60,950 bases of DNA from a virus. The notes beneath the pieces were generated by a model. The model was not told where the DNA came from. It was given only the letters and a program-made list of their open reading frames with translations, and ran no database searches. The DNA is taken from positions 1-60,950 of the IMG/VR virus record IMGVR_UViG_3300017991_002817. The stretch is one strand, 5' to 3'. Position 1 is the first letter of the stretch. Every line of letters begins with the position of its first letter. The position numbers were made by a program, and so were the translations under genes. Positions 1-60,950 of the stretch are shown here, piece by piece.

Positions 1-66
1 AGTTAAATAATCCAACATAATAAAGTCCAAAATTTGGATTAAAAATCAGAAATTGGAGATTAACTT

Positions 67-579
67 ATGTCAATGAGTGCAGATAATTTAAAACAAGATC
101 TCAGCAATGCCGCACGGTTATATCTGTGGGATATTGTCCTTTCTAGTTTGCCAGGTGGGGGGGATCGAGATCATCTGGAAGTACGTGCACAAAGCGCGGC
201 GATTCCGGGAAGAAGTTTTGGCGAGATCCTGGTTCCCTTTAAGGGAACCCCTGGAATAAAACTACCAGGGAAACTTACCATGACACATACCTGGCCGGCA
301 GTTTTTATCGAAGGAACCGATCAGGCGGTATTCGATGCGATTTACGGATGGAAGCAGCTTATCCAGGATGCCCAAAGTGGTATAGGGTCTCTGGACTTGG
401 ACATAAAGACTGATATATACCTGCGTCTTTTGAATCCTATGGATACTGTGGTCAAAAAATTCAAGTTGGTGGGTTGTTACCCCCAGGCGATGGATGATAC
501 TCCCGTAGCATATGACGATGAAGGAGTTATCATGTATGCTGTCACATTTTCATATGATTATTGGACCGCGGAGGATTAA
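67..579 (+). CDS. Tail tube protein (T4 gp19-like)
   Basis: 170 aa, near the usual length of T4 gp19-family tube proteins (about 163 aa). It should form the inner tube through which DNA passes. The C-terminal part shows the family pattern: a YLRLLNP strand, a conserved GCYP, then DDEGV and a closing VTFSYDYW beta-hairpin. A TTGGAG ribosome site sits 8 bases before the ATG. The 66 bases upstream hold no other gene; the AGTTAA at the window edge could be the end of a preceding tail gene (a sheath gene would be expected there, inference). The next gene overlaps its stop by one base (TAATG) and is a diverged paralogue. Confidence 0.85.
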   Translation: MSMSADNLKQDLSNAARLYLWDIVLSSLPGGGDRDHLEVRAQSAAIPGRSFGEILVPFKGTPGIKLPGKLTMTHTWPAVFIEGTDQAVFDAIYGWKQLIQDAQSGIGSLDLDIKTDIYLRLLNPMDTVVKKFKLVGCYPQAMDDTPVAYDDEGVIMYAVTFSYDYWTAED

Positions 580-1109
580 TGCCTTTTGGGTTGGATATAT
601 CTGGTTTAGGTTTCTTTCTATCTTCGAAGACTTGGAACCTACAGAGGGCCTACAATTGGTCTCTAATGATGCCCAGTGATTTTTCTGGGGTCTTGGGATA
701 TTTGGTCTCTCAATATTGTCAGGACGTAACCTTTGGAGACTATAGTATTTCCGAGTTGTCCGTGATGAAGTCTGGAGCCTTCCAAAAGTTCTATGCTGGA
801 TTACAGACGATAGATACTGTCACCTTACTCTTTTTGGTCCCTTCCGATAACTCCTTGCGGGAATACTTCTACGGATGGTATGAGAGGATGATCGATAAGG
901 AGGGCTACTACTACCCCAAATTGAATTATAAGAGGGATGTATATTTGATGTTTTACGATCAAAGTGGCCTTGAAAATGTTCGGTTTTTAATGAAGGGATG
1001 TTTTCCGAAGACCCACCTTGTCGAGCATCCCTCATATACTGATGACGGAGTTCTAATGGCTCAAATTACTTTGAGTATTGATAAAATTGAACCTACTGGG
1101 GGGCTTTAA
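579..1109 (+). CDS. Second tail-tube-like protein (gp19/gp54-type paralogue)
   Basis: 176 aa from the ATG at 579, which overlaps the upstream stop and has GGAG just before it; an in-frame ATG at 561 has no good ribosome site. Its C-terminal half aligns by eye with the tube protein upstream: VYLMFYD, GCFP, DDGVLMAQITLSID against YLRLLNP, GCYP, DDEGVIMYAVTFSYD. In T4-like phages the tube-initiator proteins share the tube fold, so this may be a tube initiator, a minor tube protein or a second tube. Family assignment is good; the exact role is inferred. Confidence 0.7.
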   Translation: MPFGLDISGLGFFLSSKTWNLQRAYNWSLMMPSDFSGVLGYLVSQYCQDVTFGDYSISELSVMKSGAFQKFYAGLQTIDTVTLLFLVPSDNSLREYFYGWYERMIDKEGYYYPKLNYKRDVYLMFYDQSGLENVRFLMKGCFPKTHLVEHPSYTDDGVLMAQITLSIDKIEPTGGL

Positions 1110-1151
1110 GTTTTGTTCGATCAACTATTTCAGGAGCTTTAGGATTTTAAC

Positions 1152-2396
1152 ATGTTCAACGAACTATCCGAAAACATTCTTACTGAAATCAGTAAATCTG
1201 AATTTGAAGACCTTTTCCAACCCGCTTCAGAGGAGGAACTGGAATCCAGATTAATGGACTACATCAAGTCCGTCTGTACTGAAAATCCAGATGGCACTTG
1301 GAGTGCCAGTGGAGATGTAGATCTATTTGAAAGAGGTCTAACTAAGTTACCCGTTCAGTTTAAGGAAGTAGGTGGTTTCTTTGAGTGTTCCTTCAACTCT
1401 CTAACTTCTCTAGAAGGAGCGCCCCAGGAAGTAGGTGGATCCTTTTATTGTTCCAACAACTTACTAACTTCTCTAGAAGGAGCACCCCAGAAAGTAGGTG
1501 GAACCTTTGATTGTTCCTTCAATTCTCTAACTTCTCTAGAAGGAGCCCCTCAGACAGTAGGTAGAAACTTCGATTGTTCCCACAACTCTCTAACTTCTCT
1601 AGAAGGAGCCCCTCAGACAGTAGGTGGTTTCTTTATTTGTTCCCACAACTCCCTAACTTCTCTAGAAGGAGCCCCTCAGACAGTAGGTGGAACCTTTTGG
1701 TGTTCTGACAACAAAAAACTTTCAGTTGAAGAGCTAAAGAAAACAATTGATAGACCTTATTTGGATAGAATAAAAGAATCCACCCTAAAAGAAGGAAAGA
1801 AGGAGGATCTCCATAAGCAATTTGTGGAAACAAATAAAGTTCCAGAAAAGGTATTTCACGATTTAGTTAAGTCTGATCGAACCGGAAAACAGAAGTATCT
1901 TTCTTGGATGTTGAAACAGTATGTTCTTAATCCAAGAAGACATACTCATATAAAAGACGTGGTCGAGTTATTTCATAAATTGGTCTCTAAAGGAAAAATC
2001 AGAGGATCTGATTCAGATATCTTTCAGTATGATTTAGAATCTTTAGATCAAAAGATTTCTGAAATTCCGGAAGAGAAAAGTAAAAGTGAAATCAAAAGAG
2101 AAAAAAAATCTGAATCGGAAAAAATTAAAGAAACAGATAGATACTTAATTGTTGTTCCCAAAAACCATGAAGCTTCCTGCTTCTACGGGTCAAATACTAA
2201 ATGGTGTATCTCATCAAGAACCTCAGAGTATTGGGATAGGTATTGGAATATGGGATCCATTATCTACATCGTCATAGATAAGAAGGAAAACAAGAAGTAT
2301 GCTGTGGCGACCTATCCGGATGGAACAAGGGAGGTTTATAATGAGAAGGACGAAACAATTCCCTTTAGTTCTTTGGTTAAAAAATTAGGAATGTAG
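1152..2396 (+). CDS. Leucine-rich-repeat protein with C-terminal TKWC domain
   Basis: 414 aa. Residues about 73-185 hold five near-identical 21-residue units (consensus SLTSLEGAPQTVGGxFxCS-N), a leucine-rich-like solenoid. A charged helical middle (about 200-325) leads to a C-terminal module with SNTKWCISSR, an IIYIVIDK strand, KYAVATYPDG and EVYNEKDE. That TKWC module recurs in phage and bacterial proteins of unknown function. AGGA precedes the ATG. It sits inside the tail operon between tube and hub genes, where T4 has no such gene, so it may be a virion accessory, an assembly factor or a host-directed protein. Function unknown. Confidence 0.75.
   Translation: MFNELSENILTEISKSEFEDLFQPASEEELESRLMDYIKSVCTENPDGTWSASGDVDLFERGLTKLPVQFKEVGGFFECSFNSLTSLEGAPQEVGGSFYCSNNLLTSLEGAPQKVGGTFDCSFNSLTSLEGAPQTVGRNFDCSHNSLTSLEGAPQTVGGFFICSHNSLTSLEGAPQTVGGTFWCSDNKKLSVEELKKTIDRPYLDRIKESTLKEGKKEDLHKQFVETNKVPEKVFHDLVKSDRTGKQKYLSWMLKQYVLNPRRHTHIKDVVELFHKLVSKGKIRGSDSDIFQYDLESLDQKISEIPEEKSKSEIKREKKSESEKIKETDRYLIVVPKNHEASCFYGSNTKWCISSRTSEYWDRYWNMGSIIYIVIDKKENKKYAVATYPDGTREVYNEKDETIPFSSLVKKLGM
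1368..1700 (+). repeat. 63-bp in-frame tandem repeat, five full copies
   Basis: The string GTAGGTGG recurs at 1368, 1431, 1494, 1557, 1620 and 1683, exactly 63 bases apart, so five full units plus a partial sixth. Units encode 21 residues and stay close at DNA level (the CTAACTTCTCTAGAAGGAGC core is nearly invariant), which implies recent expansion or homogenisation. Confidence 0.9.
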
Positions 2397-2420
2397 GTTT
2401 ATTTTATCAGGAGAAGAAGA

Positions 2421-3170
2421 ATGGATGATTTTGTACCCATCAATTTACCATCGAAGTGTCTGACTTATTCTAATCAGGATGGTTCAAAAGTAGATCCTGG
2501 TTCAGTTTTAGCCAGATCATATCAAGGTAGAGATGAACTCTATCTTTCTCAAATCAATCCAATAAACTTAGAGAGAAACTATCTCGAGGTTCTAAAATCC
2601 GTCCTACAAGGAGTAGATCCTCTTCAATTAACTTTGGGGGATCGTCTGTATTTAATCCTATGGGAATACGTGAACTCCTATGATTGTATGATGACGGTCA
2701 AATCTGTCTGTTCTCATTGCCTTTCAGATATCGAAGTTCAGGTTGATTTGAGAAATCTGGAGACGGTGGATCTTCCGGATAACTATAAACAACCTTATGA
2801 GGTTCCTCTTCCGGTTTCTGGGGAGAAGATACAATTGAGGCTGCTTACTGTTGGAGATGAGGTAGAGGTTGAGCGATACGCAAAAAAGAATAAGAATGAT
2901 GTGGACCTATACCGCTATGCCCGAACGATAGTTGATTCTTCCTTGGATGTGGTCGCTCGGATGAAAAAATTAGCTTCTATGAAAGCCAAGGATTATCTGA
3001 CAGTAGTTTCTTTTCAGGATAGGTTTTTCCACGGTCCAGAAATGAAGACGAAGTTTAAATGTACAGATGATGCTTGTGGGGAGGAGGATATTTTGGATAT
3101 TCCCTTTCGATCTAGTTTCTTTGTACCGGAGATCTCCCAGTTTTCGAACTTTGATGGAGAGGGAGTTTAA
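2421..3170 (+). CDS. Baseplate hub assembly protein (T4 gp26-like)
   Basis: 249 aa with GGAGAAGAAGA before the ATG. The order fits T4-family gp26 baseplate proteins: an N-terminal strand region, a helical central part (GDRLYLILWEYVNSYD) and two cysteine pairs, CSHC at about 97-100 and CTDDAC at about 214-219, that could bind one zinc. T4 gp26 helps assemble the central hub. It lies directly before a small overlapping gene and the tape-measure candidate, a common order in this tail type. Assignment rests on pattern and position. Confidence 0.6.
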   Translation: MDDFVPINLPSKCLTYSNQDGSKVDPGSVLARSYQGRDELYLSQINPINLERNYLEVLKSVLQGVDPLQLTLGDRLYLILWEYVNSYDCMMTVKSVCSHCLSDIEVQVDLRNLETVDLPDNYKQPYEVPLPVSGEKIQLRLLTVGDEVEVERYAKKNKNDVDLYRYARTIVDSSLDVVARMKKLASMKAKDYLTVVSFQDRFFHGPEMKTKFKCTDDACGEEDILDIPFRSSFFVPEISQFSNFDGEGV

Positions 3171-3297
3171 CTTATTGTATTACCTGCATTTAAGTGTTTC
3201 GGATCAAAGAAAAATGGATGTTCGGATGCTGGAATGTCATTACAATAGAATATACGAGCAAAAGAAATCCGAGAAGGAAAATAAGGAAAGAAGTTAA
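3154..3297 (+). CDS. Small tail protein overlapping the gp26-like gene
   Basis: 47 aa. The ATG at 3154 lies inside the last 17 bases of the gp26-like gene, in the +1 frame, with GGAG-like bases just upstream. The protein is helical and charged (SDQRKMDVRMLECHYNR, then KKSEKENKE). Its stop overlaps the next ATG (TAATG). The open frame reaches back to 3067, so a gp26-like/small-protein frameshift product is conceivable, as with tail chaperones, but I see no classical slippery site. Position suggests a tail-assembly helper; function unknown. Confidence 0.55.
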   Translation: MEREFNLLYYLHLSVSDQRKMDVRMLECHYNRIYEQKKSEKENKERS

Positions 3298-4871
3298 TGT
3301 ATCAAAAGCGTAAGTATAGATATGAAAAAGATGCTTTTGGCAAGAAACACCGAAAGTATTTTTTGGAGAATATCTTTGGGGTAGATGTCTTTGATATGAA
3401 GACCTTCCGGGCCTTAAAGTTGAAACTCTCTCGCGATTATGTGACGTTCTTTCGTTCTTTAGGGGATCTATATAAAAGGGGGGAGTTTAAAAGGATTACT
3501 AATGAATCGGTTTTATTGGCTCTAGAGACAATAAATCTTCTAGAAAATCTGATAGAATCTGGGACTTTTAATAAGAATGATGTAAACCTTTTGGTAGAGA
3601 ATGTAGATAAGTTGAATTCCAGAAGAGATATTTTGTTGGAGAAGTCCAACCAGGTTCAAGCTTTGAAAGATCGGATGAATAGGGTTAGAAATGAAACCGG
3701 GATCGATCCAAAGAATTTAAATATTACCCGGGAGATTATCCGAAAAGGAGCCCGAGGAGAGATGAAGAAAAAGAAGGAGGGGGTTTTCCCATTTTTGAAA
3801 CGAACAGCTCCTCGGACAGTAGAGACGATTCGGGATGTTTTTGGTGGTGTAGCAACTGGACTTCTTGGTCCTCTTACCCCCTTTGCTGAGATGGGAAAGG
3901 ATATCTTTGGAGTTGGAAAAGGTATTTTTCAGAAGTTGGGAGAAAGAAAAGAGGAAAGACTGGGCAGACTCTTGTCACCATTATCCCCTCAGGGATCGGT
4001 AGGTGGTGCTTTTGGTGGGTCTCCTGGGATAATGGCCGGGGGGGCCACATCTTCCGCAAGTAGAAGAGCCGGATCAAATGTTCTTTTAGATTTCTTCAAC
4101 AGAGGGGCATATAAAGCAAAGTGGACTAAAGAACTCCTTAAAAGAATGAAGGGTTTTGGGACGGCCAAATCCGGATTTTCATTCGGGGGAATTCTTAGTG
4201 GGGTAGTTGAAAAATTTAAAGATCTTTCTTTATCTTTAGTCCCCTTAATTGGTCCAGCAGGAAAACTTATGCTACTTGCCGGGGCAATTGCTTTCGCCTC
4301 GGATAGAATTTATACCCTTATGGGGAAATTTGAAGAGTGGAGAAAAACTAAAGAGGATGTTGAAAAAGAAATAGAGAAAAACAAAAAAATTCAGAAAGAA
4401 CAAGAAGGAAGACTTCAATCAGCCTTGGGGAAGAAATTACAAAAGGGAGCTAAGGGGGATGAGTCTAGTAGGGTAGATGCACTAAAAATGATCCATTCCG
4501 TTGAGATGGAAAGGGCAAAGAAAGTTGAGGAAGAGTCTTTAACGTGGGGGGAAAGATTAGTATCCCCCCTCACCAAACCATTCTATAAAGAACCAAGGAA
4601 AACGTTTTGGCCGCAGGCAGAGGAAAAGAGCCGGGTTTTTCCATCTGTTCCTGAATTTTTCCAGAGGCAGGGAAAGGGAAAACAAGAAATTGAACAAGAA
4701 CTTTTACGGGCCATAAAAAAATTAGATGAGACTGCTCTTGGTCTGCATAAGGGGGTCGACAGAATGAATAGGAAACAACAAATGGGAGAACCGGGATTAG
4801 GGAATCCGTATGACTCTAGTGATCCGTGGGTTAATGCTTTGGCTTCATCTGAATTGGAATTAGAGGACTAA
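3297..4871 (+). CDS. Probable tape-measure / baseplate hub protein (gp29 position)
   Basis: 524 aa, close to T4 gp29 (590 aa). Basic N-terminus, long helical charged stretches (about residues 30-150 and 340-380), a glycine-rich hydrophobic part near 180-200 (VATGLLGPLTPF) and a strongly hydrophobic segment near 309-340 (LVPLIGPAGKLMLLAGAIAF). Hydrophobic patches inside a helical rod are typical of tape-measure proteins that enter the cell membrane. It follows the gp26-like gene and precedes the tube-cap candidate. I do not recognise a family signature, so the name rests on composition and position. Confidence 0.5.
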   Translation: MYQKRKYRYEKDAFGKKHRKYFLENIFGVDVFDMKTFRALKLKLSRDYVTFFRSLGDLYKRGEFKRITNESVLLALETINLLENLIESGTFNKNDVNLLVENVDKLNSRRDILLEKSNQVQALKDRMNRVRNETGIDPKNLNITREIIRKGARGEMKKKKEGVFPFLKRTAPRTVETIRDVFGGVATGLLGPLTPFAEMGKDIFGVGKGIFQKLGERKEERLGRLLSPLSPQGSVGGAFGGSPGIMAGGATSSASRRAGSNVLLDFFNRGAYKAKWTKELLKRMKGFGTAKSGFSFGGILSGVVEKFKDLSLSLVPLIGPAGKLMLLAGAIAFASDRIYTLMGKFEEWRKTKEDVEKEIEKNKKIQKEQEGRLQSALGKKLQKGAKGDESSRVDALKMIHSVEMERAKKVEEESLTWGERLVSPLTKPFYKEPRKTFWPQAEEKSRVFPSVPEFFQRQGKGKQEIEQELLRAIKKLDETALGLHKGVDRMNRKQQMGEPGLGNPYDSSDPWVNALASSELELED

Positions 4872-4875
4872 TAAA

Positions 4876-5787
4876 GTGGCAGATAATTTTGTTCCTAGAA
4901 ATACTGAAAAAAATCCGAAATGGTACTCAACCAGACTTTCTAATGAGGAAAGGAAAAAGAAACGCCTTCTTCATCGAACTCATAGGTTGTCCTCCGGATT
5001 CACCGAATACGGGTATGTGGTTTCTGATGGGGATAGGGTTCCTCCTGAATATCTTATACGAATAACAAGCTATCGGAACAATTGTACCGTGATCTCACCA
5101 TTCCAGGAGGATGGAATTTCCATGACGGTAGAATCTCAATGGGAACCGATTCTACCAACTTCCATTTTGAGAAGAGCTAATATTTTTGTTCAGGCCACAA
5201 CCCAAAGGTCCGCAATAACCAGCTCTACTACCAGGAGGTTGTGGTCGGGAACCACTCCTATGGGTATCTCAATAAAAATGAAATTTGAGGCGGTTAATGA
5301 TCCATTTGTTGAAGTTGTTGAACCCTGCAGACTTCTTCAGTTAATGGCTCTTCCATCTAATCCATCTGGAAAAAGTGGTCCGGATGTATCTGGGATTGCT
5401 GAAGCTGTTGGAGAACTCCGTTTCGGGGATGCATATAGTATGACTAAGGAGGCAATTACAAATCTACCCATGTTGCAACCACCAGGACCGTCCCCATTTA
5501 CCTGGGATAGCCTTTTATCGGGGCAAGTCAATTATCCGGATAGAACCAGATCGGATATAGATAATGCTAGAAAAGGTGGAGATTTTATCATCTTGGAGTT
5601 AGGAACCTTCTTGACTTTCTGGAATGTGATTGTCCGGGAAGATCTGGTTAACTTCAAGACAAAATTTGGTCCGGATGGTTTGCCCATTTCGGCCGAAGCA
5701 GAAATTCGTTTTGAAACCTATGAGATGCCGACGAAGGAAAGTTTGGATCATTCCTATACTCAGATAGAAACACCTTCAGGAGGGTAA
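4876..5787 (+). CDS. Baseplate tube-cap protein (gp48/gp54-like)
   Basis: 303 aa from a GTG start at 4876 with GAGG about ten bases upstream. The C-terminal part (FLTFWNVIVREDLVNF, then a KFGPDGLPISAEAEIRFETYE hairpin) resembles the T4 gp48-type protein that joins hub and tube. The N-terminus is basic and probably disordered. It sits between the tape-measure candidate and the gp53-like wedge protein, as expected for a cap. Moderate confidence; another hub-associated protein is the main alternative. Confidence 0.5.
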   Translation: MADNFVPRNTEKNPKWYSTRLSNEERKKKRLLHRTHRLSSGFTEYGYVVSDGDRVPPEYLIRITSYRNNCTVISPFQEDGISMTVESQWEPILPTSILRRANIFVQATTQRSAITSSTTRRLWSGTTPMGISIKMKFEAVNDPFVEVVEPCRLLQLMALPSNPSGKSGPDVSGIAEAVGELRFGDAYSMTKEAITNLPMLQPPGPSPFTWDSLLSGQVNYPDRTRSDIDNARKGGDFIILELGTFLTFWNVIVREDLVNFKTKFGPDGLPISAEAEIRFETYEMPTKESLDHSYTQIETPSGG

Positions 5788-5788
5788 G

Positions 5789-6100
5789 ATGAGAAGGACT
5801 TTATTCTATAAGAAATTTATTACAGATGGGGTGGAGGAGTTGGATTTTTTATATAATTCCCTTTCCGAATTCACCATGAAATACTCTCCAACTTATTATC
5901 GGGTAGAAGAATCTGATCTTCCGGATCCAGCGCTGATTAGTTTTCGAAATTATGGAGATGCTTGTTTTTGGTGGGTGATTTTATCTGTGAATGGAATACA
6001 GAATCCATTTGATGAGTTAACTGCTGGACTTATTTTAATAATTCCAAATATTTTGGATATTTACAATTTTCAAAGAAAAAGTAGGGTTCGTAGGTCCTAA
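5789..6100 (+). CDS. Baseplate wedge protein (gp53-like)
   Basis: 103 aa; GGAGG precedes the ATG. The pattern YYRVEESDLPDPALISFRNYGDACFWWVILSVNG is split here into its landmarks: a YY pair near 37, DLPDP, FRNYGD and a WW pair, followed by NPFDEL and a hydrophobic LILIIP. This is the layout of T4 gp53-type wedge proteins, which hold LysM-like contacts between wedges. Its stop overlaps the ATG of the gp27-like hub gene by one base. Confidence 0.7.
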   Translation: MRRTLFYKKFITDGVEELDFLYNSLSEFTMKYSPTYYRVEESDLPDPALISFRNYGDACFWWVILSVNGIQNPFDELTAGLILIIPNILDIYNFQRKSRVRRS

Positions 6101-7278
6101 TGGAAATAGTTGGAAATTATAATCTGGAAATTCAGATAGGTAAGAATATCGTCCCAGCTACTCCTCAAATGATAGAGGAATTGACAATATCTCAGGATAT
6201 TGAACGCCTTGTTCCCACCTTCAAAATGCGTCTGAAGGATAATACAGGAATTCTGGGAAATATTATGCCATATGACAGGGAGTCTAATGAAGTAACTTTA
6301 TCCTTTTACCGAGTAGGAAGTTCTCCTGACAAAAGAAATGTGTTCGTATTTTATGTAAAGAGAAGAAGATATCTTTCTGATGGATCTTATGAGGTTGATG
6401 GACTTCTAAAAACTGAGGGACTATTCTCCCCTTATCGGAATAGGGCCGTCTCTGGCAATCTAAAAACTCAAATAGAAACAATTGCATCAGGAGAGTTGGG
6501 ATTAGAAAATCATGAAATAGGGGATTCCCTGTCCTACGTAAAAACGGTTCTTCAGCCTTATTGGGATAATGGTTTTTTCCTTCGCTACCTGAAGGATAGA
6601 ATAGAAGGAAAGACCGGCGAAACCTGCTATTATTGTTTTATTAAGAATGTTCAGGGAGATCCCATTCTAGTTTTTAAGAGTATTGATGAGATCCTTCTTT
6701 CTGAGATAACTTATAGATTCATTGTGGGAGCTTCCCCATACGAAGGACTCTATCCGGTTTCTGACTTTAGGATTTTTGATAATTCCCAATTTCGGGCTTC
6801 TTTTTGTTCCAGAAAGGCAGACTATAGATATTTTGATTACGAAACTGGAACATATACGTCTTCACAATCAATAGAACTTGAGGGATGCCCCTCGCTTTCT
6901 GAATACTATTTGGTGGATAAGGAAGATGATACGAATATGTCCGTTTGTTATCTGGGACGGAGTAATGATTTCACATCAGATTTTTCTGGGAGGGTAGGAC
7001 AAAAGTTTTACGATGCTTTATCCAATTCAATATATATGTGGATATCAACATGGGGAATTGAAAACATTGCCCCCGGCGATATCACCCAAGTTCTTTTTTC
7101 AGAAGCATTGAATCGAGGTAAAGTTTTTGTTTATCAACATTCGGGGTTCTGGATGGTAAAAAGAGTTGTCCATATTTTGGGAAGCTCTTTTATGACCAAC
7201 CTACTTTTGGTCCGTTGTGGGGTTGATACGGATATAGAAACCTCCTTAACCCAGGCAAAGGAGGTTCGAAAGGTTTAA
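6100..7278 (+). CDS. Baseplate hub protein (gp27 / late control D-like)
   Basis: 392 aa, almost exactly the length of T4 gp27 (391 aa). The N-terminus reads like a hub tube domain (IEELTISQDIERLVPTF, FKMRLKD), followed by the long second half typical of gp27/gpD proteins (VSDFRIFDNSQF, PGDITQVLF). Its product should form the trimeric ring that adapts the tube to the spike. The next gene, two bases downstream, encodes the OB-fold spike protein that would sit on this hub. Confidence 0.7.
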   Translation: MEIVGNYNLEIQIGKNIVPATPQMIEELTISQDIERLVPTFKMRLKDNTGILGNIMPYDRESNEVTLSFYRVGSSPDKRNVFVFYVKRRRYLSDGSYEVDGLLKTEGLFSPYRNRAVSGNLKTQIETIASGELGLENHEIGDSLSYVKTVLQPYWDNGFFLRYLKDRIEGKTGETCYYCFIKNVQGDPILVFKSIDEILLSEITYRFIVGASPYEGLYPVSDFRIFDNSQFRASFCSRKADYRYFDYETGTYTSSQSIELEGCPSLSEYYLVDKEDDTNMSVCYLGRSNDFTSDFSGRVGQKFYDALSNSIYMWISTWGIENIAPGDITQVLFSEALNRGKVFVYQHSGFWMVKRVVHILGSSFMTNLLLVRCGVDTDIETSLTQAKEVRKV

Positions 7279-7279
7279 G

Positions 7280-7768
7280 ATGTTGGGCCTGAAAAAATCA
7301 AAATTGGATAACTATACTGGGTTTTACCGGGGAAAGGTTTTATCTAATTCCGATTCAAGTCAACTGGGAAGAATAAAGGTGAATATCCATGGGGTCTATG
7401 ATGGGATTGATTCTTCTGATCTTCCATGGGCAGTTCCAGCATCTTCCGTTTTTGTGGGTGCAGGATCCGATCAGGGTTGTTTTTGCGTTCCGGATGTAGG
7501 AACCTATGTTTGGTGTTTCTTTGAAGCAAATAATTTATATCAGCCGGTATATTTTGCCTCTGCTCCATCCGGCGTGCACGGGCTTCCTTCCGAGAGAACG
7601 ACTAATTACCCAAATCGAAGAGTTCTAAAGACTGGAGCGGGTATAGTAGTTTTAATCGATGATTCAGCAGAATTAATAAAGGTTGATCATCCTTCTGGAG
7701 CATTTGTAAGTATAGATAACGCTGGAAATATATCAATAAGCGGAACAAAAGTGGAAATCAATCCATAA
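7280..7768 (+). CDS. Baseplate spike OB-fold protein (gp5/gpV-like, no lysozyme domain)
   Basis: 162 aa. The N-terminal 90 residues match the gp5/VgrG OB fold: FYRGKVLSNSDSSQLGRIKVNI, with LPWAVPA, PDVGTYVWCFFE and QPVYFAS as successive landmarks. The C-terminal part (VDHPSGAFVSIDNAGNISISG) is the start of a beta-helix spike. T4 gp5 carries a lysozyme domain between these parts; this protein does not, so wall digestion must be done elsewhere. A PAAR tip protein is encoded at 10697-11032. Confidence 0.8.
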   Translation: MLGLKKSKLDNYTGFYRGKVLSNSDSSQLGRIKVNIHGVYDGIDSSDLPWAVPASSVFVGAGSDQGCFCVPDVGTYVWCFFEANNLYQPVYFASAPSGVHGLPSERTTNYPNRRVLKTGAGIVVLIDDSAELIKVDHPSGAFVSIDNAGNISISGTKVEINP

Positions 7769-7779
7769 GATAGGAAACA

Positions 7780-10050
7780 ATGTCTTTTATTCGTAAGAAT
7801 TTTGCCAGGGGAACATTAGCTTCAGATCTAGGAGCTGGTGCTGTCCAACTAGAAGTCCAGGCAGGACATACCCTCCCTACTTCGGTAGGAAGTTTCCGTC
7901 TTGTCATTTGGGACAATACAAATTTTCCCGATCCAGCGGACGACCCTCTTTTGGAAATAGTCACGGCATCTTATTCTGGAACCCCCAATTTTTATGACAT
8001 TGTACGTGCTCAGGAGGATACTTCAGACGTAGCACATTCTACTGGAAACAGAGCCGCATTACACTATACGGCCGGAATGTCAGAAGATGATATTTATACT
8101 TCCTCTGATTTTGATACTGATTTCGCTGGAAAGGATCTGGATGATCTTGCTGCTGGGGTCACAAATATCCATTTAACTGTAGCATTAAAATTGGAGTATG
8201 ATGCAGCATACTCCCATGTTTCCAGCGATGGCAGCGATCATAGTTTTATAGACCAGGATGTAACAGCTACAGGGGATCCCCAATTTAATTCTATATCTTC
8301 TTTGTCCACTCCATTATCCGTTTCTAATGGTGGTACTGGTGCAGCCACGTTTACAGATCATTCGTTACTTGTTGGTTCTGGTACAGATGCTTTTACAGCT
8401 TTAGGTGCAGCCACTAATGGCCAACTGCCTATTGGTTCTACTGGTGCTGATCCAGTTCTTGCTACCTTAACTGAAGGGGCAAATATTACAATCACAAATG
8501 GAGCAGGTAGTATCACTATTGCTGCGGATGTAGATTTCGCTACAGGTATTGATGGAACAACTAATCAGATTACTGTAACAGATGATGGGGATGACACTAT
8601 TACTCTATCTCTTCCACAAGATTATGACACTGGTGCAACACCTACTCTTGGTAATCTTACTCTTAGTGGTACTGAGAATGTAGGACTTGATCTATCTGGT
8701 GGTACGTGGGCCAATGCTAATATTAATCTTGCAGCTAATCCAGTTATTCAACATGGTGGTATTCAACTATTGAAAGTTGACGACACAAATTCTAATTTCT
8801 TCCTTGGTTCCGATGTGTTTCAAAATGACAATGGACAATACAATGTAGGAATTGGATACCAAGCCGGTTATTATAATGATACTACCGGAGGAGTAAATAA
8901 TGGAGACCACAACACTTATATTGGATATTGGGCTGGATATGGTAGTGGTAGCTCTAATAAAGGAGCAAACAACACAGCTATTGGGTCCTCTGCATTAAAA
9001 AATAATACCACTGGTCAAAATAATTTAGGGCTTGGAAAGGAAGCTTGTTACTATAATACAACAGGTATTTATAATACTGCAATTGGTACATTTGCCAGCC
9101 GAGCAAACAGAACAGGTAGTTACAACGTAGCTATCGGATCATCGGCGTTACTCAATAATACATCAAGTGTTAATTTAGGAATTGGTTACTCGGCATTAGG
9201 TAGTGAAGCTACAAATGGTGAAAACATTGCTATTGGTACATATGCTGGCAGGTATCAAAATGGCGGCTCATATAATACTATTATTGGTCGAGACGCCTCT
9301 TACCGAAATGTGACGGGAGATCGAAATGTAATTATAGGCCACTCATCCGCGTATGGTGTAGCAGCACAATCGCACTCCAGAAATGTGTTTATTGGTGAAA
9401 GATCGGCTTATTCAAATACAACTGGTTCAGACAATGTATTTCTTGGGTATCGGTCAGGTTATCGTCAAACCACCAACTCTAATCTTCTTATTATTGATAA
9501 TCAAGACCGTGGTTCGGCAGCTAACGAAGCCGCTAATTCATTGTTATATGGTGTGTTTAACGCAGCACCCTCCAGTCAATATCTAAAGGTAAACGGTGAT
9601 CTATACCTAAGCGGTGACAACCGTAAGATATATATGGGTGCTGGCAATGATGCTGAGATTTATTATGATGGCACTAATCTTATACTTAGTACCAAAGTAG
9701 TGGGCACAGGTGGATTATCCATTACTGGTGGTTTTATAGCAACACCGGATGAGATTACTGCTACAGACGCCGGAGTAGCTGCTTCGATATATACAACCAA
9801 TACTGAAGTCACAACAAATGGAGACAGTGACCTTGATAATGTTACATTAGCAAATGGAACAAGCGGACAAGTCAAACATATTTATTGTGTAGCCCAAGGC
9901 AATGCGGCAGACACGTGGAAGATTACACCAGCCAATATGGTAGGCGGAACACAGATTACCTTTTCCGGTGCTGGCGAAGGCTGCACTTTAGTCTATGCCG
10001 ACAACGAAGGGTGGGTTGTGGTTGCAAACAATGGCGGAACAATAACATAA
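7780..10050 (+). CDS. Tail fibre with beta-roll (YadA-head-like) repeats
   Basis: 756 aa; AGGAAACA precedes the ATG. Residues 1-110 look like a virion-attachment region. About 170-320 contain fibre motifs such as VSNGGTGAATFTDHSLLVGSG. About 355-600 hold roughly a dozen short repeats of the type NTAIGxxAxxxN (for example YNVGIGYQAG, NNTAIGSSAL, YNTIIGRDAS, DNVFLGYRSG), the left-handed beta-roll seen in trimeric adhesin heads. The C-terminus (CTLVYADNEGWVVVANNGGT) is a common fibre end. Probably a trimeric receptor-binding or short tail fibre. The repeat region is the likeliest part for host-range variation. Confidence 0.8.
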   Translation: MSFIRKNFARGTLASDLGAGAVQLEVQAGHTLPTSVGSFRLVIWDNTNFPDPADDPLLEIVTASYSGTPNFYDIVRAQEDTSDVAHSTGNRAALHYTAGMSEDDIYTSSDFDTDFAGKDLDDLAAGVTNIHLTVALKLEYDAAYSHVSSDGSDHSFIDQDVTATGDPQFNSISSLSTPLSVSNGGTGAATFTDHSLLVGSGTDAFTALGAATNGQLPIGSTGADPVLATLTEGANITITNGAGSITIAADVDFATGIDGTTNQITVTDDGDDTITLSLPQDYDTGATPTLGNLTLSGTENVGLDLSGGTWANANINLAANPVIQHGGIQLLKVDDTNSNFFLGSDVFQNDNGQYNVGIGYQAGYYNDTTGGVNNGDHNTYIGYWAGYGSGSSNKGANNTAIGSSALKNNTTGQNNLGLGKEACYYNTTGIYNTAIGTFASRANRTGSYNVAIGSSALLNNTSSVNLGIGYSALGSEATNGENIAIGTYAGRYQNGGSYNTIIGRDASYRNVTGDRNVIIGHSSAYGVAAQSHSRNVFIGERSAYSNTTGSDNVFLGYRSGYRQTTNSNLLIIDNQDRGSAANEAANSLLYGVFNAAPSSQYLKVNGDLYLSGDNRKIYMGAGNDAEIYYDGTNLILSTKVVGTGGLSITGGFIATPDEITATDAGVAASIYTTNTEVTTNGDSDLDNVTLANGTSGQVKHIYCVAQGNAADTWKITPANMVGGTQITFSGAGEGCTLVYADNEGWVVVANNGGTIT

Positions 10051-10064
10051 GAAAGGTAAATAAA

Positions 10065-10376
10065 ATGGCAGAAGCAAGTGATTGCAAAAGACAGTTGGTT
10101 AAGATTGCAGAGAACAATGTAGAGTTGCAGTATTATCTGTTGTCCCCTGTAACCGGGGAAAAGGTTGTTCTTTCTGAGTATACTGTATCGTATGGCCAAC
10201 AAAAGATTGATGATGATCGTGCTGTTGCGGATCAGGAATGGGCTTTCTGGGAAGGGTTGGATGCCAGAGGCATTGCGGATAAAATTGCATTAGCGGCAAA
10301 AGAAGTAGAATACTATGATAAAGTACAAAACATAATGGGTGCAGTAGATGGAACAATAGTTAATCTGGAGGATTAA
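10065..10376 (+). CDS. Small protein downstream of tail fibre, unknown
   Basis: 103 aa from the ATG at 10065 (AAAGGTAAATAAA upstream). An open frame extends back to 9885 inside the fibre gene but has no ribosome site. The protein has an N-terminal beta region (LQYYLLSPVTGEKVVLSEYTV) and a helical C-terminus (IADKIALAAKEVEYYDKVQNIM). Small genes after fibres often encode fibre chaperones or tip subunits, but no family is recognised here. Confidence 0.6.
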   Translation: MAEASDCKRQLVKIAENNVELQYYLLSPVTGEKVVLSEYTVSYGQQKIDDDRAVADQEWAFWEGLDARGIADKIALAAKEVEYYDKVQNIMGAVDGTIVNLED

Positions 10377-10377
10377 T

Positions 10378-10707
10378 ATGAAGATATCATTTGAAATTCC
10401 GGAAAGTAGAAAAGATCTTGTATTAGAGATGCTGAAAAAATCTTCTGGGAAGGTTGTGACTCTTTCTTCGGATTTGGTAGATTCTCAAGGTAATTTTAAT
10501 TATTCTTGGAAAGGAGAAGAGGAATCAGAGGAAGATTTCGTTCTTAGATCAATTCAATCTATTATTGAAGGGGTAGTAAAGTGGGGTCTTCTGGTAAAGG
10601 ACACCAATAGATTTAATTTAGAATTAGAGTCTAAAAGAAAAGAAGTCGTACCCATTGTTGTTGACATCCCCCCTAATTTATTTTTAAGAGTTAAAAATGT
10701 ACGGTAG
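10378..10707 (+). CDS. Hypothetical protein in baseplate operon
   Basis: 109 aa, with CTGGAGGATTAAT before the ATG, so well translated. Mixed alpha/beta, acidic centre (KGEEESEEDF), no motif recognised. It overlaps the PAAR gene by 11 bases, pointing to a role in spike or baseplate assembly by association only. Confidence 0.6.
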   Translation: MKISFEIPESRKDLVLEMLKKSSGKVVTLSSDLVDSQGNFNYSWKGEEESEEDFVLRSIQSIIEGVVKWGLLVKDTNRFNLELESKRKEVVPIVVDIPPNLFLRVKNVR

Positions 10708-11032
10708 TTTTGGATCTAAGACTTTTGCATCCCCTTGGATTATTCTTGAGGAACCACCTGGAGGTAAGCGGATAGCTTTGCTGGGGGACCGTTCAAGTCA
10801 CCAGGGGACCATTATAACAACAAATCAGGATGGTAGATTTAAAGTTTCTGGTAATGAAGTTGCTGTAAATGGGGCACTTCATTCTTGCCCTTTGCCGGGA
10901 CATGGGATTACTCAAATTACGGCGGTTACAGTTATAAGTTTTTGTAATGGAAAGTTGATCCTAACTAAGGGAGCGGTTGCAGGTTGTGGAGCTGTAATAT
11001 CTCCCCCAGATAGAAACGTATATGTAGAGTAA
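10697..11032 (+). CDS. PAAR-domain spike tip protein
   Basis: 111 aa. PAAR layout: GGKRIALLGDRSSHQGTI near the start, a central VSGNEVAVNGALHSCPLPGHG with the Cys and two His that usually bind the tip metal, and a final GKLILTKGAVAGCGAVISPP. PAAR proteins form a sharp cone on the gp5/VgrG trimer and help pierce the outer membrane, so they argue for a diderm host. The expected partner is the OB-fold spike protein at 7280-7768. Confidence 0.8.
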   Translation: MYGSFGSKTFASPWIILEEPPGGKRIALLGDRSSHQGTIITTNQDGRFKVSGNEVAVNGALHSCPLPGHGITQITAVTVISFCNGKLILTKGAVAGCGAVISPPDRNVYVE

Positions 11033-11035
11033 AAT

Positions 11036-11428
11036 ATGGCGACAAAAATATCTACAATCTGGTCGGAAATTGATCCAAACTTTGTTCCAGACTCTAAAGG
11101 TCTTTTAAAGACAGTTACAAATGTGGACTCCGTGAAGGCAGCGATAAATAATATCCTGAAGACTCGGAAGGGTGAGCGGGTAATGATTCCTTCCTTTGGG
11201 TCCTCTCTTCAGGATATTCTTTTTGAACCCTTAAATTCTACTGGGATTAAATTGCTTTCTAGAACAATAAAAGAGGACATCGAAAGATGGGACGATCGGG
11301 TGGTGATAGAGAATGTGGAGATTTATCCAAACCCAGATGAATCTAGTTTATCCTTAACAATTGGATTCCGAATAAAGGGATTTACAAATATATTCAGCCA
11401 TTCGGTTGATTTTGGAGGTGAGATGTAA
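11036..11428 (+). CDS. Baseplate wedge protein gp25-like
   Basis: 130 aa, the normal length for GPW/gp25 proteins. Landmarks: an AINNILKTRKGERVMIPSFG stretch (family core, with the conserved PxFGS), then LQDILFEPLN and a C-terminal strand pair (ENVEIYPNPDE, LTIGFRIKG). gp25 is a sheath-initiator and wedge component. The stop overlaps the ATG of the gp6-like gene by one base, a typical gp25-gp6 pairing. Confidence 0.85.
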   Translation: MATKISTIWSEIDPNFVPDSKGLLKTVTNVDSVKAAINNILKTRKGERVMIPSFGSSLQDILFEPLNSTGIKLLSRTIKEDIERWDDRVVIENVEIYPNPDESSLSLTIGFRIKGFTNIFSHSVDFGGEM

Positions 11429-13161
11429 TGACAGCTAATCCTCTAAGTTACGTGGCATATGATTTCGATCAACTTGTAAGTCAAATACAGAATCGACTTT
11501 CTGCCCAGGATGCCTGGAAGGATATTTATAGAGACGGCGCTGGGCAGATGTTAATTGAGTTCTTAGCGTATGTGGCAAATTTAGGACTTTATTATACAGA
11601 GAGAAGAGCAGAGGAGACATATCTCCCGACTGCAAAATTGCTTTCTAGTGTTAAGAATATTGTAGCAGTTTTGAACTATCAGGCTCGGAGGAAAACCTCC
11701 TCGACTGGAGTTCTGACTTTTAGTATTGATACAGCTCTTAGTAAGATAGTATATATTCCAAAATATACTGAGTGCCAAACAACTGGGGGAACTAAATTTG
11801 TTACGAATGAATCTGCGGCAATAGAAAAAGGTCAGACATCTGTAGACGTTAATGCGGTTCAGGGGGAGCTTGTTCAGAAACAGGTTACTTCGGATGGTTC
11901 CACAGAACAAGAATATCTTGTGAATGATGAGGATGTGGAGAATTCCGCGGATACAGATAATCCAACTTTTCGAGTCATTATTGATGGAACAGAATGGACA
12001 AAAGTTTCGTCCTTTTTATACTCCACATCAACTTCAGAACATTTTCGAGTGATCAATGAGCCCGAAGGAACCATTAGCGTTCTTTTTGGGGATGATGTGA
12101 ATGGAAAATCTCCTGAGGCGGGATCCACTATTGTGATACAGTATATTCGAACAGATGGAGCAGATGGAAATGTGACCTATTCTGGATCTCCCTCTATAAC
12201 GACGGTCAATTCAACCATCTATGATGAGGATGGGGATATAGTTACCGTCTCAGTAACCCACGACTCCTCTTTTTTGGGAGGAAGTGATGAGGAGACCATT
12301 GAGGAAATTCGGTACAATGCTCCTCGGGTATTCAGTACCGGAGAGCGTGCGGTAACAAAGGACGATTTTATCGCAATTTTGGAGAACTACTCTAGCGTTG
12401 CCAGTGCAAATGTTTGGGGAGAAAATGAGGAGGCCGAAGCTTCGGGGGAAACCGCAGACTACGAAATGCTAAATAAGGTGAAGATGTGCCTAGTTTTACA
12501 GAGCTGGGAGCTACCAGATGCAACATTTAAGTCGACCTTATCAGATTACATTTACGAGTTATCTATGTTGACGGTAAAGTATGAATTTATTACCCCCACC
12601 TTCTTGTTAGTAATTCCCCGTCTTAATGTGAAGGTCAGTCAGGGATACTCTTTATCTCAAACCCAGGCGGACATTGAAGAGGAATTAGCAGACCAGTTTC
12701 TTCTAGGAACTACCACCAAATTAGGAACCAGGATCAAGTATAGCAATGTTCTTTCTGCAGTGGATGATCTGGAGGGTGTTTCGTATACTTCCATGGTTCT
12801 AGAGATAAAAAAGGTTCTCAGCAGTTCATACGATTCATCCTATGATTGGGGAGCCGCTTTGGACGCGGTTGATATTCTTCCAGAAACAGCCCGGGTATTT
12901 ATTGATGGTACATATGTTACTGTGGATGAAAATGGGGGATCTGGAACGGGTTCTTTTGATGGAACTTCTGGCGGATATACTATATCAGGAAGTAGTATAA
13001 ATTATTCCACAGGAGTGGTTCTTATGAATATCTCCCCTACTCCAAGTTCAGTTTATATTTTGTATCAGCAAGATGAGGAGAGTCAGTCGATTGTTCCATC
13101 TTTCAACCAGATTTGTCGGTTGTCCGATGTTAATATTGAATCCATTTCCATGGAATCTTAG
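11428..13161 (+). CDS. Baseplate wedge protein gp6/gpJ-like
   Basis: 577 aa with a GGAGGTGAGATGTA ribosome site. The N-terminal IYRDGAGQMLIEFLAYVANLGLYYTERRAEETYLPTA region, seen as YRDGAG, LIEFLAYVA and AEETYLPTA, is characteristic of gp6 wedge proteins. A central baseplate-J-like domain (VLFGDDVNGKSP, then ETIEEIRYNAPRVFSTGERAVTKDDF) follows. The C-terminal third (about 470-577) adds extra beta-rich sequence with SGTGSFDG. gp6 dimers knit the wedges into a ring. It follows gp25 as in many contractile tails. Confidence 0.85.
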   Translation: MTANPLSYVAYDFDQLVSQIQNRLSAQDAWKDIYRDGAGQMLIEFLAYVANLGLYYTERRAEETYLPTAKLLSSVKNIVAVLNYQARRKTSSTGVLTFSIDTALSKIVYIPKYTECQTTGGTKFVTNESAAIEKGQTSVDVNAVQGELVQKQVTSDGSTEQEYLVNDEDVENSADTDNPTFRVIIDGTEWTKVSSFLYSTSTSEHFRVINEPEGTISVLFGDDVNGKSPEAGSTIVIQYIRTDGADGNVTYSGSPSITTVNSTIYDEDGDIVTVSVTHDSSFLGGSDEETIEEIRYNAPRVFSTGERAVTKDDFIAILENYSSVASANVWGENEEAEASGETADYEMLNKVKMCLVLQSWELPDATFKSTLSDYIYELSMLTVKYEFITPTFLLVIPRLNVKVSQGYSLSQTQADIEEELADQFLLGTTTKLGTRIKYSNVLSAVDDLEGVSYTSMVLEIKKVLSSSYDSSYDWGAALDAVDILPETARVFIDGTYVTVDENGGSGTGSFDGTSGGYTISGSSINYSTGVVLMNISPTPSSVYILYQQDEESQSIVPSFNQICRLSDVNIESISMES

Positions 13162-13177
13162 ATTTAGAGGTAGAAAT

Positions 13178-13690
13178 ATGAGTTGGCGTGATGCTTATGA
13201 ATGTTTGTGGACATTCCAACATATTCGGGATGGAAAAGTAATTTACGAATTTAGGGACAAGAAAAATATACTTGTAGATGAAGGGGAACTTGCAACCATC
13301 GACACCTTTTTTAGGGACAATGCTTCTCTATATTTTCCAGGGGATTACTTCTATATTGGGCTATATAAAGGGACAGTGGTGGAAACTAGTACCTTGGCCA
13401 CAATACCAAATGAACCCGCAGCAGCAAATGGATATGCCAGAATTGCTGTCGAAAGATCCTCGGTGGGATTCCCTACAATTGAGCAGAATGAGGATGGGAA
13501 TTGGCAGGTTGTGTCTAAGGAGGTCACATTTACTGCGTCTGGTGGGAATATTGGACCAGTTAATGGGGCGTTTCTCTGCACCTCATCAGATAATACCGGA
13601 TCTCTTATTGGGGCCGTGGCGGCAAGTGTGGAAAGAACCATATTGTCTGGTGATAATTCAAAACTTTCCTTAACGTTTAGGCAAAAGTAA
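13178..13690 (+). CDS. Tail fibre-associated beta-sandwich protein
   Basis: 170 aa from the ATG at 13178 (AGAGGTAGAAAT upstream); the open frame to 13073 overlaps the gp6-like gene and is not used. Landmarks: FYIGLYKG, NGYARIAVER, WQVVSKEVTFTASGG, GPVNGAFL and the end SVERTILSGDNSKLSLTFRQK. The pattern (YIGLY, NGYAR, VTFTASGG) is common in phage fibre-associated proteins, and the 131-aa protein at 14845 shares it. A copy of its C-terminus is stranded at 14743-14823. Confidence 0.6.
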   Translation: MSWRDAYECLWTFQHIRDGKVIYEFRDKKNILVDEGELATIDTFFRDNASLYFPGDYFYIGLYKGTVVETSTLATIPNEPAAANGYARIAVERSSVGFPTIEQNEDGNWQVVSKEVTFTASGGNIGPVNGAFLCTSSDNTGSLIGAVAASVERTILSGDNSKLSLTFRQK

Positions 13691-13693
13691 TTT

Positions 13694-14752
13694 ATGGCTT
13701 CAATTTACGATTATTATAATACAGGGAATGATAGTTTTCATTCATTAAAAGGATCTGATAATTTAGCAGCACAAATTTTTACTGCCTCTGATGATTACAA
13801 GATTTTGTCTGTTAAGTTGCTATTGCAGCGTAGAACAGGAGATCCGGGGACTGTTACTGTTGAATTGCAAGGGGTGGGAGACTTTGGATCTGGAGAAGTG
13901 CCTGATGGTAATGTATTTGCAACTGGGTCGATTGCAGGAGGGGGTATTACACTTGCTGATGGAGGGGAGTGGGTAGAAATAACTTTTGATTCTGAATATT
14001 CATTAACTTCAGGATCTAAATACTCGATTGTATTGTCAATTTCAGTTGATCAATTTTATCTTAGATGGTTGAATGATAGTTCCTCTCCTTCCTATGCTGG
14101 CGGAGCAGCTGCGGTATATGCTTTGGGTTCCTGGTCAACAGCAGCTACCCGGGATGAGTTGTTTGAAACTTGGGGAAACCCTGCTGGTACCCCTCCAACT
14201 ATCACCGATCAAACATCTTCTCCCCAAGATGCAGATTATGAAGATGATATAACATTCTCTGTCACAGTTACAGGCACTGAACCTATAACATACCAATGGT
14301 ATAAAGATGGTAGTCCAATTTCTGGGGAGACAAATTCTACCTTATCCCTTTCTTCCGTAGACGCAGATGATGGGGGAACTTATTATTGCATAGCAACAAA
14401 TGCAGGGGGATCTGCTCAATCATCTGATATAGATCTTAGAATTATACCCTATATAACTGCACAATCCTCCAGTACTTCTTTTTCTTTGGGGGCATTATCC
14501 TCTATCTCAGTTACGGCGGATGGTTTTCCTTCAGTAACTTATCAATGGTATAAAAATGGAAGTCCTATTTCTGGAGCTACTTCTTCAACATATTCTTTTT
14601 ATGCAGCATCTTCAGATGCAGGAACGTATAAATGTATCGCAACAAATGCGGCTGGATCCGCAACTTCTAGTGATATTGTTTTAACTATTGTTTCTAATCC
14701 TTATGTATATAGCTTCTTTAATCTTCCACATGATATAACAAGGGAGCAGTAG
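13694..14752 (+). CDS. Virion adhesin with two Ig-like domains
   Basis: 352 aa. Residues 1-165 are a beta-rich domain (ILSVKLLLQRRTGDPGTVTVEL). Two Ig-like domains follow (about 170-255 and 256-338), each with a QWYKDGSPISG or QWYKNGSPISG strand, and a YYCIATN or YKCIATN strand; these match I-set-like domains found on many phage virions, thought to bind glycans weakly. The last residues, FFNLPHDITREQ, recur at the end of the Kelch protein at 15250-16908. Its stop codon TAG lies in sequence left over from another gene (see 14743). Confidence 0.7.
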   Translation: MASIYDYYNTGNDSFHSLKGSDNLAAQIFTASDDYKILSVKLLLQRRTGDPGTVTVELQGVGDFGSGEVPDGNVFATGSIAGGGITLADGGEWVEITFDSEYSLTSGSKYSIVLSISVDQFYLRWLNDSSSPSYAGGAAAVYALGSWSTAATRDELFETWGNPAGTPPTITDQTSSPQDADYEDDITFSVTVTGTEPITYQWYKDGSPISGETNSTLSLSSVDADDGGTYYCIATNAGGSAQSSDIDLRIIPYITAQSSSTSFSLGALSSISVTADGFPSVTYQWYKNGSPISGATSSTYSFYAASSDAGTYKCIATNAAGSATSSDIVLTIVSNPYVYSFFNLPHDITREQ

Positions 14753-14823
14753 CATCTTCGGTTGAGAGAACAATTCTTTCTGGGGATAGTTTAATAATTT
14801 CATTAAAGATTCGACAGAAGTAG
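14743..14823 (+). pseudogene. Stranded C-terminal remnant of a paralogue of the 13178-13690 gene
   Basis: Read in a second frame, these bases encode GAVASSVERTILSGDSLIISL then KIRQK and a stop. This matches the last 26 residues of the 170-aa protein upstream (GAVAASVERTILSGD...RQK). No start or ribosome site is present, and the first ten bases overlap the end of the Ig-like gene. The simplest reading is that the Ig-like gene replaced all but the tail of a duplicated copy. Confidence 0.75.
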
Positions 14824-14844
14824 TAACTACGATTGGAGATATAA

Positions 14845-15240
14845 ATGGCTGGTTTTTCTAATTATTTAAGAAATGAACTTTTGGACCATCTTTTTGGAAA
14901 AGATACATACTCTTCTCCATCCAATATATATGTTGCTCTTTCAACTACTGCACCTTCTGGGGATGGGTCTGGGGTCACAGAACCTTCCGGAAATGGATAT
15001 GCAAGAGCATCTACAGATTCTGCGGATTGGTCTTCTGCATCTTCTTTTGAAATACAGAATACCTCAGAAATCTCATTTCCGGAATCCACCGGATCTTGGG
15101 GAACAATAACTCATTTTGTATTATATGATGCTGCGTCTGGTGGGAATATGTTGGCGTATGGTTCTCTTTCTGCCTCGCAAAGTGTAGCTGCTGGGAAAAC
15201 CGCAAGATTTTCATCGGGGGCCTTATCGGTAACCCATTAG
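14845..15240 (+). CDS. Tail fibre-associated protein
   Basis: 131 aa; GGAGATATAA before the ATG. N-terminal LRNELLDHLFGK helix, then NIYVALSTTAPSGDG, GNGYARAS, FPESTGSWGTITHFVLYDA and KTARFSSGALSVTH. This is a common phage protein family of about 130-150 aa found beside tail fibres. The YVAL / NGYAR / G-IT-F-LYD pattern relates it to the protein at 13178-13690. Likely a virion or fibre-tip subunit. Confidence 0.65.
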   Translation: MAGFSNYLRNELLDHLFGKDTYSSPSNIYVALSTTAPSGDGSGVTEPSGNGYARASTDSADWSSASSFEIQNTSEISFPESTGSWGTITHFVLYDAASGGNMLAYGSLSASQSVAAGKTARFSSGALSVTH

Positions 15241-15249
15241 GATTTATAA

Positions 15250-16908
15250 ATGCCCATCGAAGATTTTACAACATACAGTGAAACTGATCCAGGATCCACT
15301 GTTACAAAAACCAGTGATACAATCACCTGGGCCCTTCTCTCTACTAGGAATACAAGCAGTTATGTCTATAAGGATTTTGGCGCGGGTTACTTTGGTGGAG
15401 ATTTTTCTCATAGGTTTGAAGTAACCGCCACTGGGTATGGGGGAGTCACCCCTTATGCCTCCGTTTGGGGACTTGCAAATGCGGTTGATGATTTTCAAGG
15501 GATAGATGACTCAGGGGGGGATTATCAGTCGGTAGTTCTAGTAAACAGCGGTGGTACGTACTTTCTGCAGCTGAGGATTTGTGAGGATGGCGGGGTATCC
15601 TTATCCAATCAAGCAATCTCAGTTAGCACTAAGTACTATGTAACCGTTGAGAGGGATGATGATGGTGGAACAAATGGAACCGGTAGATTGACCTTGCGGG
15701 TATACACAGGAAATTACTATGGGGAATCCGGGGCGGTAGAAATAGGAACGGTTACCTTGGATTGTGGGGTTGGTGAGCAGAATGATTTCCGATATCTATA
15801 TGCGACATCCTCATTCAATACCGGAGACGCTGGAAAAACCCTAAATGCAACCATAGAGAATTTGGATCTACTTCTTGTAGTTGAGCTAGAATCTGCTTTT
15901 CCAACCGCAACGGCGTTAACGAATATTCCAGAACCAAAGGAACAATTTGGATTTGAAGAGTTAAATGGCGTCTTATATGCAGTCGCTGGGATAACCACTG
16001 GGGACACCCATTCAAAAACAACTTACGCATTCGATATTTCAGCCGGAACATGGTCTCAAAAAACTGATGCTCCGGTCTCCTTACAGAGTCCAGTTTTAAG
16101 GGCTGTAAATGGAAAACTATATTTAATAGGTGGGTATAGGAGTGATTTAGGAACTTATTACGACACAGTCTATGAATATGATCCGGATCTGGATTCTTGG
16201 ACCGCGAAAACTTCTATGCCGGTAGCGAGAGAAGATCATGCATCCGCCGTTATTAATGATAAGATTTATATTTTTGGTGGTCTGAAATCTCCTCCCCACA
16301 CCCTGGTTCCTTATGTCGATATATATGATCCGGCACTGGATACCTGGGGAACCAGAAGGGCTTGGGCCGCCCCCAGGGCTTTAGGGGATTATGCCTGCTC
16401 CTATGAATATAATGGGAAGATCTATATAGTAAGTTCTACAGCGGACATGTCTGGATACTCCGCTGATTTGAAAGCTACCACAGAAGTATTTGAATACGAT
16501 CCAGAAACAGATATATTTACAGCAAAAACAAATTGTCCTGAGGCAGTTTGTTATAAAGAAGTTTCAAATATAGATGGGGTTCTATATGTGGTAAGTGGGG
16601 CTACTGACGATACTGTGACATATTCTTTATATGATCAGGTTTATGACATATCCTTAGATTTATGGAAGAAGAGACCCACCTCTTCCTACTCGGCAAGAGG
16701 AATCAGCATGGCGGCTTATAGTGGAAGTATTTATATCTGTGGTGGATTTGATAATGATTCTGGTCAGTTGGATAGTTTTTACCGATTGACGCCCCCACCA
16801 GCTTCCTCTATTTCGGGTGCTTCTGGAACTTTATCTTTGGTTTCTCGGGTTGATCCGGTAAGCTCCCACTTTTTTAATTTGCCATATGACATAACGAGGG
16901 AACAGTAG
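15250..16908 (+). CDS. Tail adhesin: lectin-like domain plus Kelch propeller
   Basis: 552 aa. Residues 1-205 are a concanavalin-like domain (SYVYKDFGAGYFGGDFSHRFEV, read as YVYKDFG and GGDFSHRF). Residues about 215-520 hold Kelch repeats with paired GG and W landmarks: YDTVYEYDPDLDSWTAKTSMP, DKIYIFGGL, YVDIYDPALDTWGT, NGKIYIVSS, GSIYICGGFDN. It ends FFNLPYDITREQ, nearly the same as the Ig-like protein. Kelch propellers bind glycans or proteins, so this is a strong receptor-binding candidate. The first residues resemble a tiny gene at 55570-55689. Confidence 0.75.
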   Translation: MPIEDFTTYSETDPGSTVTKTSDTITWALLSTRNTSSYVYKDFGAGYFGGDFSHRFEVTATGYGGVTPYASVWGLANAVDDFQGIDDSGGDYQSVVLVNSGGTYFLQLRICEDGGVSLSNQAISVSTKYYVTVERDDDGGTNGTGRLTLRVYTGNYYGESGAVEIGTVTLDCGVGEQNDFRYLYATSSFNTGDAGKTLNATIENLDLLLVVELESAFPTATALTNIPEPKEQFGFEELNGVLYAVAGITTGDTHSKTTYAFDISAGTWSQKTDAPVSLQSPVLRAVNGKLYLIGGYRSDLGTYYDTVYEYDPDLDSWTAKTSMPVAREDHASAVINDKIYIFGGLKSPPHTLVPYVDIYDPALDTWGTRRAWAAPRALGDYACSYEYNGKIYIVSSTADMSGYSADLKATTEVFEYDPETDIFTAKTNCPEAVCYKEVSNIDGVLYVVSGATDDTVTYSLYDQVYDISLDLWKKRPTSSYSARGISMAAYSGSIYICGGFDNDSGQLDSFYRLTPPPASSISGASGTLSLVSRVDPVSSHFFNLPYDITREQ

Positions 16909-16910
16909 AA

Positions 16911-18179
16911 ATGAGTGAATGGCGATTTGATGGTGGCTATCGTTATGACGCTTCCGCAGCTGCTGTGATCGAAGCGGAGATGGAGGTGGAAATCACCTGG
17001 CAGTATACTCACCGCCCCTTTGATGGTTTGGCCGTCGAAATGGAAATGGAGATTGATGTAAATTGGGTCCATGCGGTTTCCCTAGATCTTCTTCGCCTCC
17101 TTCCTGAATGGTTCCACAACAAACAGATTCTACAAGATTATGTGGATGAGGTTGAACTAGAGGTTGGTAGTTGGTTAACTTATGTCCGAGATATGGTAAA
17201 GTTGAACAATCCGAATTCGGTAGCAGATAGAGAATATCTAAAGAATTTGGCTTCTCTAATTGGTTTGGACATTCCTCCGGAGGATGACTCTACTGAGGAT
17301 GAAATACGTAGAACAATAGCTCAGGCAATTGATTGGTATAAGATAAAAGGTACCTATGAATCCATATTAGTTATAGCTCTGATACAAAAGTTTTCAGTCA
17401 ATATATATGATATGTATACTAATGACTATGAAACCTTTTATCTTACAGATTGGTTTGTAGGTGAAGAAGATGAGAATCCCCCCGGGTTCGACTCGACATA
17501 CTATAAGAGTCCTCATTTTGGGATTGAGATTCTTTTAAACCAGGTATATACATCGGGCTCTGGATCCGGGGGTTCTGGTGGTAGTGGTTCTGGGGGTTCT
17601 TCGGCCAATCATTTATGGAGAACCACATACCTGGATAACTTTTATGATAACGTGGAACTAACTAGACCGGTTCATACGGTTCCTCATTATATTTTATATT
17701 TGAACCCAAAGACGGATGAGTTTGGGCATGTTATTGAGGTCGATGGAAATATCCAAACCCGGGTTTTAGATGGTTGGGAATTTGCTACAAAATATTTTGA
17801 TTCCGTTGTAGATAGTTCTGCTTGGTATTTTGATGATCTGATTTCCTACTTTGATGATTCGGCTACCTCCTTTTTAAATAGCATTACGAAATGGGTGTTA
17901 GGTACTGGAAGTGGGGATATTAATCAATCTACTTGGACCCCAGTGTCCCCGGCTCTTACGGGAGCGGTGGATAGTGGAGATATTGAGGTGGATGATGAGA
18001 AGATAAGTATTTCCTTCTTGGTCCCTAAGAATGTGTCTCAAAATGGGATTCGTGAATTAGCGCTTTATACGAATACAGATGTAATTGTATTGGGGGGTAC
18101 CTTCCCATCGATTGACAAGGATTCGAGGGTAGAATTAAAGGTAACCATCCAAATTTATAAAGAAGATTTGAGAACATAA
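16911..18179 (+). CDS. Tail protein, P2 gpI-like, with glycine-serine linker
   Basis: 422 aa. After a short N-terminal beta region, residues about 60-150 match the gpI / wedge pattern: LLRLLPEWFHNK, LEVGSWLTYVRDM, ADREYLKNLASLIGLD and AIDWYKIKGT. gpI-type proteins link the baseplate to fibres. A GSGSGGSGGSGSGGS linker (about 215-230) joins it to a C-terminal part with NHLWRTTYLDNFYDN and HTVPHYILYL. Position after the adhesins and before two fibre paralogues fits a fibre-attachment role. Confidence 0.6.
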   Translation: MSEWRFDGGYRYDASAAAVIEAEMEVEITWQYTHRPFDGLAVEMEMEIDVNWVHAVSLDLLRLLPEWFHNKQILQDYVDEVELEVGSWLTYVRDMVKLNNPNSVADREYLKNLASLIGLDIPPEDDSTEDEIRRTIAQAIDWYKIKGTYESILVIALIQKFSVNIYDMYTNDYETFYLTDWFVGEEDENPPGFDSTYYKSPHFGIEILLNQVYTSGSGSGGSGGSGSGGSSANHLWRTTYLDNFYDNVELTRPVHTVPHYILYLNPKTDEFGHVIEVDGNIQTRVLDGWEFATKYFDSVVDSSAWYFDDLISYFDDSATSFLNSITKWVLGTGSGDINQSTWTPVSPALTGAVDSGDIEVDDEKISISFLVPKNVSQNGIRELALYTNTDVIVLGGTFPSIDKDSRVELKVTIQIYKEDLRT

Positions 18180-18189
18180 GAGGTAAGAA

Positions 18190-19317
18190 ATGGCCACTAA
18201 TATTGGAAATCAGGTCGTGAACTTGTTGTATCACTCTCGTGCCGATAGTGGTACAGTGAATAAAAGATTCGTTGGAATACGAAAGACTGGAATATATTCT
18301 GGGGGATATCTCTCTATTGTGGACAATTCTCATGCAAGTTTATCCACTTTAGTATGTGAGATTACTGATGGGACATATCAAGTAAAAATCTTAACTGGAT
18401 CTGCGGTAAGTATAGCGGTAGCTTCTGCGACCCCCTATCTGGTTTTGAGGTGGGTGTATACTGGAAGCGCAACGGCGGATTACATGTCTATTCTGGCGGT
18501 TGCTTCTCCGGCAACAAATGATTTAGTTGTTGGTATGTGTACCTTCACTGGAGGTGGGAATTTACAAGGATTCGATTACTCCGAAAGAACGTCCCCAAAT
18601 ACCCAGGACCTGTTTTTGAAGGTCGAGCCAACTGAGGATACCGAACTCCGGGTTCGTGTCAGAGCCGGCCGGATTCAAAATGGAAAAGAAACTATCAGTA
18701 TTCCTGACCAAAAAACAAGTCTATTTACTCTTCCATCGTCGAATAGCAAAATTTATTTGGTTTATGTAAATCGAGCAACCGGGGCGATATCAATTGATAG
18801 TTCTGGAACTGCTGCGGCATCTCCGGTAGCTCCTAATTACGACGGAAAATTGGTCCTTGCTGAGATAACTCTAACATCTACTGCTACAAATATCACATCA
18901 AGCAATATTCAGGATGTTCGGGATTTTACAAACAACTCATATGACCCGGACGATTCCACCCTTGAGGTGAATAGTAATGGAAAATTATCTCTAAAAGATT
19001 CTGGTATTCCTTCCACAAAGTTTAAAACATACGATAGTGGTTGGTTTGCGGTGAGCACCGGAACTACCTATACGAAGGCACACGGGTTGGGATATGAGCC
19101 TTTTATGGTCCAGTTGTGGTTAAGTGATTCTCCCTTTGGAACTGATTTAGTTCTTCCTCCACCACATGGGAGGCAATTTCTTTATGGGATGTGCGTCGTA
19201 GATTTGGATTCCACAAATATTAGAGTCCGGGGATCTGGAAGGATCTTTGATTGTATCGACAAAGATGGAAATGTGAAATCGGTATCATCCGGATACGCCA
19301 GAATAAAGGCCATATAA
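18190..19317 (+). CDS. Tail fibre / structural protein, paralogue 1
   Basis: 375 aa. It shares its order of motifs with the next gene: GIYSGGYL near 35, TPYLVLRWVY near 80, FDYSERTSPNTQDLFLKV near 135, RAGRIQN near 165 and DVRDF near 245. The last 100 residues differ (KAHGLGYEPFMVQLW, GSGRIFDCIDKDG) and probably form the receptor-facing tip. Beta-rich, no catalytic motif. Probably a trimeric fibre or a baseplate-decorating protein. Confidence 0.6.
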   Translation: MATNIGNQVVNLLYHSRADSGTVNKRFVGIRKTGIYSGGYLSIVDNSHASLSTLVCEITDGTYQVKILTGSAVSIAVASATPYLVLRWVYTGSATADYMSILAVASPATNDLVVGMCTFTGGGNLQGFDYSERTSPNTQDLFLKVEPTEDTELRVRVRAGRIQNGKETISIPDQKTSLFTLPSSNSKIYLVYVNRATGAISIDSSGTAAASPVAPNYDGKLVLAEITLTSTATNITSSNIQDVRDFTNNSYDPDDSTLEVNSNGKLSLKDSGIPSTKFKTYDSGWFAVSTGTTYTKAHGLGYEPFMVQLWLSDSPFGTDLVLPPPHGRQFLYGMCVVDLDSTNIRVRGSGRIFDCIDKDGNVKSVSSGYARIKAI

Positions 19318-19330
19318 TAGGGGAAGGATA

Positions 19331-20455
19331 ATGGGAACAACTAATCATGGAACACAATCTATTTCGGTAGCATATTACGAGGAAGCTACTTCTTTAGAGG
19401 CCAATAAACGTAATTTAGATATAGTCCCTAGGGGGATATACTCTGGAGGATATCTAACTCGGGTATCCGATGTAGCAGTCACTTTATCTACCTTTACCGC
19501 GGAGTTGGGAGATGATAGTTCTCAGATTAGTGTGAAAACATCCTCTTCAGCAACCTTAAATGCCTCGACATTGGATTCTGGGGATATTGATCCTAGCACT
19601 CCCTACTTGGTTTTGCGATGGTCCTATGCTGCGGCACAGAATAATTATGTAGAGATTCATGCCATTGCTTCTGTCAGTGCGGCTCAGGATAATGATCTTA
19701 TTATTGGAAAATGTGTCTTCTCTGGGGCTACCCTAACAAGCTTTGACTATTCCGATAGAAGTTTTTTAAATGTTCAGGATTTAATTCTAAAAGTTATTGA
19801 TGATAGTGGGCTGTATGTCTGGATTCGAGCAGGACGTATCCAGAATTCTTCCGGGTATGTAACAGTTCCAGAACAAAGAGTGGGACCATTCTCGGTTCCA
19901 TCCTCCCCAAATTCTCGAATTGATTTAGTATATGTGGATACAGATGGAACGGTTACTATTCAACAGGGAACGGCCGCGGTAAGTCCTACCGCCCCCAGTT
20001 ATGGGAATAAGTTGGTAGTGGCGGAGGTGACTTTAGTAAATGGGGATACCAGTATTCCATCAAGTAGGATTCAGGACGTCCGATCTTTTTTGAATGGGTT
20101 TACTCCAAACGTGACCAACATTGGGTGGAACTATTCTGGGGTAAATATACATACCGGAAATGTGACAACCACATGGACAGAGGTCGACGTGTCGGGAATT
20201 GCCGGATCTGGGCGGAGTATGTTATACATCTATGCAAGTGCCGGGGCAGGAACCAATCGAGGTTTGTATCTTAAACCTCAGGATGAATCCGACTCGAACT
20301 ACAATTCTTCTTATTATCCGGCAGGAACAAATAAAGTATGGGATCAAGGATTAGTTTTGGTTCATACTAATAATGGAAAAATAAAGATCAGGGCACACGC
20401 ATATACTCGGTCCTGGACCATAAAACTTATTGGGTGGCAGAATTTTGTGGGTTAA
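19331..20455 (+). CDS. Tail fibre / structural protein, paralogue 2
   Basis: 374 aa; GGGGAAGGATA precedes the ATG. Paralogue of the preceding gene over about 260 residues (GIYSGGYL, TPYLVLRWSY, FDYSDRS, RAGRIQNSSG, QDVRSF), but the C-terminal 110 residues are unrelated (GNVTTTWTEVDVSG, LYIYASAGAG, KIRAHAYTRSW). A conserved shaft with a swapped tip is the usual pattern for paired receptor-binding fibres. Last gene of the tail block before the glycan island, four bases upstream of it. Confidence 0.6.
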   Translation: MGTTNHGTQSISVAYYEEATSLEANKRNLDIVPRGIYSGGYLTRVSDVAVTLSTFTAELGDDSSQISVKTSSSATLNASTLDSGDIDPSTPYLVLRWSYAAAQNNYVEIHAIASVSAAQDNDLIIGKCVFSGATLTSFDYSDRSFLNVQDLILKVIDDSGLYVWIRAGRIQNSSGYVTVPEQRVGPFSVPSSPNSRIDLVYVDTDGTVTIQQGTAAVSPTAPSYGNKLVVAEVTLVNGDTSIPSSRIQDVRSFLNGFTPNVTNIGWNYSGVNIHTGNVTTTWTEVDVSGIAGSGRSMLYIYASAGAGTNRGLYLKPQDESDSNYNSSYYPAGTNKVWDQGLVLVHTNNGKIKIRAHAYTRSWTIKLIGWQNFVG

Positions 20456-20458
20456 TCC

Positions 20459-21193
20459 GTGGGATACTTGCGAATGCGTAGAGTTGGGTCTCGGATAATT
20501 CCCAGGAAGGCAAGTCCATGTAAGGCAAAGCCCATTACGGACCTTCTGAATTGTTCCTCCTGGGAAGGAAAGAGATGTTTCATTCTTTGTGGCGGCCCCA
20601 GCTTAGAAAATTTTGATTTCCTAACCATACAGGATGAAAAAACTATTGGAATAAATAAAGCGTTTATACAGTATAATACCAACATCCTGTATGGAATGGA
20701 CCAAAGATTCTATGATAGTATTTCTTTTTCAAATCGAGCCGATCAGGAAAATGCTGCGGTCCATAACTCCTGGCTCCGGTATTCCGGGATAAAGGTATTT
20801 CTTCGGACTTCATATAAAACAAAATTTGATCCTAGTGTCTATTTTGTCAATGGATTAGAAAAGAAGCAGATAAGTTTGGATATTTCTCGGGGAATTTATG
20901 GTGGAGGAAACTCTGGATTTGGTGGGATGATGCTCGCCATTTCTTTAGGCTGTAAAGAAATCTACATGCTGGGTTTAGATCTAAAAGTGGATGAGAAGAG
21001 GAAGAGGACTCATTTCCACGAAGGATATAAGAACCAGAGAATAGAAAATGTTATAAAGGTTTTAAAGGATTTTAAAAAGGAATTTGAGTCTTTTGCTTCG
21101 TCGATTAAGGAATTAGGAATTTCTGTGATTAATTTGAATCCAGACAGTTCCTTAGAATGTTTTCCAAAAAAGGATATCCGAGAGATCCTGTAG
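20459..21193 (+). CDS. DUF115 / MptE-like protein 1
   Basis: 244 aa from a GTG at 20459 (an ATG at 20474 is an alternative; neither has a strong ribosome site). Near residue 42 it has FILCGGPSLENFDF, then TIGINKAF, YGMDQRFYD, GGGNSGFGGMMLAISLGCKEIYMLGLDL. The GGPSL loop with a later GL-D is the mark of DUF115/MptE-like proteins, which include motility-accessory (Maf) glycosyl-transfer factors and sialyltransferase-like enzymes. First gene of the glycan island; probably moves a sugar or activates one. Substrate unknown. Confidence 0.6.
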   Translation: MGYLRMRRVGSRIIPRKASPCKAKPITDLLNCSSWEGKRCFILCGGPSLENFDFLTIQDEKTIGINKAFIQYNTNILYGMDQRFYDSISFSNRADQENAAVHNSWLRYSGIKVFLRTSYKTKFDPSVYFVNGLEKKQISLDISRGIYGGGNSGFGGMMLAISLGCKEIYMLGLDLKVDEKRKRTHFHEGYKNQRIENVIKVLKDFKKEFESFASSIKELGISVINLNPDSSLECFPKKDIREIL

Positions 21194-21213
21194 ATTCTTT
21201 CTGGAGAAGAAGA

Positions 21214-22008
21214 ATGAATGGGAGAAGTGTTTTTGTTGTGGGAGGCGGACCGTCTCTTTCCGGGTTCGATTTCCAATCTCTTCACGGGAAGAATACCATC
21301 GCAGTCAATTCTTCGATCTTCTTCGTCCCCAATCCCGATTATTTCATCACGATGGATTTTACCTGGTTTGGTAAAAATGGAATCCAGTATGATTCATCAA
21401 CAGAAGGAAAACAAAAGATTTATAGATCAACAAAGGCCAAGAAGTTTTTTGTTGTGGCATATGATAAGGGACGCTTTGTGCATACACCTAATGGTGTTTT
21501 AGACACAAGGTTCGATTTAAATTATGACCTAAGAGTGGTAGATGAGGTCATATATTCATCTTCCTATGGTGGGGTAGGTAGCTCTCTTCAAGATTTTCAT
21601 TGTGGAAGTGATAGCGGATATAGTGGGATTCAATTGGCTGTAGCCTTAGGATACTCAAAGATTTACCTCCTGGGTATGGATTTTGATATAACCTCATCAA
21701 CTAATAGAACTTCTGCTCCAACTATAATTCCACCCTCTGAAGTAACCCTTTTAAGGTCCTCCAGATCCAAAAAGATTCAGGTATCGAAAATTTCTGTCCG
21801 GAAGAGTTCCCATTTCTTCAAAAAGATGAGTTCTTCCGAATTGAAAAATTTCAAGAAAAAATTAGATGAGTATCTGACACCATATCCCAGTTTGTTCAAG
21901 GAGATTTCCGAAAAGACCTCCAGCCAGATTTTTAGTTGTTCTCCAAATAGTAGATTAAATCAATATATAGATTATGTTCCTTTGGGGAAGGCCATAAAGA
22001 ATGATTGA
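21214..22008 (+). CDS. DUF115 / MptE-like protein 2
   Basis: 264 aa from the ATG at 21214, which has GGAGAAGAAGA upstream; an in-frame ATG at 21157 would overlap the previous gene by 37 bases without a ribosome site. Paralogue of the preceding protein: VFVVGGGPSLSGFDF near residue 8, NTIAVNSSIFF, DYFITMDFTW, SDSGYSGIQLAVALGYSKIYLLGMDFD. The C-terminal 80 residues are basic and helical. Same proposed role in glycan synthesis; the pair may act on different acceptors. Confidence 0.6.
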   Translation: MNGRSVFVVGGGPSLSGFDFQSLHGKNTIAVNSSIFFVPNPDYFITMDFTWFGKNGIQYDSSTEGKQKIYRSTKAKKFFVVAYDKGRFVHTPNGVLDTRFDLNYDLRVVDEVIYSSSYGGVGSSLQDFHCGSDSGYSGIQLAVALGYSKIYLLGMDFDITSSTNRTSAPTIIPPSEVTLLRSSRSKKIQVSKISVRKSSHFFKKMSSSELKNFKKKLDEYLTPYPSLFKEISEKTSSQIFSCSPNSRLNQYIDYVPLGKAIKND

Positions 22009-22789
22009 AACAAGTATAGTGATGACATATTACAATCGGACCAGGCAACTGAGAAACTCCCTCAAATCCATCCGGAGACAAAAAAAGGACCTTCAGAATA
22101 CTGAGATTATAATTGTAGATGACGCCAGTGATGAAGAAAAAAGAGCCCGATTGATTACGAAGGATTTTAAGGAACTTAACATCCAAATTGTAGAGGTTAA
22201 GAAGGAAGAGAAGTATTGGATAAATCCGTGTGTTCCTTATAATATGGGGTTTAGGCGGGCCAAAGGAAAGATTATTGTGATTCAGAATCCCGAATGTGTT
22301 CATTTTGGAAGGATTCTTGGATATGCTAAGGAGAACATTGGTGAAGGAAAGTATTTAAGCTTTCCCTGTTATTATGTGACGAAAGAACAATTTCAAAGAT
22401 TTTGTAAATGGAAAGATCAACCGGATGATCTTTTTCTAAAGAAGGTTTCCAGAATAATTGATCCATTAGATAATCGACAATGGTATAATCATTCTTCTCT
22501 TCGTCCAACTGGCTATCATTTTACTTCAGTGATATTGAAAAAGGATTTGGACAGAATTGGTGGGGGCTTCAACGAAGATTTTGCCACGGGCTATTGTTTT
22601 GATGACGATGAGTTCTTATTCAGATTAGATCAAGGAGGCATGGATCGTCAAATTACACCTCATCAAATGGGTTTTGTAATACATCAGTGGCATCCCAAAA
22701 GCTCCATCTACGTTGGGAGGTGTCCGGAATGGTACCGAAATAGGGCCCTTCTGGAAAAGATAACAGGAAAGGAGTATAAAGAAATATGA
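22001..22789 (+). CDS. Family 2-type glycosyltransferase
   Basis: 262 aa. N-terminal GT-A fold: SIVMTYYNRTRQLRNSLKSI, IIIVDDASD near 38, then NMGFRRAKGKIIVIQNPE, where GT2 enzymes have their metal-binding loop. The C-terminal GGFNEDFATGYCFDDDEFLFRL resembles the galactosyltransferase C-terminal module with an acidic pair for the catalytic base. Overlaps the DUF115 gene by 8 bases and the next gene by 4. Sugar donor not predictable. Confidence 0.75.
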   Translation: MIETSIVMTYYNRTRQLRNSLKSIRRQKKDLQNTEIIIVDDASDEEKRARLITKDFKELNIQIVEVKKEEKYWINPCVPYNMGFRRAKGKIIVIQNPECVHFGRILGYAKENIGEGKYLSFPCYYVTKEQFQRFCKWKDQPDDLFLKKVSRIIDPLDNRQWYNHSSLRPTGYHFTSVILKKDLDRIGGGFNEDFATGYCFDDDEFLFRLDQGGMDRQITPHQMGFVIHQWHPKSSIYVGRCPEWYRNRALLEKITGKEYKEI

Positions 22790-24132
22790 TAACTGTATTT
22801 ACTTCTTGTCACAACCAAGAAAAGTATCTTGCTAAGGCCATTCATAGCGTTCTGACTCAAACAGAAAAGGATTTTGAATACAGGATATATGACGATGGCT
22901 CTACCGACGGAACTTGGGATATAATTCAAACATATGCAAAGAAGGATAAAAGGATTATAGCAAAGAAATTGGAGAAGACAGACAACGTCGGTGTAGTGGC
23001 TAAGATGTGTATGGAGGAGATGAAAGGTAAAGTCTGGACCTGGTGCCCTAGTGACGATATTTGGCTTCCCACTCTTCTTGAAACCAAAAAGAAATTCTCG
23101 GAAAACCATCCAAATTGTATTCTCTATTCTGATTGGATCGTCATTGACCAAAACGGGAAGGAGTTGATGGAGAAACATCCTCGACTTTCCCCAAAAGAAT
23201 TTAGTGAAGAAATCTGGACTGGTTGCCCAATTGGATTTACAGGAATCTGGATTCCAAAAACCGTAATTGATAGGGTTGGCCCTTTCCCCACCCATTTGAA
23301 GTATAGTGAAGATTTTTATTGGATGCTTAAGGCTAACGTCCACAAGATTCCCTTCGTTGGGGTTAGGAAGACCCTATATAAGAAGAGGAAGCATACTAAT
23401 ACTCTTACCCATAAAAATTTACAATCAATTCTAGATCAGATTCCTGTCCTCGTTTCCGACATAAGGACGTATCAATCAACTTTACAGGAATCCGTTGAGG
23501 ATAGTTTTGGGTTGACGGATTGGTGGCGATTTCATCATTCTCATGAAGATACCCAATATCTAACTGGCTCAGATCCAGAATATGTTTGGAACTGTTTGAA
23601 TATTAAAGATAAGATAAAGAAGTCTCGGTCTATTCTGGACATAGGGGTAGGATCTGGAAGTGAAGTAAAGGCACTCTCTAGGTTGGGTAAGGAGGTTTCC
23701 TGCTTAGATACTTGTCCTGAAGCGATCTCTAAAGTTTCTGATTTCATTGAATTCGGATACATATTTGGAGAATGCAAACTTCCGGAAAATTGTTTCGATT
23801 TGGCTATATCTCATCTGGTAGCCCAACATATGTCGGATACTAATTTAAAGAGGCAACTAAGAGAGGTTGTTCAGAGCCTATCCTCGGATGGTGTTTTGGC
23901 AATACAAATCGCAAATTCTATCCAGAATCAGCAGGGGGAAGTCGATTGGAAAAAGAACCAGAGCCTTCTTAATCAAAAGAAGGGTGGGGTTCTTAGAACG
24001 ATAGAACAATTTGAGGAACTAATTAAGGAGTTCGGTGAGATCGTTTGGGTATCCGATCCTAAATATTTGGGAGAGAGTGGGAATATTATTTTTCACTACC
24101 TTCACATCAGGAAGAAGCAAAATGCGGCCTAG
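22786..24132 (+). CDS. Fused glycosyltransferase (GT2) and SAM methyltransferase
   Basis: 448 aa; GGAGTATAAAGAAAT before the ATG. Residues 1-215 are a GT2 domain: TVFTSCHNQEKYLAKAIHSVL, YDDGSTDGTWD (donor-binding), WCPSDDIWLP (the metal-binding acidic pair) and YSEDFYWML (catalytic acid region). Residues about 280-440 are a class I methyltransferase: SILDIGVGSGSE near 283, LDTCPEAI, and FDLAISHLVAQHMSD. One polypeptide could add a sugar and methylate it, or methylate the acceptor end. Both halves look intact. Confidence 0.8.
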   Translation: MITVFTSCHNQEKYLAKAIHSVLTQTEKDFEYRIYDDGSTDGTWDIIQTYAKKDKRIIAKKLEKTDNVGVVAKMCMEEMKGKVWTWCPSDDIWLPTLLETKKKFSENHPNCILYSDWIVIDQNGKELMEKHPRLSPKEFSEEIWTGCPIGFTGIWIPKTVIDRVGPFPTHLKYSEDFYWMLKANVHKIPFVGVRKTLYKKRKHTNTLTHKNLQSILDQIPVLVSDIRTYQSTLQESVEDSFGLTDWWRFHHSHEDTQYLTGSDPEYVWNCLNIKDKIKKSRSILDIGVGSGSEVKALSRLGKEVSCLDTCPEAISKVSDFIEFGYIFGECKLPENCFDLAISHLVAQHMSDTNLKRQLREVVQSLSSDGVLAIQIANSIQNQQGEVDWKKNQSLLNQKKGGVLRTIEQFEELIKEFGEIVWVSDPKYLGESGNIIFHYLHIRKKQNAA

Positions 24133-24658
24133 TACCAAATTCATCCAAGATACTTTTGGTAAACTCCCATTGGTTGGGGCAGAGATTGGGGTCTTAGCTG
24201 GAACGAATGCTAAGAGTCTGTTAGAAAATTTGAATATAAAATGGCTCATACTTGTCGATCTTTGGGATTCATATATTCAAGAAGGAAAAGAGATTAAGGA
24301 AACTACCCAGTATTATGATAAGGTAACTGAAACTTTTGGTCATCTTTCTAAGGTTTGCATACTTAAAGAGCGTTCGGTTGCTGCCTCCAAAAGGATTGAT
24401 GAACACTCCTTAAATTTTGTTTATATAGATGCATGCCACGATTACCTATCCGTTAAAGAAGATATTGATTGTTGGTTTCCAAAGGTGAAATCCGGTGGTG
24501 TCATTTCAGGACATGATTATGGGACAAAGAGATGGCCTGGGGTAACAAAGGCAGTAGATGAATTTGTTAAATCTAAATTACTTTTCTTGAATACGGGAAA
24601 AATAGTTCGAAGAAGATCCCCCAAAGCGGTATCCGATTGGTTTATTGTTAAGGAGTAA
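24122..24658 (+). CDS. SAM-dependent methyltransferase (class I)
   Basis: 178 aa from the ATG at 24122, overlapping the preceding gene by 11 bases, with AGGAAGAAGCAAA upstream; the longer frame to 24035 has no ribosome site. Landmarks: VGAEIGVLAGTNAKSLLEN (SAM-binding glycine loop), ILVDLWDSY, NFVYIDACHDYLSVKEDIDCWFPKVKSGGVISGHDYG. The last part, IDACHDY...GG-ISGHDY, is typical of the methyltransferase-24 group that acts on sugars in surface-glycan clusters. Probably O-methylates a sugar. Confidence 0.75.
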   Translation: MRPSTKFIQDTFGKLPLVGAEIGVLAGTNAKSLLENLNIKWLILVDLWDSYIQEGKEIKETTQYYDKVTETFGHLSKVCILKERSVAASKRIDEHSLNFVYIDACHDYLSVKEDIDCWFPKVKSGGVISGHDYGTKRWPGVTKAVDEFVKSKLLFLNTGKIVRRRSPKAVSDWFIVKE

Positions 24659-24661
24659 AAG

Positions 24662-25822
24662 ATGAAGAAATTGATTATTTGCTATGGTCCGGAAAGAAGT
24701 GGGAAAACCTCTTTTTCGAAAACAAAAACCAATTATACTCGCATTAGATTCGACGACTACTGGAGGCAACGGGACTATTCCCCAGCAACAAAATCTCACG
24801 GATTTGATTATGTTAAACTGCAATCAGATTTGATTTCTACCTTTTCGAAATCCGAAAAAGTTATTTTAGATGGTTGGATGAGATGGGACGAACTTCACTC
24901 GGTTCTTAAGGAAGTCCAAAAAGTAACCTCGGCAGAGATCTGCATTTATTTGATTGTAACGAATGTGGTCGCTATGGCCGATCGAAGAATTCAGGAAATT
25001 GAGAAAAAGAAACTTGTGGTTACCCCGAGACAAAATTATGAAATGTATAAGGTAGCCTTAAAATATGTCCAAAACTTCCCTTACCCCTCTTTTGTCCTGA
25101 ATAATAATAATCTGGACTATTCACGAATATCTTCTACGATTACCCCAGAAGACTTTGAAAAATTATGTTATCCCCAAATTAATTTTGAAAAGGCGGATAA
25201 ATTCATTTCTGGTTTGGGTCAATTATATCATGGAATAGAAGTAGGAACCCGGAAGTATGGAAACTTTTCTCATTGTGAAGAAGTCTGGAAACATATTTCC
25301 AGTAAGGTAAATTTTGTGGGTAAGTCTGTTTTGGATTTGGGATGCTACTATGGGTTCTTTACCTTTCGAGCAGAAGAAAATATGGCAAGAAAATCTGTAG
25401 GGTATGATATAGGTGGATTGGTAAATAGCTGTAATCGGATTGCACGATACAAAAATTCTAAATCCAAATTTGAGAATAAAGATCTAGATACTTTGTCAAT
25501 AAAAGAGAAGTGGGACACCATCTTGGTTATGAATGTTCTTCACCATCTTAATGCTCCTCTTCAGGTATTGAATGAGGTGTTTAAGTCTGCTAATAAATCT
25601 GTTGTTGTTGGAATAGATATACCGGAATCTCCAGATCTTAGATCCAGAAGAGTGGTAGAGGTTGGCGGGTTTCTAAAAAGAGCACAGAAGGGGAGAGGGG
25701 TCCCATTGTGGATATCTGTTCCAGTTCTTGAGGAGTTTGCGAAAGAGTATGGGTTTAAGCGGGTAGCTCATTTTAATAATTCTAGAAAAGCAAATAGAAA
25801 GCTTTTTATCTATTCCAAATAA
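24662..25822 (+). CDS. Fused P-loop kinase and SAM methyltransferase
   Basis: 386 aa; AGGAGTAAAAG precedes the ATG. Residues 1-170: a small P-loop kinase with Walker A GPERSGKTS at 9-17, FDDYWRQRD (an acceptor-type acidic loop) and VILDGWMRWDEL. Residues about 180-386: a methyltransferase with VLDLGCYYGFFTF near 223, GYDIGG, LDTLSIKEKWDTILVMNVLHHL and a closing FIYSK. The second half resembles methyltransferases with a DxGCxxGFF loop. The fusion suggests phosphorylation and methylation of one substrate; capping a growing glycan by phosphate and methyl is known in some O-antigens, which makes a chain-terminator role a reasonable inference. Confidence 0.7.
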   Translation: MKKLIICYGPERSGKTSFSKTKTNYTRIRFDDYWRQRDYSPATKSHGFDYVKLQSDLISTFSKSEKVILDGWMRWDELHSVLKEVQKVTSAEICIYLIVTNVVAMADRRIQEIEKKKLVVTPRQNYEMYKVALKYVQNFPYPSFVLNNNNLDYSRISSTITPEDFEKLCYPQINFEKADKFISGLGQLYHGIEVGTRKYGNFSHCEEVWKHISSKVNFVGKSVLDLGCYYGFFTFRAEENMARKSVGYDIGGLVNSCNRIARYKNSKSKFENKDLDTLSIKEKWDTILVMNVLHHLNAPLQVLNEVFKSANKSVVVGIDIPESPDLRSRRVVEVGGFLKRAQKGRGVPLWISVPVLEEFAKEYGFKRVAHFNNSRKANRKLFIYSK

Positions 25823-25832
25823 GGATATAAAA

Positions 25833-26522
25833 GTGAATTGCGAGAATGCCGACAGTTGTTTAGTTTTAAGTATTCCTCGATCAGGAACTCATGTTGTAAT
25901 GCAGATACTAAATTCTTTAGGAATGAAAGAGTATCCGGCATTGGCTAAGCAGGATGACTTCTGGACAAAATGGGATACCCATATACAAACTATTCCAGAT
26001 AAAGGATACTTCTGTTTTGGAAACCACGCTTATCCGGGCAAAGCTCGCCGATTGGTTGAGGCGAATCGGAAAGGGGTGTTCATCTCCAGAGATCCAAGGG
26101 ACTGGGCAGTGTCTTATGGATACCACTTTAGGTTGACAAGTGGATTCAAACATATTTATGAGCAGTTTGGAATCAATAGACTTTTTGAGGAGTCCATTAA
26201 GAGGTTTCCAGGACAGTTAAAAAGACTGAAGTGGAGAGATTATCCTAACGTCTATTCGACAACCTTTGAGAGACTATTCCAGAATTCATTTGAAGAATTT
26301 ACCAATATCTGCAACTTCCTGGGGATCAAAATAACTAAGAAGGAAATTAGAAGAAAGATAAAAGAACTAAACTCGTCTTCTCCAAAATACAAGAAAAATT
26401 TTAGGAGGGGGGTTGTCGGTGATTGGCGGAATTATTTGCTTCCTGAGCATATGGAACTATGTAAAAAACTTCTAGGACAGCATTTAATTGACGAAGGATA
26501 CGAGAAAGATTTGGATTGGTGA
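25833..26522 (+). CDS. PAPS-dependent sulfotransferase 1
   Basis: 229 aa from a GTG with AAGGATATAAAA upstream. All three landmarks of cytosolic-type sulfotransferases are visible: the 5'-phosphosulfate loop SIPRSGTH at 13-20, the 3'-phosphate site SRDPRDWAVSY near 85-95 (Arg and Ser in place), and the C-terminal GVVGDWRNYLLPEH near 193. Substrate is probably a hydroxyl or amino group on a sugar, given the neighbours. Adenosine 3'-phosphate 5'-phosphosulfate could come from the APS kinase encoded at 31120-31893. Confidence 0.85.
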   Translation: MNCENADSCLVLSIPRSGTHVVMQILNSLGMKEYPALAKQDDFWTKWDTHIQTIPDKGYFCFGNHAYPGKARRLVEANRKGVFISRDPRDWAVSYGYHFRLTSGFKHIYEQFGINRLFEESIKRFPGQLKRLKWRDYPNVYSTTFERLFQNSFEEFTNICNFLGIKITKKEIRRKIKELNSSSPKYKKNFRRGVVGDWRNYLLPEHMELCKKLLGQHLIDEGYEKDLDW

Positions 26523-26531
26523 GGCGGTAAG

Positions 26532-27302
26532 ATGCAGATTTTGATTACTGGAATAGGTAGGACGGGAACTACTGGGCTGTTTTCTAAGGTAAAGAATTCA
26601 TTACCTGAGAATAACCAATTTCTCCATGAGCCAAAAGTTGTGAATTCCTTAGGTAAAAATTGTCTGGTGAAGTTGAATATCTTCCGAGTTATGGAGAACC
26701 CCATACTCCTTACAATTCCAAAGAAGATCCTTCTTATTCGGGATCAGAGGGATAGAATAATCAGTTCCCTTCTATTTGGACTTTTTCAGACTTGGGAAGG
26801 AAAAGAAAAAAGATTATTTAAGGTGTTAGATCTGTTAAAGCAAAAGGAAAGTTCTCCAGAGTCTCTTTCTGTATTGAAACTTCATGAGCATCTGCATCCG
26901 AATTGGGATTTAAGGAATCAGGCAAAGAAATATTGTAAAGGACTTATAAAATTTAGTAGGGAACAGAAAGTTCTTGTATATTACTATGAAGAGTTTGTGA
27001 AACAGAATTTTAAGCCATTGGAGGATTATTTAGGTCTTCCTCTTTCAGGATCCTCTGATCTAGGAAAAAGGAAATATGTCCTTCGAACCGGTTCATCTGG
27101 AGATTGGGGAAATTGGTTCTGTAAGGAGGATATTGACTTCTTTCGTCCTTTGCTTCAAAAGTACATGGAAATTTTTGGATATGAGGATAATTGGAATCTA
27201 AAATCTCCCCAAAGAATTCCACCGGAGGTCGCTTCGGATTACGTCCTTAAAATAGTAAATGATTTAAGATTGAGAAATGGTTTGGAGCCGGTAGATGTCT
27301 AA
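26532..27302 (+). CDS. PAPS-dependent sulfotransferase 2
   Basis: 256 aa; AGGCGGTAAG before the ATG. Sulfotransferase layout: ITGIGRTGTTGLF at 4-16, LLIRDQRDRIISSLL near 67-80, and RTGSSGDWGNWFCKED near 185. It is distant from the preceding sulfotransferase and belongs to the more divergent P-loop group found in polysaccharide clusters. The first loop reads GRTGTTG rather than PRSGTH, so activity as sulfotransferase is likely but less sure than for its neighbour. Overlaps the next gene by 8 bases. Confidence 0.75.
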   Translation: MQILITGIGRTGTTGLFSKVKNSLPENNQFLHEPKVVNSLGKNCLVKLNIFRVMENPILLTIPKKILLIRDQRDRIISSLLFGLFQTWEGKEKRLFKVLDLLKQKESSPESLSVLKLHEHLHPNWDLRNQAKKYCKGLIKFSREQKVLVYYYEEFVKQNFKPLEDYLGLPLSGSSDLGKRKYVLRTGSSGDWGNWFCKEDIDFFRPLLQKYMEIFGYEDNWNLKSPQRIPPEVASDYVLKIVNDLRLRNGLEPVDV

Positions 27303-27996
27303 AAGTAAGACTCTAGTAATGGGAAGTTGCAGACTTACTGAGCCATTTAAGGATGATCCTAACTTCATTCTCTATCCTGGAGGGCATGCTCACTGTACCA
27401 GCGCCTTCCTTCAAGCTCTCGACGTTATGGCAGGAAAGGTGGTTGTACCCAAGAAAATAGAGGAATTTGCTTTTCGGGGTTGGGGTTCTAACAATCCGGA
27501 TAAGGAAGTGGACTTATCTAAAGTGTCGAATGTCGTAATGGAGCTTTGTTCATTTAAATGCGTGAAGTATGGCGACCTAATTTTAAGCCATGTATGTGCA
27601 ACATCAAATGGTCGAAAGGGGCTTCCAAAGGCAAAAACGGTAAAAGTCCATATTGAAGCCCCAGATGAAATCCGATCTAATCTATACAAACTAAAAAAGA
27701 GGTTAAAAGGAAAAACTCTAATATTTGTTCTCAACAACAATATAACTGGTGTAATGCTAAGGTACAAGTTGGGCTATATCGTTTCGGATTGGTGCATAAA
27801 AAATAAGGTGACTTTTTTCGATCCAACGTCATTAATAGCGACCTATGGGATACCCTTATGTTTTCCCACAAGTGATTCGCATCCAAAGAAATATCAATTT
27901 AATTCTACCACGTATGATCCGTATCATTACACGGAGTTTATGAAGAGGATTATTCATGAGCACATTCAAACTCTCATTGGACCGAGTGAAGAATAA
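27295..27996 (+). CDS. SGNH/WcbI-like protein
   Basis: 233 aa; GGAGCCGGTAG upstream. It opens with LVMGSCRLTEPF near 6-17 and HAHCTSAF near 30, a GSC-type loop in place of the GDS nucleophile loop; LIFVLNNN near 140 could be the third block and YDPYHYTEF near 210 supplies a D-x-x-H pair. Such GSCR-type proteins occur in capsule clusters and are thought to add or remove acyl groups. No other family fits better. Function tentative. Confidence 0.45.
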   Translation: MSKSKTLVMGSCRLTEPFKDDPNFILYPGGHAHCTSAFLQALDVMAGKVVVPKKIEEFAFRGWGSNNPDKEVDLSKVSNVVMELCSFKCVKYGDLILSHVCATSNGRKGLPKAKTVKVHIEAPDEIRSNLYKLKKRLKGKTLIFVLNNNITGVMLRYKLGYIVSDWCIKNKVTFFDPTSLIATYGIPLCFPTSDSHPKKYQFNSTTYDPYHYTEFMKRIIHEHIQTLIGPSEE

Positions 27997-28867
27997 ATCA
28001 CAAAAGATACCGAAAGTTATGAACTTCTTCTGGTCCGGGGAAACCCTTTCTTGGATGAGGTATATGACTCTTTACTCCTTCCGGAAATTGAATCCAGATT
28101 GGGAAATTGTTTTGCATGTCTTTCCATATTCCAGACAGAAAGAGAAACCCTGGCCGGATAAGAATTGTCAGGATTTCTTTAACTTTCCCTCTTCTGACTA
28201 TCTAAGTAAGGTACCCGAATTGGGTGTGCGGATCTCTCAGATTCCCCTAAATAAAAAATATTCTAAGTTGGATCCGGTGAGGTTAAGTGATGTCTTTCGT
28301 TGGTATCTTTTATATACGAATGGTGGATTTTACTCAGACATGGATATTCTATATGTAAAACCCATGGAGAGTTTTTATAATAGAATATCTAAATATGCAA
28401 CTGTCTTGGCCTACACTACAAAACCGACTCATTACTTTTCGATTGGTTTTATTGGGTCTACTCAAGGGAATCCATTCTTTAGAGATGTATATAAGATTGC
28501 GACTAATCGACTAAACAGAAAAGGATGCTATCAGACTGCAGGATCCGTCGCAATCTATGAATTGATAGGGAAGGCAAAAAATTGGAATGAGATCGTCCCC
28601 CACACGAATCAATTAGAATTATACTACCAGAAATATGGAACGGACATTTACTGGGATTTTCAGAGAATAGTCTATCCCTATTCATATAGGCAGATACCTG
28701 AAATATTTTTTAATCCCAAATCTACTCTACCGGAAGAGAGTATTGGGCTTCACTGGTTTGCTGGTGCTGAGATGACTCAGGAGTTTAATCGCAACCTATC
28801 AAAAAACAATTATTTCGAATACAATAATTTATTCTGTAATCTGGTTAAGAGAGTTCTTGGAGAATAG
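27956..28867 (+). CDS. GT32-like glycosyltransferase, paralogue 1
   Basis: 303 aa. Overlaps the previous gene by 41 bases. Landmarks of the DXD sugar-binding region family: IPKVMNFFWSGETLSWMRYMTL near 19-40, FRKLNPDWEI, RLSDVFRWYLLYTNGG and FYSDMDILYVKP (the DxD) near 130, then SIGFIGSTQGNPFF and a late GLHWFAG. It transfers a sugar from a nucleotide donor. Its twin follows immediately; the two share a 56-bp perfect DNA repeat. Confidence 0.8.
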   Translation: MSTFKLSLDRVKNKSQKIPKVMNFFWSGETLSWMRYMTLYSFRKLNPDWEIVLHVFPYSRQKEKPWPDKNCQDFFNFPSSDYLSKVPELGVRISQIPLNKKYSKLDPVRLSDVFRWYLLYTNGGFYSDMDILYVKPMESFYNRISKYATVLAYTTKPTHYFSIGFIGSTQGNPFFRDVYKIATNRLNRKGCYQTAGSVAIYELIGKAKNWNEIVPHTNQLELYYQKYGTDIYWDFQRIVYPYSYRQIPEIFFNPKSTLPEESIGLHWFAGAEMTQEFNRNLSKNNYFEYNNLFCNLVKRVLGE

Positions 28868-28970
28868 CTATGATACCGAAGGTTATGAAATTCTTTTGGG
28901 GAAATGAAAAATTATCTTGGATGAGGTATATGACTCTTTACTCCTTCCGGAAATTGAATCCAGATTGGGA
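28049..28970 (+). repeat. 56-bp perfect direct repeat in the two GT32 genes
   Basis: Bases 28049-28104 and 28915-28970 are identical over 56 bases, while the sequence on either side diverges at once. The repeated block encodes WMRYMTLYSFRKLNPDW in both proteins. Perfect identity inside otherwise diverged copies points to gene conversion, or to a shared segment ready for recombination that would fuse the two genes. Confidence 0.85.
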
Positions 28971-29769
28971 GATGGAATTACATTTATGTCCTCCTAGCAC
29001 AATAAAGTATAAAACCTGGTTGGATGGGGTACAACAGGATTTCTTCAATTTCTCAGGGAAGGATTTTACAGGTAAACTTAACTCTTTGGATATTGAACTT
29101 AAAGAGTGGTCTCTTTTCCACAAGAATGGGAAGAGTATGCAAAATTGGATGGGTCCTTCCCATAAAAGTAACTTCTTTAAGTGGGGGGAGATGGCCACAA
29201 ATGGTGGATTTTATTCTGATTTAGACATCCTATATACAAAACCCTTGGAAGAATACTATGAAAAGGTAAAAGAGATGGATACCATCTGCTGTTATCATCA
29301 TGATTACTTTTCCATTGGGTTTTTAGGGTCTTCGGGAAATAATCCATTCTTTCAGGATATCTACGATTTCTGTTTCCAGAGATTTAATATTAAAGAGTAT
29401 CAATCGGCTGGAGTCCAAACTGTATATACTTTTCTTAGGAAAGAAACAGAGATTCCTAATCCTGTTCCCAATTCAAAGATTAACTTTTGGAAGATTATCG
29501 AAGAAAAGTATCCAGAACTGATTTTCTACAATAACCCAATGACTTTTGTTTACCCTTGGAAGTTTAATGAGATGGAGGAAGTCTTTTTAAAATTCCACGA
29601 TGATCTACCTGAAGATTGTGTGGGAATACATTGGTATGCCGGCGATAAGATAGCACAAAAATATAACAATAAATTGACTCAAGGAAATTACAAAAAATTC
29701 AAAAATACATTTAGCTTCTATTTGGAGAAACTTTTACCTTCGAAAACTATTTTGGGGAAGAAGAAATGA
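28870..29769 (+). CDS. GT32-like glycosyltransferase, paralogue 2
   Basis: 299 aa. Tandem duplicate of the preceding gene: IPKVMKFFWGNEKLSWMRYMTL, FRKLNPDWEM, FKWGEMATNGGFYSDLDILYTKP (DxD near 118), SIGFLGSSGNNPFF and GIHWYAGD. The middle loops differ (HKNGKSMQNWMGPSHKSN is unique here), so donor or acceptor may differ. Overlaps the 2-epimerase gene by 4 bases. Confidence 0.8.
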   Translation: MIPKVMKFFWGNEKLSWMRYMTLYSFRKLNPDWEMELHLCPPSTIKYKTWLDGVQQDFFNFSGKDFTGKLNSLDIELKEWSLFHKNGKSMQNWMGPSHKSNFFKWGEMATNGGFYSDLDILYTKPLEEYYEKVKEMDTICCYHHDYFSIGFLGSSGNNPFFQDIYDFCFQRFNIKEYQSAGVQTVYTFLRKETEIPNPVPNSKINFWKIIEEKYPELIFYNNPMTFVYPWKFNEMEEVFLKFHDDLPEDCVGIHWYAGDKIAQKYNNKLTQGNYKKFKNTFSFYLEKLLPSKTILGKKK

Positions 29770-30878
29770 AATTAATGACCATTTTAGGAACTCGACCTGA
29801 TTTAATTAAGATGTCAAGGGTTCTTCCCGCCTTGGATACCCATTTTGAGCATCTCTTTGTCCACACTGGACAGAATTATGACTATGAGCTTCATGGAATA
29901 TTTTTCGATCAAATGGGAATACGAGCCCCAGATATTTTTATGGGATGTGCGAAAGGAACCCCAGCGGATGCCGTTTCGGATATTATTTTGAAATCAGATC
30001 AGATATACGAAGAACACAAACCGGATGCTGTATTGTTTTATGGGGACACGAATTCTACGTTGGCCGTATATCCAGCAAAAAGAAGAAAAATACCCATTTT
30101 TCATATGGAAGCAGGAAACCGAAGTTTCAATGCTTTAGTTCCTGAGGAAACAAACCGTAAAATTATTGATCATTTGTCCGATATAAATATGGTCAATTCG
30201 GAGAATGCCCGTAGATATCTAATTAAGGAAGGTCTTCAGGAAGATCGAATAATAAAGACTGGATCTCCTATGTTTGAGGTTCTTGAGTATTATTCGGAAG
30301 ACATTAAAAATTCTCCAGTTCTAAAAAATCTTAATTTATGCTCTAAAAAATATTTTGTGATTAGTATGCATCGAGAGGCGAATGTTAACGATGATAAACA
30401 ATTGAAAGATTGGTTGGTATCTTTCAATAGGGTTGCACAGGAATTTGGTTATCCAATCTTCTTTTCCTGTCATCCTAGAACTAAAAAGATTTTGGAAAAA
30501 TCCAAAAATTATTCTTTGGTGGACCAGATACATATTATGCCCCCCTTAGGATTTTTCGATTACTGCTGCCTCCAAAAAAATGCCGCTTGTACCATTTCTG
30601 ATAGCGGGACTATAACTGAGGAGGCATCTCTATTATCCTTTCCAGCGGTAACCATTCGAAAAGCTCATGAGCGTCCAGAAGGGATGGATGAGGGTGCCGT
30701 CGCTATGTGTGGAAACCCAAAAGATTTGGTTGATTCTATTAAATTTAAGATAAACTCTACTAAGGAATCCAGGGTAGTTTCTGACTACGACGTTCCACAG
30801 GTATCTGGAAAAGTTGTGAATACTATCTTCAGTTATACTGATTATATTAATCGCTTAGTTTGGCGAAAACATATATAA
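29766..30878 (+). CDS. UDP-N-acetylhexosamine 2-epimerase (FnlC/WbjD/WecB family)
   Basis: 370 aa, normal family length. Landmarks: ILGTRPDLIKMSRVLPAL, HTGQNYDYEL, FYGDTNSTLAVYPAKRRKIPIFHMEAGNR, VPEETNRKIIDHLSDINM, KTGSPMFEV, SMHREANV, CHPRTKKIL, PLGFFDYCCLQKNA and SDSGTITEEA with KAHERPEGMDEGAV. The GNRSFN, PLGF-DY and HERPEGMDE features are closer to the UDP-L-FucNAc branch (FnlC/WbjD/CapG) than to plain WecB. GTRPD replaces the usual GTRPE. With the SDR genes at 31883 and 32842 it could complete an L-FucNAc-type route. Confidence 0.85.
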   Translation: MKLMTILGTRPDLIKMSRVLPALDTHFEHLFVHTGQNYDYELHGIFFDQMGIRAPDIFMGCAKGTPADAVSDIILKSDQIYEEHKPDAVLFYGDTNSTLAVYPAKRRKIPIFHMEAGNRSFNALVPEETNRKIIDHLSDINMVNSENARRYLIKEGLQEDRIIKTGSPMFEVLEYYSEDIKNSPVLKNLNLCSKKYFVISMHREANVNDDKQLKDWLVSFNRVAQEFGYPIFFSCHPRTKKILEKSKNYSLVDQIHIMPPLGFFDYCCLQKNAACTISDSGTITEEASLLSFPAVTIRKAHERPEGMDEGAVAMCGNPKDLVDSIKFKINSTKESRVVSDYDVPQVSGKVVNTIFSYTDYINRLVWRKHI

Positions 30879-30899
30879 GATTTAAAGGAATACTTTAGG

Positions 30900-31127
30900 A
30901 TGTCCTTAAGAAAGATTAATCCCGGGGTTCTAATACTCCAGGGAATTCTATACCGGCTGCATATCATAGTTTGCCAAAGTATTTTCTTTTATCTTCTAAC
31001 GGGGAAATGGAAATGGGCAATTGGCATATCTTCTTTATGGAGCATGGTAAATACATTTCTGTATTACAACTTCCACTATTGGTACTCCAGATTTTTTAAA
31101 TTGGGAAAGGAGAAAGAAAGTGAATAG
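30900..31127 (+). CDS. Small membrane protein, DUF2061-like
   Basis: 75 aa; AAGGAATACTTTAGG before the ATG. Two hydrophobic segments with RLHIIVCQSIFFYLLTGKWKWAIG, then TFLYYNFHYWYSRF, matching the spacing of DUF2061 proteins (R..H, TG.W..A, YY.HE..W). Such proteins are often encoded beside APS kinase and sulfotransferase genes; here the APS kinase gene overlaps its 3' end by 8 bases. A role in sulfate or glycan handling at the membrane is an inference from that pairing. Confidence 0.6.
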   Translation: MSLRKINPGVLILQGILYRLHIIVCQSIFFYLLTGKWKWAIGISSLWSMVNTFLYYNFHYWYSRFFKLGKEKESE

Positions 31128-31893
31128 AATTTATTGGTTAACTGGAACTTCTGGAGCAGGTAAAACTACTTTAGCTCGACACATACAAAAGAGTTGGCCT
31201 TGTGTCATTCTTGATGGGGATGAGATGAGAGATAGTATTTCTCTGGGGGCTGGTTTTTCTCGAGAGGATAGGGAAGAACATAATTTACGGGTAGCCCGTC
31301 TGGCGAAGGAATTAGTAAAGCAGATGAATGTTCTCGTCACCGTTATCGCTCCTATGGAAGAAACAAGGAAGAAGATAAGTGAAATATGTAGTCCAACTTG
31401 GATATATGTTTGCAATAAGAGACTGGAGGAGACTCATCGGGAAGGACATTTTTATGAGCGTCCTGACCCATTTGATGTTCCTTTTGTGATTCGAACGGAT
31501 TGTCAATCGGAGAGACTATCAGTTTTAGGATTACTGGAAATTATAAAGGATTCGGATGAGCCAAGAAGCCTTCTTATCGGGCGATGGCAAACTATTCCAA
31601 TACATGCTGGACATATTGCTTTGATTAATAAGGTTCTGGAGACTCGACGAGTCTTAATTGGTATACGAGATACAAAAATTGGTTCAAATGATCCATACAC
31701 AGTAGAAGAAAGAATAGATGGAATTCGACAGATTTTTCCAGATGAAGATCAGGTTAAAATTATGGTTCTTCCTGATATAGCGGAAATATGCCATGGAAGA
31801 AAAGTTGGATGGGGGATTAGGGAAATACATCTGGACAAGGAGATAGAGTCCATTAGTGCTACGGAAATCAGGAGAAGGAAAAGTGGGAAATAG
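31120..31893 (+). CDS. APS kinase (CysC-like) fused to HxGH nucleotidyltransferase domain
   Basis: 257 aa from a GTG with AAGGAGAAAGAAA upstream. Residues 1-150: adenylylsulfate kinase, with Walker A GTSGAGKTT at 9-17, LDGDEMRDS at 31-39, GFSREDREEHNLRVARLAKEL and a PFVIRTD end. Residues about 150-257: a small nucleotidyltransferase with GRWQTIPIHAGHIALI (HxGH at 162-165), NDPYTVEERIDGI and ISATEIRRR near 245, the layout of NadM/cytidylyltransferase-like enzymes. The kinase half would make PAPS for the two sulfotransferases. The second half could be the ATP-sulfurylase step in another guise or act on a different substrate; unknown. Confidence 0.8.
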   Translation: MNRIYWLTGTSGAGKTTLARHIQKSWPCVILDGDEMRDSISLGAGFSREDREEHNLRVARLAKELVKQMNVLVTVIAPMEETRKKISEICSPTWIYVCNKRLEETHREGHFYERPDPFDVPFVIRTDCQSERLSVLGLLEIIKDSDEPRSLLIGRWQTIPIHAGHIALINKVLETRRVLIGIRDTKIGSNDPYTVEERIDGIRQIFPDEDQVKIMVLPDIAEICHGRKVGWGIREIHLDKEIESISATEIRRRKSGK

Positions 31894-32830
31894 GATTTTA
31901 ATTGTTGGAGGAGCCGGATACGTCGGAGGATTTCTAACCACCATTCTTAGTAAATATGGACATGATATCGCAGTATATGATAGTTTAGTTTATGAGAATC
32001 ATTATCTGAAGGATGTCCCCTTCATTCGGGGAGATGTTCGAGATCGAGAAAAATTATCAACAGTTCTTCCAGATTTTAATACCGTAATCTGGTTAGCAGC
32101 AGTGGTGGGAGATGGGGCTTGTGCTATTGATCCCTTCTTAACTCAATCAATTAATGAGGACTCGGTAAAGTGGTTAGTCCAAAATTATAAAGGAAAAATT
32201 GTCTTTACTTCCACGTGCTCCGTGTATGGAATCAATAATGATTTAATTGATGAGAATGCAGAGCCTAATCCCATATCTGTCTATGCTGAAACGAAGTTGG
32301 TCGCAGAGAAGTGTATTAGAGAAAATTCGGATAATCATTTGATTTTTCGTCTGGGGACTCTCTTTGGAACCGGTGATTCTTACAGCAGATTACGTCTGGA
32401 TCTGGTTGTTAACGTATTGTCTAAAAGGGCAGCGTGTGGAGAGGATTTGAGGGTATTTGGAGGAGACCAGTGGCGTCCATTGCTTCATGTTAGAGATGTC
32501 ACCTCTGCAATCCTCTGGGGACAATCTCATTCTATTACTGGACTTTACAATTTAGGTCTAAAAAATTATCGGATTCATGAAATTGCAGAAGAAATTCAGA
32601 AAGAAATCCCAGATATAAAAGTAGTATATGAAGAGTTAGCTTTTGAGGATCAGAGGAATTATCAAGTAACTTCGGATGCGTACCGAAAAAAGGGTTGGTT
32701 TCCTCAATATAATTTATTGGATGGGATACAACAAATTTATAGTTGCGTTAAGGAGGATAGGATTAAAGATTTGAATAGCCCTTTGTATTCGAACCAGTTC
32801 TATTTAGGGGCGAATTACAAACCGTTTTAG
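31883..32830 (+). CDS. NAD-dependent sugar-nucleotide epimerase/dehydratase (SDR)
   Basis: 315 aa from the GTG at 31883, with GGAGAAGGAAAA upstream; an in-frame ATG at 31856 would overlap the previous gene by 38 bases. Extended SDR: ILIVGGAGYVGGFL (nucleotide loop), GDVRDREKL, VIWLAAVVGDGACAIDP, FTSTCSVYG, and the catalytic SVYAETKLVAEK (YxxxK). The later FRLGTLFGTGDSYSRLRLDLVVN and RPLLHVRDV are typical of NDP-sugar epimerases. It could supply a 4-keto or epimerised sugar nucleotide for the neighbouring transferases. Confidence 0.8.
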   Translation: MGNRILIVGGAGYVGGFLTTILSKYGHDIAVYDSLVYENHYLKDVPFIRGDVRDREKLSTVLPDFNTVIWLAAVVGDGACAIDPFLTQSINEDSVKWLVQNYKGKIVFTSTCSVYGINNDLIDENAEPNPISVYAETKLVAEKCIRENSDNHLIFRLGTLFGTGDSYSRLRLDLVVNVLSKRAACGEDLRVFGGDQWRPLLHVRDVTSAILWGQSHSITGLYNLGLKNYRIHEIAEEIQKEIPDIKVVYEELAFEDQRNYQVTSDAYRKKGWFPQYNLLDGIQQIYSCVKEDRIKDLNSPLYSNQFYLGANYKPF

Positions 32831-32841
32831 GGGAAGAAGAA

Positions 32842-33669
32842 ATGAAAATTGCTGTTTTAGGAATTACTGGAATGCTGGGACATACCGTATTTAATGTCCT
32901 AAAAGAGAAGTATGGAAAAGAAAATGTTTTAGGATCTTCCCGAGGATTTAAGGAAGGTGAAATTCGGGATGGGGATTTCTTTCTGGATGCTCTAGAAAAA
33001 AGGATAAAAATTCCAGACAATTTGGACTATGTGATAAATTGCATTGGTGTGATTAAGCCGGTGGTAGAAAAGATTGGGGTAACCAAAACGTTACTGATCA
33101 ATTCAATCTTTCCCAGAAATCTGGCCGATTATTGTAAGAAGAAAAAGATTAGATTGATTCATATTACCACGGACTGCGTCTTTTCTGGAAAAACCGGGAA
33201 TTATACTGAGGACTCTCCCCATGACGTTACAGATGTATATGGACGAGGTAAGTCCTTGGGGGAACCAGAAAATTGCATGGTCCTTAGAACCAGCATTATT
33301 GGTGAAGAGAAGTATCATCAAATGAGTCTAGTTGAATGGGCAAAGTCTCAAAAAGGGAAAGAGGTAAATGGATATACGAACCATTTATGGAATGGGGTTA
33401 CTACTAAACAATACGCAGAGATATGTTCTCAGATTATAACTCAGGATTTGTATATGGAAGGAACTTTCCATATATTTTCTAGAACAGGTCTAGGAGATTG
33501 TGTTTCTAAGTCAGTTCTTCTGCATCTATTGAACACCAGATTTAATTTACAATTAAAGATAAAATCAGTAAATGCCCCTGATCGGGTAAAACGCACATTG
33601 TCCACGAAAAAGGAATTAAATGATTTATTGGATATTCCTTTTTTAGAAGATCAAATAATGGAGATGTGA
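32842..33669 (+). CDS. RmlD-like sugar-nucleotide reductase (SDR)
   Basis: 275 aa; GGGGAAGAAGAA before the ATG. ITGMLGHTVFNVL is the nucleotide loop, followed by DYVINCIGVIKP, NSIFPRNLADYC, HITTDCVFSGKTG, VYGRGKSLGE (the catalytic YxxxK read as Y-GRGK) and VLRTSIIGEE. The NCIGV and TTDCVFSG features match dTDP-4-dehydrorhamnose reductase-type and FnlB-type reductases. With the 2-epimerase and the SDR upstream it forms a small sugar-nucleotide pathway. Confidence 0.75.
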   Translation: MKIAVLGITGMLGHTVFNVLKEKYGKENVLGSSRGFKEGEIRDGDFFLDALEKRIKIPDNLDYVINCIGVIKPVVEKIGVTKTLLINSIFPRNLADYCKKKKIRLIHITTDCVFSGKTGNYTEDSPHDVTDVYGRGKSLGEPENCMVLRTSIIGEEKYHQMSLVEWAKSQKGKEVNGYTNHLWNGVTTKQYAEICSQIITQDLYMEGTFHIFSRTGLGDCVSKSVLLHLLNTRFNLQLKIKSVNAPDRVKRTLSTKKELNDLLDIPFLEDQIMEM

Positions 33670-34328
33670 TGGGCTGGTTGGTTTGTGCATATTTTACGAA
33701 GGATCCGATCTATTCTAAGCATGCTGCGAAGCTGATTGAATCCCTAAAAAGGTTCCAGATTCCATACGAATTGACTCCCATTGAACCCTTTAATGATTGG
33801 GACAAGGGAACCCATTACAAGGCACGCTTCCTGCAGGATATGTTAAAAAAGTATCCGGATCACTCTATAGTTTATGTCGATGCGGACGCCATCTTTTGCT
33901 GCTATCCAGATCTGTTCGATTCCCTGAATGAAAGAAAGGATGTTAACATTGGGGTACATGTTTTAGATCATTCCAAATACCGAAGAAAGAATTTGAATCC
34001 AGAGATGTTAAGCGGGACCATATTTTTACGGAATACCGGGGAAACCAGTATAATAGTTCAAGAATGGATCACCGAATTAGATCGATGTCCCACCATATGG
34101 GACCAGTCGGCTTTAAATGTTGTTTTGAAAAACCATTCTTTCTTTAATCTGCCCGAGGAGTATTGCACAATTTTTGATTATATGTCCTCAGTAAAAAATC
34201 CGGTCATAAAGCATTTTCAAGCTTCTAGGGAATTCAAAGCCCAACAAAGAAATCGAAGGTCTAAAAGATCTAGAGTAAGAGTCGTTAGAAATAATACCGT
34301 AGTTAAACTTGGAAGAAGTAAGAATTAG
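33669..34328 (+). CDS. GT8/GT77-like glycosyltransferase
   Basis: 219 aa from the ATG at 33669 (TGATG overlap with the previous stop, GGAG upstream); a GTG three bases earlier is also possible. Landmarks: HYKARFLQDMLKKYPDHSIVYVDADAIFCCYPDLFD (the metal-binding DAD near 72), MLSGTIFLRNT and WDQSALNVVL, the usual order in nucleotide-diphospho-sugar transferases of this type. The basic C-terminus (RNRRSKRSRVRVVR) is unusual and might hold it to membrane or nucleic acid. Last gene of the glycan island. Confidence 0.7.
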   Translation: MGWLVCAYFTKDPIYSKHAAKLIESLKRFQIPYELTPIEPFNDWDKGTHYKARFLQDMLKKYPDHSIVYVDADAIFCCYPDLFDSLNERKDVNIGVHVLDHSKYRRKNLNPEMLSGTIFLRNTGETSIIVQEWITELDRCPTIWDQSALNVVLKNHSFFNLPEEYCTIFDYMSSVKNPVIKHFQASREFKAQQRNRRSKRSRVRVVRNNTVVKLGRSKN

Positions 34329-34341
34329 GAGACCTCCCCCT

Positions 34342-35643
34342 ATGAATAATGGCAAAGAAGACCTGCTCAAACAGATTTTGGATATTAAAGAAAAGCACCC
34401 AAATTGGGGAAGAATTCGGATTTCAAAAGAGTTGGGATGTAGCGACGGAAAGGTTCGGGTTGCTCTAAAAAAATTGAAGAATCTTCAATCGCCTGGGGAC
34501 GAAATTTCTAAGGACTTTAAAGGAGACACTGGAGTTGTCACTACTAGGTCTTTGGACATCAAAACTTTGGACGATGCCTTACGGGTATCTGAAGTCGATT
34601 TGGAAATATGGGAAGTTGATAGATATATTATCAATTCCTGGGAAGTTACGGTTGGGGGAGATAAAACTCAATCTGGGATACCAGAAACGTATACAAATTA
34701 TCAAGTCAAGGCTTGGTTAAAGAAGAAGGTGGTGGATCCAGTAGGAACTGCAGTAGAAAGCATTATCGAAAGGATGAAAAAATATTCTCCGAAGTATTCT
34801 TCCATAAAAAGAACTAAATTTGATGATCCATGTCTCCTGGAATTATCGTTATACGATTTACATTTCGGAATGTTGGCCTGGCGACACGAAACAAGACAGG
34901 ACTATGACATTAAAATTTCAGAGTCTTTTTATATTAATGCAATAAAGGATCTGATTAGCAAAATCTCCGGATTTAATATCGAAAGAATCCTCATGCCTTT
35001 GGGACAAGATTTCTTTCATATAAATGATCCCACCAATTCAACACCAAAGGGACATAACCGATTAGATGTAGATTGTAGAATGGCGAAGGTGTTTGAAGCC
35101 GGAAAGATGGCGGTCATAAAAGCAGTCGATTTGTGCCGACAAATTGCTCCTGTAGACATTCTTTGGGTTCCCGGAAATCATGATCCGATGTCCTCTTTTT
35201 ACCTTTGTCAAGCTCTTTGGGGAAAACACCATGATGACCCGGAAGTAAATGTTAATATTGGCCCCACGGTCAGAAAGCATTACAAATATGGAATCAATTT
35301 TATCGGCTTGACTCATGGGGATGAAGAGGCCTGGAGAGATTTGCCTAGAATATTCATGGATGAGTATTGTAATGATTGGGCATCTACAAAGTATAGAGAG
35401 ATCCATGTTGGACATCAGCATAAGAAAAGAAGAACTGATTTTGTTTCGGTGGATTCTTTCGGAGGAACCTCTATTCGAATGATTCCTAGTTTATGTAGCA
35501 CTGACGCTTGGCACTACTTAAAGGGTTATGTGGGAAAGGACCGAGCAGCTGAAGCTTTCCTGTGGCATAAGGAAGAGGGATTGATTGGTTCCTTTTTGAC
35601 ACATGTCCCGGATACAAAATTAAAGAATGGTGAGTTAGATTAA
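34342..35643 (+). CDS. HTH domain plus calcineurin-like metallophosphoesterase
   Basis: 433 aa from the ATG at 34342 with AGGAG upstream; a TTG at 34309 lacks a ribosome site. Residues 1-50: a helix-turn-helix (GRIRISKELGCSDGKVRVALKKL). Residues about 170-420: metallophosphoesterase blocks LSLYDLHFGM, LGQDFFH, VPGNHDPMS, GLTHGDEEAW and HVGHQHKKR, with the metal-binding D, H and N all present. Phages often carry such HTH-phosphoesterases; their substrate is not known. A terminator lies just after the stop, so this closes the plus-strand late operon. Confidence 0.75.
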   Translation: MNNGKEDLLKQILDIKEKHPNWGRIRISKELGCSDGKVRVALKKLKNLQSPGDEISKDFKGDTGVVTTRSLDIKTLDDALRVSEVDLEIWEVDRYIINSWEVTVGGDKTQSGIPETYTNYQVKAWLKKKVVDPVGTAVESIIERMKKYSPKYSSIKRTKFDDPCLLELSLYDLHFGMLAWRHETRQDYDIKISESFYINAIKDLISKISGFNIERILMPLGQDFFHINDPTNSTPKGHNRLDVDCRMAKVFEAGKMAVIKAVDLCRQIAPVDILWVPGNHDPMSSFYLCQALWGKHHDDPEVNVNIGPTVRKHYKYGINFIGLTHGDEEAWRDLPRIFMDEYCNDWASTKYREIHVGHQHKKRRTDFVSVDSFGGTSIRMIPSLCSTDAWHYLKGYVGKDRAAEAFLWHKEEGLIGSFLTHVPDTKLKNGELD

Positions 35644-35958
35644 TGAGTCTTCTTCTCCGGGGGCAGGGTGATTACTAAGGATGGTTGACTGCCCCTTTTT
35701 AAATACCTTCTCAAACTCTTTTTCGGTTAAATGAGTCCAGAATAGTATATCCCCTTTTTGAAATATCACAGCAAAAGTTCTTTCTTTCGGCCTACATGGA
35801 ATGGATTCACCGTTGGAAAAACCAAGAGCGAATCTTTTTAGTAAGCCTTTATTTGTAACTATAAAACGTTCTTGGTTCACCCGAATTCCCAAATCAAGGA
35901 GAGTTCCTCCTCTCCAAATTTCCCAGGTAAAATTACTCGGATGGATTTTCGGAATCAT
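35635..35958 (-). CDS. Hypothetical protein at operon junction
   Basis: 107 aa, ATG at 35958 (GAGAGCTTCAAA upstream) inside the last 26 bases of the radical SAM gene. A beta-rich N-terminus (FTWEIWRGGTLLDLGIRV) and a helical end (TEKEFEKVFKKGQ). Its 3' end overlaps the convergent plus-strand gene by 9 bases and encodes its C-terminus across the opposing terminator. No family recognised. Confidence 0.5.
   Translation of the reverse strand: MIPKIHPSNFTWEIWRGGTLLDLGIRVNQERFIVTNKGLLKRFALGFSNGESIPCRPKERTFAVIFQKGDILFWTHLTEKEFEKVFKKGQSTILSNHPAPGEEDSLI
35659..35700 (+). terminator. Rho-independent terminator after the tail/glycan operon
   Basis: GGGGCAG (35660-35666) pairs with CTGCCCC (35689-35695), a perfect 7-bp stem with a 22-base loop, followed by TTTTT at 35696-35700. 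It is 16 bases past the stop of the plus-strand operon and lies wholly inside the opposing minus-strand gene 35635-35958. Confidence 0.8.
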
Positions 35959-36910
35959 TTTGAAGCTCTCGAACCTTATTGTTGTAGTCAATACAGACAT
36001 CTAAGCAGTTGTTTCTACAAATTGGATCCTCAAAACAGTTATGGCTCCTATACCACTCAGATCGTTCTCTTCGGATTTCTGAACCAAACCCATCTATTCT
36101 TCCAATAGGTTTTCCTCTTTCCCTCAGATAGATAATGCACGGATAATGGTAGTCCCCCTCAATGGCCATGTCATCCAATACTAGTGGACAATAATGGTTG
36201 TCCGTCTCCTTTATCCCTCGAACATTCCGACAAGACTGGATATTATTTAGTCGGTAGGCAAGAATAGGATACTGCCTCTTTTGGAGGTCTGAAAGTTCCC
36301 AATTTAATGGTCTATTCCACTGTGCCGCAGATATAATTCTAATATCTCTCGCCCCCAAATTTATTGCAAACTCTATTGTCTTTTGTAATTCGTCAACATT
36401 TTCTTCTAGTAGAACCGTTCCTACTGTCACATATGTAAATCGTGATAGATATTCTATCATTTTTACTACATGATCCCATTTCTTAACGCCAGACATTCTA
36501 TCTGCTGTTGAAGAACAACATGAATCCAATGAGATGGAAAAATCATTTACTCCGGATTCAAGTAGTTGTTTATATAGATTTTTATCTGCCGATCCATTAG
36601 TTGATAGCGCCACCCTTTTAATACTTTCTTTTTTGGTTGTATGGCTAACCAATTCTACTAGATCAGACCAGATTGTAGGTTCTCCCCCCGAAAATCTGAT
36701 ATTTTTTAGTCCCTGATCTGCCCAGAAGTCAACTACCTTCTTAGCCTTTTCCAAGTCAATATCTGGAGTATTTCTTTTTCTGCAGTAGGTGCAATTAAAG
36801 TTACATTTAGAGGTTAGGAGAAGTTCACATCGATGAAGGGGTGAAAATTCTGATGTGTTACGTGCTCGGGCATCCTCCATTGTGTAAAAACCAATACTTT
36901 CAAGTTTCAT
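35933..36910 (-). CDS. Radical SAM protein with SPASM-like C-terminus
   Basis: 325 aa. The 4Fe-4S-binding CNFNCTYC (C36, C40, C43) is followed by FSGGEPTIW, the SAM-binding stretch. The C-terminal third has YPCIIY and HNCFEDPICRNNCLDVC, a cysteine cluster of the SPASM/Twitch kind that would bind an extra Fe-S cluster. MoaA-like enzymes and peptide-modifying SPASM enzymes share this layout. It is too long and wrongly built for QueE. The ATG overlaps the stop of the sigma-like gene (ATGA), so the two are translated together. Substrate unknown. Confidence 0.75.
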   Translation of the reverse strand: MKLESIGFYTMEDARARNTSEFSPLHRCELLLTSKCNFNCTYCRKRNTPDIDLEKAKKVVDFWADQGLKNIRFSGGEPTIWSDLVELVSHTTKKESIKRVALSTNGSADKNLYKQLLESGVNDFSISLDSCCSSTADRMSGVKKWDHVVKMIEYLSRFTYVTVGTVLLEENVDELQKTIEFAINLGARDIRIISAAQWNRPLNWELSDLQKRQYPILAYRLNNIQSCRNVRGIKETDNHYCPLVLDDMAIEGDYHYPCIIYLRERGKPIGRIDGFGSEIRRERSEWYRSHNCFEDPICRNNCLDVCIDYNNKVRELQNDSENPSE

Positions 36911-37452
36911 ATTCTAAATCCTATTAATTTAGTTTTTATACTATCTCGCACAATTCTTTCCTCTTCTGGAAGCATGGACATATGCTCTCGGACTACTTTC
37001 CTAATAGATTTTCGATTTGCATCCATTTCATCCCTCATTTGTTCCGGTGGGGATAACAAAAGTTGGATATACTCCATTTCTCTTCCTCTCAGATTCTTTT
37101 TAAGATGAATGAGAAGATCGAGTTCTCTAATTGTATCTCGGACCACATTACGTGAATGAAGAGACTCTGAAATTTCACTACCCAGAATCGGATCCTCCCG
37201 GTAGGATTTTTTCACCAGATCTCCAAAATGGTATATTACTGATCTGATGAGATATGTAGAGATTTTTCCTTTGGTTTCATCAATTCGACCCTTCTTTCGT
37301 ATATGATGAATTATCACCCATTGGGCCTCACTCTCTAGATCCTGAAGGGTATAGGTCGATGGTTGTTTCATCTTTGGTAGAAACATATACGCCAATTTTT
37401 TAATGTTTGGCCGGATCTCCTCAATTACTTTCTGTATTCCTCTGTCGGTCAT
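36907..37452 (-). CDS. Sigma-factor-like protein 1
   Basis: 181 aa; GGAGATCAACC before the ATG. The middle has the region 2 pattern: LQDLESEAQWVIIHHIRKKG, DETKGKISTYLIRSVIYHFGDLVKK. The C-terminus (ELDLLIHLKKNLRGREMEYIQLLL, then ANRKSIRKVVREHM) can be read as a degenerate region 4 HTH. Phage sigma-like proteins of about 180-200 aa redirect host RNA polymerase to late or middle promoters. A second such protein is at 49462-50082. Confidence 0.6.
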   Translation of the reverse strand: MTDRGIQKVIEEIRPNIKKLAYMFLPKMKQPSTYTLQDLESEAQWVIIHHIRKKGRIDETKGKISTYLIRSVIYHFGDLVKKSYREDPILGSEISESLHSRNVVRDTIRELDLLIHLKKNLRGREMEYIQLLLSPPEQMRDEMDANRKSIRKVVREHMSMLPEEERIVRDSIKTKLIGFRI

Positions 37453-37579
37453 GGTTGATCTCCTTTTGTACTACTTTTACTAGGGACATACAGGCCCTGG
37501 TTCCTTGTACAACAATTTTTCGGGGTCCAATATACATTACTAGACACCCTAGAATAAAACCAATTAGGTATTTTCCCAT
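37421..37579 (-). CDS. Small single-pass membrane protein
   Basis: 52 aa from the ATG at 37579, which overlaps the upstream stop (TAATG) and has GGTGGAG just before it. One hydrophobic segment (YLIGFILGCLVMYIG) and then a basic tail. Longer frames back to 37660 and 37697 overlap the upstream gene. Overlaps the start of the sigma-like gene by 32 bases. Function unknown. Confidence 0.5.
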   Translation of the reverse strand: MGKYLIGFILGCLVMYIGPRKIVVQGTRACMSLVKVVQKEINHDRQRNTESN

Positions 37580-37965
37580 TATCTCCACCTTTTGAATGTG
37601 TCCTCGAAAGCTTTCCACACAAGAGTTCGATTTTCCTTGGTTGAAAATAAACCTGCCCATGTTCGAGTCCTCTTTTCTTTGCCATCGAGAATGACATCAG
37701 AGAAATTCCCCTTTAGCAATCTTTGGAGAGCAATCTTTTTTCCGACTCTCTTGTTGTATGTATCTAAGGGGTTCAAAATTGACTCCGCCTCAGCCAGAGT
37801 ATTTTTCATCCCATTAGGACTTAATTCATACAGAATGCAGAGAGTGTCAATCAATTCTCTTGGTTCCCGGCCCCTTTTTGATGGAATCTCTCTTTTCCTT
37901 TTGTGAAAATCAATTTGAAGTCGGATCGGATTTCCCGACGCTGGATCTTTTATCGTACATCTCAT
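37579..37965 (-). CDS. Hypothetical basic protein
   Basis: 128 aa; GAAAGGAAATTAAA before the ATG, a ribosome site shared exactly with the next upstream gene. Basic N-terminus with RLQIDFHKRKREIPSKRGRE, then a helical region (NTLAEAESILNPLDTYNKRVGKKIALQRLL) and a conserved-looking WAGLFSTKENRTLVWKAFED. Possibly nucleic-acid binding. No family recognised. Confidence 0.6.
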   Translation of the reverse strand: MRCTIKDPASGNPIRLQIDFHKRKREIPSKRGREPRELIDTLCILYELSPNGMKNTLAEAESILNPLDTYNKRVGKKIALQRLLKGNFSDVILDGKEKRTRTWAGLFSTKENRTLVWKAFEDTFKRWR

Positions 37966-37966
37966 T

Positions 37967-38368
37967 TTAATTTCCTTTCATTTCAGTTTCTTCGATTTTC
38001 TTGGGGCTTAGTTCATCCAACCACTCATTCGCTAGACCAACGACTTTGTTTGGCAACTCTTGAACCTTCTCATCATTTACTATCATTGGAATTAACTTTA
38101 TTGCAGCCATTTCTTTGGTGCTCGGAGTCAGTGCTGCTCCCATAATTATTAGAAGGGATGGAAGAATACCAAATGCGGATAGAAAAATCCATTTATTGTA
38201 TCTCTTTTTCTCCTCCTCATCGAATTCGTCACGTCTTGAAGCGAGTAGGACAACAAGAATAATTCCCAATACTACAAGGAAGGATATCCCAATAGCCCAC
38301 CCTAGTCCGCAAATGTAATCCATTCTGGTTAACCAATATATTTGACTTTCGGTTACAATTGAATTCAT
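37967..38368 (-). CDS. Two-pass membrane protein
   Basis: 133 aa; GAAAGGAAATTAAA before the ATG. Two hydrophobic segments, at about 20-44 (CGLGWAIGISFLVVLGIILVV) and 63-82 (FLSAFGILPSLLIIMGAAL), separated by a charged loop (RRDEFDEEEKKRYNK). The C-terminal 45 residues are probably cytoplasmic and helical. A holin is one possibility from size and shape, but no endolysin is beside it. Function unknown. Confidence 0.6.
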   Translation of the reverse strand: MNSIVTESQIYWLTRMDYICGLGWAIGISFLVVLGIILVVLLASRRDEFDEEEKKRYNKWIFLSAFGILPSLLIIMGAALTPSTKEMAAIKLIPMIVNDEKVQELPNKVVGLANEWLDELSPKKIEETEMKGN

Positions 38369-38385
38369 TTTAATTTCCTTTCGAT

Positions 38386-38520
38386 TTATATTTTCTTTAG
38401 TCTTTTTTCAATCATCCTGAGTGCTTTTGCATCATTCTGTTCAATGGGTCTTTTCCATTTGTTTTTATACTTCCACCATTCTACTGCCTCCCAAACTGAT
38501 TTTTCATCCTTATTGCTCAT
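38386..38520 (-). CDS. Short hypothetical protein
   Basis: 44 aa. The ATG overlaps the stop of the zinc-ribbon gene (ATGA), so it is probably translated by coupling. Sequence begins MSNKDEKSVWEAVEWWKYK and ends in a basic helix (LRMIEKRLKKI). Charged, no family recognised. Confidence 0.5.
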   Translation of the reverse strand: MSNKDEKSVWEAVEWWKYKNKWKRPIEQNDAKALRMIEKRLKKI

Positions 38521-38819
38521 AGTTCCTCATCAAAAATGGGTGGAATCCGTCCATATACGTTGTTCTGTTCCTTCCAATCGTTGTATAATTCCATTGGAGT
38601 CTGTGGAATATCCTTTTTAAATAGCTCTGGTGGTTTCTTAATTTCAGGATCAAAACATATTCGAACATAATCGAATCCGCCGTCAATGGATACTTTTCCA
38701 CAAAAGCAGGTTCTGAGATCATGACAAGCCCGGCTAAAAATGGTATATCCACAAATAGGGCAAGTTATGGCATTTACTGTCGTCACAAGATTCCCCTTAA
38801 AGCTTGCTTGAAATTTCAT
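38517..38819 (-). CDS. Phage zinc-ribbon protein
   Basis: 100 aa from the ATG at 38819 (a TTG at 38822 is the alternative). The N-terminal part has CPICGYTIFSRACHDLRTCFCG, a four-cysteine ribbon with a conserved SRxxHD between, followed by SIDGGFDYVRICF. This CPxCG-SR-HD-C-CG-IDGG-DY-R pattern is widespread in large phages and has no known role. Overlaps the C-terminus of the haemagglutinin-like gene by 23 bases. Confidence 0.65.
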   Translation of the reverse strand: MKFQASFKGNLVTTVNAITCPICGYTIFSRACHDLRTCFCGKVSIDGGFDYVRICFDPEIKKPPELFKKDIPQTPMELYNDWKEQNNVYGRIPPIFDEEL

Positions 38820-39870
38820 CAATGATTGAATTCAAATCTTCGACATTCTCTTCGGTGTGATTAATCACCCAATATCTGTCCAACGCAAGAATGATGGCCT
38901 GATCCTTTGGAATGTTTAACCGGTCGGATAAAAGGTCAACGTATTGGACAAAGGCGTCCACGAACTCAGTTCTATTTACTATGGGGTCTTTTGAAAGACT
39001 TAAAACAATTCCTCTTAATTGAGAACAAAGTTCGCAAGGAAAAATTTCCGTGGGGGAAGCTAATCCACTTGTCATATAGATTTGAAGCTTTTTGGGATCT
39101 CCTCCTACTTCCCCAATCAACCATTTTACTAATGCGGGACACCCGGACTTATCTAAGTCAAAAATGGTGGGAATTCGAGATTCGGACTGAAGGCCCGGAA
39201 TAAATATATGACCCGGAGGATTCGGTTTGGGTTCTGGTTCAGGCTCTGGTTCAGTGTCCGGTTGGGGCTCTGGACAACAAGGGGGCTTGGGTCTGGGGGC
39301 ACAGGATGCCGCGATCGGCCTATCGATGGCCTGGGAAAAATTATCTCCTGCAGCAAGTACTAATCCTGATTGTACGGTTCCTAAAATCTGAACCTGTCCC
39401 GTTCCTTCGCCAAGATTTAAATGATCCAATCCCTTTTGGACAACCTGATTAAAATTCTGGTCGGTAATCCCTTGGCCGGATACCATCAGTTGGGGGACAT
39501 TAATTACAGAGCTTCCTGAAAAGATAATTCCCGCAGGATTAACAACAAAGACTCTTCCATTAGCAGTAAGGGCACCATTAAAAATGGTTGGAATACTCCC
39601 CGAGGTAATTCGGTTAAGGACGGCCGAGGAGCTGTTCTTCTTTCCATCCAAGTATTGCTCAAAAGTTACGGACTGTTTTGAGCTTGTATTGAAATTACTC
39701 CAATTAATCACCGAACCATTTTGTGTCTCAATAATTGTATGGTCTCCCCATTGAGTTGGGGTAGCTCCCGAAGAGGAGATCATATCGCCCGGAGTAAGGG
39801 CGTATGTTTGGGTGGAGATCAAACTTACAATGAGTAATAGAATGATAGTTAGCATGGTTTTTAATTTCAT
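38797..39870 (-). CDS. Secreted TPS-domain (haemagglutinin N-terminal) protein
   Basis: 357 aa; GAAAGGAAAACAAA before the ATG. A signal peptide (residues 1-24, MLTIILLLIVSLISTQTYA) precedes a TPS domain of about 110 residues: NGSVINWSNFNTSSKQSVTF, SAVLNRITSGSIPTIFNGALTANG, FVVNPAGIIFSGSSVINVPQLMVSG. This is the beta-helix cap of filamentous haemagglutinins. A Cys/Pro/Glu-rich spacer (about 190-225, PEPEPEPKPNPP) leads to a helical C-terminal domain (SKDPIVNRTEFVDAFVQYVDLL). It is far shorter than true haemagglutinins and has no filament repeats. Expected to be exported from the infected cell. Confidence 0.75.
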   Translation of the reverse strand: MKLKTMLTIILLLIVSLISTQTYALTPGDMISSSGATPTQWGDHTIIETQNGSVINWSNFNTSSKQSVTFEQYLDGKKNSSSAVLNRITSGSIPTIFNGALTANGRVFVVNPAGIIFSGSSVINVPQLMVSGQGITDQNFNQVVQKGLDHLNLGEGTGQVQILGTVQSGLVLAAGDNFSQAIDRPIAASCAPRPKPPCCPEPQPDTEPEPEPEPKPNPPGHIFIPGLQSESRIPTIFDLDKSGCPALVKWLIGEVGGDPKKLQIYMTSGLASPTEIFPCELCSQLRGIVLSLSKDPIVNRTEFVDAFVQYVDLLSDRLNIPKDQAIILALDRYWVINHTEENVEDLNSIIDEISSKL

Positions 39871-39915
39871 TTTGTTTTCCTTTCTAAAAATTACTATTTT
39901 CTGGTTATCAATAAA

Positions 39916-40383
39916 CTATCTTTTCTTTCTTTGTAATCTTCGAGCTGAGCCAACTAAACATACTCCCATACTTCCAAGAAGAACGGCTCCCGGAGCAGGA
40001 ATGGGTCGAACTGGTTCATTCTCGGGGTTCTGGAACATTTTTCCCAGATCCTCCCAGGTTCCCCAATCTTTTTCCTCGATAAAATTCTGGCAGATTGGAA
40101 AAGATGTCACCTTGGTACGAATCTTTTCAATACTCCCCTTCAGGCATGTGTCTTCGGTCCAGAGGAAATATTTCTTTGTTCCCCAATCAATACCGAAGAC
40201 ATGTTCACAGATCCAAAAATACCATTTGTTGATTAAGGAATCGTCATCTTTGTGCTTATTTTGAATGTGTAGTTTCCAGTATCCATCTGGATTTGGTTTT
40301 GGATAACATAGACCCGCCTTGGCGCTTACACAAACACCGAAAAGTAATACGAATACGACACAGTACAGCACAAACTTCTTCAT
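39916..40383 (-). CDS. Secreted protein with PEP-CTERM-like sorting tail
   Basis: 155 aa. Signal peptide at 1-22 (LYCVVFVLLFGVCVSAKA), then a mature part with several cysteines (CYPKPNPDGYWK, WICEHVFG, TEDTCLKG, FPICQNFI). The last 29 residues are PIPAPGAVLLGSMGVCLVG followed by a basic SARRLQRKKR: a short motif, a hydrophobic segment and a basic end, the layout of PEP-CTERM signals cut by exosortase, in the PAPGA variant. A phage protein sorted by the host exosortase would end on the host surface. Lies just upstream of the TPS protein, so both are probably co-expressed. Confidence 0.7.
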   Translation of the reverse strand: MKKFVLYCVVFVLLFGVCVSAKAGLCYPKPNPDGYWKLHIQNKHKDDDSLINKWYFWICEHVFGIDWGTKKYFLWTEDTCLKGSIEKIRTKVTSFPICQNFIEEKDWGTWEDLGKMFQNPENEPVRPIPAPGAVLLGSMGVCLVGSARRLQRKKR

Positions 40384-40416
40384 CTCTCTTCTCCTAAAAA
40401 GGAATTAAAATGGATA

Positions 40417-40818
40417 TTAGGGTACATCGACCCAACGAACAAAAGTTACTTTGTAGATATCTTGACCCATCCGATTGTGATGGTTCTTTGCATCTTCATC
40501 CCTCCCTTTCCAACCATTTATCTCGAAGCACGAAATACAGTCTCGTATGTCCTTATCGGTTTTGTTCGGGAGAAACATAATATTTTCTGTTTTCACCTCT
40601 CTCTTCTTTCCAGCGAGATCGAATCTTCCAAGAGTATATTCTATATCTTGTGATGAAAGTCCAGTAACCGCATTGCCGAAGGCCTCATACGATATCTTGA
40701 TTTCTAGAAGGTTGATACCGGATAATTCATCTTCAATTCGGATTCCGATATAGTTTTCCTCCACGTTTGATGTCACTCGACCGATCGATATATTACCTTT
40801 CAGGTATTCACGATTCAT
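40417..40818 (-). CDS. Hypothetical protein
   Basis: 133 aa from the ATG at 40818 (AAAAGGAGAATAAAA upstream). Predicted mixed alpha/beta: ISIGRVTSNVEENYIGIRIED, then LLEIKISYEAFGNAVTGLSS and CISCFEINGWKGRDED. The pattern of short strands with LSGINLLEIKIS and AFG-A-TG recurs in small phage proteins of unknown function. No motif for catalysis is seen. Its start overlaps the small basic gene upstream by 11 bases. Confidence 0.6.
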   Translation of the reverse strand: MNREYLKGNISIGRVTSNVEENYIGIRIEDELSGINLLEIKISYEAFGNAVTGLSSQDIEYTLGRFDLAGKKREVKTENIMFLPNKTDKDIRDCISCFEINGWKGRDEDAKNHHNRMGQDIYKVTFVRWVDVP

Positions 40819-41017
40819 TTTTATTCTCCTTTTGGATATCTTCATCTAATCGATCAAGAAGACTTTGGATATATTCTTTTCTTCGTTCCGGATCAGGAAA
40901 GGCTTGGGAAATTAGAAAATCCAAAATCTCCAGTTCTCTCTTTTGTTTCTTCGGGAGGATCTCCTCCCGATTTACCTTCCGTCTTTTCTTAAACTTTGGA
41001 CCTCTCTTCTTGCTCAT
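40808..41017 (-). CDS. Small charged protein
   Basis: 69 aa. Very basic N-terminus (SKKRGPKFKKRRKVNREE) followed by an amphipathic helix (LEILDFLISQAFPDPERRKEYIQSLLDRL). Overlaps neighbours at both ends by a few bases. Possibly a nucleic-acid or protein-binding regulator; no family recognised. Confidence 0.55.
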   Translation of the reverse strand: MSKKRGPKFKKRRKVNREEILPKKQKRELEILDFLISQAFPDPERRKEYIQSLLDRLDEDIQKENKNES

Positions 41018-41313
41018 AAATTCTCCTCTGCAGCAATCGCGTCAACTGCATCCTTTGCTGTTTTTAAGTCCACCAGGCACTCATCTCGATATAGTTTGAT
41101 CGCCTGGAATTTCCTATTCTGTCTGAGAAGACCAATTATTTGATCCTTTAAAGTGGGGTGGAGTTTCCGATATGTGGATACCAGAGTTCCCGGATTCTCT
41201 TGAGCCAGACTGAGAAGAAAGGATACACTGTCAAATTTGTCCGGATTAAATCGGACCTTAGAAATGATTTGAATTGCCTCTTGAAAACTTTGAGCATCTT
41301 TGGATAGTTTCAT
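41014..41313 (-). CDS. Protein with ribosomal L7/L12 C-terminal-like motif
   Basis: 99 aa; TTTAAGGAACTTAAA before the ATG. Helical N-terminal part (DAQSFQEAIQIISKV). The end, NRKFQAIKLYRDECLVDLKTAKDAVDAI, read as RKFQAIKLYR, DLKTAKDAVDAI, matches the helix-turn-helix of the L7/L12 C-terminal domain (IAAIKxxRExTGLGLKEAKDxV), which recruits translation GTPases. Phage L12 homologues are known; this looks like the motif only, without the factor-binding core. A promoter motif sits 38 bases upstream of the start. Confidence 0.5.
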   Translation of the reverse strand: MKLSKDAQSFQEAIQIISKVRFNPDKFDSVSFLLSLAQENPGTLVSTYRKLHPTLKDQIIGLLRQNRKFQAIKLYRDECLVDLKTAKDAVDAIAAEENL

Positions 41314-41346
41314 TTTAAGTTCCTTAAATAGTTTCTCTTCTTATAT

Positions 41347-41607
41347 TTAAATTATAACATACTTTTCTCCATCGGCAAACAAATTAGGTCGGTTTTCTAG
41401 ATATTCAAGAACTTTTTGCAAGGCCTTTATGGCCAGTTCCTCGACGGGATTCTTCCTTTCATGTTTGACCTTTCCTATAATTTTTGGGCCATAATGTATG
41501 TTATACTCGCACTCGCCTTCAAAGTCCTGGGTTACTCCTGGACTAATATTATGAGCGCCAATAACTTTGATAGTTCGGTGATTTACTTTTAGTTGTATGA
41601 CTAACAT
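41347..41607 (-). CDS. Hypothetical protein
   Basis: 86 aa; TTAGGAGATAAG before the ATG. Beta-rich N-terminus (MLVIQLKVNHRTIKVIGAHNI, NIHYGPKIIGKVKH) and helical C-terminus (VEELAIKALQKVLEYL). Resembles small phage proteins of unknown function. First gene after the tRNA on this strand. Confidence 0.55.
   Translation of the reverse strand: MLVIQLKVNHRTIKVIGAHNISPGVTQDFEGECEYNIHYGPKIIGKVKHERKNPVEELAIKALQKVLEYLENRPNLFADGEKYVII
41351..41378 (-). promoter_or_regulatory. Promoter candidate, TTGCCG-N16-TATAAT
   Basis: On the minus strand TTGCCG (41373-41378) and TATAAT (41351-41356) are 16 bases apart. The -10 is part of a longer string TTATAATTTAAATATAAGAAGAG that recurs almost unchanged at 42743-42765. 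It overlaps the 3' end of the gene at 41347-41607 and would drive the L7/L12-like gene and those after it. Confidence 0.55.
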
Positions 41608-41626
41608 CTTATCTCCTAAAATTAAA

Positions 41627-41711
41627 CGGAGCGAGGAGGATTCAAACCCCCAGTGCTTTTACACACTGTGGTTTTCAAGACCGCCGCCATAAGCCATTCG
41701 GCCATCGCTCC
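41627..41711 (-). tRNA. tRNA-Ser (UGA)
   Basis: 85 nt including the discriminator G. Acceptor GGAGCGA (41705-41711) pairs with TCGCTCC (41628-41634), all seven pairs. Anticodon loop CTTGAAA gives anticodon TGA. The long variable arm AGTG/CACT is typical of serine tRNAs; the T-loop is TTTGAAT. The anticodon stem (GCGGT/ACCAC) has one C-A mismatch. No CCA is encoded. It could help translate UCA codons, frequent in an AT-rich phage. Confidence 0.9.
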
Positions 41712-41719
41712 TAGATTAT

Positions 41720-41999
41720 TTATTGTACCATTTCGATTTTGAAATGTGTCCAGAGATCTCCAACCCTGCCAACAATTCTGAAGTCCAACTTATGCCCATT
41801 AGTCCCACAAGGAATATGTTTGCCGGAAGTCTCCTAGTTCTTTTCCGCTGATGGTTTCAGATTTTGCGTATATTCTATCTTCTTTCCTTCCTCCCCTAAA
41901 GAAGGTCTCATGAAGGTTTTGGCATTGGATTCCTCAATCTAGTACCAGTTTCTTTTCTAGTTCCCCGATCAAATGTTTTGTCTGTTCATTTGTTAGCAT
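41720..41999 (-). pseudogene. Broken small gene: one frameshift and one in-frame TAG
   Basis: A good AGGAG site precedes an ATG at 41999, giving MLTNEQTKHLIGELEKKLVLD and then TGA. Skipping one base near 41938 opens a frame reading IEESNAKTFMRPSLGEEG, KKIEYTQNLKPSAEKN, a TAG at 41834-41836, then ETSGKHIPCGTNGHKLDF, RIVGRVGDLWTHFKIEMVQ and TAA at 41720. The pieces join into one plausible protein of about 95 residues. Other genes here end in TAG, so this TAG is not a recoded sense codon. No family recognised. Confidence 0.5.
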
Positions 42000-42013
42000 T
42001 GTAGTCTCCTATT

Positions 42014-42127
42014 CTACCACAATGCAATGTTGACCGCCACAAACAAGGCCCACCATTGCGGATGGTAAAAATCCCAAATTGGTAGGGTATCAAATATTTC
42101 AACTATTTTGGTTTTGAACTTGCGCAT
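42014..42127 (-). CDS. Tiny membrane protein
   Basis: 37 aa, starting three bases after the stop of the 70-aa gene upstream, so probably coupled to it. Sequence has IVEIFDTLPIWDFYHPQ and then a hydrophobic WWALFVAVNIALW end. No strong ribosome site. Not recognised. Confidence 0.45.
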   Translation of the reverse strand: MRKFKTKIVEIFDTLPIWDFYHPQWWALFVAVNIALW

Positions 42128-42130
42128 ATC

Positions 42131-42343
42131 TCACTTTATTATTTCATGCCACCAAAGAAAGAAGTAAATTTCATCCCATATCCATTCCAAAAATGCCCAG
42201 ACAAATCCTAGTATAAGAAGGAAAAGGGCAAAGAATACTGGAATAAGAACAGAAGACCATTCCCAATTTATGACATGAAGAACTTTTAGGGTTGGGAGGA
42301 AGCCCAGAATGGTTATTGCCCTAACTATTTTTAATAGAATCAT
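42131..42343 (-). CDS. Small membrane protein
   Basis: 70 aa; GGAGAAAGTAAG before the ATG. Two hydrophobic segments: IVRAITILGFLPTL and VLIPVFFALFLLILGFVWAFLEWIW, ending FFLWWHEIIK. Tryptophan-rich, one or two membrane passes. Could be involved in lysis or superinfection exclusion; nothing in the sequence decides. Confidence 0.55.
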   Translation of the reverse strand: MILLKIVRAITILGFLPTLKVLHVINWEWSSVLIPVFFALFLLILGFVWAFLEWIWDEIYFFLWWHEIIK

Positions 42344-42344
42344 C

Positions 42345-42641
42345 TTACTTTCTCCACAAAGGATGACGTTCGAGATCTAATTGTTTCATAATATCTTCCC
42401 AGGTTCCGTCATTACATCCGGCCCAGGATCGAGAATTAAAACTATCCGGTTTCTGTCCTTCCGGATATGTATAATACCAGAAATCAGATGACACGGATTT
42501 TAGAATATACCGTCCGCAAAAGGTTTCTATGACGGCTATCTTTCCAGATTGGAGAGCCTCGTTTACAGCCACCATCTCGAGTTGAATTGCCTCAGAAATG
42601 GCTCGTAATCTCTCTTTTCCTTCTTTGGTACTTTGTCTCAT
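42345..42641 (-). CDS. Hypothetical protein
   Basis: 98 aa; GGAGTAGAAA before the ATG. Helical N-terminus (ERLRAISEAIQLEMVAVNEAL) and a C-terminal part with FCGRYILKSVSSDFWYYTYPEG and SWAGCNDGTWEDIMKQL. No family recognised. Second gene of the minus-strand operon that starts at the promoter at 42759. Confidence 0.55.
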   Translation of the reverse strand: MRQSTKEGKERLRAISEAIQLEMVAVNEALQSGKIAVIETFCGRYILKSVSSDFWYYTYPEGQKPDSFNSRSWAGCNDGTWEDIMKQLDLERHPLWRK

Positions 42642-42644
42642 TTT

Positions 42645-42722
42645 CTACTCCATTGCCACATATTGATACTCATCCGGTTGGATCTTGGATGGGCAGTGTT
42701 TATCTGTTCTTTTGGTTGTCAT
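42645..42722 (-). CDS. 25-residue peptide with strong ribosome site
   Basis: AGGAAGGAAAAAG sits directly before an ATG at 42722; the peptide reads MTTKRTDKHCPSKIQPDEYQ and ends YVAME. It is the first reading frame after the minus-strand promoter and stops four bases before the next ATG. Either a true micropeptide, a leader, or the shortened N-terminus of a lost gene. Confidence 0.4.
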   Translation of the reverse strand: MTTKRTDKHCPSKIQPDEYQYVAME

Positions 42723-42758
42723 CTTTTTCCTTCCTAATTTAACTCTTCTTACATTTAA

Positions 42759-42786
42759 ATTATAACCCATTTTAAAGGAAAAACAA
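42759..42786 (-). promoter_or_regulatory. Promoter candidate, TTGTTT-N16-TATAAT
   Basis: Minus strand: TTGTTT at 42781-42786, 16-base spacer, TATAAT at 42759-42764, continuing as TATAATTTAAATGTAAGAAGAG. The downstream part matches the motif at 41351 in 19 of 20 positions. It lies 37 bases before the first gene of the minus-strand block. Confidence 0.6.
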
Positions 42787-42987
42787 ACAAAAAATCAAGA
42801 AAAATTAAATTTTTTCTGTATCCAATAATATCCCTGTTTTTGGATCAAAAATAAGGGTAAACTATTTGAAACCCTGCCAATATAATGGATAGGTTGATCA
42901 CCTCTTAAAATCGAGCCTGGAGAGGATCCAGGTAAACTGGCTGTATGATATATTTGGGTCCAGTCCCAAAATTTTCTAATTTTCCCC

Positions 42988-43015
42988 TTGGCTTTCTTGA
43001 AATATGCGTTATAAT
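42988..43015 (+). promoter_or_regulatory. Promoter candidate, TTGGCT-N16-TATAAT
   Basis: TTGGCT at 42988-42993, 16-base spacer, TATAAT at 43010-43015, extended as GTTATAATTTATATGTA. Same spacing and same downstream AT-rich string as the two minus-strand motifs. Gives a leader of about 95 bases before the ATG at 43119. Confidence 0.6.
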
Positions 43016-43118
43016 TTATATGTACAGAAATGGAACAATTTTGGAGATCAAGAAAGATGACGGAAAGTCAGATGCAGTTGATCGCAAATTATATCCTAAA
43101 AGGAAAGAGAGGACTAGA

Positions 43119-43328
43119 ATGACAAAATTAACTAAACCAGTTACGATTGATAAAAGACAGGAATTTGGTCTAGTTGACGGTTTCGAATATGTAATCTGTG
43201 CTGCGAATGGCCATACTATAGCTACAGTTGATCAGAAGGGTGAATCAGGTAGAAAGATGGCGAGGTACATCGCAGATTCTATCAATGAGAGAATTATGAA
43301 AGAGGTGAAAAATGACGACAGAAATTAA
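43119..43328 (+). CDS. Hypothetical protein
   Basis: 69 aa from the ATG at 43119 (AAGAGAGGACTAGA upstream). The frame is open back to 42945, but that stretch contains the promoter. Sequence has GFEYVICAANGHTIATVDQ and a helical C-terminus (RKMARYIADSINERIMKEV). No family recognised. First gene of the plus-strand block. Confidence 0.55.
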   Translation: MTKLTKPVTIDKRQEFGLVDGFEYVICAANGHTIATVDQKGESGRKMARYIADSINERIMKEVKNDDRN

Positions 43329-43623
43329 GGAAGACAAAAGAAGTTTGCATCGTCCGGGTTGGGATCATTTTGGTGTGGTTCGGGTTCCCGGAGAAAATGA
43401 TTTTGAAATTGGTTCCGAGCTGGAAGGGAAATTTGCCCAGATAAAGACTAATAATGGGATCTATACCAGAGCAAGAATTAGTCGTGTCGGGCGGGAAACC
43501 CTCTCGGTCCATTACGTAAGAAAGGTTACACGGGACAGAAAAACCAAGGAGCTCGTCCCGGAATGGAAATCAGACGTCATCAAGAAAAGGGATGTCCAGA
43601 ACATTCGAATATACCGAGATTAG
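43312..43623 (+). CDS. Hypothetical basic protein
   Basis: 103 aa; GAGGTGAAAA before the ATG, overlapping the previous gene by 17 bases. Beta-rich (HFGVVRVPGEN, GKFAQIKTNNGIYTRARISRVG, LSVHYVRKV), with many basic residues. It reads like a small barrel or SH3-like fold, perhaps nucleic-acid binding. No family recognised. Confidence 0.6.
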   Translation: MTTEIKEDKRSLHRPGWDHFGVVRVPGENDFEIGSELEGKFAQIKTNNGIYTRARISRVGRETLSVHYVRKVTRDRKTKELVPEWKSDVIKKRDVQNIRIYRD

Positions 43624-43632
43624 GAGATTGAT

Positions 43633-43932
43633 ATGTGGCTTATTATTGATGATGAGAGAAATCTGGGTTGCGATGTTATTGCCCGGACTGCCGAGGCGGG
43701 TGCGAAGGTGCTTCATGCCATGTCTGGTTGTTTTGAGTGCCTCTGCATCGATCATGATTTGGGGCCTGGAAAGTCCGGGTACGATGTAATAAGATCGTCT
43801 CTAAATAAGGGTTGTTTACCAAAGCAGGTGCAAATTGTATCTCAGAATCCGGTAGGTGCCCAGAATATTCGGAATCTATTAATGGATTCAGGATATACCT
43901 CTTCGGATAATATTAACTTCTTTCGATCCTAA
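43633..43932 (+). CDS. Cyclic-phosphate-processing receiver-like protein (cREC)
   Basis: 99 aa; AGGAGATTGAT before the ATG. LIIDDERN at 3-10 supplies the acidic pair, CIDHDLGPGKSGYDVI near 38-53 has the D where response regulators are phosphorylated, and IVSQNPVGAQNIRNLL near 68-83 gives the conserved NPVG-N block. This set matches the cREC family of receiver-like domains, proposed to act on cyclic phosphates in RNA repair or conflict systems. There is no DNA-binding output domain. Next to a repair glycosylase-like gene. Confidence 0.65.
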   Translation: MWLIIDDERNLGCDVIARTAEAGAKVLHAMSGCFECLCIDHDLGPGKSGYDVIRSSLNKGCLPKQVQIVSQNPVGAQNIRNLLMDSGYTSSDNINFFRS

Positions 43933-43943
43933 AGGAGAATAAT

Positions 43944-44339
43944 ATGAGAATGTGGTTAGTGAAACCGTCAGTTCTTTGTCAGAAGCATTTAGGGGGAGAA
44001 CATGTCGAGTGCCATATGTTCTTGGGGACGATTCGGAAAAGAAAGAGTGTTCAAGGGTATTTAGACAATGGTCTGTTCGAACCTCTTAAGTTGCAAGAAA
44101 GGCATAATCAGCTTGCCGAGGAGTTAGTCCGAAGAAAGAAGTTAAAGTTCCGAGAAATAGGAAAGCCCTCAGAAAGTATTCTTCATAAATCTGAGTTGGC
44201 TTTGTCTCCAGATGATTGGGAATATCTTCAATACGTGGAAGGACTCCCCCGGAAAAGGATCGTCGAACTGGATTCTTTACTGGAACTGATGAGGAGATGT
44301 CCGGAATGTCGAAAACGAATTTTGTTGAATAAGAATTAA
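43944..44339 (+). CDS. Endonuclease V-like pyrimidine-dimer glycosylase family protein
   Basis: 131 aa; AAAGGAGAATAAT before the ATG. N-terminal WLVKPSVLCQKHLGGEHVECHMFLGTI, then LQERHNQLAEELVRRKK: a conserved LC-HL-GEH-E-HMF-G and RH--L--E--RR pattern. Related phage proteins are usually named pyrimidine dimer DNA glycosylase, and T4 DenV shares the LAD-HL-AEYRELPR-FG spacing. The C-terminus has a CPECRKR pair. If right, it removes UV dimers from phage DNA. The family match is fair; the activity is inferred. Confidence 0.5.
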   Translation: MRMWLVKPSVLCQKHLGGEHVECHMFLGTIRKRKSVQGYLDNGLFEPLKLQERHNQLAEELVRRKKLKFREIGKPSESILHKSELALSPDDWEYLQYVEGLPRKRIVELDSLLELMRRCPECRKRILLNKN

Positions 44340-44638
44340 ACTGGAATGATATAGACGGGCTTTCCTGCTTTTAGGGTCAAATCGATGGTGTGTTTCGTCC
44401 CCTTAGACTGTTGATCCCAGAAAGCAACTATCATATGGGAGTAATCTACGATCTCCTTGTTCCGGATAAGACCTGCTGATTTTCCATGTTTATCCCAGTC
44501 CGGAAGAAATATCTTTGTGGGGATCCTACAGATATGGGCAAACCTCTCTGCAATGCTATCAGGGCCTTTGGCTCCTCCTGAAACTATTTCTACGTTATAC
44601 TTATCAGTTTCATTTGAAATCAACCTCAGTAACTTCAA
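44336..44638 (-). CDS. SLOG-family (DUF2493-like) protein, N-terminus missing
   Basis: About 100 aa. IVSGGAKGPDSIAERFAH and GLIRNKEIVDYSHMIVAFWDQQSKGTKHTIDLTLKAGKPVYI are clear SLOG/YspA landmarks for nucleotide-related ligand binding. The usual first strand with a GSR loop is absent: the frame begins with a TTG inside the dCMP deaminase gene (28-base overlap), with no ribosome site. It may be truncated, start from an unusual codon, or be made by re-initiation. Convergent with the plus-strand gene, stops overlapping. Confidence 0.55.
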   Translation of the reverse strand: MKLLRLISNETDKYNVEIVSGGAKGPDSIAERFAHICRIPTKIFLPDWDKHGKSAGLIRNKEIVDYSHMIVAFWDQQSKGTKHTIDLTLKAGKPVYIIPV

Positions 44639-45068
44639 TACCAGCTTCAGAAAAAAGACCTTTACCCATTTCTATGTCCTTTCCCCATCTTTCTAATTTA
44701 TCAGAAGGGCAGATAGGACCTACTGATCTTTTAATTTTCTTTTCGATAAAATGGATAGCACATTTAGTACAAGGAAGATATGGCCAAGTGTATAGGGTGT
44801 ATCCTCTTATGTCTTCCGTTGTATGAAGAAGGGCGTTCATTTCACAATGGAGGACCAATTTATATTTCAACTCTCGATTGTTATATCTTTCTTCTGTGTC
44901 TTTTATCTTACTAGGAAAACCGTTGTAACCTACGGACACAACTGTATTGTCAGGACGGACTATAACGGCTCCCGTTTGGGTGCTGGGATCCTTTGACCAG
45001 GAGGAAACGAATTTACATAATTCTAAGAAACGTAGATCCCATTTATTTACTTTTGAATCTTTTACCAT
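44610..45068 (-). CDS. dCMP deaminase
   Basis: 152 aa; GGAG eight bases before the ATG. Cytidine-deaminase fold with zinc site H74-C75-E76 (LHCEMNAL) and PCTKC (C100, C103). DPSTQTGAVIVRPD and VGYNGFPS near the start are typical of deoxycytidylate deaminases. Makes dUMP for thymidylate synthesis; T4 uses the same step. It lies after the ribonucleotide reductase gene and with dNMP kinase and MazG genes in one operon. Confidence 0.9.
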   Translation of the reverse strand: MVKDSKVNKWDLRFLELCKFVSSWSKDPSTQTGAVIVRPDNTVVSVGYNGFPSKIKDTEERYNNRELKYKLVLHCEMNALLHTTEDIRGYTLYTWPYLPCTKCAIHFIEKKIKRSVGPICPSDKLERWGKDIEMGKGLFSEAGIEVTEVDFK

Positions 45069-45089
45069 AAGACCAACTCCCAGTATCTT

Positions 45090-46577
45090 TTATAATATAC
45101 ATTGATCTCCATCACATTTCTTTCTCATAACTCCGGCCTTACATCCATCTCTAAATACTGTAACTCCTTTACATCCCATTTTCCAAGCTTTGTAGTAAGT
45201 ATTTCTTACATCTTCAACCGAAGCAGTAGAGGGAAGATTGACAGTTTTTGACACACCTGAGTCCACATGCTCTTGAATTTTTGCTTGTATTTTTAAATGC
45301 CAGTCAGGACTAATTTCATGCGATGTGCGACAATATTTAGACCTGTAAAGGTCCCGAACCTCCTCAATAACACCTACAGTTAAGTGCCTTTCATAACTCC
45401 TTTCAAATATAGGTTCAATGCCTTGACTACAATCGGCCAGTATTGAAAGACTACCCGTAGGTTGTTGACTCCTCTTGTAGAAACTTCCTTTTGCCACCTT
45501 TTCTGTTATTTCCTTGTAAGGAACTGATATTTCATCTAAAAAGTCTAATGTTTCTTTACTATCATATCTAATACCTAGCATAATGAGAGCATCAGCGAGT
45601 CCCATAAAACCTAATCCACAGGGATCTAATTTCTTCATTTGTGCTGTCATTTCAGGAAATGGATACCAACCAGTAGCATTAATATTTTTCAAAGTTCGTA
45701 TTCCGATTTCAACTACTTCTGAAAATCTTTTGAAATTGAAATTTCCAGACTTCGTTACAAACTTTGCTAAGTTGATGGCCCCTAAATTGCAACACGTCCA
45801 GGGTGGTAGTGGAACTTCCCCACATGGATTTGCCGCGTCTATGACTACTTTGGGTTGTAAAGGATTGCCCTTATTTATTCTATCAAAGAAAAGAAGTCCA
45901 GGATCTCCAGAACACCAAGCAGAAAAAACAATTTGATCAAAAAGATCTTTAGCTTTTATTGTTTCCCATACTGCTCCTTTAAATTCCAAGTCAACTCTTT
46001 CATCTGTATCCACTTTCCCCATAAACTCATCATTAACTAATACTGAAATATTAAAATTGGTTAACTTTCCTGTCAATTTACTGATGATAAAAGAGGTGAT
46101 TTCCGGATGATTGTGATTAAGAACACTGAGTAAAGCTCCCCTTCTAAATCCCCCTTGCTTGACGACTTCTGTAAGGTAATCGAAGATACCCAGAAAACTA
46201 ACTATACCACTTGATTCACCTCCTGTTGATAGAGGAGTTCCGCTGGGTCTTAGAGGTGAAATGTTAAACCCTACCCCACCGCCATAATGGAAAATTCTGG
46301 CAGAGTTAGCTAAACATTTCATAATAGAATCGATACTATCCCCGATGGGTAAAACATGACAGGGGTGAAGCAGACTTTTCCTTACTCCAGAATTTCTTAA
46401 TGTAGGAGATGCGGGTAGGAAGATACCTCTTTTCATGATACTTTCTAATTTTTTACCAAATTTGTCATCCCCTAAACTTAAAGCTTCACCTACCCTACTA
46501 AACAATTGATTAGGTGTCTCATCAGGATGGCAGTATCTTTCTTTTAATAAAAATAATGCATTTTTACTTAGTGCCAT
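45090..46577 (-). CDS. nrdJ: Adenosylcobalamin-dependent ribonucleotide reductase (class II)
   Basis: 495 aa; AGGAACCGG before the ATG. Landmarks: SPTLRNSG, HPCHVLPI (C73), GGGVGFNISPLRP, the catalytic NPCGEVPL (C252, E254), CCNLGAINL, QQPTGSLSILADCSQGIEP, and a C-terminal redox pair CDGDQC at 488-493. No ATP cone and no small-subunit gene nearby, which together with the single-chain layout points to NrdJ. Converts ribonucleotides to deoxyribonucleotides with B12 and without oxygen. Host must supply B12. Confidence 0.9.
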   Translation of the reverse strand: MALSKNALFLLKERYCHPDETPNQLFSRVGEALSLGDDKFGKKLESIMKRGIFLPASPTLRNSGVRKSLLHPCHVLPIGDSIDSIMKCLANSARIFHYGGGVGFNISPLRPSGTPLSTGGESSGIVSFLGIFDYLTEVVKQGGFRRGALLSVLNHNHPEITSFIISKLTGKLTNFNISVLVNDEFMGKVDTDERVDLEFKGAVWETIKAKDLFDQIVFSAWCSGDPGLLFFDRINKGNPLQPKVVIDAANPCGEVPLPPWTCCNLGAINLAKFVTKSGNFNFKRFSEVVEIGIRTLKNINATGWYPFPEMTAQMKKLDPCGLGFMGLADALIMLGIRYDSKETLDFLDEISVPYKEITEKVAKGSFYKRSQQPTGSLSILADCSQGIEPIFERSYERHLTVGVIEEVRDLYRSKYCRTSHEISPDWHLKIQAKIQEHVDSGVSKTVNLPSTASVEDVRNTYYKAWKMGCKGVTVFRDGCKAGVMRKKCDGDQCIL

Positions 46578-47046
46578 TCCGGTTCCTCTCTTTGCTGAAG
46601 TTTATAGTTCGCCGGACAAAATTCTGTATTCTACCAAGATCACATTCCCAAATCTCTTTTGTTCCTGGTATCATTAGAGAGGGATACTGTAAGGTTTCTA
46701 ATTTCTTCTTTTCTTCTAAAACTCCTCTAGAAGGTTGCCATAAATGCAGTAAACCACCATGGCAGCGTCTTTCTATAACTACATAATCTAAATCCATAAC
46801 TTGTTTGGGAAGTAATAAATTTAATTGACGAGCAGTTTGAATTGGTATTTCAACTTCTCCTGGACAGTACCATCTTACTTGAGGAAAAGCATTTCTTAAC
46901 CATTGGACATTTCTGACTGCTATTTTACAATTTTCATTTTCGTACTCATAATCCACAGAAAGTTTTTGGTACTCTTCATGGCTTTTGGCATCAACCCCTT
47001 TTTTTCCTGCAATAGGATGGCTGTAGTATATCATTGGTTCTTTCAT
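46564..47046 (-). CDS. Deoxyribosyltransferase-like protein
   Basis: 160 aa. MIYYSHPIAGKKG opens like nucleoside 2-deoxyribosyltransferase / DUF4406-type proteins (IYxSxPI-G), followed by NVQWLRNAFPQVRWYCPGE, VMDLDYVVIERRCHGGLL and PSRGVLEEKKKLE, where these folds place the catalytic D and E. Overlaps the reductase gene by 14 bases and the dNMP kinase by 4. Role in base exchange is a tentative inference; it could equally be a SLOG-type ligand binder. Confidence 0.4.
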   Translation of the reverse strand: MKEPMIYYSHPIAGKKGVDAKSHEEYQKLSVDYEYENENCKIAVRNVQWLRNAFPQVRWYCPGEVEIPIQTARQLNLLLPKQVMDLDYVVIERRCHGGLLHLWQPSRGVLEEKKKLETLQYPSLMIPGTKEIWECDLGRIQNFVRRTINFSKERNRNGTK

Positions 47047-47771
47047 TTCAACATTCTCCCAAGATCGAAGGACATATTGGACACCGCTTCTATTTCAGAT
47101 TGCCATTTAAAGCATTTAATAAATTCCTCGTCGACCCACCTTTTGGTGTCCTCTAAACTCTTTTCCCTATTGTCATAGATGAGATTGAAATACCTTCCTG
47201 GTTCTTTCGAGAAAATAAGTGTATTGAATTCATCTATTTGATGGGATATATTAGGACCTTTTCTGGTAGATTCCAAACTTTTTCCCTCAAATTCATCTAA
47301 GGCCGTTTCACTTTCGTGTTGGTCCTGATCACCAAAAGGAGCACGAAGAAGTCGGATCACGCTTCCTCCCATTTCTTGGATGGACTTAAGCTCATTTGGA
47401 AATCGGACGTCTGGGGTAAAGACTACGGTGGGCTCATTTCTACTAGTGTATGATCCTAAATCAAATATTTTCTTTTTATATGAATTAACCCAACAATCTT
47501 CCCAGGTATGTCGGAACCAATCAGTTCCTATCAATTGAAGAAGTTCTCGGATCGTCTTTCCACAAGGCAAAGTCTTATTTTTGACCTCATCTAAATCCAA
47601 ATCATCTGGACATTTAATTGACCATTCTCGTGGAATAAAGCAATCGATTATTATTTTCTTTAGGGAGTCCGCAAATCGAACTACACTACTTTGTGGAATT
47701 TTTTCTAGTAGATAATCTACAAGGGTAGATTTCCCACCTAGTTTTTTGGCGGAAATTCCGATAATGATCAT
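47043..47771 (-). CDS. Deoxynucleoside monophosphate kinase (T4 gp1-like)
   Basis: 242 aa; GGAGGGGAAAT before the ATG. IIGISAKKLGGKSTLVDYL is the P-loop (variant GKKLGGKST), then RFADSLKKIIID, LLQLIGTDWFRHTWEDCWVN, FTPDVRFPNELKSIQEMGG and DQHESETALDEF. This set is characteristic of phage dNMP kinases that phosphorylate dGMP, dTMP and modified dCMP. Fits the DNA-precursor operon. Confidence 0.8.
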   Translation of the reverse strand: MIIIGISAKKLGGKSTLVDYLLEKIPQSSVVRFADSLKKIIIDCFIPREWSIKCPDDLDLDEVKNKTLPCGKTIRELLQLIGTDWFRHTWEDCWVNSYKKKIFDLGSYTSRNEPTVVFTPDVRFPNELKSIQEMGGSVIRLLRAPFGDQDQHESETALDEFEGKSLESTRKGPNISHQIDEFNTLIFSKEPGRYFNLIYDNREKSLEDTKRWVDEEFIKCFKWQSEIEAVSNMSFDLGRMLK

Positions 47772-48181
47772 ATTTCCCCTCCTCCTTCTTCAATTTCAGA
47801 TTCCATTGCTTTTTGTTCGCCTTCCTTATCTTTATTTATGGCTGATTCTATGGTAAATCCATTGGGACTTCTTGTTCGTAATTTTACCATATTGAGCCTC
47901 ATTAGATCCTCAAAGGAGACGTTTAGGGCGTTCATTCCCATAATAAGATAGTGTAGCTGATCTGCCATCTCATCTAGAAATTTAATTCTAGGAATTTTGA
48001 CTCCATAGAATTTGATCTTCTTCATCAAATCAGAAAGTTCTCCAGATTCTGTGACCATACCGGTTATGGCATGATCTAACCTAAGCCGGATTTCTTCCTC
48101 TTTAGTGCATTCCCTGTTGAGTACGAATCTTCGATACTCCTGAATTTTAGGATCGTTTTCTTGGGGGAAAGTTTCGCTCAT
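47768..48181 (-). CDS. MazG-like nucleotide pyrophosphohydrolase
   Basis: 137 aa from the ATG at 48181 with AGGAGAAACAAA upstream (an ATG at 48196 is possible but has no site). TESGELSDLMKKIKFYG supplies the E-x-x-E pair and FLDEMADQLHYLIMGMNAL the second E-x-x-D helix. LMRLNMVKLRTRSPNGFT follows, typical of phage MazG-like proteins. Cleaves (d)NTPs to monophosphates, or (p)ppGpp in some phages. The last 20 residues are acidic. Confidence 0.75.
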   Translation of the reverse strand: MSETFPQENDPKIQEYRRFVLNRECTKEEEIRLRLDHAITGMVTESGELSDLMKKIKFYGVKIPRIKFLDEMADQLHYLIMGMNALNVSFEDLMRLNMVKLRTRSPNGFTIESAINKDKEGEQKAMESEIEEGGGEI

Positions 48182-48192
48182 TTTGTTTCTCC

Positions 48193-48327
48193 TCATTCTC
48201 TATATAGCTTCGAAAGGGACAGACCGAACAAATTTTTGCCTCTACCTCTTTCGACTTCCTTCATTTTTGGATAATCACGACAAAATTTATTAAACTCTTC
48301 TTCCGTCAGATTAAGTTTCCTTTTCAT
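48193..48327 (-). CDS. Small helical protein
   Basis: 44 aa from the ATG at 48327, overlapping the previous gene by 17 bases. LNLTEEEFNKFCRDYPKM is a clear amphipathic helix. The frame is open to 48453 but starts there lack ribosome sites; ATGs at 48357 and 48351 are alternatives. Function unknown. Confidence 0.45.
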   Translation of the reverse strand: MKRKLNLTEEEFNKFCRDYPKMKEVERGRGKNLFGLSLSKLYRE

Positions 48328-48526
48328 ATGGTTCCGAACCCTTTCCACCATCTCCATCGTTACTAGATTCTCTTTCGGTGTTAGTGTCTTCTTTATTCTT
48401 TTTCTTCCAATCCTCGAGAGCAGATTTTTTCCTCTTCTCCATAACTTCATCACATAGTTCCTTAATAGAGTTCCTAAGTTGTTGGGCCTTCCAATCTATT
48501 GTTCGTTGTTGTTTTTTAGTGGGCAT
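48311..48526 (-). CDS. Small charged protein
   Basis: 71 aa; GAGGTGTTCA before the ATG. A helical N-terminal half (QRTIDWKAQQLRNSIKELCDEVM) and a low-complexity charged tail (KKKNKEDTNTERESSNDGDGG). Function unknown. Lies ten bases after the queuosine-salvage-like gene. Confidence 0.5.
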   Translation of the reverse strand: MPTKKQQRTIDWKAQQLRNSIKELCDEVMEKRKKSALEDWKKKNKEDTNTERESSNDGDGGKGSEPYEKET

Positions 48527-48536
48527 TGAACACCTC

Positions 48537-49430
48537 TCAGTAATTACTTGTCACAGTAAGATGAAATGGATCTTTACATTTCTTCCGATTCAGCCAAAGG
48601 AAGGAATCAACGTCATTGCTGGAACACCCACACTTATCTGATATCATCTTACAGGCTAAAACAGAAACTGCACGAATTTCAATTTCTTCCCGACAATTTT
48701 CTGGAAGTAAAGTTCTTGATAAAATCTTCTTTTCTAGATCTTCTTTATATTGAATACAACCAAAAAATCTCAGCATCTTTGGAATTTGATAATCTGCTGC
48801 GATGGGGAATTCTTGGATATCTTCTTCATACAGACCCAACCTTCTATTTAATTGGAGGATAAGAAGTATGGCCCTCTTCAAGAATAGGTCCTGGGAATAT
48901 CCAGAAAGATGCTGAACTATACAATTAAGAAGCAAAGAAGAATCCTTAGGAACGTTTTCTACCATCTCTCCAATGAAACAGGTATTTGATATCTCATTGA
49001 GATGTTGAATTCTATGGGAAAGCAGAGGAAACCGCTCTGAAATGAGTTTACTCTTAAAGGAATCCACAATAATTCGTACTTCATGCTGGGGGTGGTATTG
49101 TCCAGTTTTCCTTAGTTTAATCATTTCTTGGAAACTCTGGGTTAGAAGATCACACATCTTTGTGGATTGAGCTCCACCAGGCCGAAGAGTATCATCTCCA
49201 AACCAGTAACAATAGTTTACCGAATTTGCAATCAATTCATACAGAACGATATCGGAATCCAATGTGATTCCTTCCGGCTTTGGCCAGGGAACAGATTTTT
49301 CTGTTTTGGCCAACCATTGAGAAATCTCCTCGGATAGCTTAGAGATCCCATCTTTATTAATTTCAATATGCCGAAGATCGCTGCAAACTTCCCCGGATAA
49401 GTCCCAAACGGATTCAATTAGTTTGTTCAT
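48537..49430 (-). CDS. Queuosine-salvage-like protein (Qng1 / DUF2419 family)
   Basis: 297 aa; GGAGAAATAGA before the ATG. Landmarks in order: NSVNYCYWFGDD near 70, FPLLSHRIQHLNEI near 135, LFLKRAILLILQLNRRLG near 182, FPIAADYQIPKMLRFFG near 208, EEIEIRAVSVLACKMI near 248, VDSFLWLNRK and a final FHLTVTSNY. These are the conserved blocks of Qng1 proteins, which release queuine from queuosine 5'-phosphate. The ADYQIP-ML and EIRA blocks are the most diagnostic. A phage copy is unusual; with QueD at 53804 it hints at 7-deazaguanine handling. Confidence 0.65.
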   Translation of the reverse strand: MNKLIESVWDLSGEVCSDLRHIEINKDGISKLSEEISQWLAKTEKSVPWPKPEGITLDSDIVLYELIANSVNYCYWFGDDTLRPGGAQSTKMCDLLTQSFQEMIKLRKTGQYHPQHEVRIIVDSFKSKLISERFPLLSHRIQHLNEISNTCFIGEMVENVPKDSSLLLNCIVQHLSGYSQDLFLKRAILLILQLNRRLGLYEEDIQEFPIAADYQIPKMLRFFGCIQYKEDLEKKILSRTLLPENCREEIEIRAVSVLACKMISDKCGCSSNDVDSFLWLNRKKCKDPFHLTVTSNY

Positions 49431-49460
49431 TCTATTTCTCCGATTTGATTCACGCCTTAT

Positions 49461-49490
49461 ATTATACTTCTCCCAATCCTTTTCGTGTAA
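49461..49490 (-). promoter_or_regulatory. Weak promoter candidate before the Qng1-like gene
   Basis: Minus strand TATAAT at 49461-49466 with TTACAC 18 bases upstream (49485-49490). The string GTATAATATAAGG recalls the phage motif at 41351 and 42759 but the -35 is poor and the spacer long. It overlaps the end of the sigma-like gene. Confidence 0.3.
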
Positions 49491-50082
49491 ATTCTCTTTT
49501 TAGTATTCTTGAAACCCGTTCAATTTTTCTTTCCAGGATACTCCGATTTTTACCCCATCGATTTCCAAAAGTCCTGAGTATTTTATTTATGCTCATATTT
49601 CGGATATGCACAACCTCCATAAGGTGATATTCTTCTTTACTGATCCTATCAGCCTTAATAAGGTCATGAATAATTTTTTGAATCTCTTCGCACATTAAAC
49701 GGGTTTCAGTATCATCCTCTTCTACATAGTCTGGATGCTCATATAGATATCTTTCTACATCAAAGTTTTTTACTTTATACATTCGAAAGAGTTCATTTCG
49801 GACACAGAGAAGGATCCATCTTGGGATCGCTTTGGAATGAACCTCAGGATCATATCTTTTAATTGTAATTCCCAAACCCACTATTGCCGTCTGATAAGCA
49901 TCCTGTAATAATTGAGGCATAGGTTCCTCAAAGTAGTATATGCGGGAAAACTGGACAATCAGTTCCGAAATTAGTGGGTCTACCCTTTCCAATATCTTTG
50001 TAAATACTTCTTGGGTAGGATTCTTTTTTTGTTGGCAAAACAACTCCTTTAAAATCTCAAGTTGATCCTCATGGAAGTGCAT
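49462..50082 (-). CDS. Sigma-factor-like protein 2
   Basis: 206 aa; GGAGAAGGAGA before the ATG. QLLQDAYQTAIVGLGITIKRYDPEVHSKAIPRWILLCVRNELFRM follows the region 2 pattern: DAYQTAIVGLG, then F-R/AIPRWIL-VRNEL. The C-terminus (HLMEVVHIRNMSINKILRTFGNRWGKNRSILERKIERV) is a region 4-like HTH, where SINKILRTFG would be the recognition turn. Follows the terminase genes after a hairpin-rich gap. Confidence 0.65.
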   Translation of the reverse strand: MHFHEDQLEILKELFCQQKKNPTQEVFTKILERVDPLISELIVQFSRIYYFEEPMPQLLQDAYQTAIVGLGITIKRYDPEVHSKAIPRWILLCVRNELFRMYKVKNFDVERYLYEHPDYVEEDDTETRLMCEEIQKIIHDLIKADRISKEEYHLMEVVHIRNMSINKILRTFGNRWGKNRSILERKIERVSRILKREFTRKGLGEV

Positions 50083-50127
50083 TCTCCTTCTCCTCTACAT
50101 AGTTACTACTTTCCTTTGAATTAAAAC

Positions 50128-50183
50128 AAAAAACCCTTCCCCACTTTCATTTCTGAAAGAAACAACAAATGTTGCCAAAGGGT
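50128..50183 (-). terminator. Structured terminator or small RNA after the terminase genes
   Basis: On the minus strand ACCCTT (50178-50183) pairs with AAGGGT, enclosing two inner hairpins: CAACA/TGTTG and CTTTCA-GAAA-TGAAAG (a 6-bp stem with a GAAA tetraloop). A T-run follows the closing stem. It lies between terminase and sigma-like gene, about 100 bases after the terminase stop. Best read as a Rho-independent terminator with extra stems. Confidence 0.5.
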
Positions 50184-50284
50184 AATAATTGACTCCTCCC
50201 TTGGATATGGCTGGGAGTAACAAAACATAATTTAACTTAACTAAACTTAACGAAATGCAACAGAACTCAACTTAGTTCGATGAA
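50184..50284. other. AT-rich gap with AAGTT repeats
   Basis: Downstream of the large terminase stop on the minus strand, TTAAGTT or TTGAGTT occurs four times within about 50 bases (50225-50278), followed by a weak ACTCCC/GGGAG hairpin (50190-50215). No gene seen. Could be a regulatory or protein-binding site; nothing proves it. Confidence 0.4.
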
Positions 50285-52249
50285 TTATTTCTGGGATTTT
50301 CGGAAAATGGATTTATACTTACTCGCCAAATCATTTCTTAAGGCCTCTTCCTTCTTTTCTTCAATTTTTTTCTTTCCACCCTTAATCGATCCTTCATCTA
50401 CCCACCATAACCCCGAGAGAGGTTCTTCCTTCTTCTTTTCAAAGGCCTTTTTCATTATATCTATATTTGGTGGGACTTTACATTCTTTCCGGGCCATCTC
50501 AACAGATACCACCACAGAGTCAGAACAGTCTTTGGATCCTTCTAAAACCAGTTCATCCAGGCTTCCATCCTCTTTGGTAATAGATATGACCGCTTCCTTT
50601 GGATGATCTATCTTATTTGTATTGGGATCTTCTTCTAAGTGGGATAATTCAAAATGCAGATAACCATGTCGATGACAAACCCAGCGACCATCTTTAACAA
50701 GATCATCCCTAAAACTTCGGTAATACTGGGGATTCTTATCAATAGATTCGTATTTACATTTAATTCCTGCTTTTTCAAGAATCTGGGTTGTGTCGGTACT
50801 TGCTAATTTGAGGTCAAAAGTGGCCAATGCTATATTAAACCCATAACTCTTCTTTAAAAGAATAAGAAATCTCCGTACTTTGGTTAAATCAATTTCATCA
50901 TCTTCCGGGGCTTTAATTCTCATTACAAAATCTGTTTCTATGACTGGAACTTTATCAACCCCAATACTTCCATCCTCCAAAGTTCTATTATTTTCCTTCC
51001 ATCCAGAAACGCAGGACATTGCCAGTCCATATGCATCATGAGAAAAGGCGATGTCTCCATGAACATATCTTGGGATGTGCCGAGGAACCCTAATCTTATC
51101 CACATTTAGGAAATGAATTAATTCTTTTTCTTCCTCTTTCATCCCCAGATAAATAGTGTTCATACTTACTGGATCTTCCTTTTTTGGGTCATAACAGTCC
51201 AATAGATATTTTTCGGATTTGAATAGTCGACTTTTCCTTAGGTAGCTGGCACTGATACCTGCCAGGTCTCTTAACGCACCCGTGATGTCTTCTTGGAATG
51301 CTCTTCGAAAAACCTCGGGAACCTGTATAACTGTGAATCCGTTCGTAGTAGCTTCCTTTATCTCCTCTTTGGTTTCTATTATTTTAGACGGAGAATATAT
51401 GTCGCCAATTCTGACTGGAAATTTGGAACAGCCCTCAAATTCCTTATCGTCAGCTTCCCATTTAGGAATATCAACAATATGGACGGCTTTATGTCCCTTT
51501 TTCTTTGCGATGAAAGCATTTACAAAGGATAGGTTTTCCTGCTTTGATGCGACAATAAAGAATTTTCCTAAGGATTGTTCATTGATTACAAATCTATCCT
51601 CAAATCTACGAAGGGCAGACTCAACCGATTTAATTACTTTCTCCCTTTGTTTTATTCCTGCCTTGGGGGAATCAACCTCATCCATAAGGGCTGCAATTAC
51701 ATCCTGGCCTAATTCTGCCTGTGAATAAGGGGAGGCAAGAATGTAATCAAATAGATCAAAATGTATCTGAGGTTCCAAATTTCCTGAAATTCTTCCTTTG
51801 TTCCTAAACCACTCAGAGGATAGCAGATGGTTCTGGAGAACCCGGAATCCTTTACTATCCCCTAGGGTTTTATTTAGGTTAAAAAAGACAATGGCCATTT
51901 TTCCGCCTGCCTGTTTGCGATAATATGCAAAAGGGTTACGTAAACAAAGGTGTAAATACATCACGAATGCTATCCCCAGAATAGCTGCACGGGATTTTCC
52001 TATTCCAATGGCACCAGTAAGGACGGGGAGGTATTTGGTGGGTTCACCCATTAGAAAGGATAGTTCTCTTCTCCACACAGGAAAGATGGCCTTTCCAGGA
52101 ATCCCATCCTCATTCTTGGTAATTTTTCCTAAGAATTCCTCTCTTCGTAGAAATTCCAAAAAGGAGACGGGGGTTTCCTTGTAATGTATTTTTGTGGTTG
52201 CTGACGTGAAGGTCGTTAACCAGCGTTGATCAGGATTCTTCTGGTTCAT
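50285..52249 (-). CDS. terL: Terminase large subunit
   Basis: 654 aa. ATPase: Walker A GAIGIGKS at 79-86, Walker B VIAALMDE with the acidic pair at 191-192, and a coupling-like FFIVASK near 231. Nuclease: RuvC-like acids at D400 (VHGDIAFSHDAYG), D480 (ALATFDLKLAS) and D575/D578 (GSKDCSDSV). The C-terminal 70 residues are basic and charged. It packages DNA into the procapsid. Its N-terminus overlaps the small-subunit candidate by 20 bases. Confidence 0.85.
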   Translation of the reverse strand: MNQKNPDQRWLTTFTSATTKIHYKETPVSFLEFLRREEFLGKITKNEDGIPGKAIFPVWRRELSFLMGEPTKYLPVLTGAIGIGKSRAAILGIAFVMYLHLCLRNPFAYYRKQAGGKMAIVFFNLNKTLGDSKGFRVLQNHLLSSEWFRNKGRISGNLEPQIHFDLFDYILASPYSQAELGQDVIAALMDEVDSPKAGIKQREKVIKSVESALRRFEDRFVINEQSLGKFFIVASKQENLSFVNAFIAKKKGHKAVHIVDIPKWEADDKEFEGCSKFPVRIGDIYSPSKIIETKEEIKEATTNGFTVIQVPEVFRRAFQEDITGALRDLAGISASYLRKSRLFKSEKYLLDCYDPKKEDPVSMNTIYLGMKEEEKELIHFLNVDKIRVPRHIPRYVHGDIAFSHDAYGLAMSCVSGWKENNRTLEDGSIGVDKVPVIETDFVMRIKAPEDDEIDLTKVRRFLILLKKSYGFNIALATFDLKLASTDTTQILEKAGIKCKYESIDKNPQYYRSFRDDLVKDGRWVCHRHGYLHFELSHLEEDPNTNKIDHPKEAVISITKEDGSLDELVLEGSKDCSDSVVVSVEMARKECKVPPNIDIMKKAFEKKKEEPLSGLWWVDEGSIKGGKKKIEEKKEEALRNDLASKYKSIFRKSQK

Positions 52250-52913
52250 CGGTTGCTCGGTTTACTTCAGATTCGATTAATCTACGGATTCGGTTAATTT
52301 CGGAAGGATCTAATTGGCTCAATTTTTCCATAAGTTTTTGTTCTGCTGGGGGAAGAACCTCTGAGGATTCTACTTGTATAGTATCCTGGGTAGATCTCTC
52401 TTCCTGGGTAGATTGGAGTTGTCCAGGGGTTTCTGGGGAATTTAGAATGAGTCCCATGGCGGCCAAGAACTTTCCAACATATTCATCTTCTCTCCGCATC
52501 CTGTCAATAATTTTGATTACGGTATTGTCATTAACTTTGTCGGCCTTGAGAATTTCGCAATTCTTCCCACATTTCTTGCATTTATACCAGGTTGATCCTT
52601 CGTACGTATTTTCAGAAACCGGCCCTGAGCAGCAGACTGATATCAGTTCCTTTTTGCTTAGTACTTCTTTTAGGCGGTCTTCTAGGATGGTTAACCGTTG
52701 TTCCCTGCCTAAAAGGATCGCTTCTGTAATGTGGCAGGCTATCTGAAAGGAGGCATCATGCTTAAATCCTTTGCGGATTCTATTAGTAACCTTTCGGACG
52801 TAGTTTTCCTCTAATCCGGTTTCTTCAATGACGGCGGAAACATTACCTCGATGTTTGAAGTATAGTCTTCGGATCTTTTCTTCGGTTTGAAATTTAGTAA
52901 TTTGGGTAGTCAT
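52230..52913 (-). CDS. Terminase small subunit candidate (HTH and zinc finger)
   Basis: 227 aa. Residues 8-50 read as an HTH (TEEKIRRLYFKHRGNVSAVIEETGLEENYVRKV, i.e. an N-terminal recognition domain). A zinc ribbon follows near 93-120 (VCCSGP...WYKCKKCGKNC). The C-terminal part is acidic and helical (LSQLDPSEINRIRRLIESEV). Overlap with the large terminase gene and the HTH support the small-subunit role; the zinc ribbon is unusual for that family. Weak ribosome site. Confidence 0.6.
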   Translation of the reverse strand: MTTQITKFQTEEKIRRLYFKHRGNVSAVIEETGLEENYVRKVTNRIRKGFKHDASFQIACHITEAILLGREQRLTILEDRLKEVLSKKELISVCCSGPVSENTYEGSTWYKCKKCGKNCEILKADKVNDNTVIKIIDRMRREDEYVGKFLAAMGLILNSPETPGQLQSTQEERSTQDTIQVESSEVLPPAEQKLMEKLSQLDPSEINRIRRLIESEVNRATDEPEES

Positions 52914-52918
52914 AACAA

Positions 52919-53281
52919 CTATTCGTCCACTACTCCTAAAATATCTGCCTCAACACAAATGAAAATCTTATATTCTTTCCCATCCAATCCTAGAACATTT
53001 AAGGACCAAGGAACACTATTGTCAAAGAAGACCTTCACCCCAGGTTTCAATTTGGGGTCAATTCGATTCCACTTATTCTTTTTGTCATAGTATCCTGGAC
53101 CAATGGACATTAGGATTCCCGTCTTGTCCTGATAATATTCTTGGAACTCTTGTGGTATAGAAATCATTTCTTCCTCTCCTAAGGTTTCAGGGGGAGGACA
53201 GGGAAAGATAAATGCCTTACTTTCCAACGCTCTGAAAGGAAATTGTAGTTGTCCTTTTTCATTGTGGAAGGGGGTCTTCAT
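52919..53281 (-). CDS. GroES-like co-chaperonin
   Basis: 120 aa; GGAG nine bases before the ATG. After an N-terminal part with FIFPCPPPETLGEEEMISIP, the blocks GILMSIGPGYYD, LKPGVKVFFDNSVPW and LDGKEYKIFICVEADILGVVD match GroES one by one (VVAVGpG, VKxGDxVLF, DGxEYLIxxExDILAI). A T4 gp31-like protein would replace host GroES on GroEL to fold the capsid protein. Located beside the terminase genes, so late packaging/capsid use is likely. No GroEL gene is in view. Confidence 0.75.
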   Translation of the reverse strand: MKTPFHNEKGQLQFPFRALESKAFIFPCPPPETLGEEEMISIPQEFQEYYQDKTGILMSIGPGYYDKKNKWNRIDPKLKPGVKVFFDNSVPWSLNVLGLDGKEYKIFICVEADILGVVDE

Positions 53282-53804
53282 TGGAAAATTCTCCAGTAAC
53301 GAATCGTTCTATCACTTTAAGATTGTTCTTAACTATATCTGAATTTGTCCTCTTCTTTATGATCCAAAATCGAAAGGTTTCCGCGGAATTCTCCCAATGA
53401 TTCGTTAGAGCATACATATTTGGAGCGCCCTTTGCCGGAATCCAATGTAGGGGAATAACAAAACAAAGGAAGTTTAACGGAATGTCATATTTTACATCCT
53501 GATATTCAGAAAGGAATTTCTCATACTCCTTTGGAGATTTTCTAAGTCGATTTACTTCAAAACTATGCATACATTCATGGAAAAATGCCTCTTTTGTGGT
53601 AAAAGGACATAAATGGATAATCTCATCGTCCTCAACCCAGGAAACAGAAAAAATACAACGGAGGGAAATTTCAGATTGTATTGGCCCTAGATTTTTCTGC
53701 ATGTACCGAGGAAGTTCCGACTTCCATGAATCAACTATTTCAGGATTCATGGAGCATCCTGAGATCACAAGTAGTAGTAAAAAGGGTAGAATTATTCGGA
53801 GCAT
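53259..53804 (-). CDS. Lipoprotein with HExxH metallopeptidase motif
   Basis: 181 aa. A lipoprotein signal (LLLLVISGC with the cysteine at 17) is followed by a domain with FFHECMH (H76-E77-H80), a zinc-binding HExxH, and ENSAETF (E142 region), the position of a third ligand in gluzincin-like and toxin-lobe-like peptidases. Exported and lipid-anchored in the infected cell. It could cut an envelope protein during lysis or superinfection exclusion. The TAATG start overlaps QueD's stop. Confidence 0.65.
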   Translation of the reverse strand: MLRIILPFLLLLVISGCSMNPEIVDSWKSELPRYMQKNLGPIQSEISLRCIFSVSWVEDDEIIHLCPFTTKEAFFHECMHSFEVNRLRKSPKEYEKFLSEYQDVKYDIPLNFLCFVIPLHWIPAKGAPNMYALTNHWENSAETFRFWIIKKRTNSDIVKNNLKVIERFVTGEFSNEDPLPQ

Positions 53805-54169
53805 TAAATAATGTCCTTAATATATGTGGCCTTGTTCGTGGGTGTTTCCCATAAGTCTACCCTGTAGCAATGAGGTACCTTATGACAAATCCATCTTGCC
53901 AAATTTTCCGCGGTTGGGTTGTCAAAAGGAAATAGTTCCTCTCCGGATAATTCATTAAAATTCTGATGGTCCAATACACCATGCACCATCCTTTTTATGA
54001 TAGAGAAATCTATCAACATTCCTCGGTTCTCATCTATGATGGAGTCTTCTCCTCTACAGTAAATCTTTACTTTCCAGGAGTGTCCGTGAATTTTGTTGCA
54101 CGGACTATTGTAAGGAAGATTTAAGTGATGAGCACCATTTATCTCTATATCTTTTTCGATTTCAAACAT
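53804..54169 (-). CDS. queD: 6-carboxy-5,6,7,8-tetrahydropterin synthase
   Basis: 121 aa from the ATG at 54169 with GGAG nine bases upstream; the TTG at 54175 is too close to that site. Zinc ligands GAHHLNLP (H14, possibly H15) and HGHSW (H28, H30), with the catalytic cysteine in NSPCNKIHGH (C24). FNELSGEELFPFDNPTAENLARWI and LWETPTN follow, where the C-terminal E is the pterin anchor. Makes the pterin precursor of 7-deazaguanines (preQ0, queuosine). No QueC/QueE partner is visible in the window. Confidence 0.85.
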   Translation of the reverse strand: MFEIEKDIEINGAHHLNLPYNSPCNKIHGHSWKVKIYCRGEDSIIDENRGMLIDFSIIKRMVHGVLDHQNFNELSGEELFPFDNPTAENLARWICHKVPHCYRVDLWETPTNKATYIKDII

Positions 54170-54728
54170 TTTCAATTTCTCCTTCTTCTAATTCATAAAT
54201 ACTATCCAGGCATCGATATTTTTCACCCAATCCCATACCACAGCCCACTAGAAAACCATTTCCTTCATATTCTAATCCAACCACATCTGGAAGCTCCTCT
54301 TCTGATTTCCACATCTGGATTTTTGGATTCACCTTTCTTACCAGGACCGCTGAATGAATGGATTTAAATTGAGCCTCTTGTTTTATTATACTGATTGCTC
54401 TTACTAATGTTAGGCCGGAATCATAGACATCGTCAATAATCCAGCATTTTTTCCCTCGAGTCAATTTGGGATCAAGATCCAAAGGATAGGTGATTTTCAC
54501 CTTTTCGGTGGTCTCGGTTCCATCCTCGTATGAGGATAATCCTAAAAATCCTTGAAAGATTCTGGATTTATTCTCCTCTCTAATGATATTTAACAGAGAC
54601 TGGGTTGTAAAAACTCCCCCCTTTAATATACACACGAAGCAAGAATTTTCTAACCCAATCCTTTTTATCTGTTCTACCATAGAAGATAGGATACGAGAAA
54701 TATGTAAATTACCTGCAACTTTTATCAT
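54162..54728 (-). CDS. Hypoxanthine/guanine phosphoribosyltransferase-like
   Basis: 188 aa; GGAGAGACTCTT before the ATG. PRPP site CWIIDDVYDSGLTL at 95-108 and the base-binding end FLVGCGMGLGEKYRCLDSIYEL near 158-180, as in Hpt (VVGYGLDYxExYRNLP). LKGGVFTTQSLL near 36 is the second PRPP loop. Salvages purine bases; next to QueD and in the same operon as the Qng1-like gene, it might also take a 7-deazaguanine base. The K at the purine-specificity position (usual VxxV) is not clear by eye. Confidence 0.75.
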   Translation of the reverse strand: MIKVAGNLHISRILSSMVEQIKRIGLENSCFVCILKGGVFTTQSLLNIIREENKSRIFQGFLGLSSYEDGTETTEKVKITYPLDLDPKLTRGKKCWIIDDVYDSGLTLVRAISIIKQEAQFKSIHSAVLVRKVNPKIQMWKSEEELPDVVGLEYEGNGFLVGCGMGLGEKYRCLDSIYELEEGEIENV

Positions 54729-55363
54729 AAGAGTCTCTCCACCCTACTGATGTCGCCTATTTTGGAAACAAGAAAGGACCGATCTAAACCTTCCCTATCA
54801 GATGCTTCCGCCAACTCTTTTTCATGAGTAATATAGATTATCTGAATTCCTAACTCATCTGAAATATCCTTCATTAGTTGAGCCAGATAGATTAAGGTTT
54901 CCTTTCGGAGACACCGGAAGGGCTCATCCAGGAGGATAACCTTTTGAATATTCTTTTCTGAACTTTGGATTGCCAAAGAGACTATTCGGGAGGCAAATGA
55001 GATAACATCAACAATAGATCCTCCCTTCTCATCCTTGGGAGAGTACCGAACACCATTCTCAACCACAAACATCTCCATTTCAGGCTGATTTCGGAAAACT
55101 CTACTTTCTAATTCAAAGGAGTATTCTTCACCAAAAATTACCTGCAAAGATTGAGTAATGAGTTCCTCAAAAATTTCCTTGGTTGCATCTTGAGCAATAA
55201 CCGCTGCGACACTTACTATCTCTCTGGCCTCGGAAAGATCTTGTATCTTTGATTCCAATTCTTGAATATTCGAGAGGATCTTTTTTTGATCCTTCTCTAA
55301 AACCTTTTTTGAAGCCTTTATGTCGGACAGGAAGTCTTTATACTTTATCAGGCCATTCGGCAT
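54725..55363 (-). CDS. Rad50/SbcC C-terminal half (signature and Walker B)
   Basis: 212 aa from the ATG at 55363 with GGGAG upstream (the frame opens at a TTG at 55390). Short coiled coil first (ASKKVLEKDQKKILSNIQELESKI), then the ABC signature KGGSIVDVISFA near 113-124, Walker B VILLDEPFRCL near 142-152 and YITHEKEL with the H-loop near 180. It lacks Walker A completely. That part is in a separate gene, 58185-59408. The two chains should pair to form one ATPase head set with the Mre11 homologue at 56319. Confidence 0.85.
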   Translation of the reverse strand: MPNGLIKYKDFLSDIKASKKVLEKDQKKILSNIQELESKIQDLSEAREIVSVAAVIAQDATKEIFEELITQSLQVIFGEEYSFELESRVFRNQPEMEMFVVENGVRYSPKDEKGGSIVDVISFASRIVSLAIQSSEKNIQKVILLDEPFRCLRKETLIYLAQLMKDISDELGIQIIYITHEKELAEASDREGLDRSFLVSKIGDISRVERLL

Positions 55364-55551
55364 AAAAATTCTCCCAGGTTTCAATTGCAAGAGCTATTAC
55401 TTGTCTACTTCTCAATTTTCCACCAACCTTCTCAATCTTTTGATTAATACTGGAAAGAAAACTTTCCAGATCTGGGAGATCATCAAGATCCTGATCCCGG
55501 GTCTTTAGTCTTTAGTAGAATACTATTAGCTATCTGTTTCCAATGAATCAT
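55338..55551 (-). pseudogene. Small gene broken by a 7-bp tandem duplication
   Basis: ATG at 55551 (GAAGGGATCTAA upstream) gives MIHWKQIANSILLKTKDPGSGS and a stop. TCTTTAG is duplicated at 55502-55508 and 55509-55515. With one copy removed the frame becomes MIHWKQIANSILLKTRDQDL, DDLPDLESFLSSINQKIEK, VGGKLRSRQVIALAIETWEN, FYAEWPDKV and stop at 55338, a coherent 68-residue protein. The 3' end overlaps the start of the Rad50 C-half gene. Confidence 0.7.
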
Positions 55552-55569
55552 TTAGATCCCTTCTATTTT

Positions 55570-55689
55570 TCAAGTAATTTTAATACGGGATTTGTTTTTT
55601 GTTCGCATAAATCCATATAAGGGATAATTCACCTCTATAGTGGACTCTGGATCAATTTCCTCATATGACGTAAAATCTTCAATGGCCAT
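55570..55689 (-). CDS. 39-residue protein with N-terminus like the Kelch/lectin tail adhesin
   Basis: ATG at 55689 one base after the previous stop. It begins MAIEDFTSYEEIDPESTIEV, close to MPIEDFTTYSETDPGSTVTK at the start of the tail adhesin at 15250, and the first 50 bases are also similar at DNA level. The rest (NYPLYGFMRTKNKSRIKIT) is unrelated. Either a small gene of its own or the stub of a displaced tail gene. Confidence 0.45.
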   Translation of the reverse strand: MAIEDFTSYEEIDPESTIEVNYPLYGFMRTKNKSRIKIT

Positions 55690-55690
55690 A

Positions 55691-55960
55691 TTATCTTCTC
55701 TCATATACGTCTATTCTAGTTCCTTCTTGATGAGTATTAGTATGAAAGACTATTGGCTCGTTTGGATTCAATATAACCCCATCTTCATCCATCGTTCCGT
55801 CGTCTTTTACTCCAAAGGTATGCCAGCATCGTGCACTACTTAATTTATCCTTTACCAGAACAGCATATCCCGTTCTATTCAGCTGTCCGGGTTGTTTCTG
55901 CGGAGGATATGATTTTTTGGAGTTCCTGATCAATCTTTTCAAGTTCTTGAGTATTCTCAT
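55691..55960 (-). CDS. Hypothetical protein
   Basis: 89 aa from the ATG at 55960 (TTGAGGCAATAAATC upstream), which overlaps the coiled-coil gene by 86 bases; a later, uncertain start is possible. The part that looks conserved is RTGYAVLVKDKLSSARCWHTFG, then PNEPIVFHTNTHQEGTRIDVYERR. Beta-rich; not recognised. Confidence 0.5.
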   Translation of the reverse strand: MRILKNLKRLIRNSKKSYPPQKQPGQLNRTGYAVLVKDKLSSARCWHTFGVKDDGTMDEDGVILNPNEPIVFHTNTHQEGTRIDVYERR

Positions 55961-56138
55961 GATTTATTGCCTCAAGTTCCTCTAAGTATGTTTTTGCTTC
56001 TTCTAGAGAGTCCACATCGTGGGTTTCTTTTAATTGTTTAAGTAATTGGTCTCTCTTCCCTGATCTACGCTCTTCCTCCTTCTGAATTTCCCGAATTTTC
56101 TTTTGTTTTTCTTTTACTTGTCGAATCAGATCACTCAT
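55875..56138 (-). CDS. Small coiled-coil protein
   Basis: 87 aa; GGAGTTGAATA before the ATG. Nearly all one heptad-rich helix (IRQVKEKQKKIREIQKEEERR, KTYLEELEAINHENTQELEKIDQELQKI). It sits between the two Rad50 halves and beside Mre11, so it may be a coiled-coil partner of that complex; that is inference only. Confidence 0.5.
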   Translation of the reverse strand: MSDLIRQVKEKQKKIREIQKEEERRSGKRDQLLKQLKETHDVDSLEEAKTYLEELEAINHENTQELEKIDQELQKIISSAETTRTAE

Positions 56139-56322
56139 TATTCAACTCCTCCTGAATACGACGAACTGGAATTAAATCAGATGTTGAAATACTACCATCT
56201 TCTTCTATTCCGGACATTCGTTGGGTTAGAGTCCACTCTAAAGCGGCTTTCCATACTTCATGTGCAGATAATTTCCCACTCTGCTCTAATCTATTAGTAA
56301 ACCACGCTTGAAATGCTTTCAT
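56131..56322 (-). CDS. Hypothetical small protein
   Basis: 63 aa. A WKAALEWTLTQ helix after LSAHEVW recalls small phage proteins with an A--W-AALEW pattern. ATG overlaps Mre11's stop by 4 bases. Function unknown. Confidence 0.5.
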   Translation of the reverse strand: MKAFQAWFTNRLEQSGKLSAHEVWKAALEWTLTQRMSGIEEDGSISTSDLIPVRRIQEELNNE

Positions 56323-57272
56323 TTTTCAATTCCTTGGATCTCTTCCAGAACATCATCAATTTCGTTTCGAACATCCTCGGAAGCTTCCTTTTCTTTAATT
56401 ACCTCAAGGAGAATGTCAAAGCCCGTCTTTCCTCCATTTTTCCTAGAACCGATTCTACTTTTTAGCGCATCAATAAGTTTCTGACTGTTAATCTTATCTA
56501 TCTTTTGGTCCCGGCAAAGATCAAAAACCCCTTCTATTGGATCACAGGTCAGTTCAAAAAATTCTACTTTTCCTGTTTCTGTATCAAAAGTAGCAACGGA
56601 AGGACGATGTTCCAAATCCCACTTTGAGATGGTCTTTCTTACTAAACATCCCGCATTGATAATAGTCCTTCCTTGATACTCACTGCTGAAACGATAATGG
56701 TAGTCGCCACAAATCACTAAGTTATACTTCGGATTATTCCTCAAAAATTGATTTGGTTTTTGAAGTTCCTGTCCAGGAAAGAGGTCTCGATCACCTATCA
56801 TTTTATGTATCACCAGGATATTATACTCATCTTCTTGTTCTGGATTAGGGATGGGCTCTCCATAACTCGCTCCATACAGGTTAACTTTCGTTTCATCGGT
56901 TATGGAATAAATTGGATGGGGATCACTGAGTAGAAGGGTTCCCACCCCGGATGCTTTTAGTACGGCCAAAGGACTATTTTTTAGGGTGTGCAAACTATGT
57001 CCACTAATGTCATGTTGTCCGGAGACAAAGAAAACCCCTTCTTCATACCAAAGTTCCTTACGTAAGAATCTAATGATCTCAGCTTTGATTTTGTTTGAAG
57101 AAGTATGGGTATCAAAGAAATCCCCAGGTTGAATGATGTAGTCACATTTCTCCTCCTTAAAGATAGAGAATGCTTCCCGAAATTTTCTCATTTGAGTCTC
57201 AAAGAAGTTGTCCTTCCTTCGACTTGGTCCACGAGAAGTAAAATGTAAATCTCCGAATATTCCTAATTTCAT
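56319..57272 (-). CDS. Mre11/SbcD-like nuclease (T4 gp47-like)
   Basis: 317 aa. Phosphoesterase blocks: FGDLHF (D8, H10), QPGDFFD (D51), SGQHD (H87), VIHKMIG (H156) and CGDYHYRF (D190, H192). The usual GNHD reads GQHD, and the last block GHxH reads GDYH, so two metal-site positions differ from cellular Mre11. The C-terminal part (VRKTISKWDLEHRP, DALKSRIGSRKNG) is typical of gp47. Together with the two Rad50 halves it should process DNA ends for recombination-dependent replication. Weak ribosome site (GGAAGA, 11 bases). Confidence 0.85.
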   Translation of the reverse strand: MKLGIFGDLHFTSRGPSRRKDNFFETQMRKFREAFSIFKEEKCDYIIQPGDFFDTHTSSNKIKAEIIRFLRKELWYEEGVFFVSGQHDISGHSLHTLKNSPLAVLKASGVGTLLLSDPHPIYSITDETKVNLYGASYGEPIPNPEQEDEYNILVIHKMIGDRDLFPGQELQKPNQFLRNNPKYNLVICGDYHYRFSSEYQGRTIINAGCLVRKTISKWDLEHRPSVATFDTETGKVEFFELTCDPIEGVFDLCRDQKIDKINSQKLIDALKSRIGSRKNGGKTGFDILLEVIKEKEASEDVRNEIDDVLEEIQGIEK

Positions 57273-57278
57273 CTGATT

Positions 57279-57468
57279 TTATTCTTCCACCATTTCGTTA
57301 TTGATTGCTTTTTTAACATCTTCCCACTCGAATTACATCGAATTTCCGGACTGCCCCAACGAACCGAATTGGAAGAGGAGGCTGTGTACTTCCTCGAATT
57401 ACATCGAATTTCCGGACTGCCCCAACGGGAAGAACTGAGATAACTCTATTTAATCTTTTCTTATTCAT
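57279..57468 (-). pseudogene. Small gene with internal duplication, probably frameshifted
   Basis: ATG at 57468, overlapping the upstream stop by 8 bases, opens a 51-residue frame to 57313 that contains VGAVRKFDVIR twice, 22 residues apart. A second frame just after the second copy reads EWEDVKKAINNEMVEE to a stop at 57279, which looks like the true C-terminus. A one-base shift near 57327 would join them. If intact the 51-residue peptide is still translatable. Confidence 0.4.
57327..57427. repeat. 35-bp direct repeat, two copies
   Basis: Bases 57327-57361 and 57393-57427 are identical (core AATTACATCGAATTTCCGG). The 31-base spacer holds an inverted repeat GGAAG/CTTCC. The 66-base step is a multiple of three and the repeat encodes VGAVRKFDVIR on the minus strand, so this is better read as an in-gene duplication than as a CRISPR repeat pair. 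Confidence 0.8.
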
Positions 57469-57970
57469 TCTTAAGTTCTTTTAACTTTTGATTCCCAAAG
57501 TAATTAACAACATCGTCCCAGGAGTAAGGATAAAAATTATTAGTATCTACTCCAACATCTAGCTGGTCTTTGAATGGTCCCTTCCTTCCATGGGAATGGC
57601 CGAATAACTGCCAAGCCCCGTAATGGGATCTTTCCCATGTTCTCATACAGTAGTGGCAAACCACTACGAATTGTTGTTCTATACGTTTTCTCCACATAAA
57701 TTTGGTCGAGTTCGGTAACCAATGGTCGTGTGATCCTTTTAAGAAGATATGATTTCCATTCAATTTGGATATATACTTTTTATGGGCTTCTCTTTCCTTT
57801 TTGCACCAGCAGAAGTCTCCGGCATGAACGGTAAGATCATTTTTACCAACTACCTCATTAAATCTGCGGATAAGTTCTTTATCCATCTCTTCTACTGATT
57901 CGAAGGGGCGATTACAGTATTTAATAATATTAGAATGTCCGTAATGCTCGTCTACAGTAAAGAAAATCAT
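57461..57970 (-). CDS. Metallophosphoesterase (YfcE-like phage type)
   Basis: 169 aa; GAGAAATAAAT before the ATG. FFTVDEHYGHSNIIKYCNRPF at the start gives D7 and H9, then HAGDFCW, LKGSHDHW (usual GNHD as GSHD), VCHYCM and LFGHSHG. This is the common phage phosphoesterase of about 170 aa with a wide phosphodiesterase/phosphatase range. It differs clearly from the Mre11 homologue one gene downstream. Confidence 0.7.
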   Translation of the reverse strand: MIFFTVDEHYGHSNIIKYCNRPFESVEEMDKELIRRFNEVVGKNDLTVHAGDFCWCKKEREAHKKYISKLNGNHIFLKGSHDHWLPNSTKFMWRKRIEQQFVVVCHYCMRTWERSHYGAWQLFGHSHGRKGPFKDQLDVGVDTNNFYPYSWDDVVNYFGNQKLKELKNE

Positions 57971-57972
57971 AT

Positions 57973-58188
57973 TTATTTCTCGGTGTACTCAAATTGAATA
58001 ACATCATCTGCTAAGTGTGCCATAAAATTGGGGGCATCGATGATAGCGTTGTCACATTGTGTAATACATTCCCCGCTAAATTGCTCTTGTTCCGTAAACC
58101 AATCGATTACGGCTTCGAACACTTTGTTTTTCATCTCTTCGGAATCATCAAAAGAAAAAATACAATCTTCAAATTCTATTGTCCTCAT
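57973..58188 (-). CDS. Small acidic protein
   Basis: 71 aa; GGAGAACTATAA before the ATG. Acidic (EFEDCIFSFDDSEE, a helix NKVFEAVIDWFTEQEQF, then HLADDVIQFEYTEK). Overlaps the Rad50 N-half stop by 4 bases. Small acidic phage proteins sometimes mimic DNA, but nothing shows that here. Confidence 0.5.
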   Translation of the reverse strand: MRTIEFEDCIFSFDDSEEMKNKVFEAVIDWFTEQEQFSGECITQCDNAIIDAPNFMAHLADDVIQFEYTEK

Positions 58189-59408
58189 TTATAGTTCTCC
58201 AATATTTTTCTCTTCTTTTCTTTTGAAAGATTCACGCTTTCACATAGCGGACAAACTTCGATCTTATCCAGAAGATTAAAGAGTTCTTCTTGATTCTTTT
58301 CAATAAGCGGCTGAACTGGTTTTAAATCCTCTCTACCCAACTCAGAAATCAAATTTCTTATTGATCGAATCTCCCCATCTGTATTATTATACTCAGATAT
58401 CAATGTATCCGTTTCAATAATAAGATTTTCTGTTTTTTCCGGGAGTTCTAAAATATCCTTTAATATGGAAAGCTCCTGGATTAGGTTGGCTAAATTCTCT
58501 CTTTTTTGGTTCGATTTTGAAATAGAGTCTATTAAATCACCACATCTGGAAGAGGTTTTCTCGAAACCTTGGAATAGATCTTTTGGAAGAAGCTCTACTT
58601 CAAGTTCTGAAAGTTCGCCAATCTGAGTTCTCAATTCTCGGGTTATTGAAAACCCTTGAGTACATTTTTCACATTTTTCAACTGTAGAATCTAACATCTT
58701 CTCCAGATTTTCAGGAAGAACAATCCGATCTTTTTCTAATTGTTCCAGTTCCATTATCATGGGTCGGATATTAGATATCATTCGGGAAACTTCATCTTTC
58801 TCCTTCTGGATGGATTCCATAGACTGAATTAGTTTTTCAATTTTATTGACATCTATTTTTTGGAGTTTTGAAAGATTTTCCTCTACTTCTGATAGTCTTT
58901 TTCTCTCAGAAGACAATTCTGAATTTTTACTTGTAATCTTTCCTTTTAGAGCAGAGACGGCCTTGTCTAGAATATCCAGCCCAGAAATGCTTCGTATATG
59001 TTGTGCGACTTGTCCCGGAGGAGAAAGGACCAGGAAGGGCTGCTCCAACTGGGATTGTATATTGACATCCTCTAAATTTAAGGCCTCTAATATGTCAGAG
59101 GGTGGATTAGCTCCAAAGGAGTCAAAAGGTTCTTCTATACCAGAAATCCGGTACTCATTGGTTTTCTTTCCTCTTATTCTAGATATGGAATCGTTGTCCG
59201 ACTCAATTTCAACAATAGCATCCCCATCCTGATTTTTTCGTATGAAGGAAGTGCCTAAAGGTCTATTATCTTTTACCCAGGTTACAGATCGAAAGATGGA
59301 GGTCTTTCCTGAATCATTCTCGCCGGTAATAGTATTGATTCCAGGACCAAAATCAAGAACGCTATCCTTATGTCCTTGGAAGTTTTTAAGTCGTAATTTT
59401 CGTATCAT
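58185..59408 (-). CDS. Rad50/SbcC N-terminal half (Walker A, coiled coil, zinc hook)
   Basis: 407 aa. Starts IRKLRLKNFQGHKDSVLDFGPGIN and has Walker A TGENDSGKTSIF at 28-39, a Q-loop region near 118 and then about 250 residues of coiled coil. It ends with the zinc hook CPLC at 386-389 and 18 more residues. A further CEKC pair lies near 245. There is no signature motif or Walker B; these are in the gene at 54725-55363, seven genes downstream. So the ATPase is built from two chains, with the hook in this one. Confidence 0.85.
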   Translation of the reverse strand: MIRKLRLKNFQGHKDSVLDFGPGINTITGENDSGKTSIFRSVTWVKDNRPLGTSFIRKNQDGDAIVEIESDNDSISRIRGKKTNEYRISGIEEPFDSFGANPPSDILEALNLEDVNIQSQLEQPFLVLSPPGQVAQHIRSISGLDILDKAVSALKGKITSKNSELSSERKRLSEVEENLSKLQKIDVNKIEKLIQSMESIQKEKDEVSRMISNIRPMIMELEQLEKDRIVLPENLEKMLDSTVEKCEKCTQGFSITRELRTQIGELSELEVELLPKDLFQGFEKTSSRCGDLIDSISKSNQKRENLANLIQELSILKDILELPEKTENLIIETDTLISEYNNTDGEIRSIRNLISELGREDLKPVQPLIEKNQEELFNLLDKIEVCPLCESVNLSKEKKRKILENYK

Positions 59409-59646
59409 CTTCGGATTCTTTCAGAATATCCAAGACTTCTTCCATTGGAAGCGGACAAGGAAGGACCATTCCGTTTGCTAAAAATAAACCAGTGCCGGTT
59501 TTCACTATGGGAGTTTCCCCATCACCACCTTTGAGGCCCGTATCTATGGGAATCTTGTCGAGCATAACAATATGATCCATATTGATTGGATTGTTCTTTG
59601 TATTCCCTTCCTTGGTCATTATGGGTAGTTTTTCAGTTAAGTTCAT
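59386..59646 (-). CDS. Hypothetical protein
   Basis: 86 aa; AAGGATCAAA before the ATG. Low in helix, with DHIVMLDKIPIDTGLKGGDGE and TGLFLANGMVLPCPLPMEEV. No motif recognised. Overlaps the Rad50 N-half start by 23 bases, so it is co-translated with it. Confidence 0.5.
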   Translation of the reverse strand: MNLTEKLPIMTKEGNTKNNPINMDHIVMLDKIPIDTGLKGGDGETPIVKTGTGLFLANGMVLPCPLPMEEVLDILKESEDDTKITT

Positions 59647-60524
59647 TTTGATCCTTTCGTGAAAGGGAGAGTTTCAGAATAAAATCCAGAAGCCTTAGCA
59701 TGGCCGCCACCACCGTATTTTCTCGCTATTTCAGCTACATCAACTCTTCCATCAGATCGAAGAGAAAATTTCCACATCTCACCATTAAAAACTGATGAAA
59801 TGCACATATCATATTCGTTTATCCTATCACCAAACATTTCTGCTCCACATCCGGGGAAGATAAAATTGACAACAAAGCATTTATATCCCTCAAATTCTAC
59901 TTCGTATCCATATTGTTCAAGTTGATCTTTACAGAGGTTGTCCCGGTAAGTTAAACAAGTATGCCCCTGGTCTATAATAGTAGCTGTATCCGCGGCTTGT
60001 ATTGTTGAGTTTGAATTGAGTAATGCATCCCAGATATCATTCTCCGGACCATGTTCATATAGTTTCAGTCCTTCATTAAAGGAAGCAGTATTATCTCCAT
60101 AGACCCACTTCCAAGCGTCCCTATCCCCAATTAATTTTATTGCTGCAGGCATCTCCTGAGCCGGATATAGGGAGTTCCAAACAAGTTCACATCCAGAATA
60201 TTTGCTTCCAGGCTCAAGGATGCAGACAACGTTAGGTGGATAATTTTTGGATACCTCTGGAGTCGTTTTGTGGTGATCGTAAACGAAGACCCGGGTAGTC
60301 CGTGCACAAATTAGTTCCATAATTTCAGGTTTAAAATGGAAGTCAACTATGTATACTACTTCATTGGGTTCAATGGAATCTATCTCTTCCTGTAAGGAAT
60401 CCTGTATATCGTAGTCCACTTCTACGAATCTTCGTTTTGTGGAAGGGAAGTTTTCTTTAATGTATTTAGCTACGATGGCCGCGGCGGATCTACCATCCGC
60501 ATCATTGTGATGAAAACAGAGCAT
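59643..60524 (-). CDS. DHH/DHHA1 phosphoesterase
   Basis: 293 aa; GAAAGGATAAAAA before the ATG. HNDADGRSAAAIVAKYI at 6-22, IVDFHFKPE, YDHHKTTPE (the DHH) near 88, IGDRDAWKW and a C-terminal GGGGHAKASGF near 275 define a DHH-DHHA1 enzyme. Such proteins cleave short RNA oligomers, 3'-phosphoadenosine phosphate (pAp) or cyclic dinucleotides. pAp is the by-product of sulfotransferases, so pAp removal is one attractive but unproven role in this phage. Confidence 0.8.
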   Translation of the reverse strand: MLCFHHNDADGRSAAAIVAKYIKENFPSTKRRFVEVDYDIQDSLQEEIDSIEPNEVVYIVDFHFKPEIMELICARTTRVFVYDHHKTTPEVSKNYPPNVVCILEPGSKYSGCELVWNSLYPAQEMPAAIKLIGDRDAWKWVYGDNTASFNEGLKLYEHGPENDIWDALLNSNSTIQAADTATIIDQGHTCLTYRDNLCKDQLEQYGYEVEFEGYKCFVVNFIFPGCGAEMFGDRINEYDMCISSVFNGEMWKFSLRSDGRVDVAEIARKYGGGGHAKASGFYSETLPFTKGSK

Positions 60525-60527
60525 TTT

Positions 60528-60770
60528 TTATCCTTTCATAGAGCAATCATTTTCTGGAACATTTAAATCGGACTTCCATTTTATAAAAATAAGTGCCGAT
60601 GTTTTATCATCTTCTCCACCTAAGGCCTCCTTGGCCACCTCTTCAATATTCTTAAATCTCCTTTTGTAGGACTTCATATCCTTTTCATATTCATTGGCAC
60701 ACACGAAGAAGCCAACAAGAAGCCCAAAGATTGCACAACAAAAGGAACACGCGATTAATTCAGCTGACAT
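60528..60770 (-). CDS. Small membrane-anchored protein
   Basis: 80 aa from the second ATG at 60770, seven bases after GGAG; the ATG at 60776 is too close to it. One hydrophobic segment (LIACSFCCAIFGLLVGFFVCA) then a charged part (YEKDMKSYKRRFKNIEEVAKEALGG). Function unknown. Confidence 0.5.
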   Translation of the reverse strand: MSAELIACSFCCAIFGLLVGFFVCANEYEKDMKSYKRRFKNIEEVAKEALGGEDDKTSALIFIKWKSDLNVPENDCSMKG

Positions 60771-60772
60771 CT

Positions 60773-60950
60773 TCATTCTCCAACAGAATTGTTTGTTGTA
60801 CCCTTTTCAACGATGACATCTTCTACTTCTTCGAATACATCTTTTCCCTTGTTTGTTCCTGTCTTTTGTAAATTTAATTTATTTACTTGTTCAGAAGTCA
60901 AATCTATGGTCACCGTTCTTTTTCTAATAGGAATGGTTTGACCCGTATAT
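60773..60950 (-). CDS. C-terminal end of a gene running off the window
   Basis: 58 codons open to the window edge, with no start inside. Reads RKRTVTIDLTSEQVNKLNLQK, GTNKGKDVFEEVEDVIVEKG and ends SVGE. Likely the C-terminus of a protein whose start lies beyond 60950. No family recognised. Confidence 0.5.
   Translation of the reverse strand, partial: YTGQTIPIRKRTVTIDLTSEQVNKLNLQKTGTNKGKDVFEEVEDVIVEKGTTNNSVGE

Follow-up and report, generated by a model that had tools for sequence, protein, structure and literature searches.

A variable phage glycan locus next to tail-fibre genes with a predicted compact PAPS synthetase and two putative sulfotransferases

The DNA analysed here, hereafter the window, is a 60,950-nucleotide stretch of viral origin (IMG/VR record IMGVR_UViG_3300017991_002817). 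As shown in Table 1, a contiguous run of plus-strand genes (20459-34328) directly follows two tail-fibre-like genes, and every gene that the initial annotation had listed for a glycan island joined to adhesin genes was found there. Of the glycosyltransferases, put at five or more, five were recognised by Pfam (genes starting at 22001, 22786, 27956, 28870 and 33666), that at 28870 only below the cut-off of its model. The three methyltransferase domains lie in the C-terminal half of 22786, in 24035 and in the C-terminal half of 24662, and two sugar-nucleotide SDR genes were likewise found. The 2-epimerase is present and resembles WecB, scoring above the cut-off of the WecB equivalog model TIGR00236. 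With the NCBIfam models run, no FnlA-type dehydratase was recognised in the island, and the SDR at 31856 is GalE-like, its best match being GalE (79 bits), with 27 bits for PseB, so that a UDP-L-FucNAc pathway of the FnlABC type is at most a possibility. Beyond the initial annotation, the island holds two DUF115/MptE-like transferases, a P-loop domain fused to the methyltransferase at 24662, and a gene (27295-27996) that found no match in Pfam, PHROG or NCBIfam. Among the Pfam profile matches within the island, none pointed to a flippase, a polymerase or a lipid-carrier transferase.

Table 1. The glycan island and its flanking genes in the window
Feature	Position	Strand	Evidence
Tail-fibre-like/receptor-binding gene 1, left neighbour of the island	18190..19317	+	weak PHROG virion structural protein match
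Tail-fibre-like gene 2, N-terminal half paralogous	19331..20455	+	same relatives matched as 18190-19317
DUF115/MptE-like transferase, opens the island	20459..21193	+	PF01973 E 2e-6 (below cut-off); phrog_4603 E 9e-25
DUF115/MptE-like transferase no. 2	21157..22008	+	
Glycosyltransferase family 2	22001..22789	+	PF00535 49 bits
Glycosyltransferase family 2 + methyltransferase (C-terminal half) fusion	22786..24132	+	PF00535 74 bits; PF08241 42 bits
Methyltransferase (Methyltransf_24)	24035..24658	+	PF13578 48 bits
P-loop (kinase-like) domain + methyltransferase fusion	24662..25822	+	Methyltransf_23 36 bits at 216-368; P-loop in residues 1-20
Sulfotransferase 1 (ST1), predicted	25833..26522	+	PF00685 69.8 bits
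Sulfotransferase 2 (ST2), divergent, predicted	26532..27302	+	hhalign 97% to sulfotransferase profile; GRTGTT and GDWGN motifs
Gene without family match	27295..27996	+	
Glycosyltransferase with DXD region	27956..28867	+	PF04488 36.5 bits
Glycosyltransferase with DXD region, paralogue of 27956..28867	28870..29769	+	PF04488 20.5 bits, below cut-off
UDP-GlcNAc 2-epimerase, WecB type	29766..30878	+	PF02350 286 bits; TIGR00236 226.1 vs cut-off 210.15
DUF2061 small membrane protein	30900..31127	+	PF09834 21.3 bits
APS-kinase-like domain, residues 1-145 of fusion	31120..31554	+	PF01583 68 bits
HxGH adenylyltransferase domain, residues 146-257 of fusion	31555..31893	+	predicted ATP sulfurylase stand-in
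NAD-dependent sugar epimerase/dehydratase (SDR)	31856..32830	+	PF01370 103 bits
RmlD-like sugar reductase (SDR)	32842..33669	+	PF04321 61 bits
Nucleotide-diphospho-sugar transferase, closes the island	33666..34328	+	PF03407 31.5 bits
DNA repair exonuclease, right neighbour outside the island	34309..35643	+	phrog_704 246 bits

The first 20 kb of the window had no near match among 50,697 phage records, and relatives were found among uncultured viruses. Tail-fibre-like gene 1 is kept in contigs L008, L010, L012, L013 and L016. In the related uncultured myoviruses L010, L012, L013, L016 and L165 an island occupies the same site, and DUF115-type transferases come first in it, after the fibre genes, in every relative examined. 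The islands of L016 and L165 also carry glycosyltransferases, a 2-epimerase and an SDR homologous to those of the window. Further homologues were found in L020, namely of the SDR at 31856 (14765-15706, 59% identical), the RmlD-like SDR (16169-16972, 56%) and the glycosyltransferase at 28870 (7812-8681, 38%), together with a fusion related to the P-loop/methyltransferase gene (8674-9789), and L017, L018 and L020 have a homologue of the closing transferase at the far end of their islands. Among the five myoviruses, only L165 has the kinase-adenylyltransferase fusion described below together with sulfotransferases (two PF03567 genes in its island), and it is the only other fusion-bearing contig in the window's phage group. 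The island site is thus conserved among related phages, and the sulfation genes are a variable, optional cargo.

Two sulfotransferases had been proposed. ST1 scores well above the PF00685 cut-off of 22 bits, carries the 5'-PSB motif PRSGTH and a C-terminal GDWRN motif, and aligned with solved SULT structures at E 8e-6. By family membership it is clearly a PAPS-type sulfotransferase, with sulfate transfer as its predicted activity. ST2 is divergent and had no Pfam or NCBIfam match; it aligned end to end with a phage sulfotransferase profile in a single comparison (hhalign probability 97%, E 1.2e-10). Against solved SULTs it gave a weak alignment at the GDWGN motif (E 0.03). ST2 is likely a distant member of the sulfotransferase family, and its activity is likewise predicted. 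ST1 had no match among the 50,697 phage records, and when the fusion, ST1 and ST2 were each run as a single-sequence query against viral contigs, no relatives were found.

The gene at 31120-31893, previously called an APS kinase, encodes a 257-residue protein in which an APS-kinase-like domain is followed by an HxGH adenylyltransferase domain of about 110 residues, absent from the initial annotation. The fold of the kinase part was borne out. Its predicted model, with a P-loop, matched the APS kinase structure 2yvu (Z 19.3, rmsd 2.5 over 145 residues); nearly all top structural matches were APS kinases, with gluconate kinase at Z 17.5 and adenylate kinase at 14-15. Positions R37, F46 and R51, which we take to correspond to the APS-binding residues of APS kinases, are invariant or nearly so across 36 relatives. 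The identity as a plain APS kinase was set aside. The PF01583 match stops two thirds of the way through the model, the score against the apsK equivalog TIGR00455 was 61.5 bits versus a cut-off of 138.7, a further domain is attached, and the lid KARxGxIxxFTGID, which in APS kinases closes over APS, is absent from the window protein as from the phage and Patescibacteria members of the family; it is present in the haloarchaeal ones.

The small domain fits the HxGH adenylyltransferase superfamily (PPAT/NMNAT fold), with a Rossmann-like fold and the motifs GRxQPxHxGH and ISxTxxR, and its family alignment shows invariant Gly-Arg, Gln, HxGH, Arg and GR-VG positions. Its closest resemblance is to the adenylyltransferases of NMN and phosphopantetheine, not to ATP sulfurylase: its model gave Z 10-11 to PPAT and archaeal NMNAT, and its profile matched NMNAT at E 2e-13 in a match confined to the first ~75 positions. 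Over their whole length the NMNAT equivalogs were not passed (PRK01153, 30 bits versus 127; arch_NMN_Atrans, 21 versus 181). The ATP sulfurylase catalytic domain PF01747 found no match in 31120-31893, and ATP sulfurylase was absent among the structural matches listed for the small domain, to which it may still be related in fold. In the window the HxGH motif carries a two-residue insertion (GRWQ-TI-PIHAGH) that was seen in no aligned relative, and given this insertion the small domain of this copy may be impaired.

The kinase-adenylyltransferase family is widespread, with 478 matching stretches in viral contigs, where members were reached only by an alignment-based search and not with single sequences, and with further members in Patescibacteria and haloarchaea. 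The order is kinase then adenylyltransferase in phages and the reverse in Patescibacteria and in L061, and in L034, L035, L054 and a number of Patescibacteria genomes each domain has a gene of its own, the two lying side by side. The haloarchaeal members join this small domain to a kinase with the full lid, and on all six plasmids read, from six genera, they share an operon with a sulfotransferase. All three haloarchaeal fusions that were scored lie above the ApsK cut-off (148-158 bits versus 138.7). These proteins, annotated as cysC or adenylyl-sulfate kinase by NCBI (Haladaptatus, Halocatena, Natronococcus and others), have the same two-domain fusion as the window protein and in a single comparison were 32% identical to it end to end (E 1e-38), but differ in the lid and in a plasmid operon with YqcI/YcgG; DUF2061 was looked for between the operon genes and was not found. 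The Casjensviridae 'kinase' (PHROG 10255; Bhz60, Suzuki, AhaSv, Clavibacter phage 33) is the same fusion at about 30% identity, and Bhz60 and AhaSv have a gene resembling sulfotransferases two genes upstream of it, but its kinase motifs are more degenerate, and in Bhz60 it lies beside a NADAR gene outside a glycan island. In Patescibacteria, PF01747 was found in none of nine fusion genomes and was missing from seven of eight further ones, whereas 7 of the 9 genomes that gave canonical APS kinase matches had it. Genome G398, first taken as a fusion genome, carries CysD and CysNC of the canonical type next to a sulfotransferase and was counted as canonical. Known PAPS synthetases (PAPSS1/2, Sat-CysC, CysN-CysC) likewise fuse an APS kinase domain to an ATP-using domain, which in human PAPSS is also of the HxGH type (HNGH; PMC11697783). 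Unlike PAPSS and Sat-CysC, the window protein has a small domain of ~110 residues that is not PF01747 and no APS lid, and measures 257 residues versus 623 in human PAPSS1.

The initial annotation suggested a survey of phages for pairs of sulfotransferase and kinase. Of 30 phage records that carry a sulfotransferase, 11 have it within 1 kb of the fusion, against an expectation of 3.4 (P about 1e-4). Sulfotransfer_3 was found on 21 of 50 fusion contigs versus 0 of 24 fusion-less contigs of the window's phage group, the controls all coming from this one group and being searched with PF13469 (25 contigs), PF00685 (8 of those) and a motif scan; many viral contigs are fragmentary and many of their sulfotransferase matches weak. 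Four of nine Patescibacteria fusion genomes carry a sulfotransferase, compared with 20 of 371 others (P 0.001). Sulfotransferases thus adjoin the fusion family more often than by chance. None was detectable in 4 of 16 fusion records of the close subfamily and 16 of 34 other records, nor by PF13469 in the fusion-bearing phage DLP_6. The DUF2061 gene, present as annotated, falls just under its family cut-off of 23.1 bits and is linked to the family through intermediate homologues; such homologues directly adjoin the fusion in 47 of 80 viral loci. In one alphaproteobacterium (G507) DUF2061 is fused to a canonical CysN-CysC. A general clustering of DUF2061 with APS kinase in Alphaproteobacteria was considered and rejected, the two not lying close apart from this fusion. 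Because recognisable sheath, tube or baseplate homologues were within reach of the fusion in only 6 of 80 viral loci, we do not claim linkage to tail genes as a general property.

Beyond the directly established gene content, predicted domain folds, family-wide fusions and sulfotransferase association, we infer that the small domain accepts sulfate and that the product of the fusion is PAPS. The HxGH domain would join sulfate to AMP from ATP to give APS, the step of ATP sulfurylase; the kinase domain would phosphorylate the 3'-OH of APS to PAPS; and ST1 and ST2 would transfer the sulfate to a sugar that the glycosyltransferases, epimerase, SDRs and methyltransferases of the island assemble. 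That the small domain makes APS is the simplest reading because in haloarchaea it is fused to a true APS kinase. Since the kinase is a kinase-adenylyltransferase fusion, the starting point of the set may be sulfate itself and not APS supplied by the host. The initial annotation knew of no complete sulfation set inside a tail operon. The module is indeed present in the tail-joined island, but it is not unique to this phage, with relatives common in uncultured viruses, and may be called complete only on the predicted activity of the small domain. We consider it slightly favoured that the locus is a variable glycan locus after fibre genes that encodes a compact PAPS synthetase together with a DUF2061 partner and a pair of sulfotransferases, these activities being predicted. 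The wider proposal, a compact synthetase in which an NMNAT-like adenylyltransferase of ~110 residues replaces ATP sulfurylase across phages, Patescibacteria and haloarchaea, accompanied by sulfotransferases and in phages also by DUF2061, with phages sulfating glycans that are probably those of their own virions, seems to us evenly balanced. As a whole, the sulfation-module reading is moderately well supported.

The sulfated glycan would be placed on a virion protein, which is the most likely target and most likely the tail fibre, rather than on the host surface. This placement is suggested by the position of the island and by its gene content, in which neither a flippase nor a polymerase nor a lipid-carrier transferase was recognised. 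Host LPS is a frequent target of sugar-modifying phage genes, and DUF2061 is a predicted membrane protein, both of which would suit a genuine module that serves the host surface (e.g. in superinfection exclusion), or a lipid or small molecule. Such a role is a minority possibility that deserves some weight, against which stand the same absent functions and an island that lies after the fibre genes and opens with DUF115-type transferases in every relative examined.

Less probable is that the window protein is nothing more than an APS kinase acting on APS from the host, its small domain being vestigial or otherwise employed. The APS kinase fold, the sulfotransferases in the same island and the insertion in the HxGH motif are consistent with this, but the small domain is conserved in phages, Patescibacteria and haloarchaea with invariant residues of catalytic type, the fusion-bearing Patescibacteria lack PF01747, and the lid that true APS kinases have is missing from the window kinase itself. 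The missing lid could also mean that the fusion makes another 3'-phosphonucleotide or nucleotide-activated group, which the 'sulfotransferases' would move. CysC-like kinases with other substrates exist, such as the Campylobacter one that serves phosphoramidate, and the small domain is NMNAT/PPAT-like. We think this a little more doubtful still, as the kinase joined to the haloarchaeal small domain scores above the ApsK equivalog cut-off, ST1 is an ordinary PF00685 member, and the Pfam matches of the island revealed no partner gene for a glutamine kinase or an amidase. NAD salvage by a fusion of a ribosylnicotinamide-kinase-like domain with an NMN adenylyltransferase, for which the NMNAT-like small domain, the NADAR-annotated neighbour in Bhz60 and a NADAR-like gene (by eye) beside the APS kinase of phage LR756500 might speak, is very improbable, since the kinase domain resembles APS kinases most, the NMNAT profile match is limited to its first positions, and the recurrent neighbours are sulfotransferases and DUF2061 and not NAD genes, with a sulfotransferase-like gene near the fusion in Casjensviridae too.

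Phage sulfotransferases have been noted before, with their function called unclear (PMC10580990), and our literature search found no publication describing the sulfation module. If the sulfation reading is true, a donor-making module would give these enzymes a purpose, namely sulfated glycans made during infection, and would tie DUF2061 to sulfation. It would also represent a second and much smaller route from sulfate to PAPS in a pathway thought to need ATP sulfurylase, and could offer a handy small enzyme for PAPS production.

The linear viral record of 60,950 bases opens with about 20 kb of contractile-phage tail genes (tail tube, baseplate wedge, fibre-like genes). Beyond 36 kb most genes are encoded on the minus strand; this part contains ribonucleotide reductase, a nucleotide kinase and SbcCD-like genes. 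No head genes were recognised within the window. The initial annotation had placed a complete sulfation set, two sulfotransferases and an APS kinase, in a glycan island joined to the adhesin and tail genes. We found all the gene classes it named, all contiguous and on the plus strand, and the 2-epimerase passed the WecB model. The first sulfotransferase is an ordinary PF00685 member. The second, divergent one probably belongs to the same superfamily, judging from its motifs and profile alignment (hhalign 97%, from one single comparison), but it gave no family match.

Features of the window and of compared loci
Position	Strand	Feature	Remarks
67-579 and 561-1109	+	Tail-tube-family genes	Overlapping tandem pair; tandem also in L006, L013 and L016
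20459-34328	+	Glycan island
	+	Two DUF115/MptE-like transferases	Opening genes of the island
24662-25822	+	Additional P-loop kinase-like domain fused to methyltransferase	Like the fusion in a relative's island, L020:8674-9789
25833-26522	+	First sulfotransferase
26532-27302	+	Divergent second sulfotransferase, putative
27295-27996	+	Island gene without a match in Pfam, PHROGs or NCBIfam	GSCR motif close to start; by eye, might be an SGNH/GSCFA-like enzyme
30900-31127	+	DUF2061-like gene, PF09834 score (21.3 bits) slightly below the cut-off of 23.1
31120-31893	+	Kinase-adenylyltransferase fusion
35933-36910	-	Radical SAM protein (PF04055), immediately right of island	Distant relatives within L017 and L165 islands
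38797-39870	-	Phage gene with TPS secretion domain (PF05860, 59 bits)	Domain typical of two-partner-secreted bacterial adhesins
48537-49430	-	Queuosine salvage protein family member (PF10343, 85 bits)	Phage-encoded
L130:1075-3627		CysN-CysC protein with C-terminal DUF2061	Genome G507, alphaproteobacterium
L025:2926-4817		Canonical-type APS kinase adjoining an oppositely oriented sulfotransferase-like gene	Pseudomonas phage Y4, record flagged UNVERIFIED
L002:5547-5990		NADAR-annotated gene adjoining APS-kinase-type gene	Casjensviridae phage Bhz60
L024:4080-4556		NADAR-like gene adjoining APS-kinase-type gene	462-kb uncultured phage with canonical APS kinase

The protein called an APS kinase does have that fold in residues 1-145 (Z 19.3, structure comparison of the predicted model), and it retains Arg37, Phe46 and Arg51, which correspond to APS-binding residues. 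However, its kinase domain is without the lid and scores under the ApsK cut-off, and the protein continues into a second domain. This second domain, residues 146-257, is an adenylyltransferase of the HxGH type whose nearest neighbours are phosphopantetheine and archaeal NMN adenylyltransferases. Invariant positions of this small domain lie in a GRxQ-HxGH motif, one more Arg, GR-VG and a closing ISxT-R motif; the window copy has a two-residue insertion inside the first motif, and is therefore treated with caution.

The strongest clue to the function of the fusion comes from haloarchaeal plasmid loci. In all six loci read, from six genera, a sulfotransferase lies just upstream on the same strand (Pfam-confirmed in both of those tested). 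The haloarchaeal protein is annotated cysC, its kinase domain has a full lid, and all three copies scored were above the ApsK cut-off. The small domain is common to haloarchaea and phage, with 32% identity end to end. Since an adenylyltransferase is here fused to a true APS kinase, making APS is the simplest reading. A YqcI/YcgG family gene directly follows the kinase-adenylyltransferase in L167, L168, L169, L170 and L171, which suggests a further partner; in L166 it is found on the other strand, ahead of the sulfotransferase on its upstream side.

An alignment-based search yielded 478 matching stretches in viral contigs, from which we retained a set of 80; 14 further loci are in cellular genomes, mostly Patescibacteria. 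The family includes a subfamily A of close relatives and a subfamily B with Casjensviridae-like kinases, and five records of isolated phages carry the full fusion. The two domains occur fused either way round, or unfused as adjoining genes, which argues that they work together. PF13469 or PF00685 matches (E <= 0.01; part of them weak, several adjacent genes Pfam-confirmed one by one, some below cut-off) were present in 30 of 50 fusion-bearing viral contigs. A sulfotransferase lay <1 kb from the fusion in 11 of these 30, against 3.4 expected under random placement (P ~1e-4), an enrichment that persisted after removal of near-duplicates. Casjensviridae carry a Sulfotransfer_4-like gene at the second position upstream of the fusion.

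Among 380 Patescibacteria genomes, nine carry the fusion or its split form. Sulfotransfer_3 was found in 4 of these 9, compared with 20 of the 371 others (P 0.001), and was likewise enriched in genomes with a canonical APS kinase (5/10). It shares a contig with the fusion, at most ~7 kb away, in three genomes, and PF03567-like genes under the Pfam cut-off adjoin the fusion in two more. The search for ATP sulfurylase covered the PF01747 type, as distinct from CysD/CysN; it found none in these nine genomes, nor in 7 of another 8 that have the fusion.

Relatives of the phage were collected via the baseplate gene, and show that the island site is conserved and its cargo variable. Two or three DUF115 genes come straight after the fibre genes, followed by varying glycosyltransferases and methyltransferases, and a homologue of gene 33666 closes the island where the contig extends that far. 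The relative L016/L020 has in common with the window the 2-epimerase, both SDRs, the Gly_transf_sug gene, the kinase-methyltransferase and GT2; at the position of DUF2061 and the kinase fusion it has, by eye, a stand-alone cytidylyltransferase-like gene. Sulfotransfer_3 was found in none of the 25 relative contigs of this phage group, and the fusion in one (L150/L165, 55% identical), whose island also contains two sulfotransferases of family PF03567.

Of the 80 viral loci, 47 have a small DUF2061-type membrane protein directly next to the fusion, almost always downstream; in the window the gene for it lies upstream and overlaps the fusion-gene start. In other Alphaproteobacteria DUF2061 is not near an APS kinase, so that the CysN-CysC-DUF2061 protein is a single supporting case. 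Our guess is that DUF2061 serves sulfate handling at the membrane.

Phage sulfotransferases were noted earlier, with their function called unclear (PMC10580990). Neither the fusion nor a sulfation module in phages was found described in the literature searched, which includes only a minority of subscription papers. As haloarchaeal annotation already reads adenylyl-sulfate kinase, what is new is the second domain, together with the association and the phage setting. We propose that the fusion protein would convert sulfate to APS and then PAPS, and that the two sulfotransferases would then transfer sulfate to a methylated sugar. The virion seems a likelier target than the host surface, given that the island comes after the fibre genes and begins with DUF115-type transferases, and that no flippase, polymerase or carrier transferase could be recognised in it. 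There is a fair chance that a new enzyme type lies within this module.
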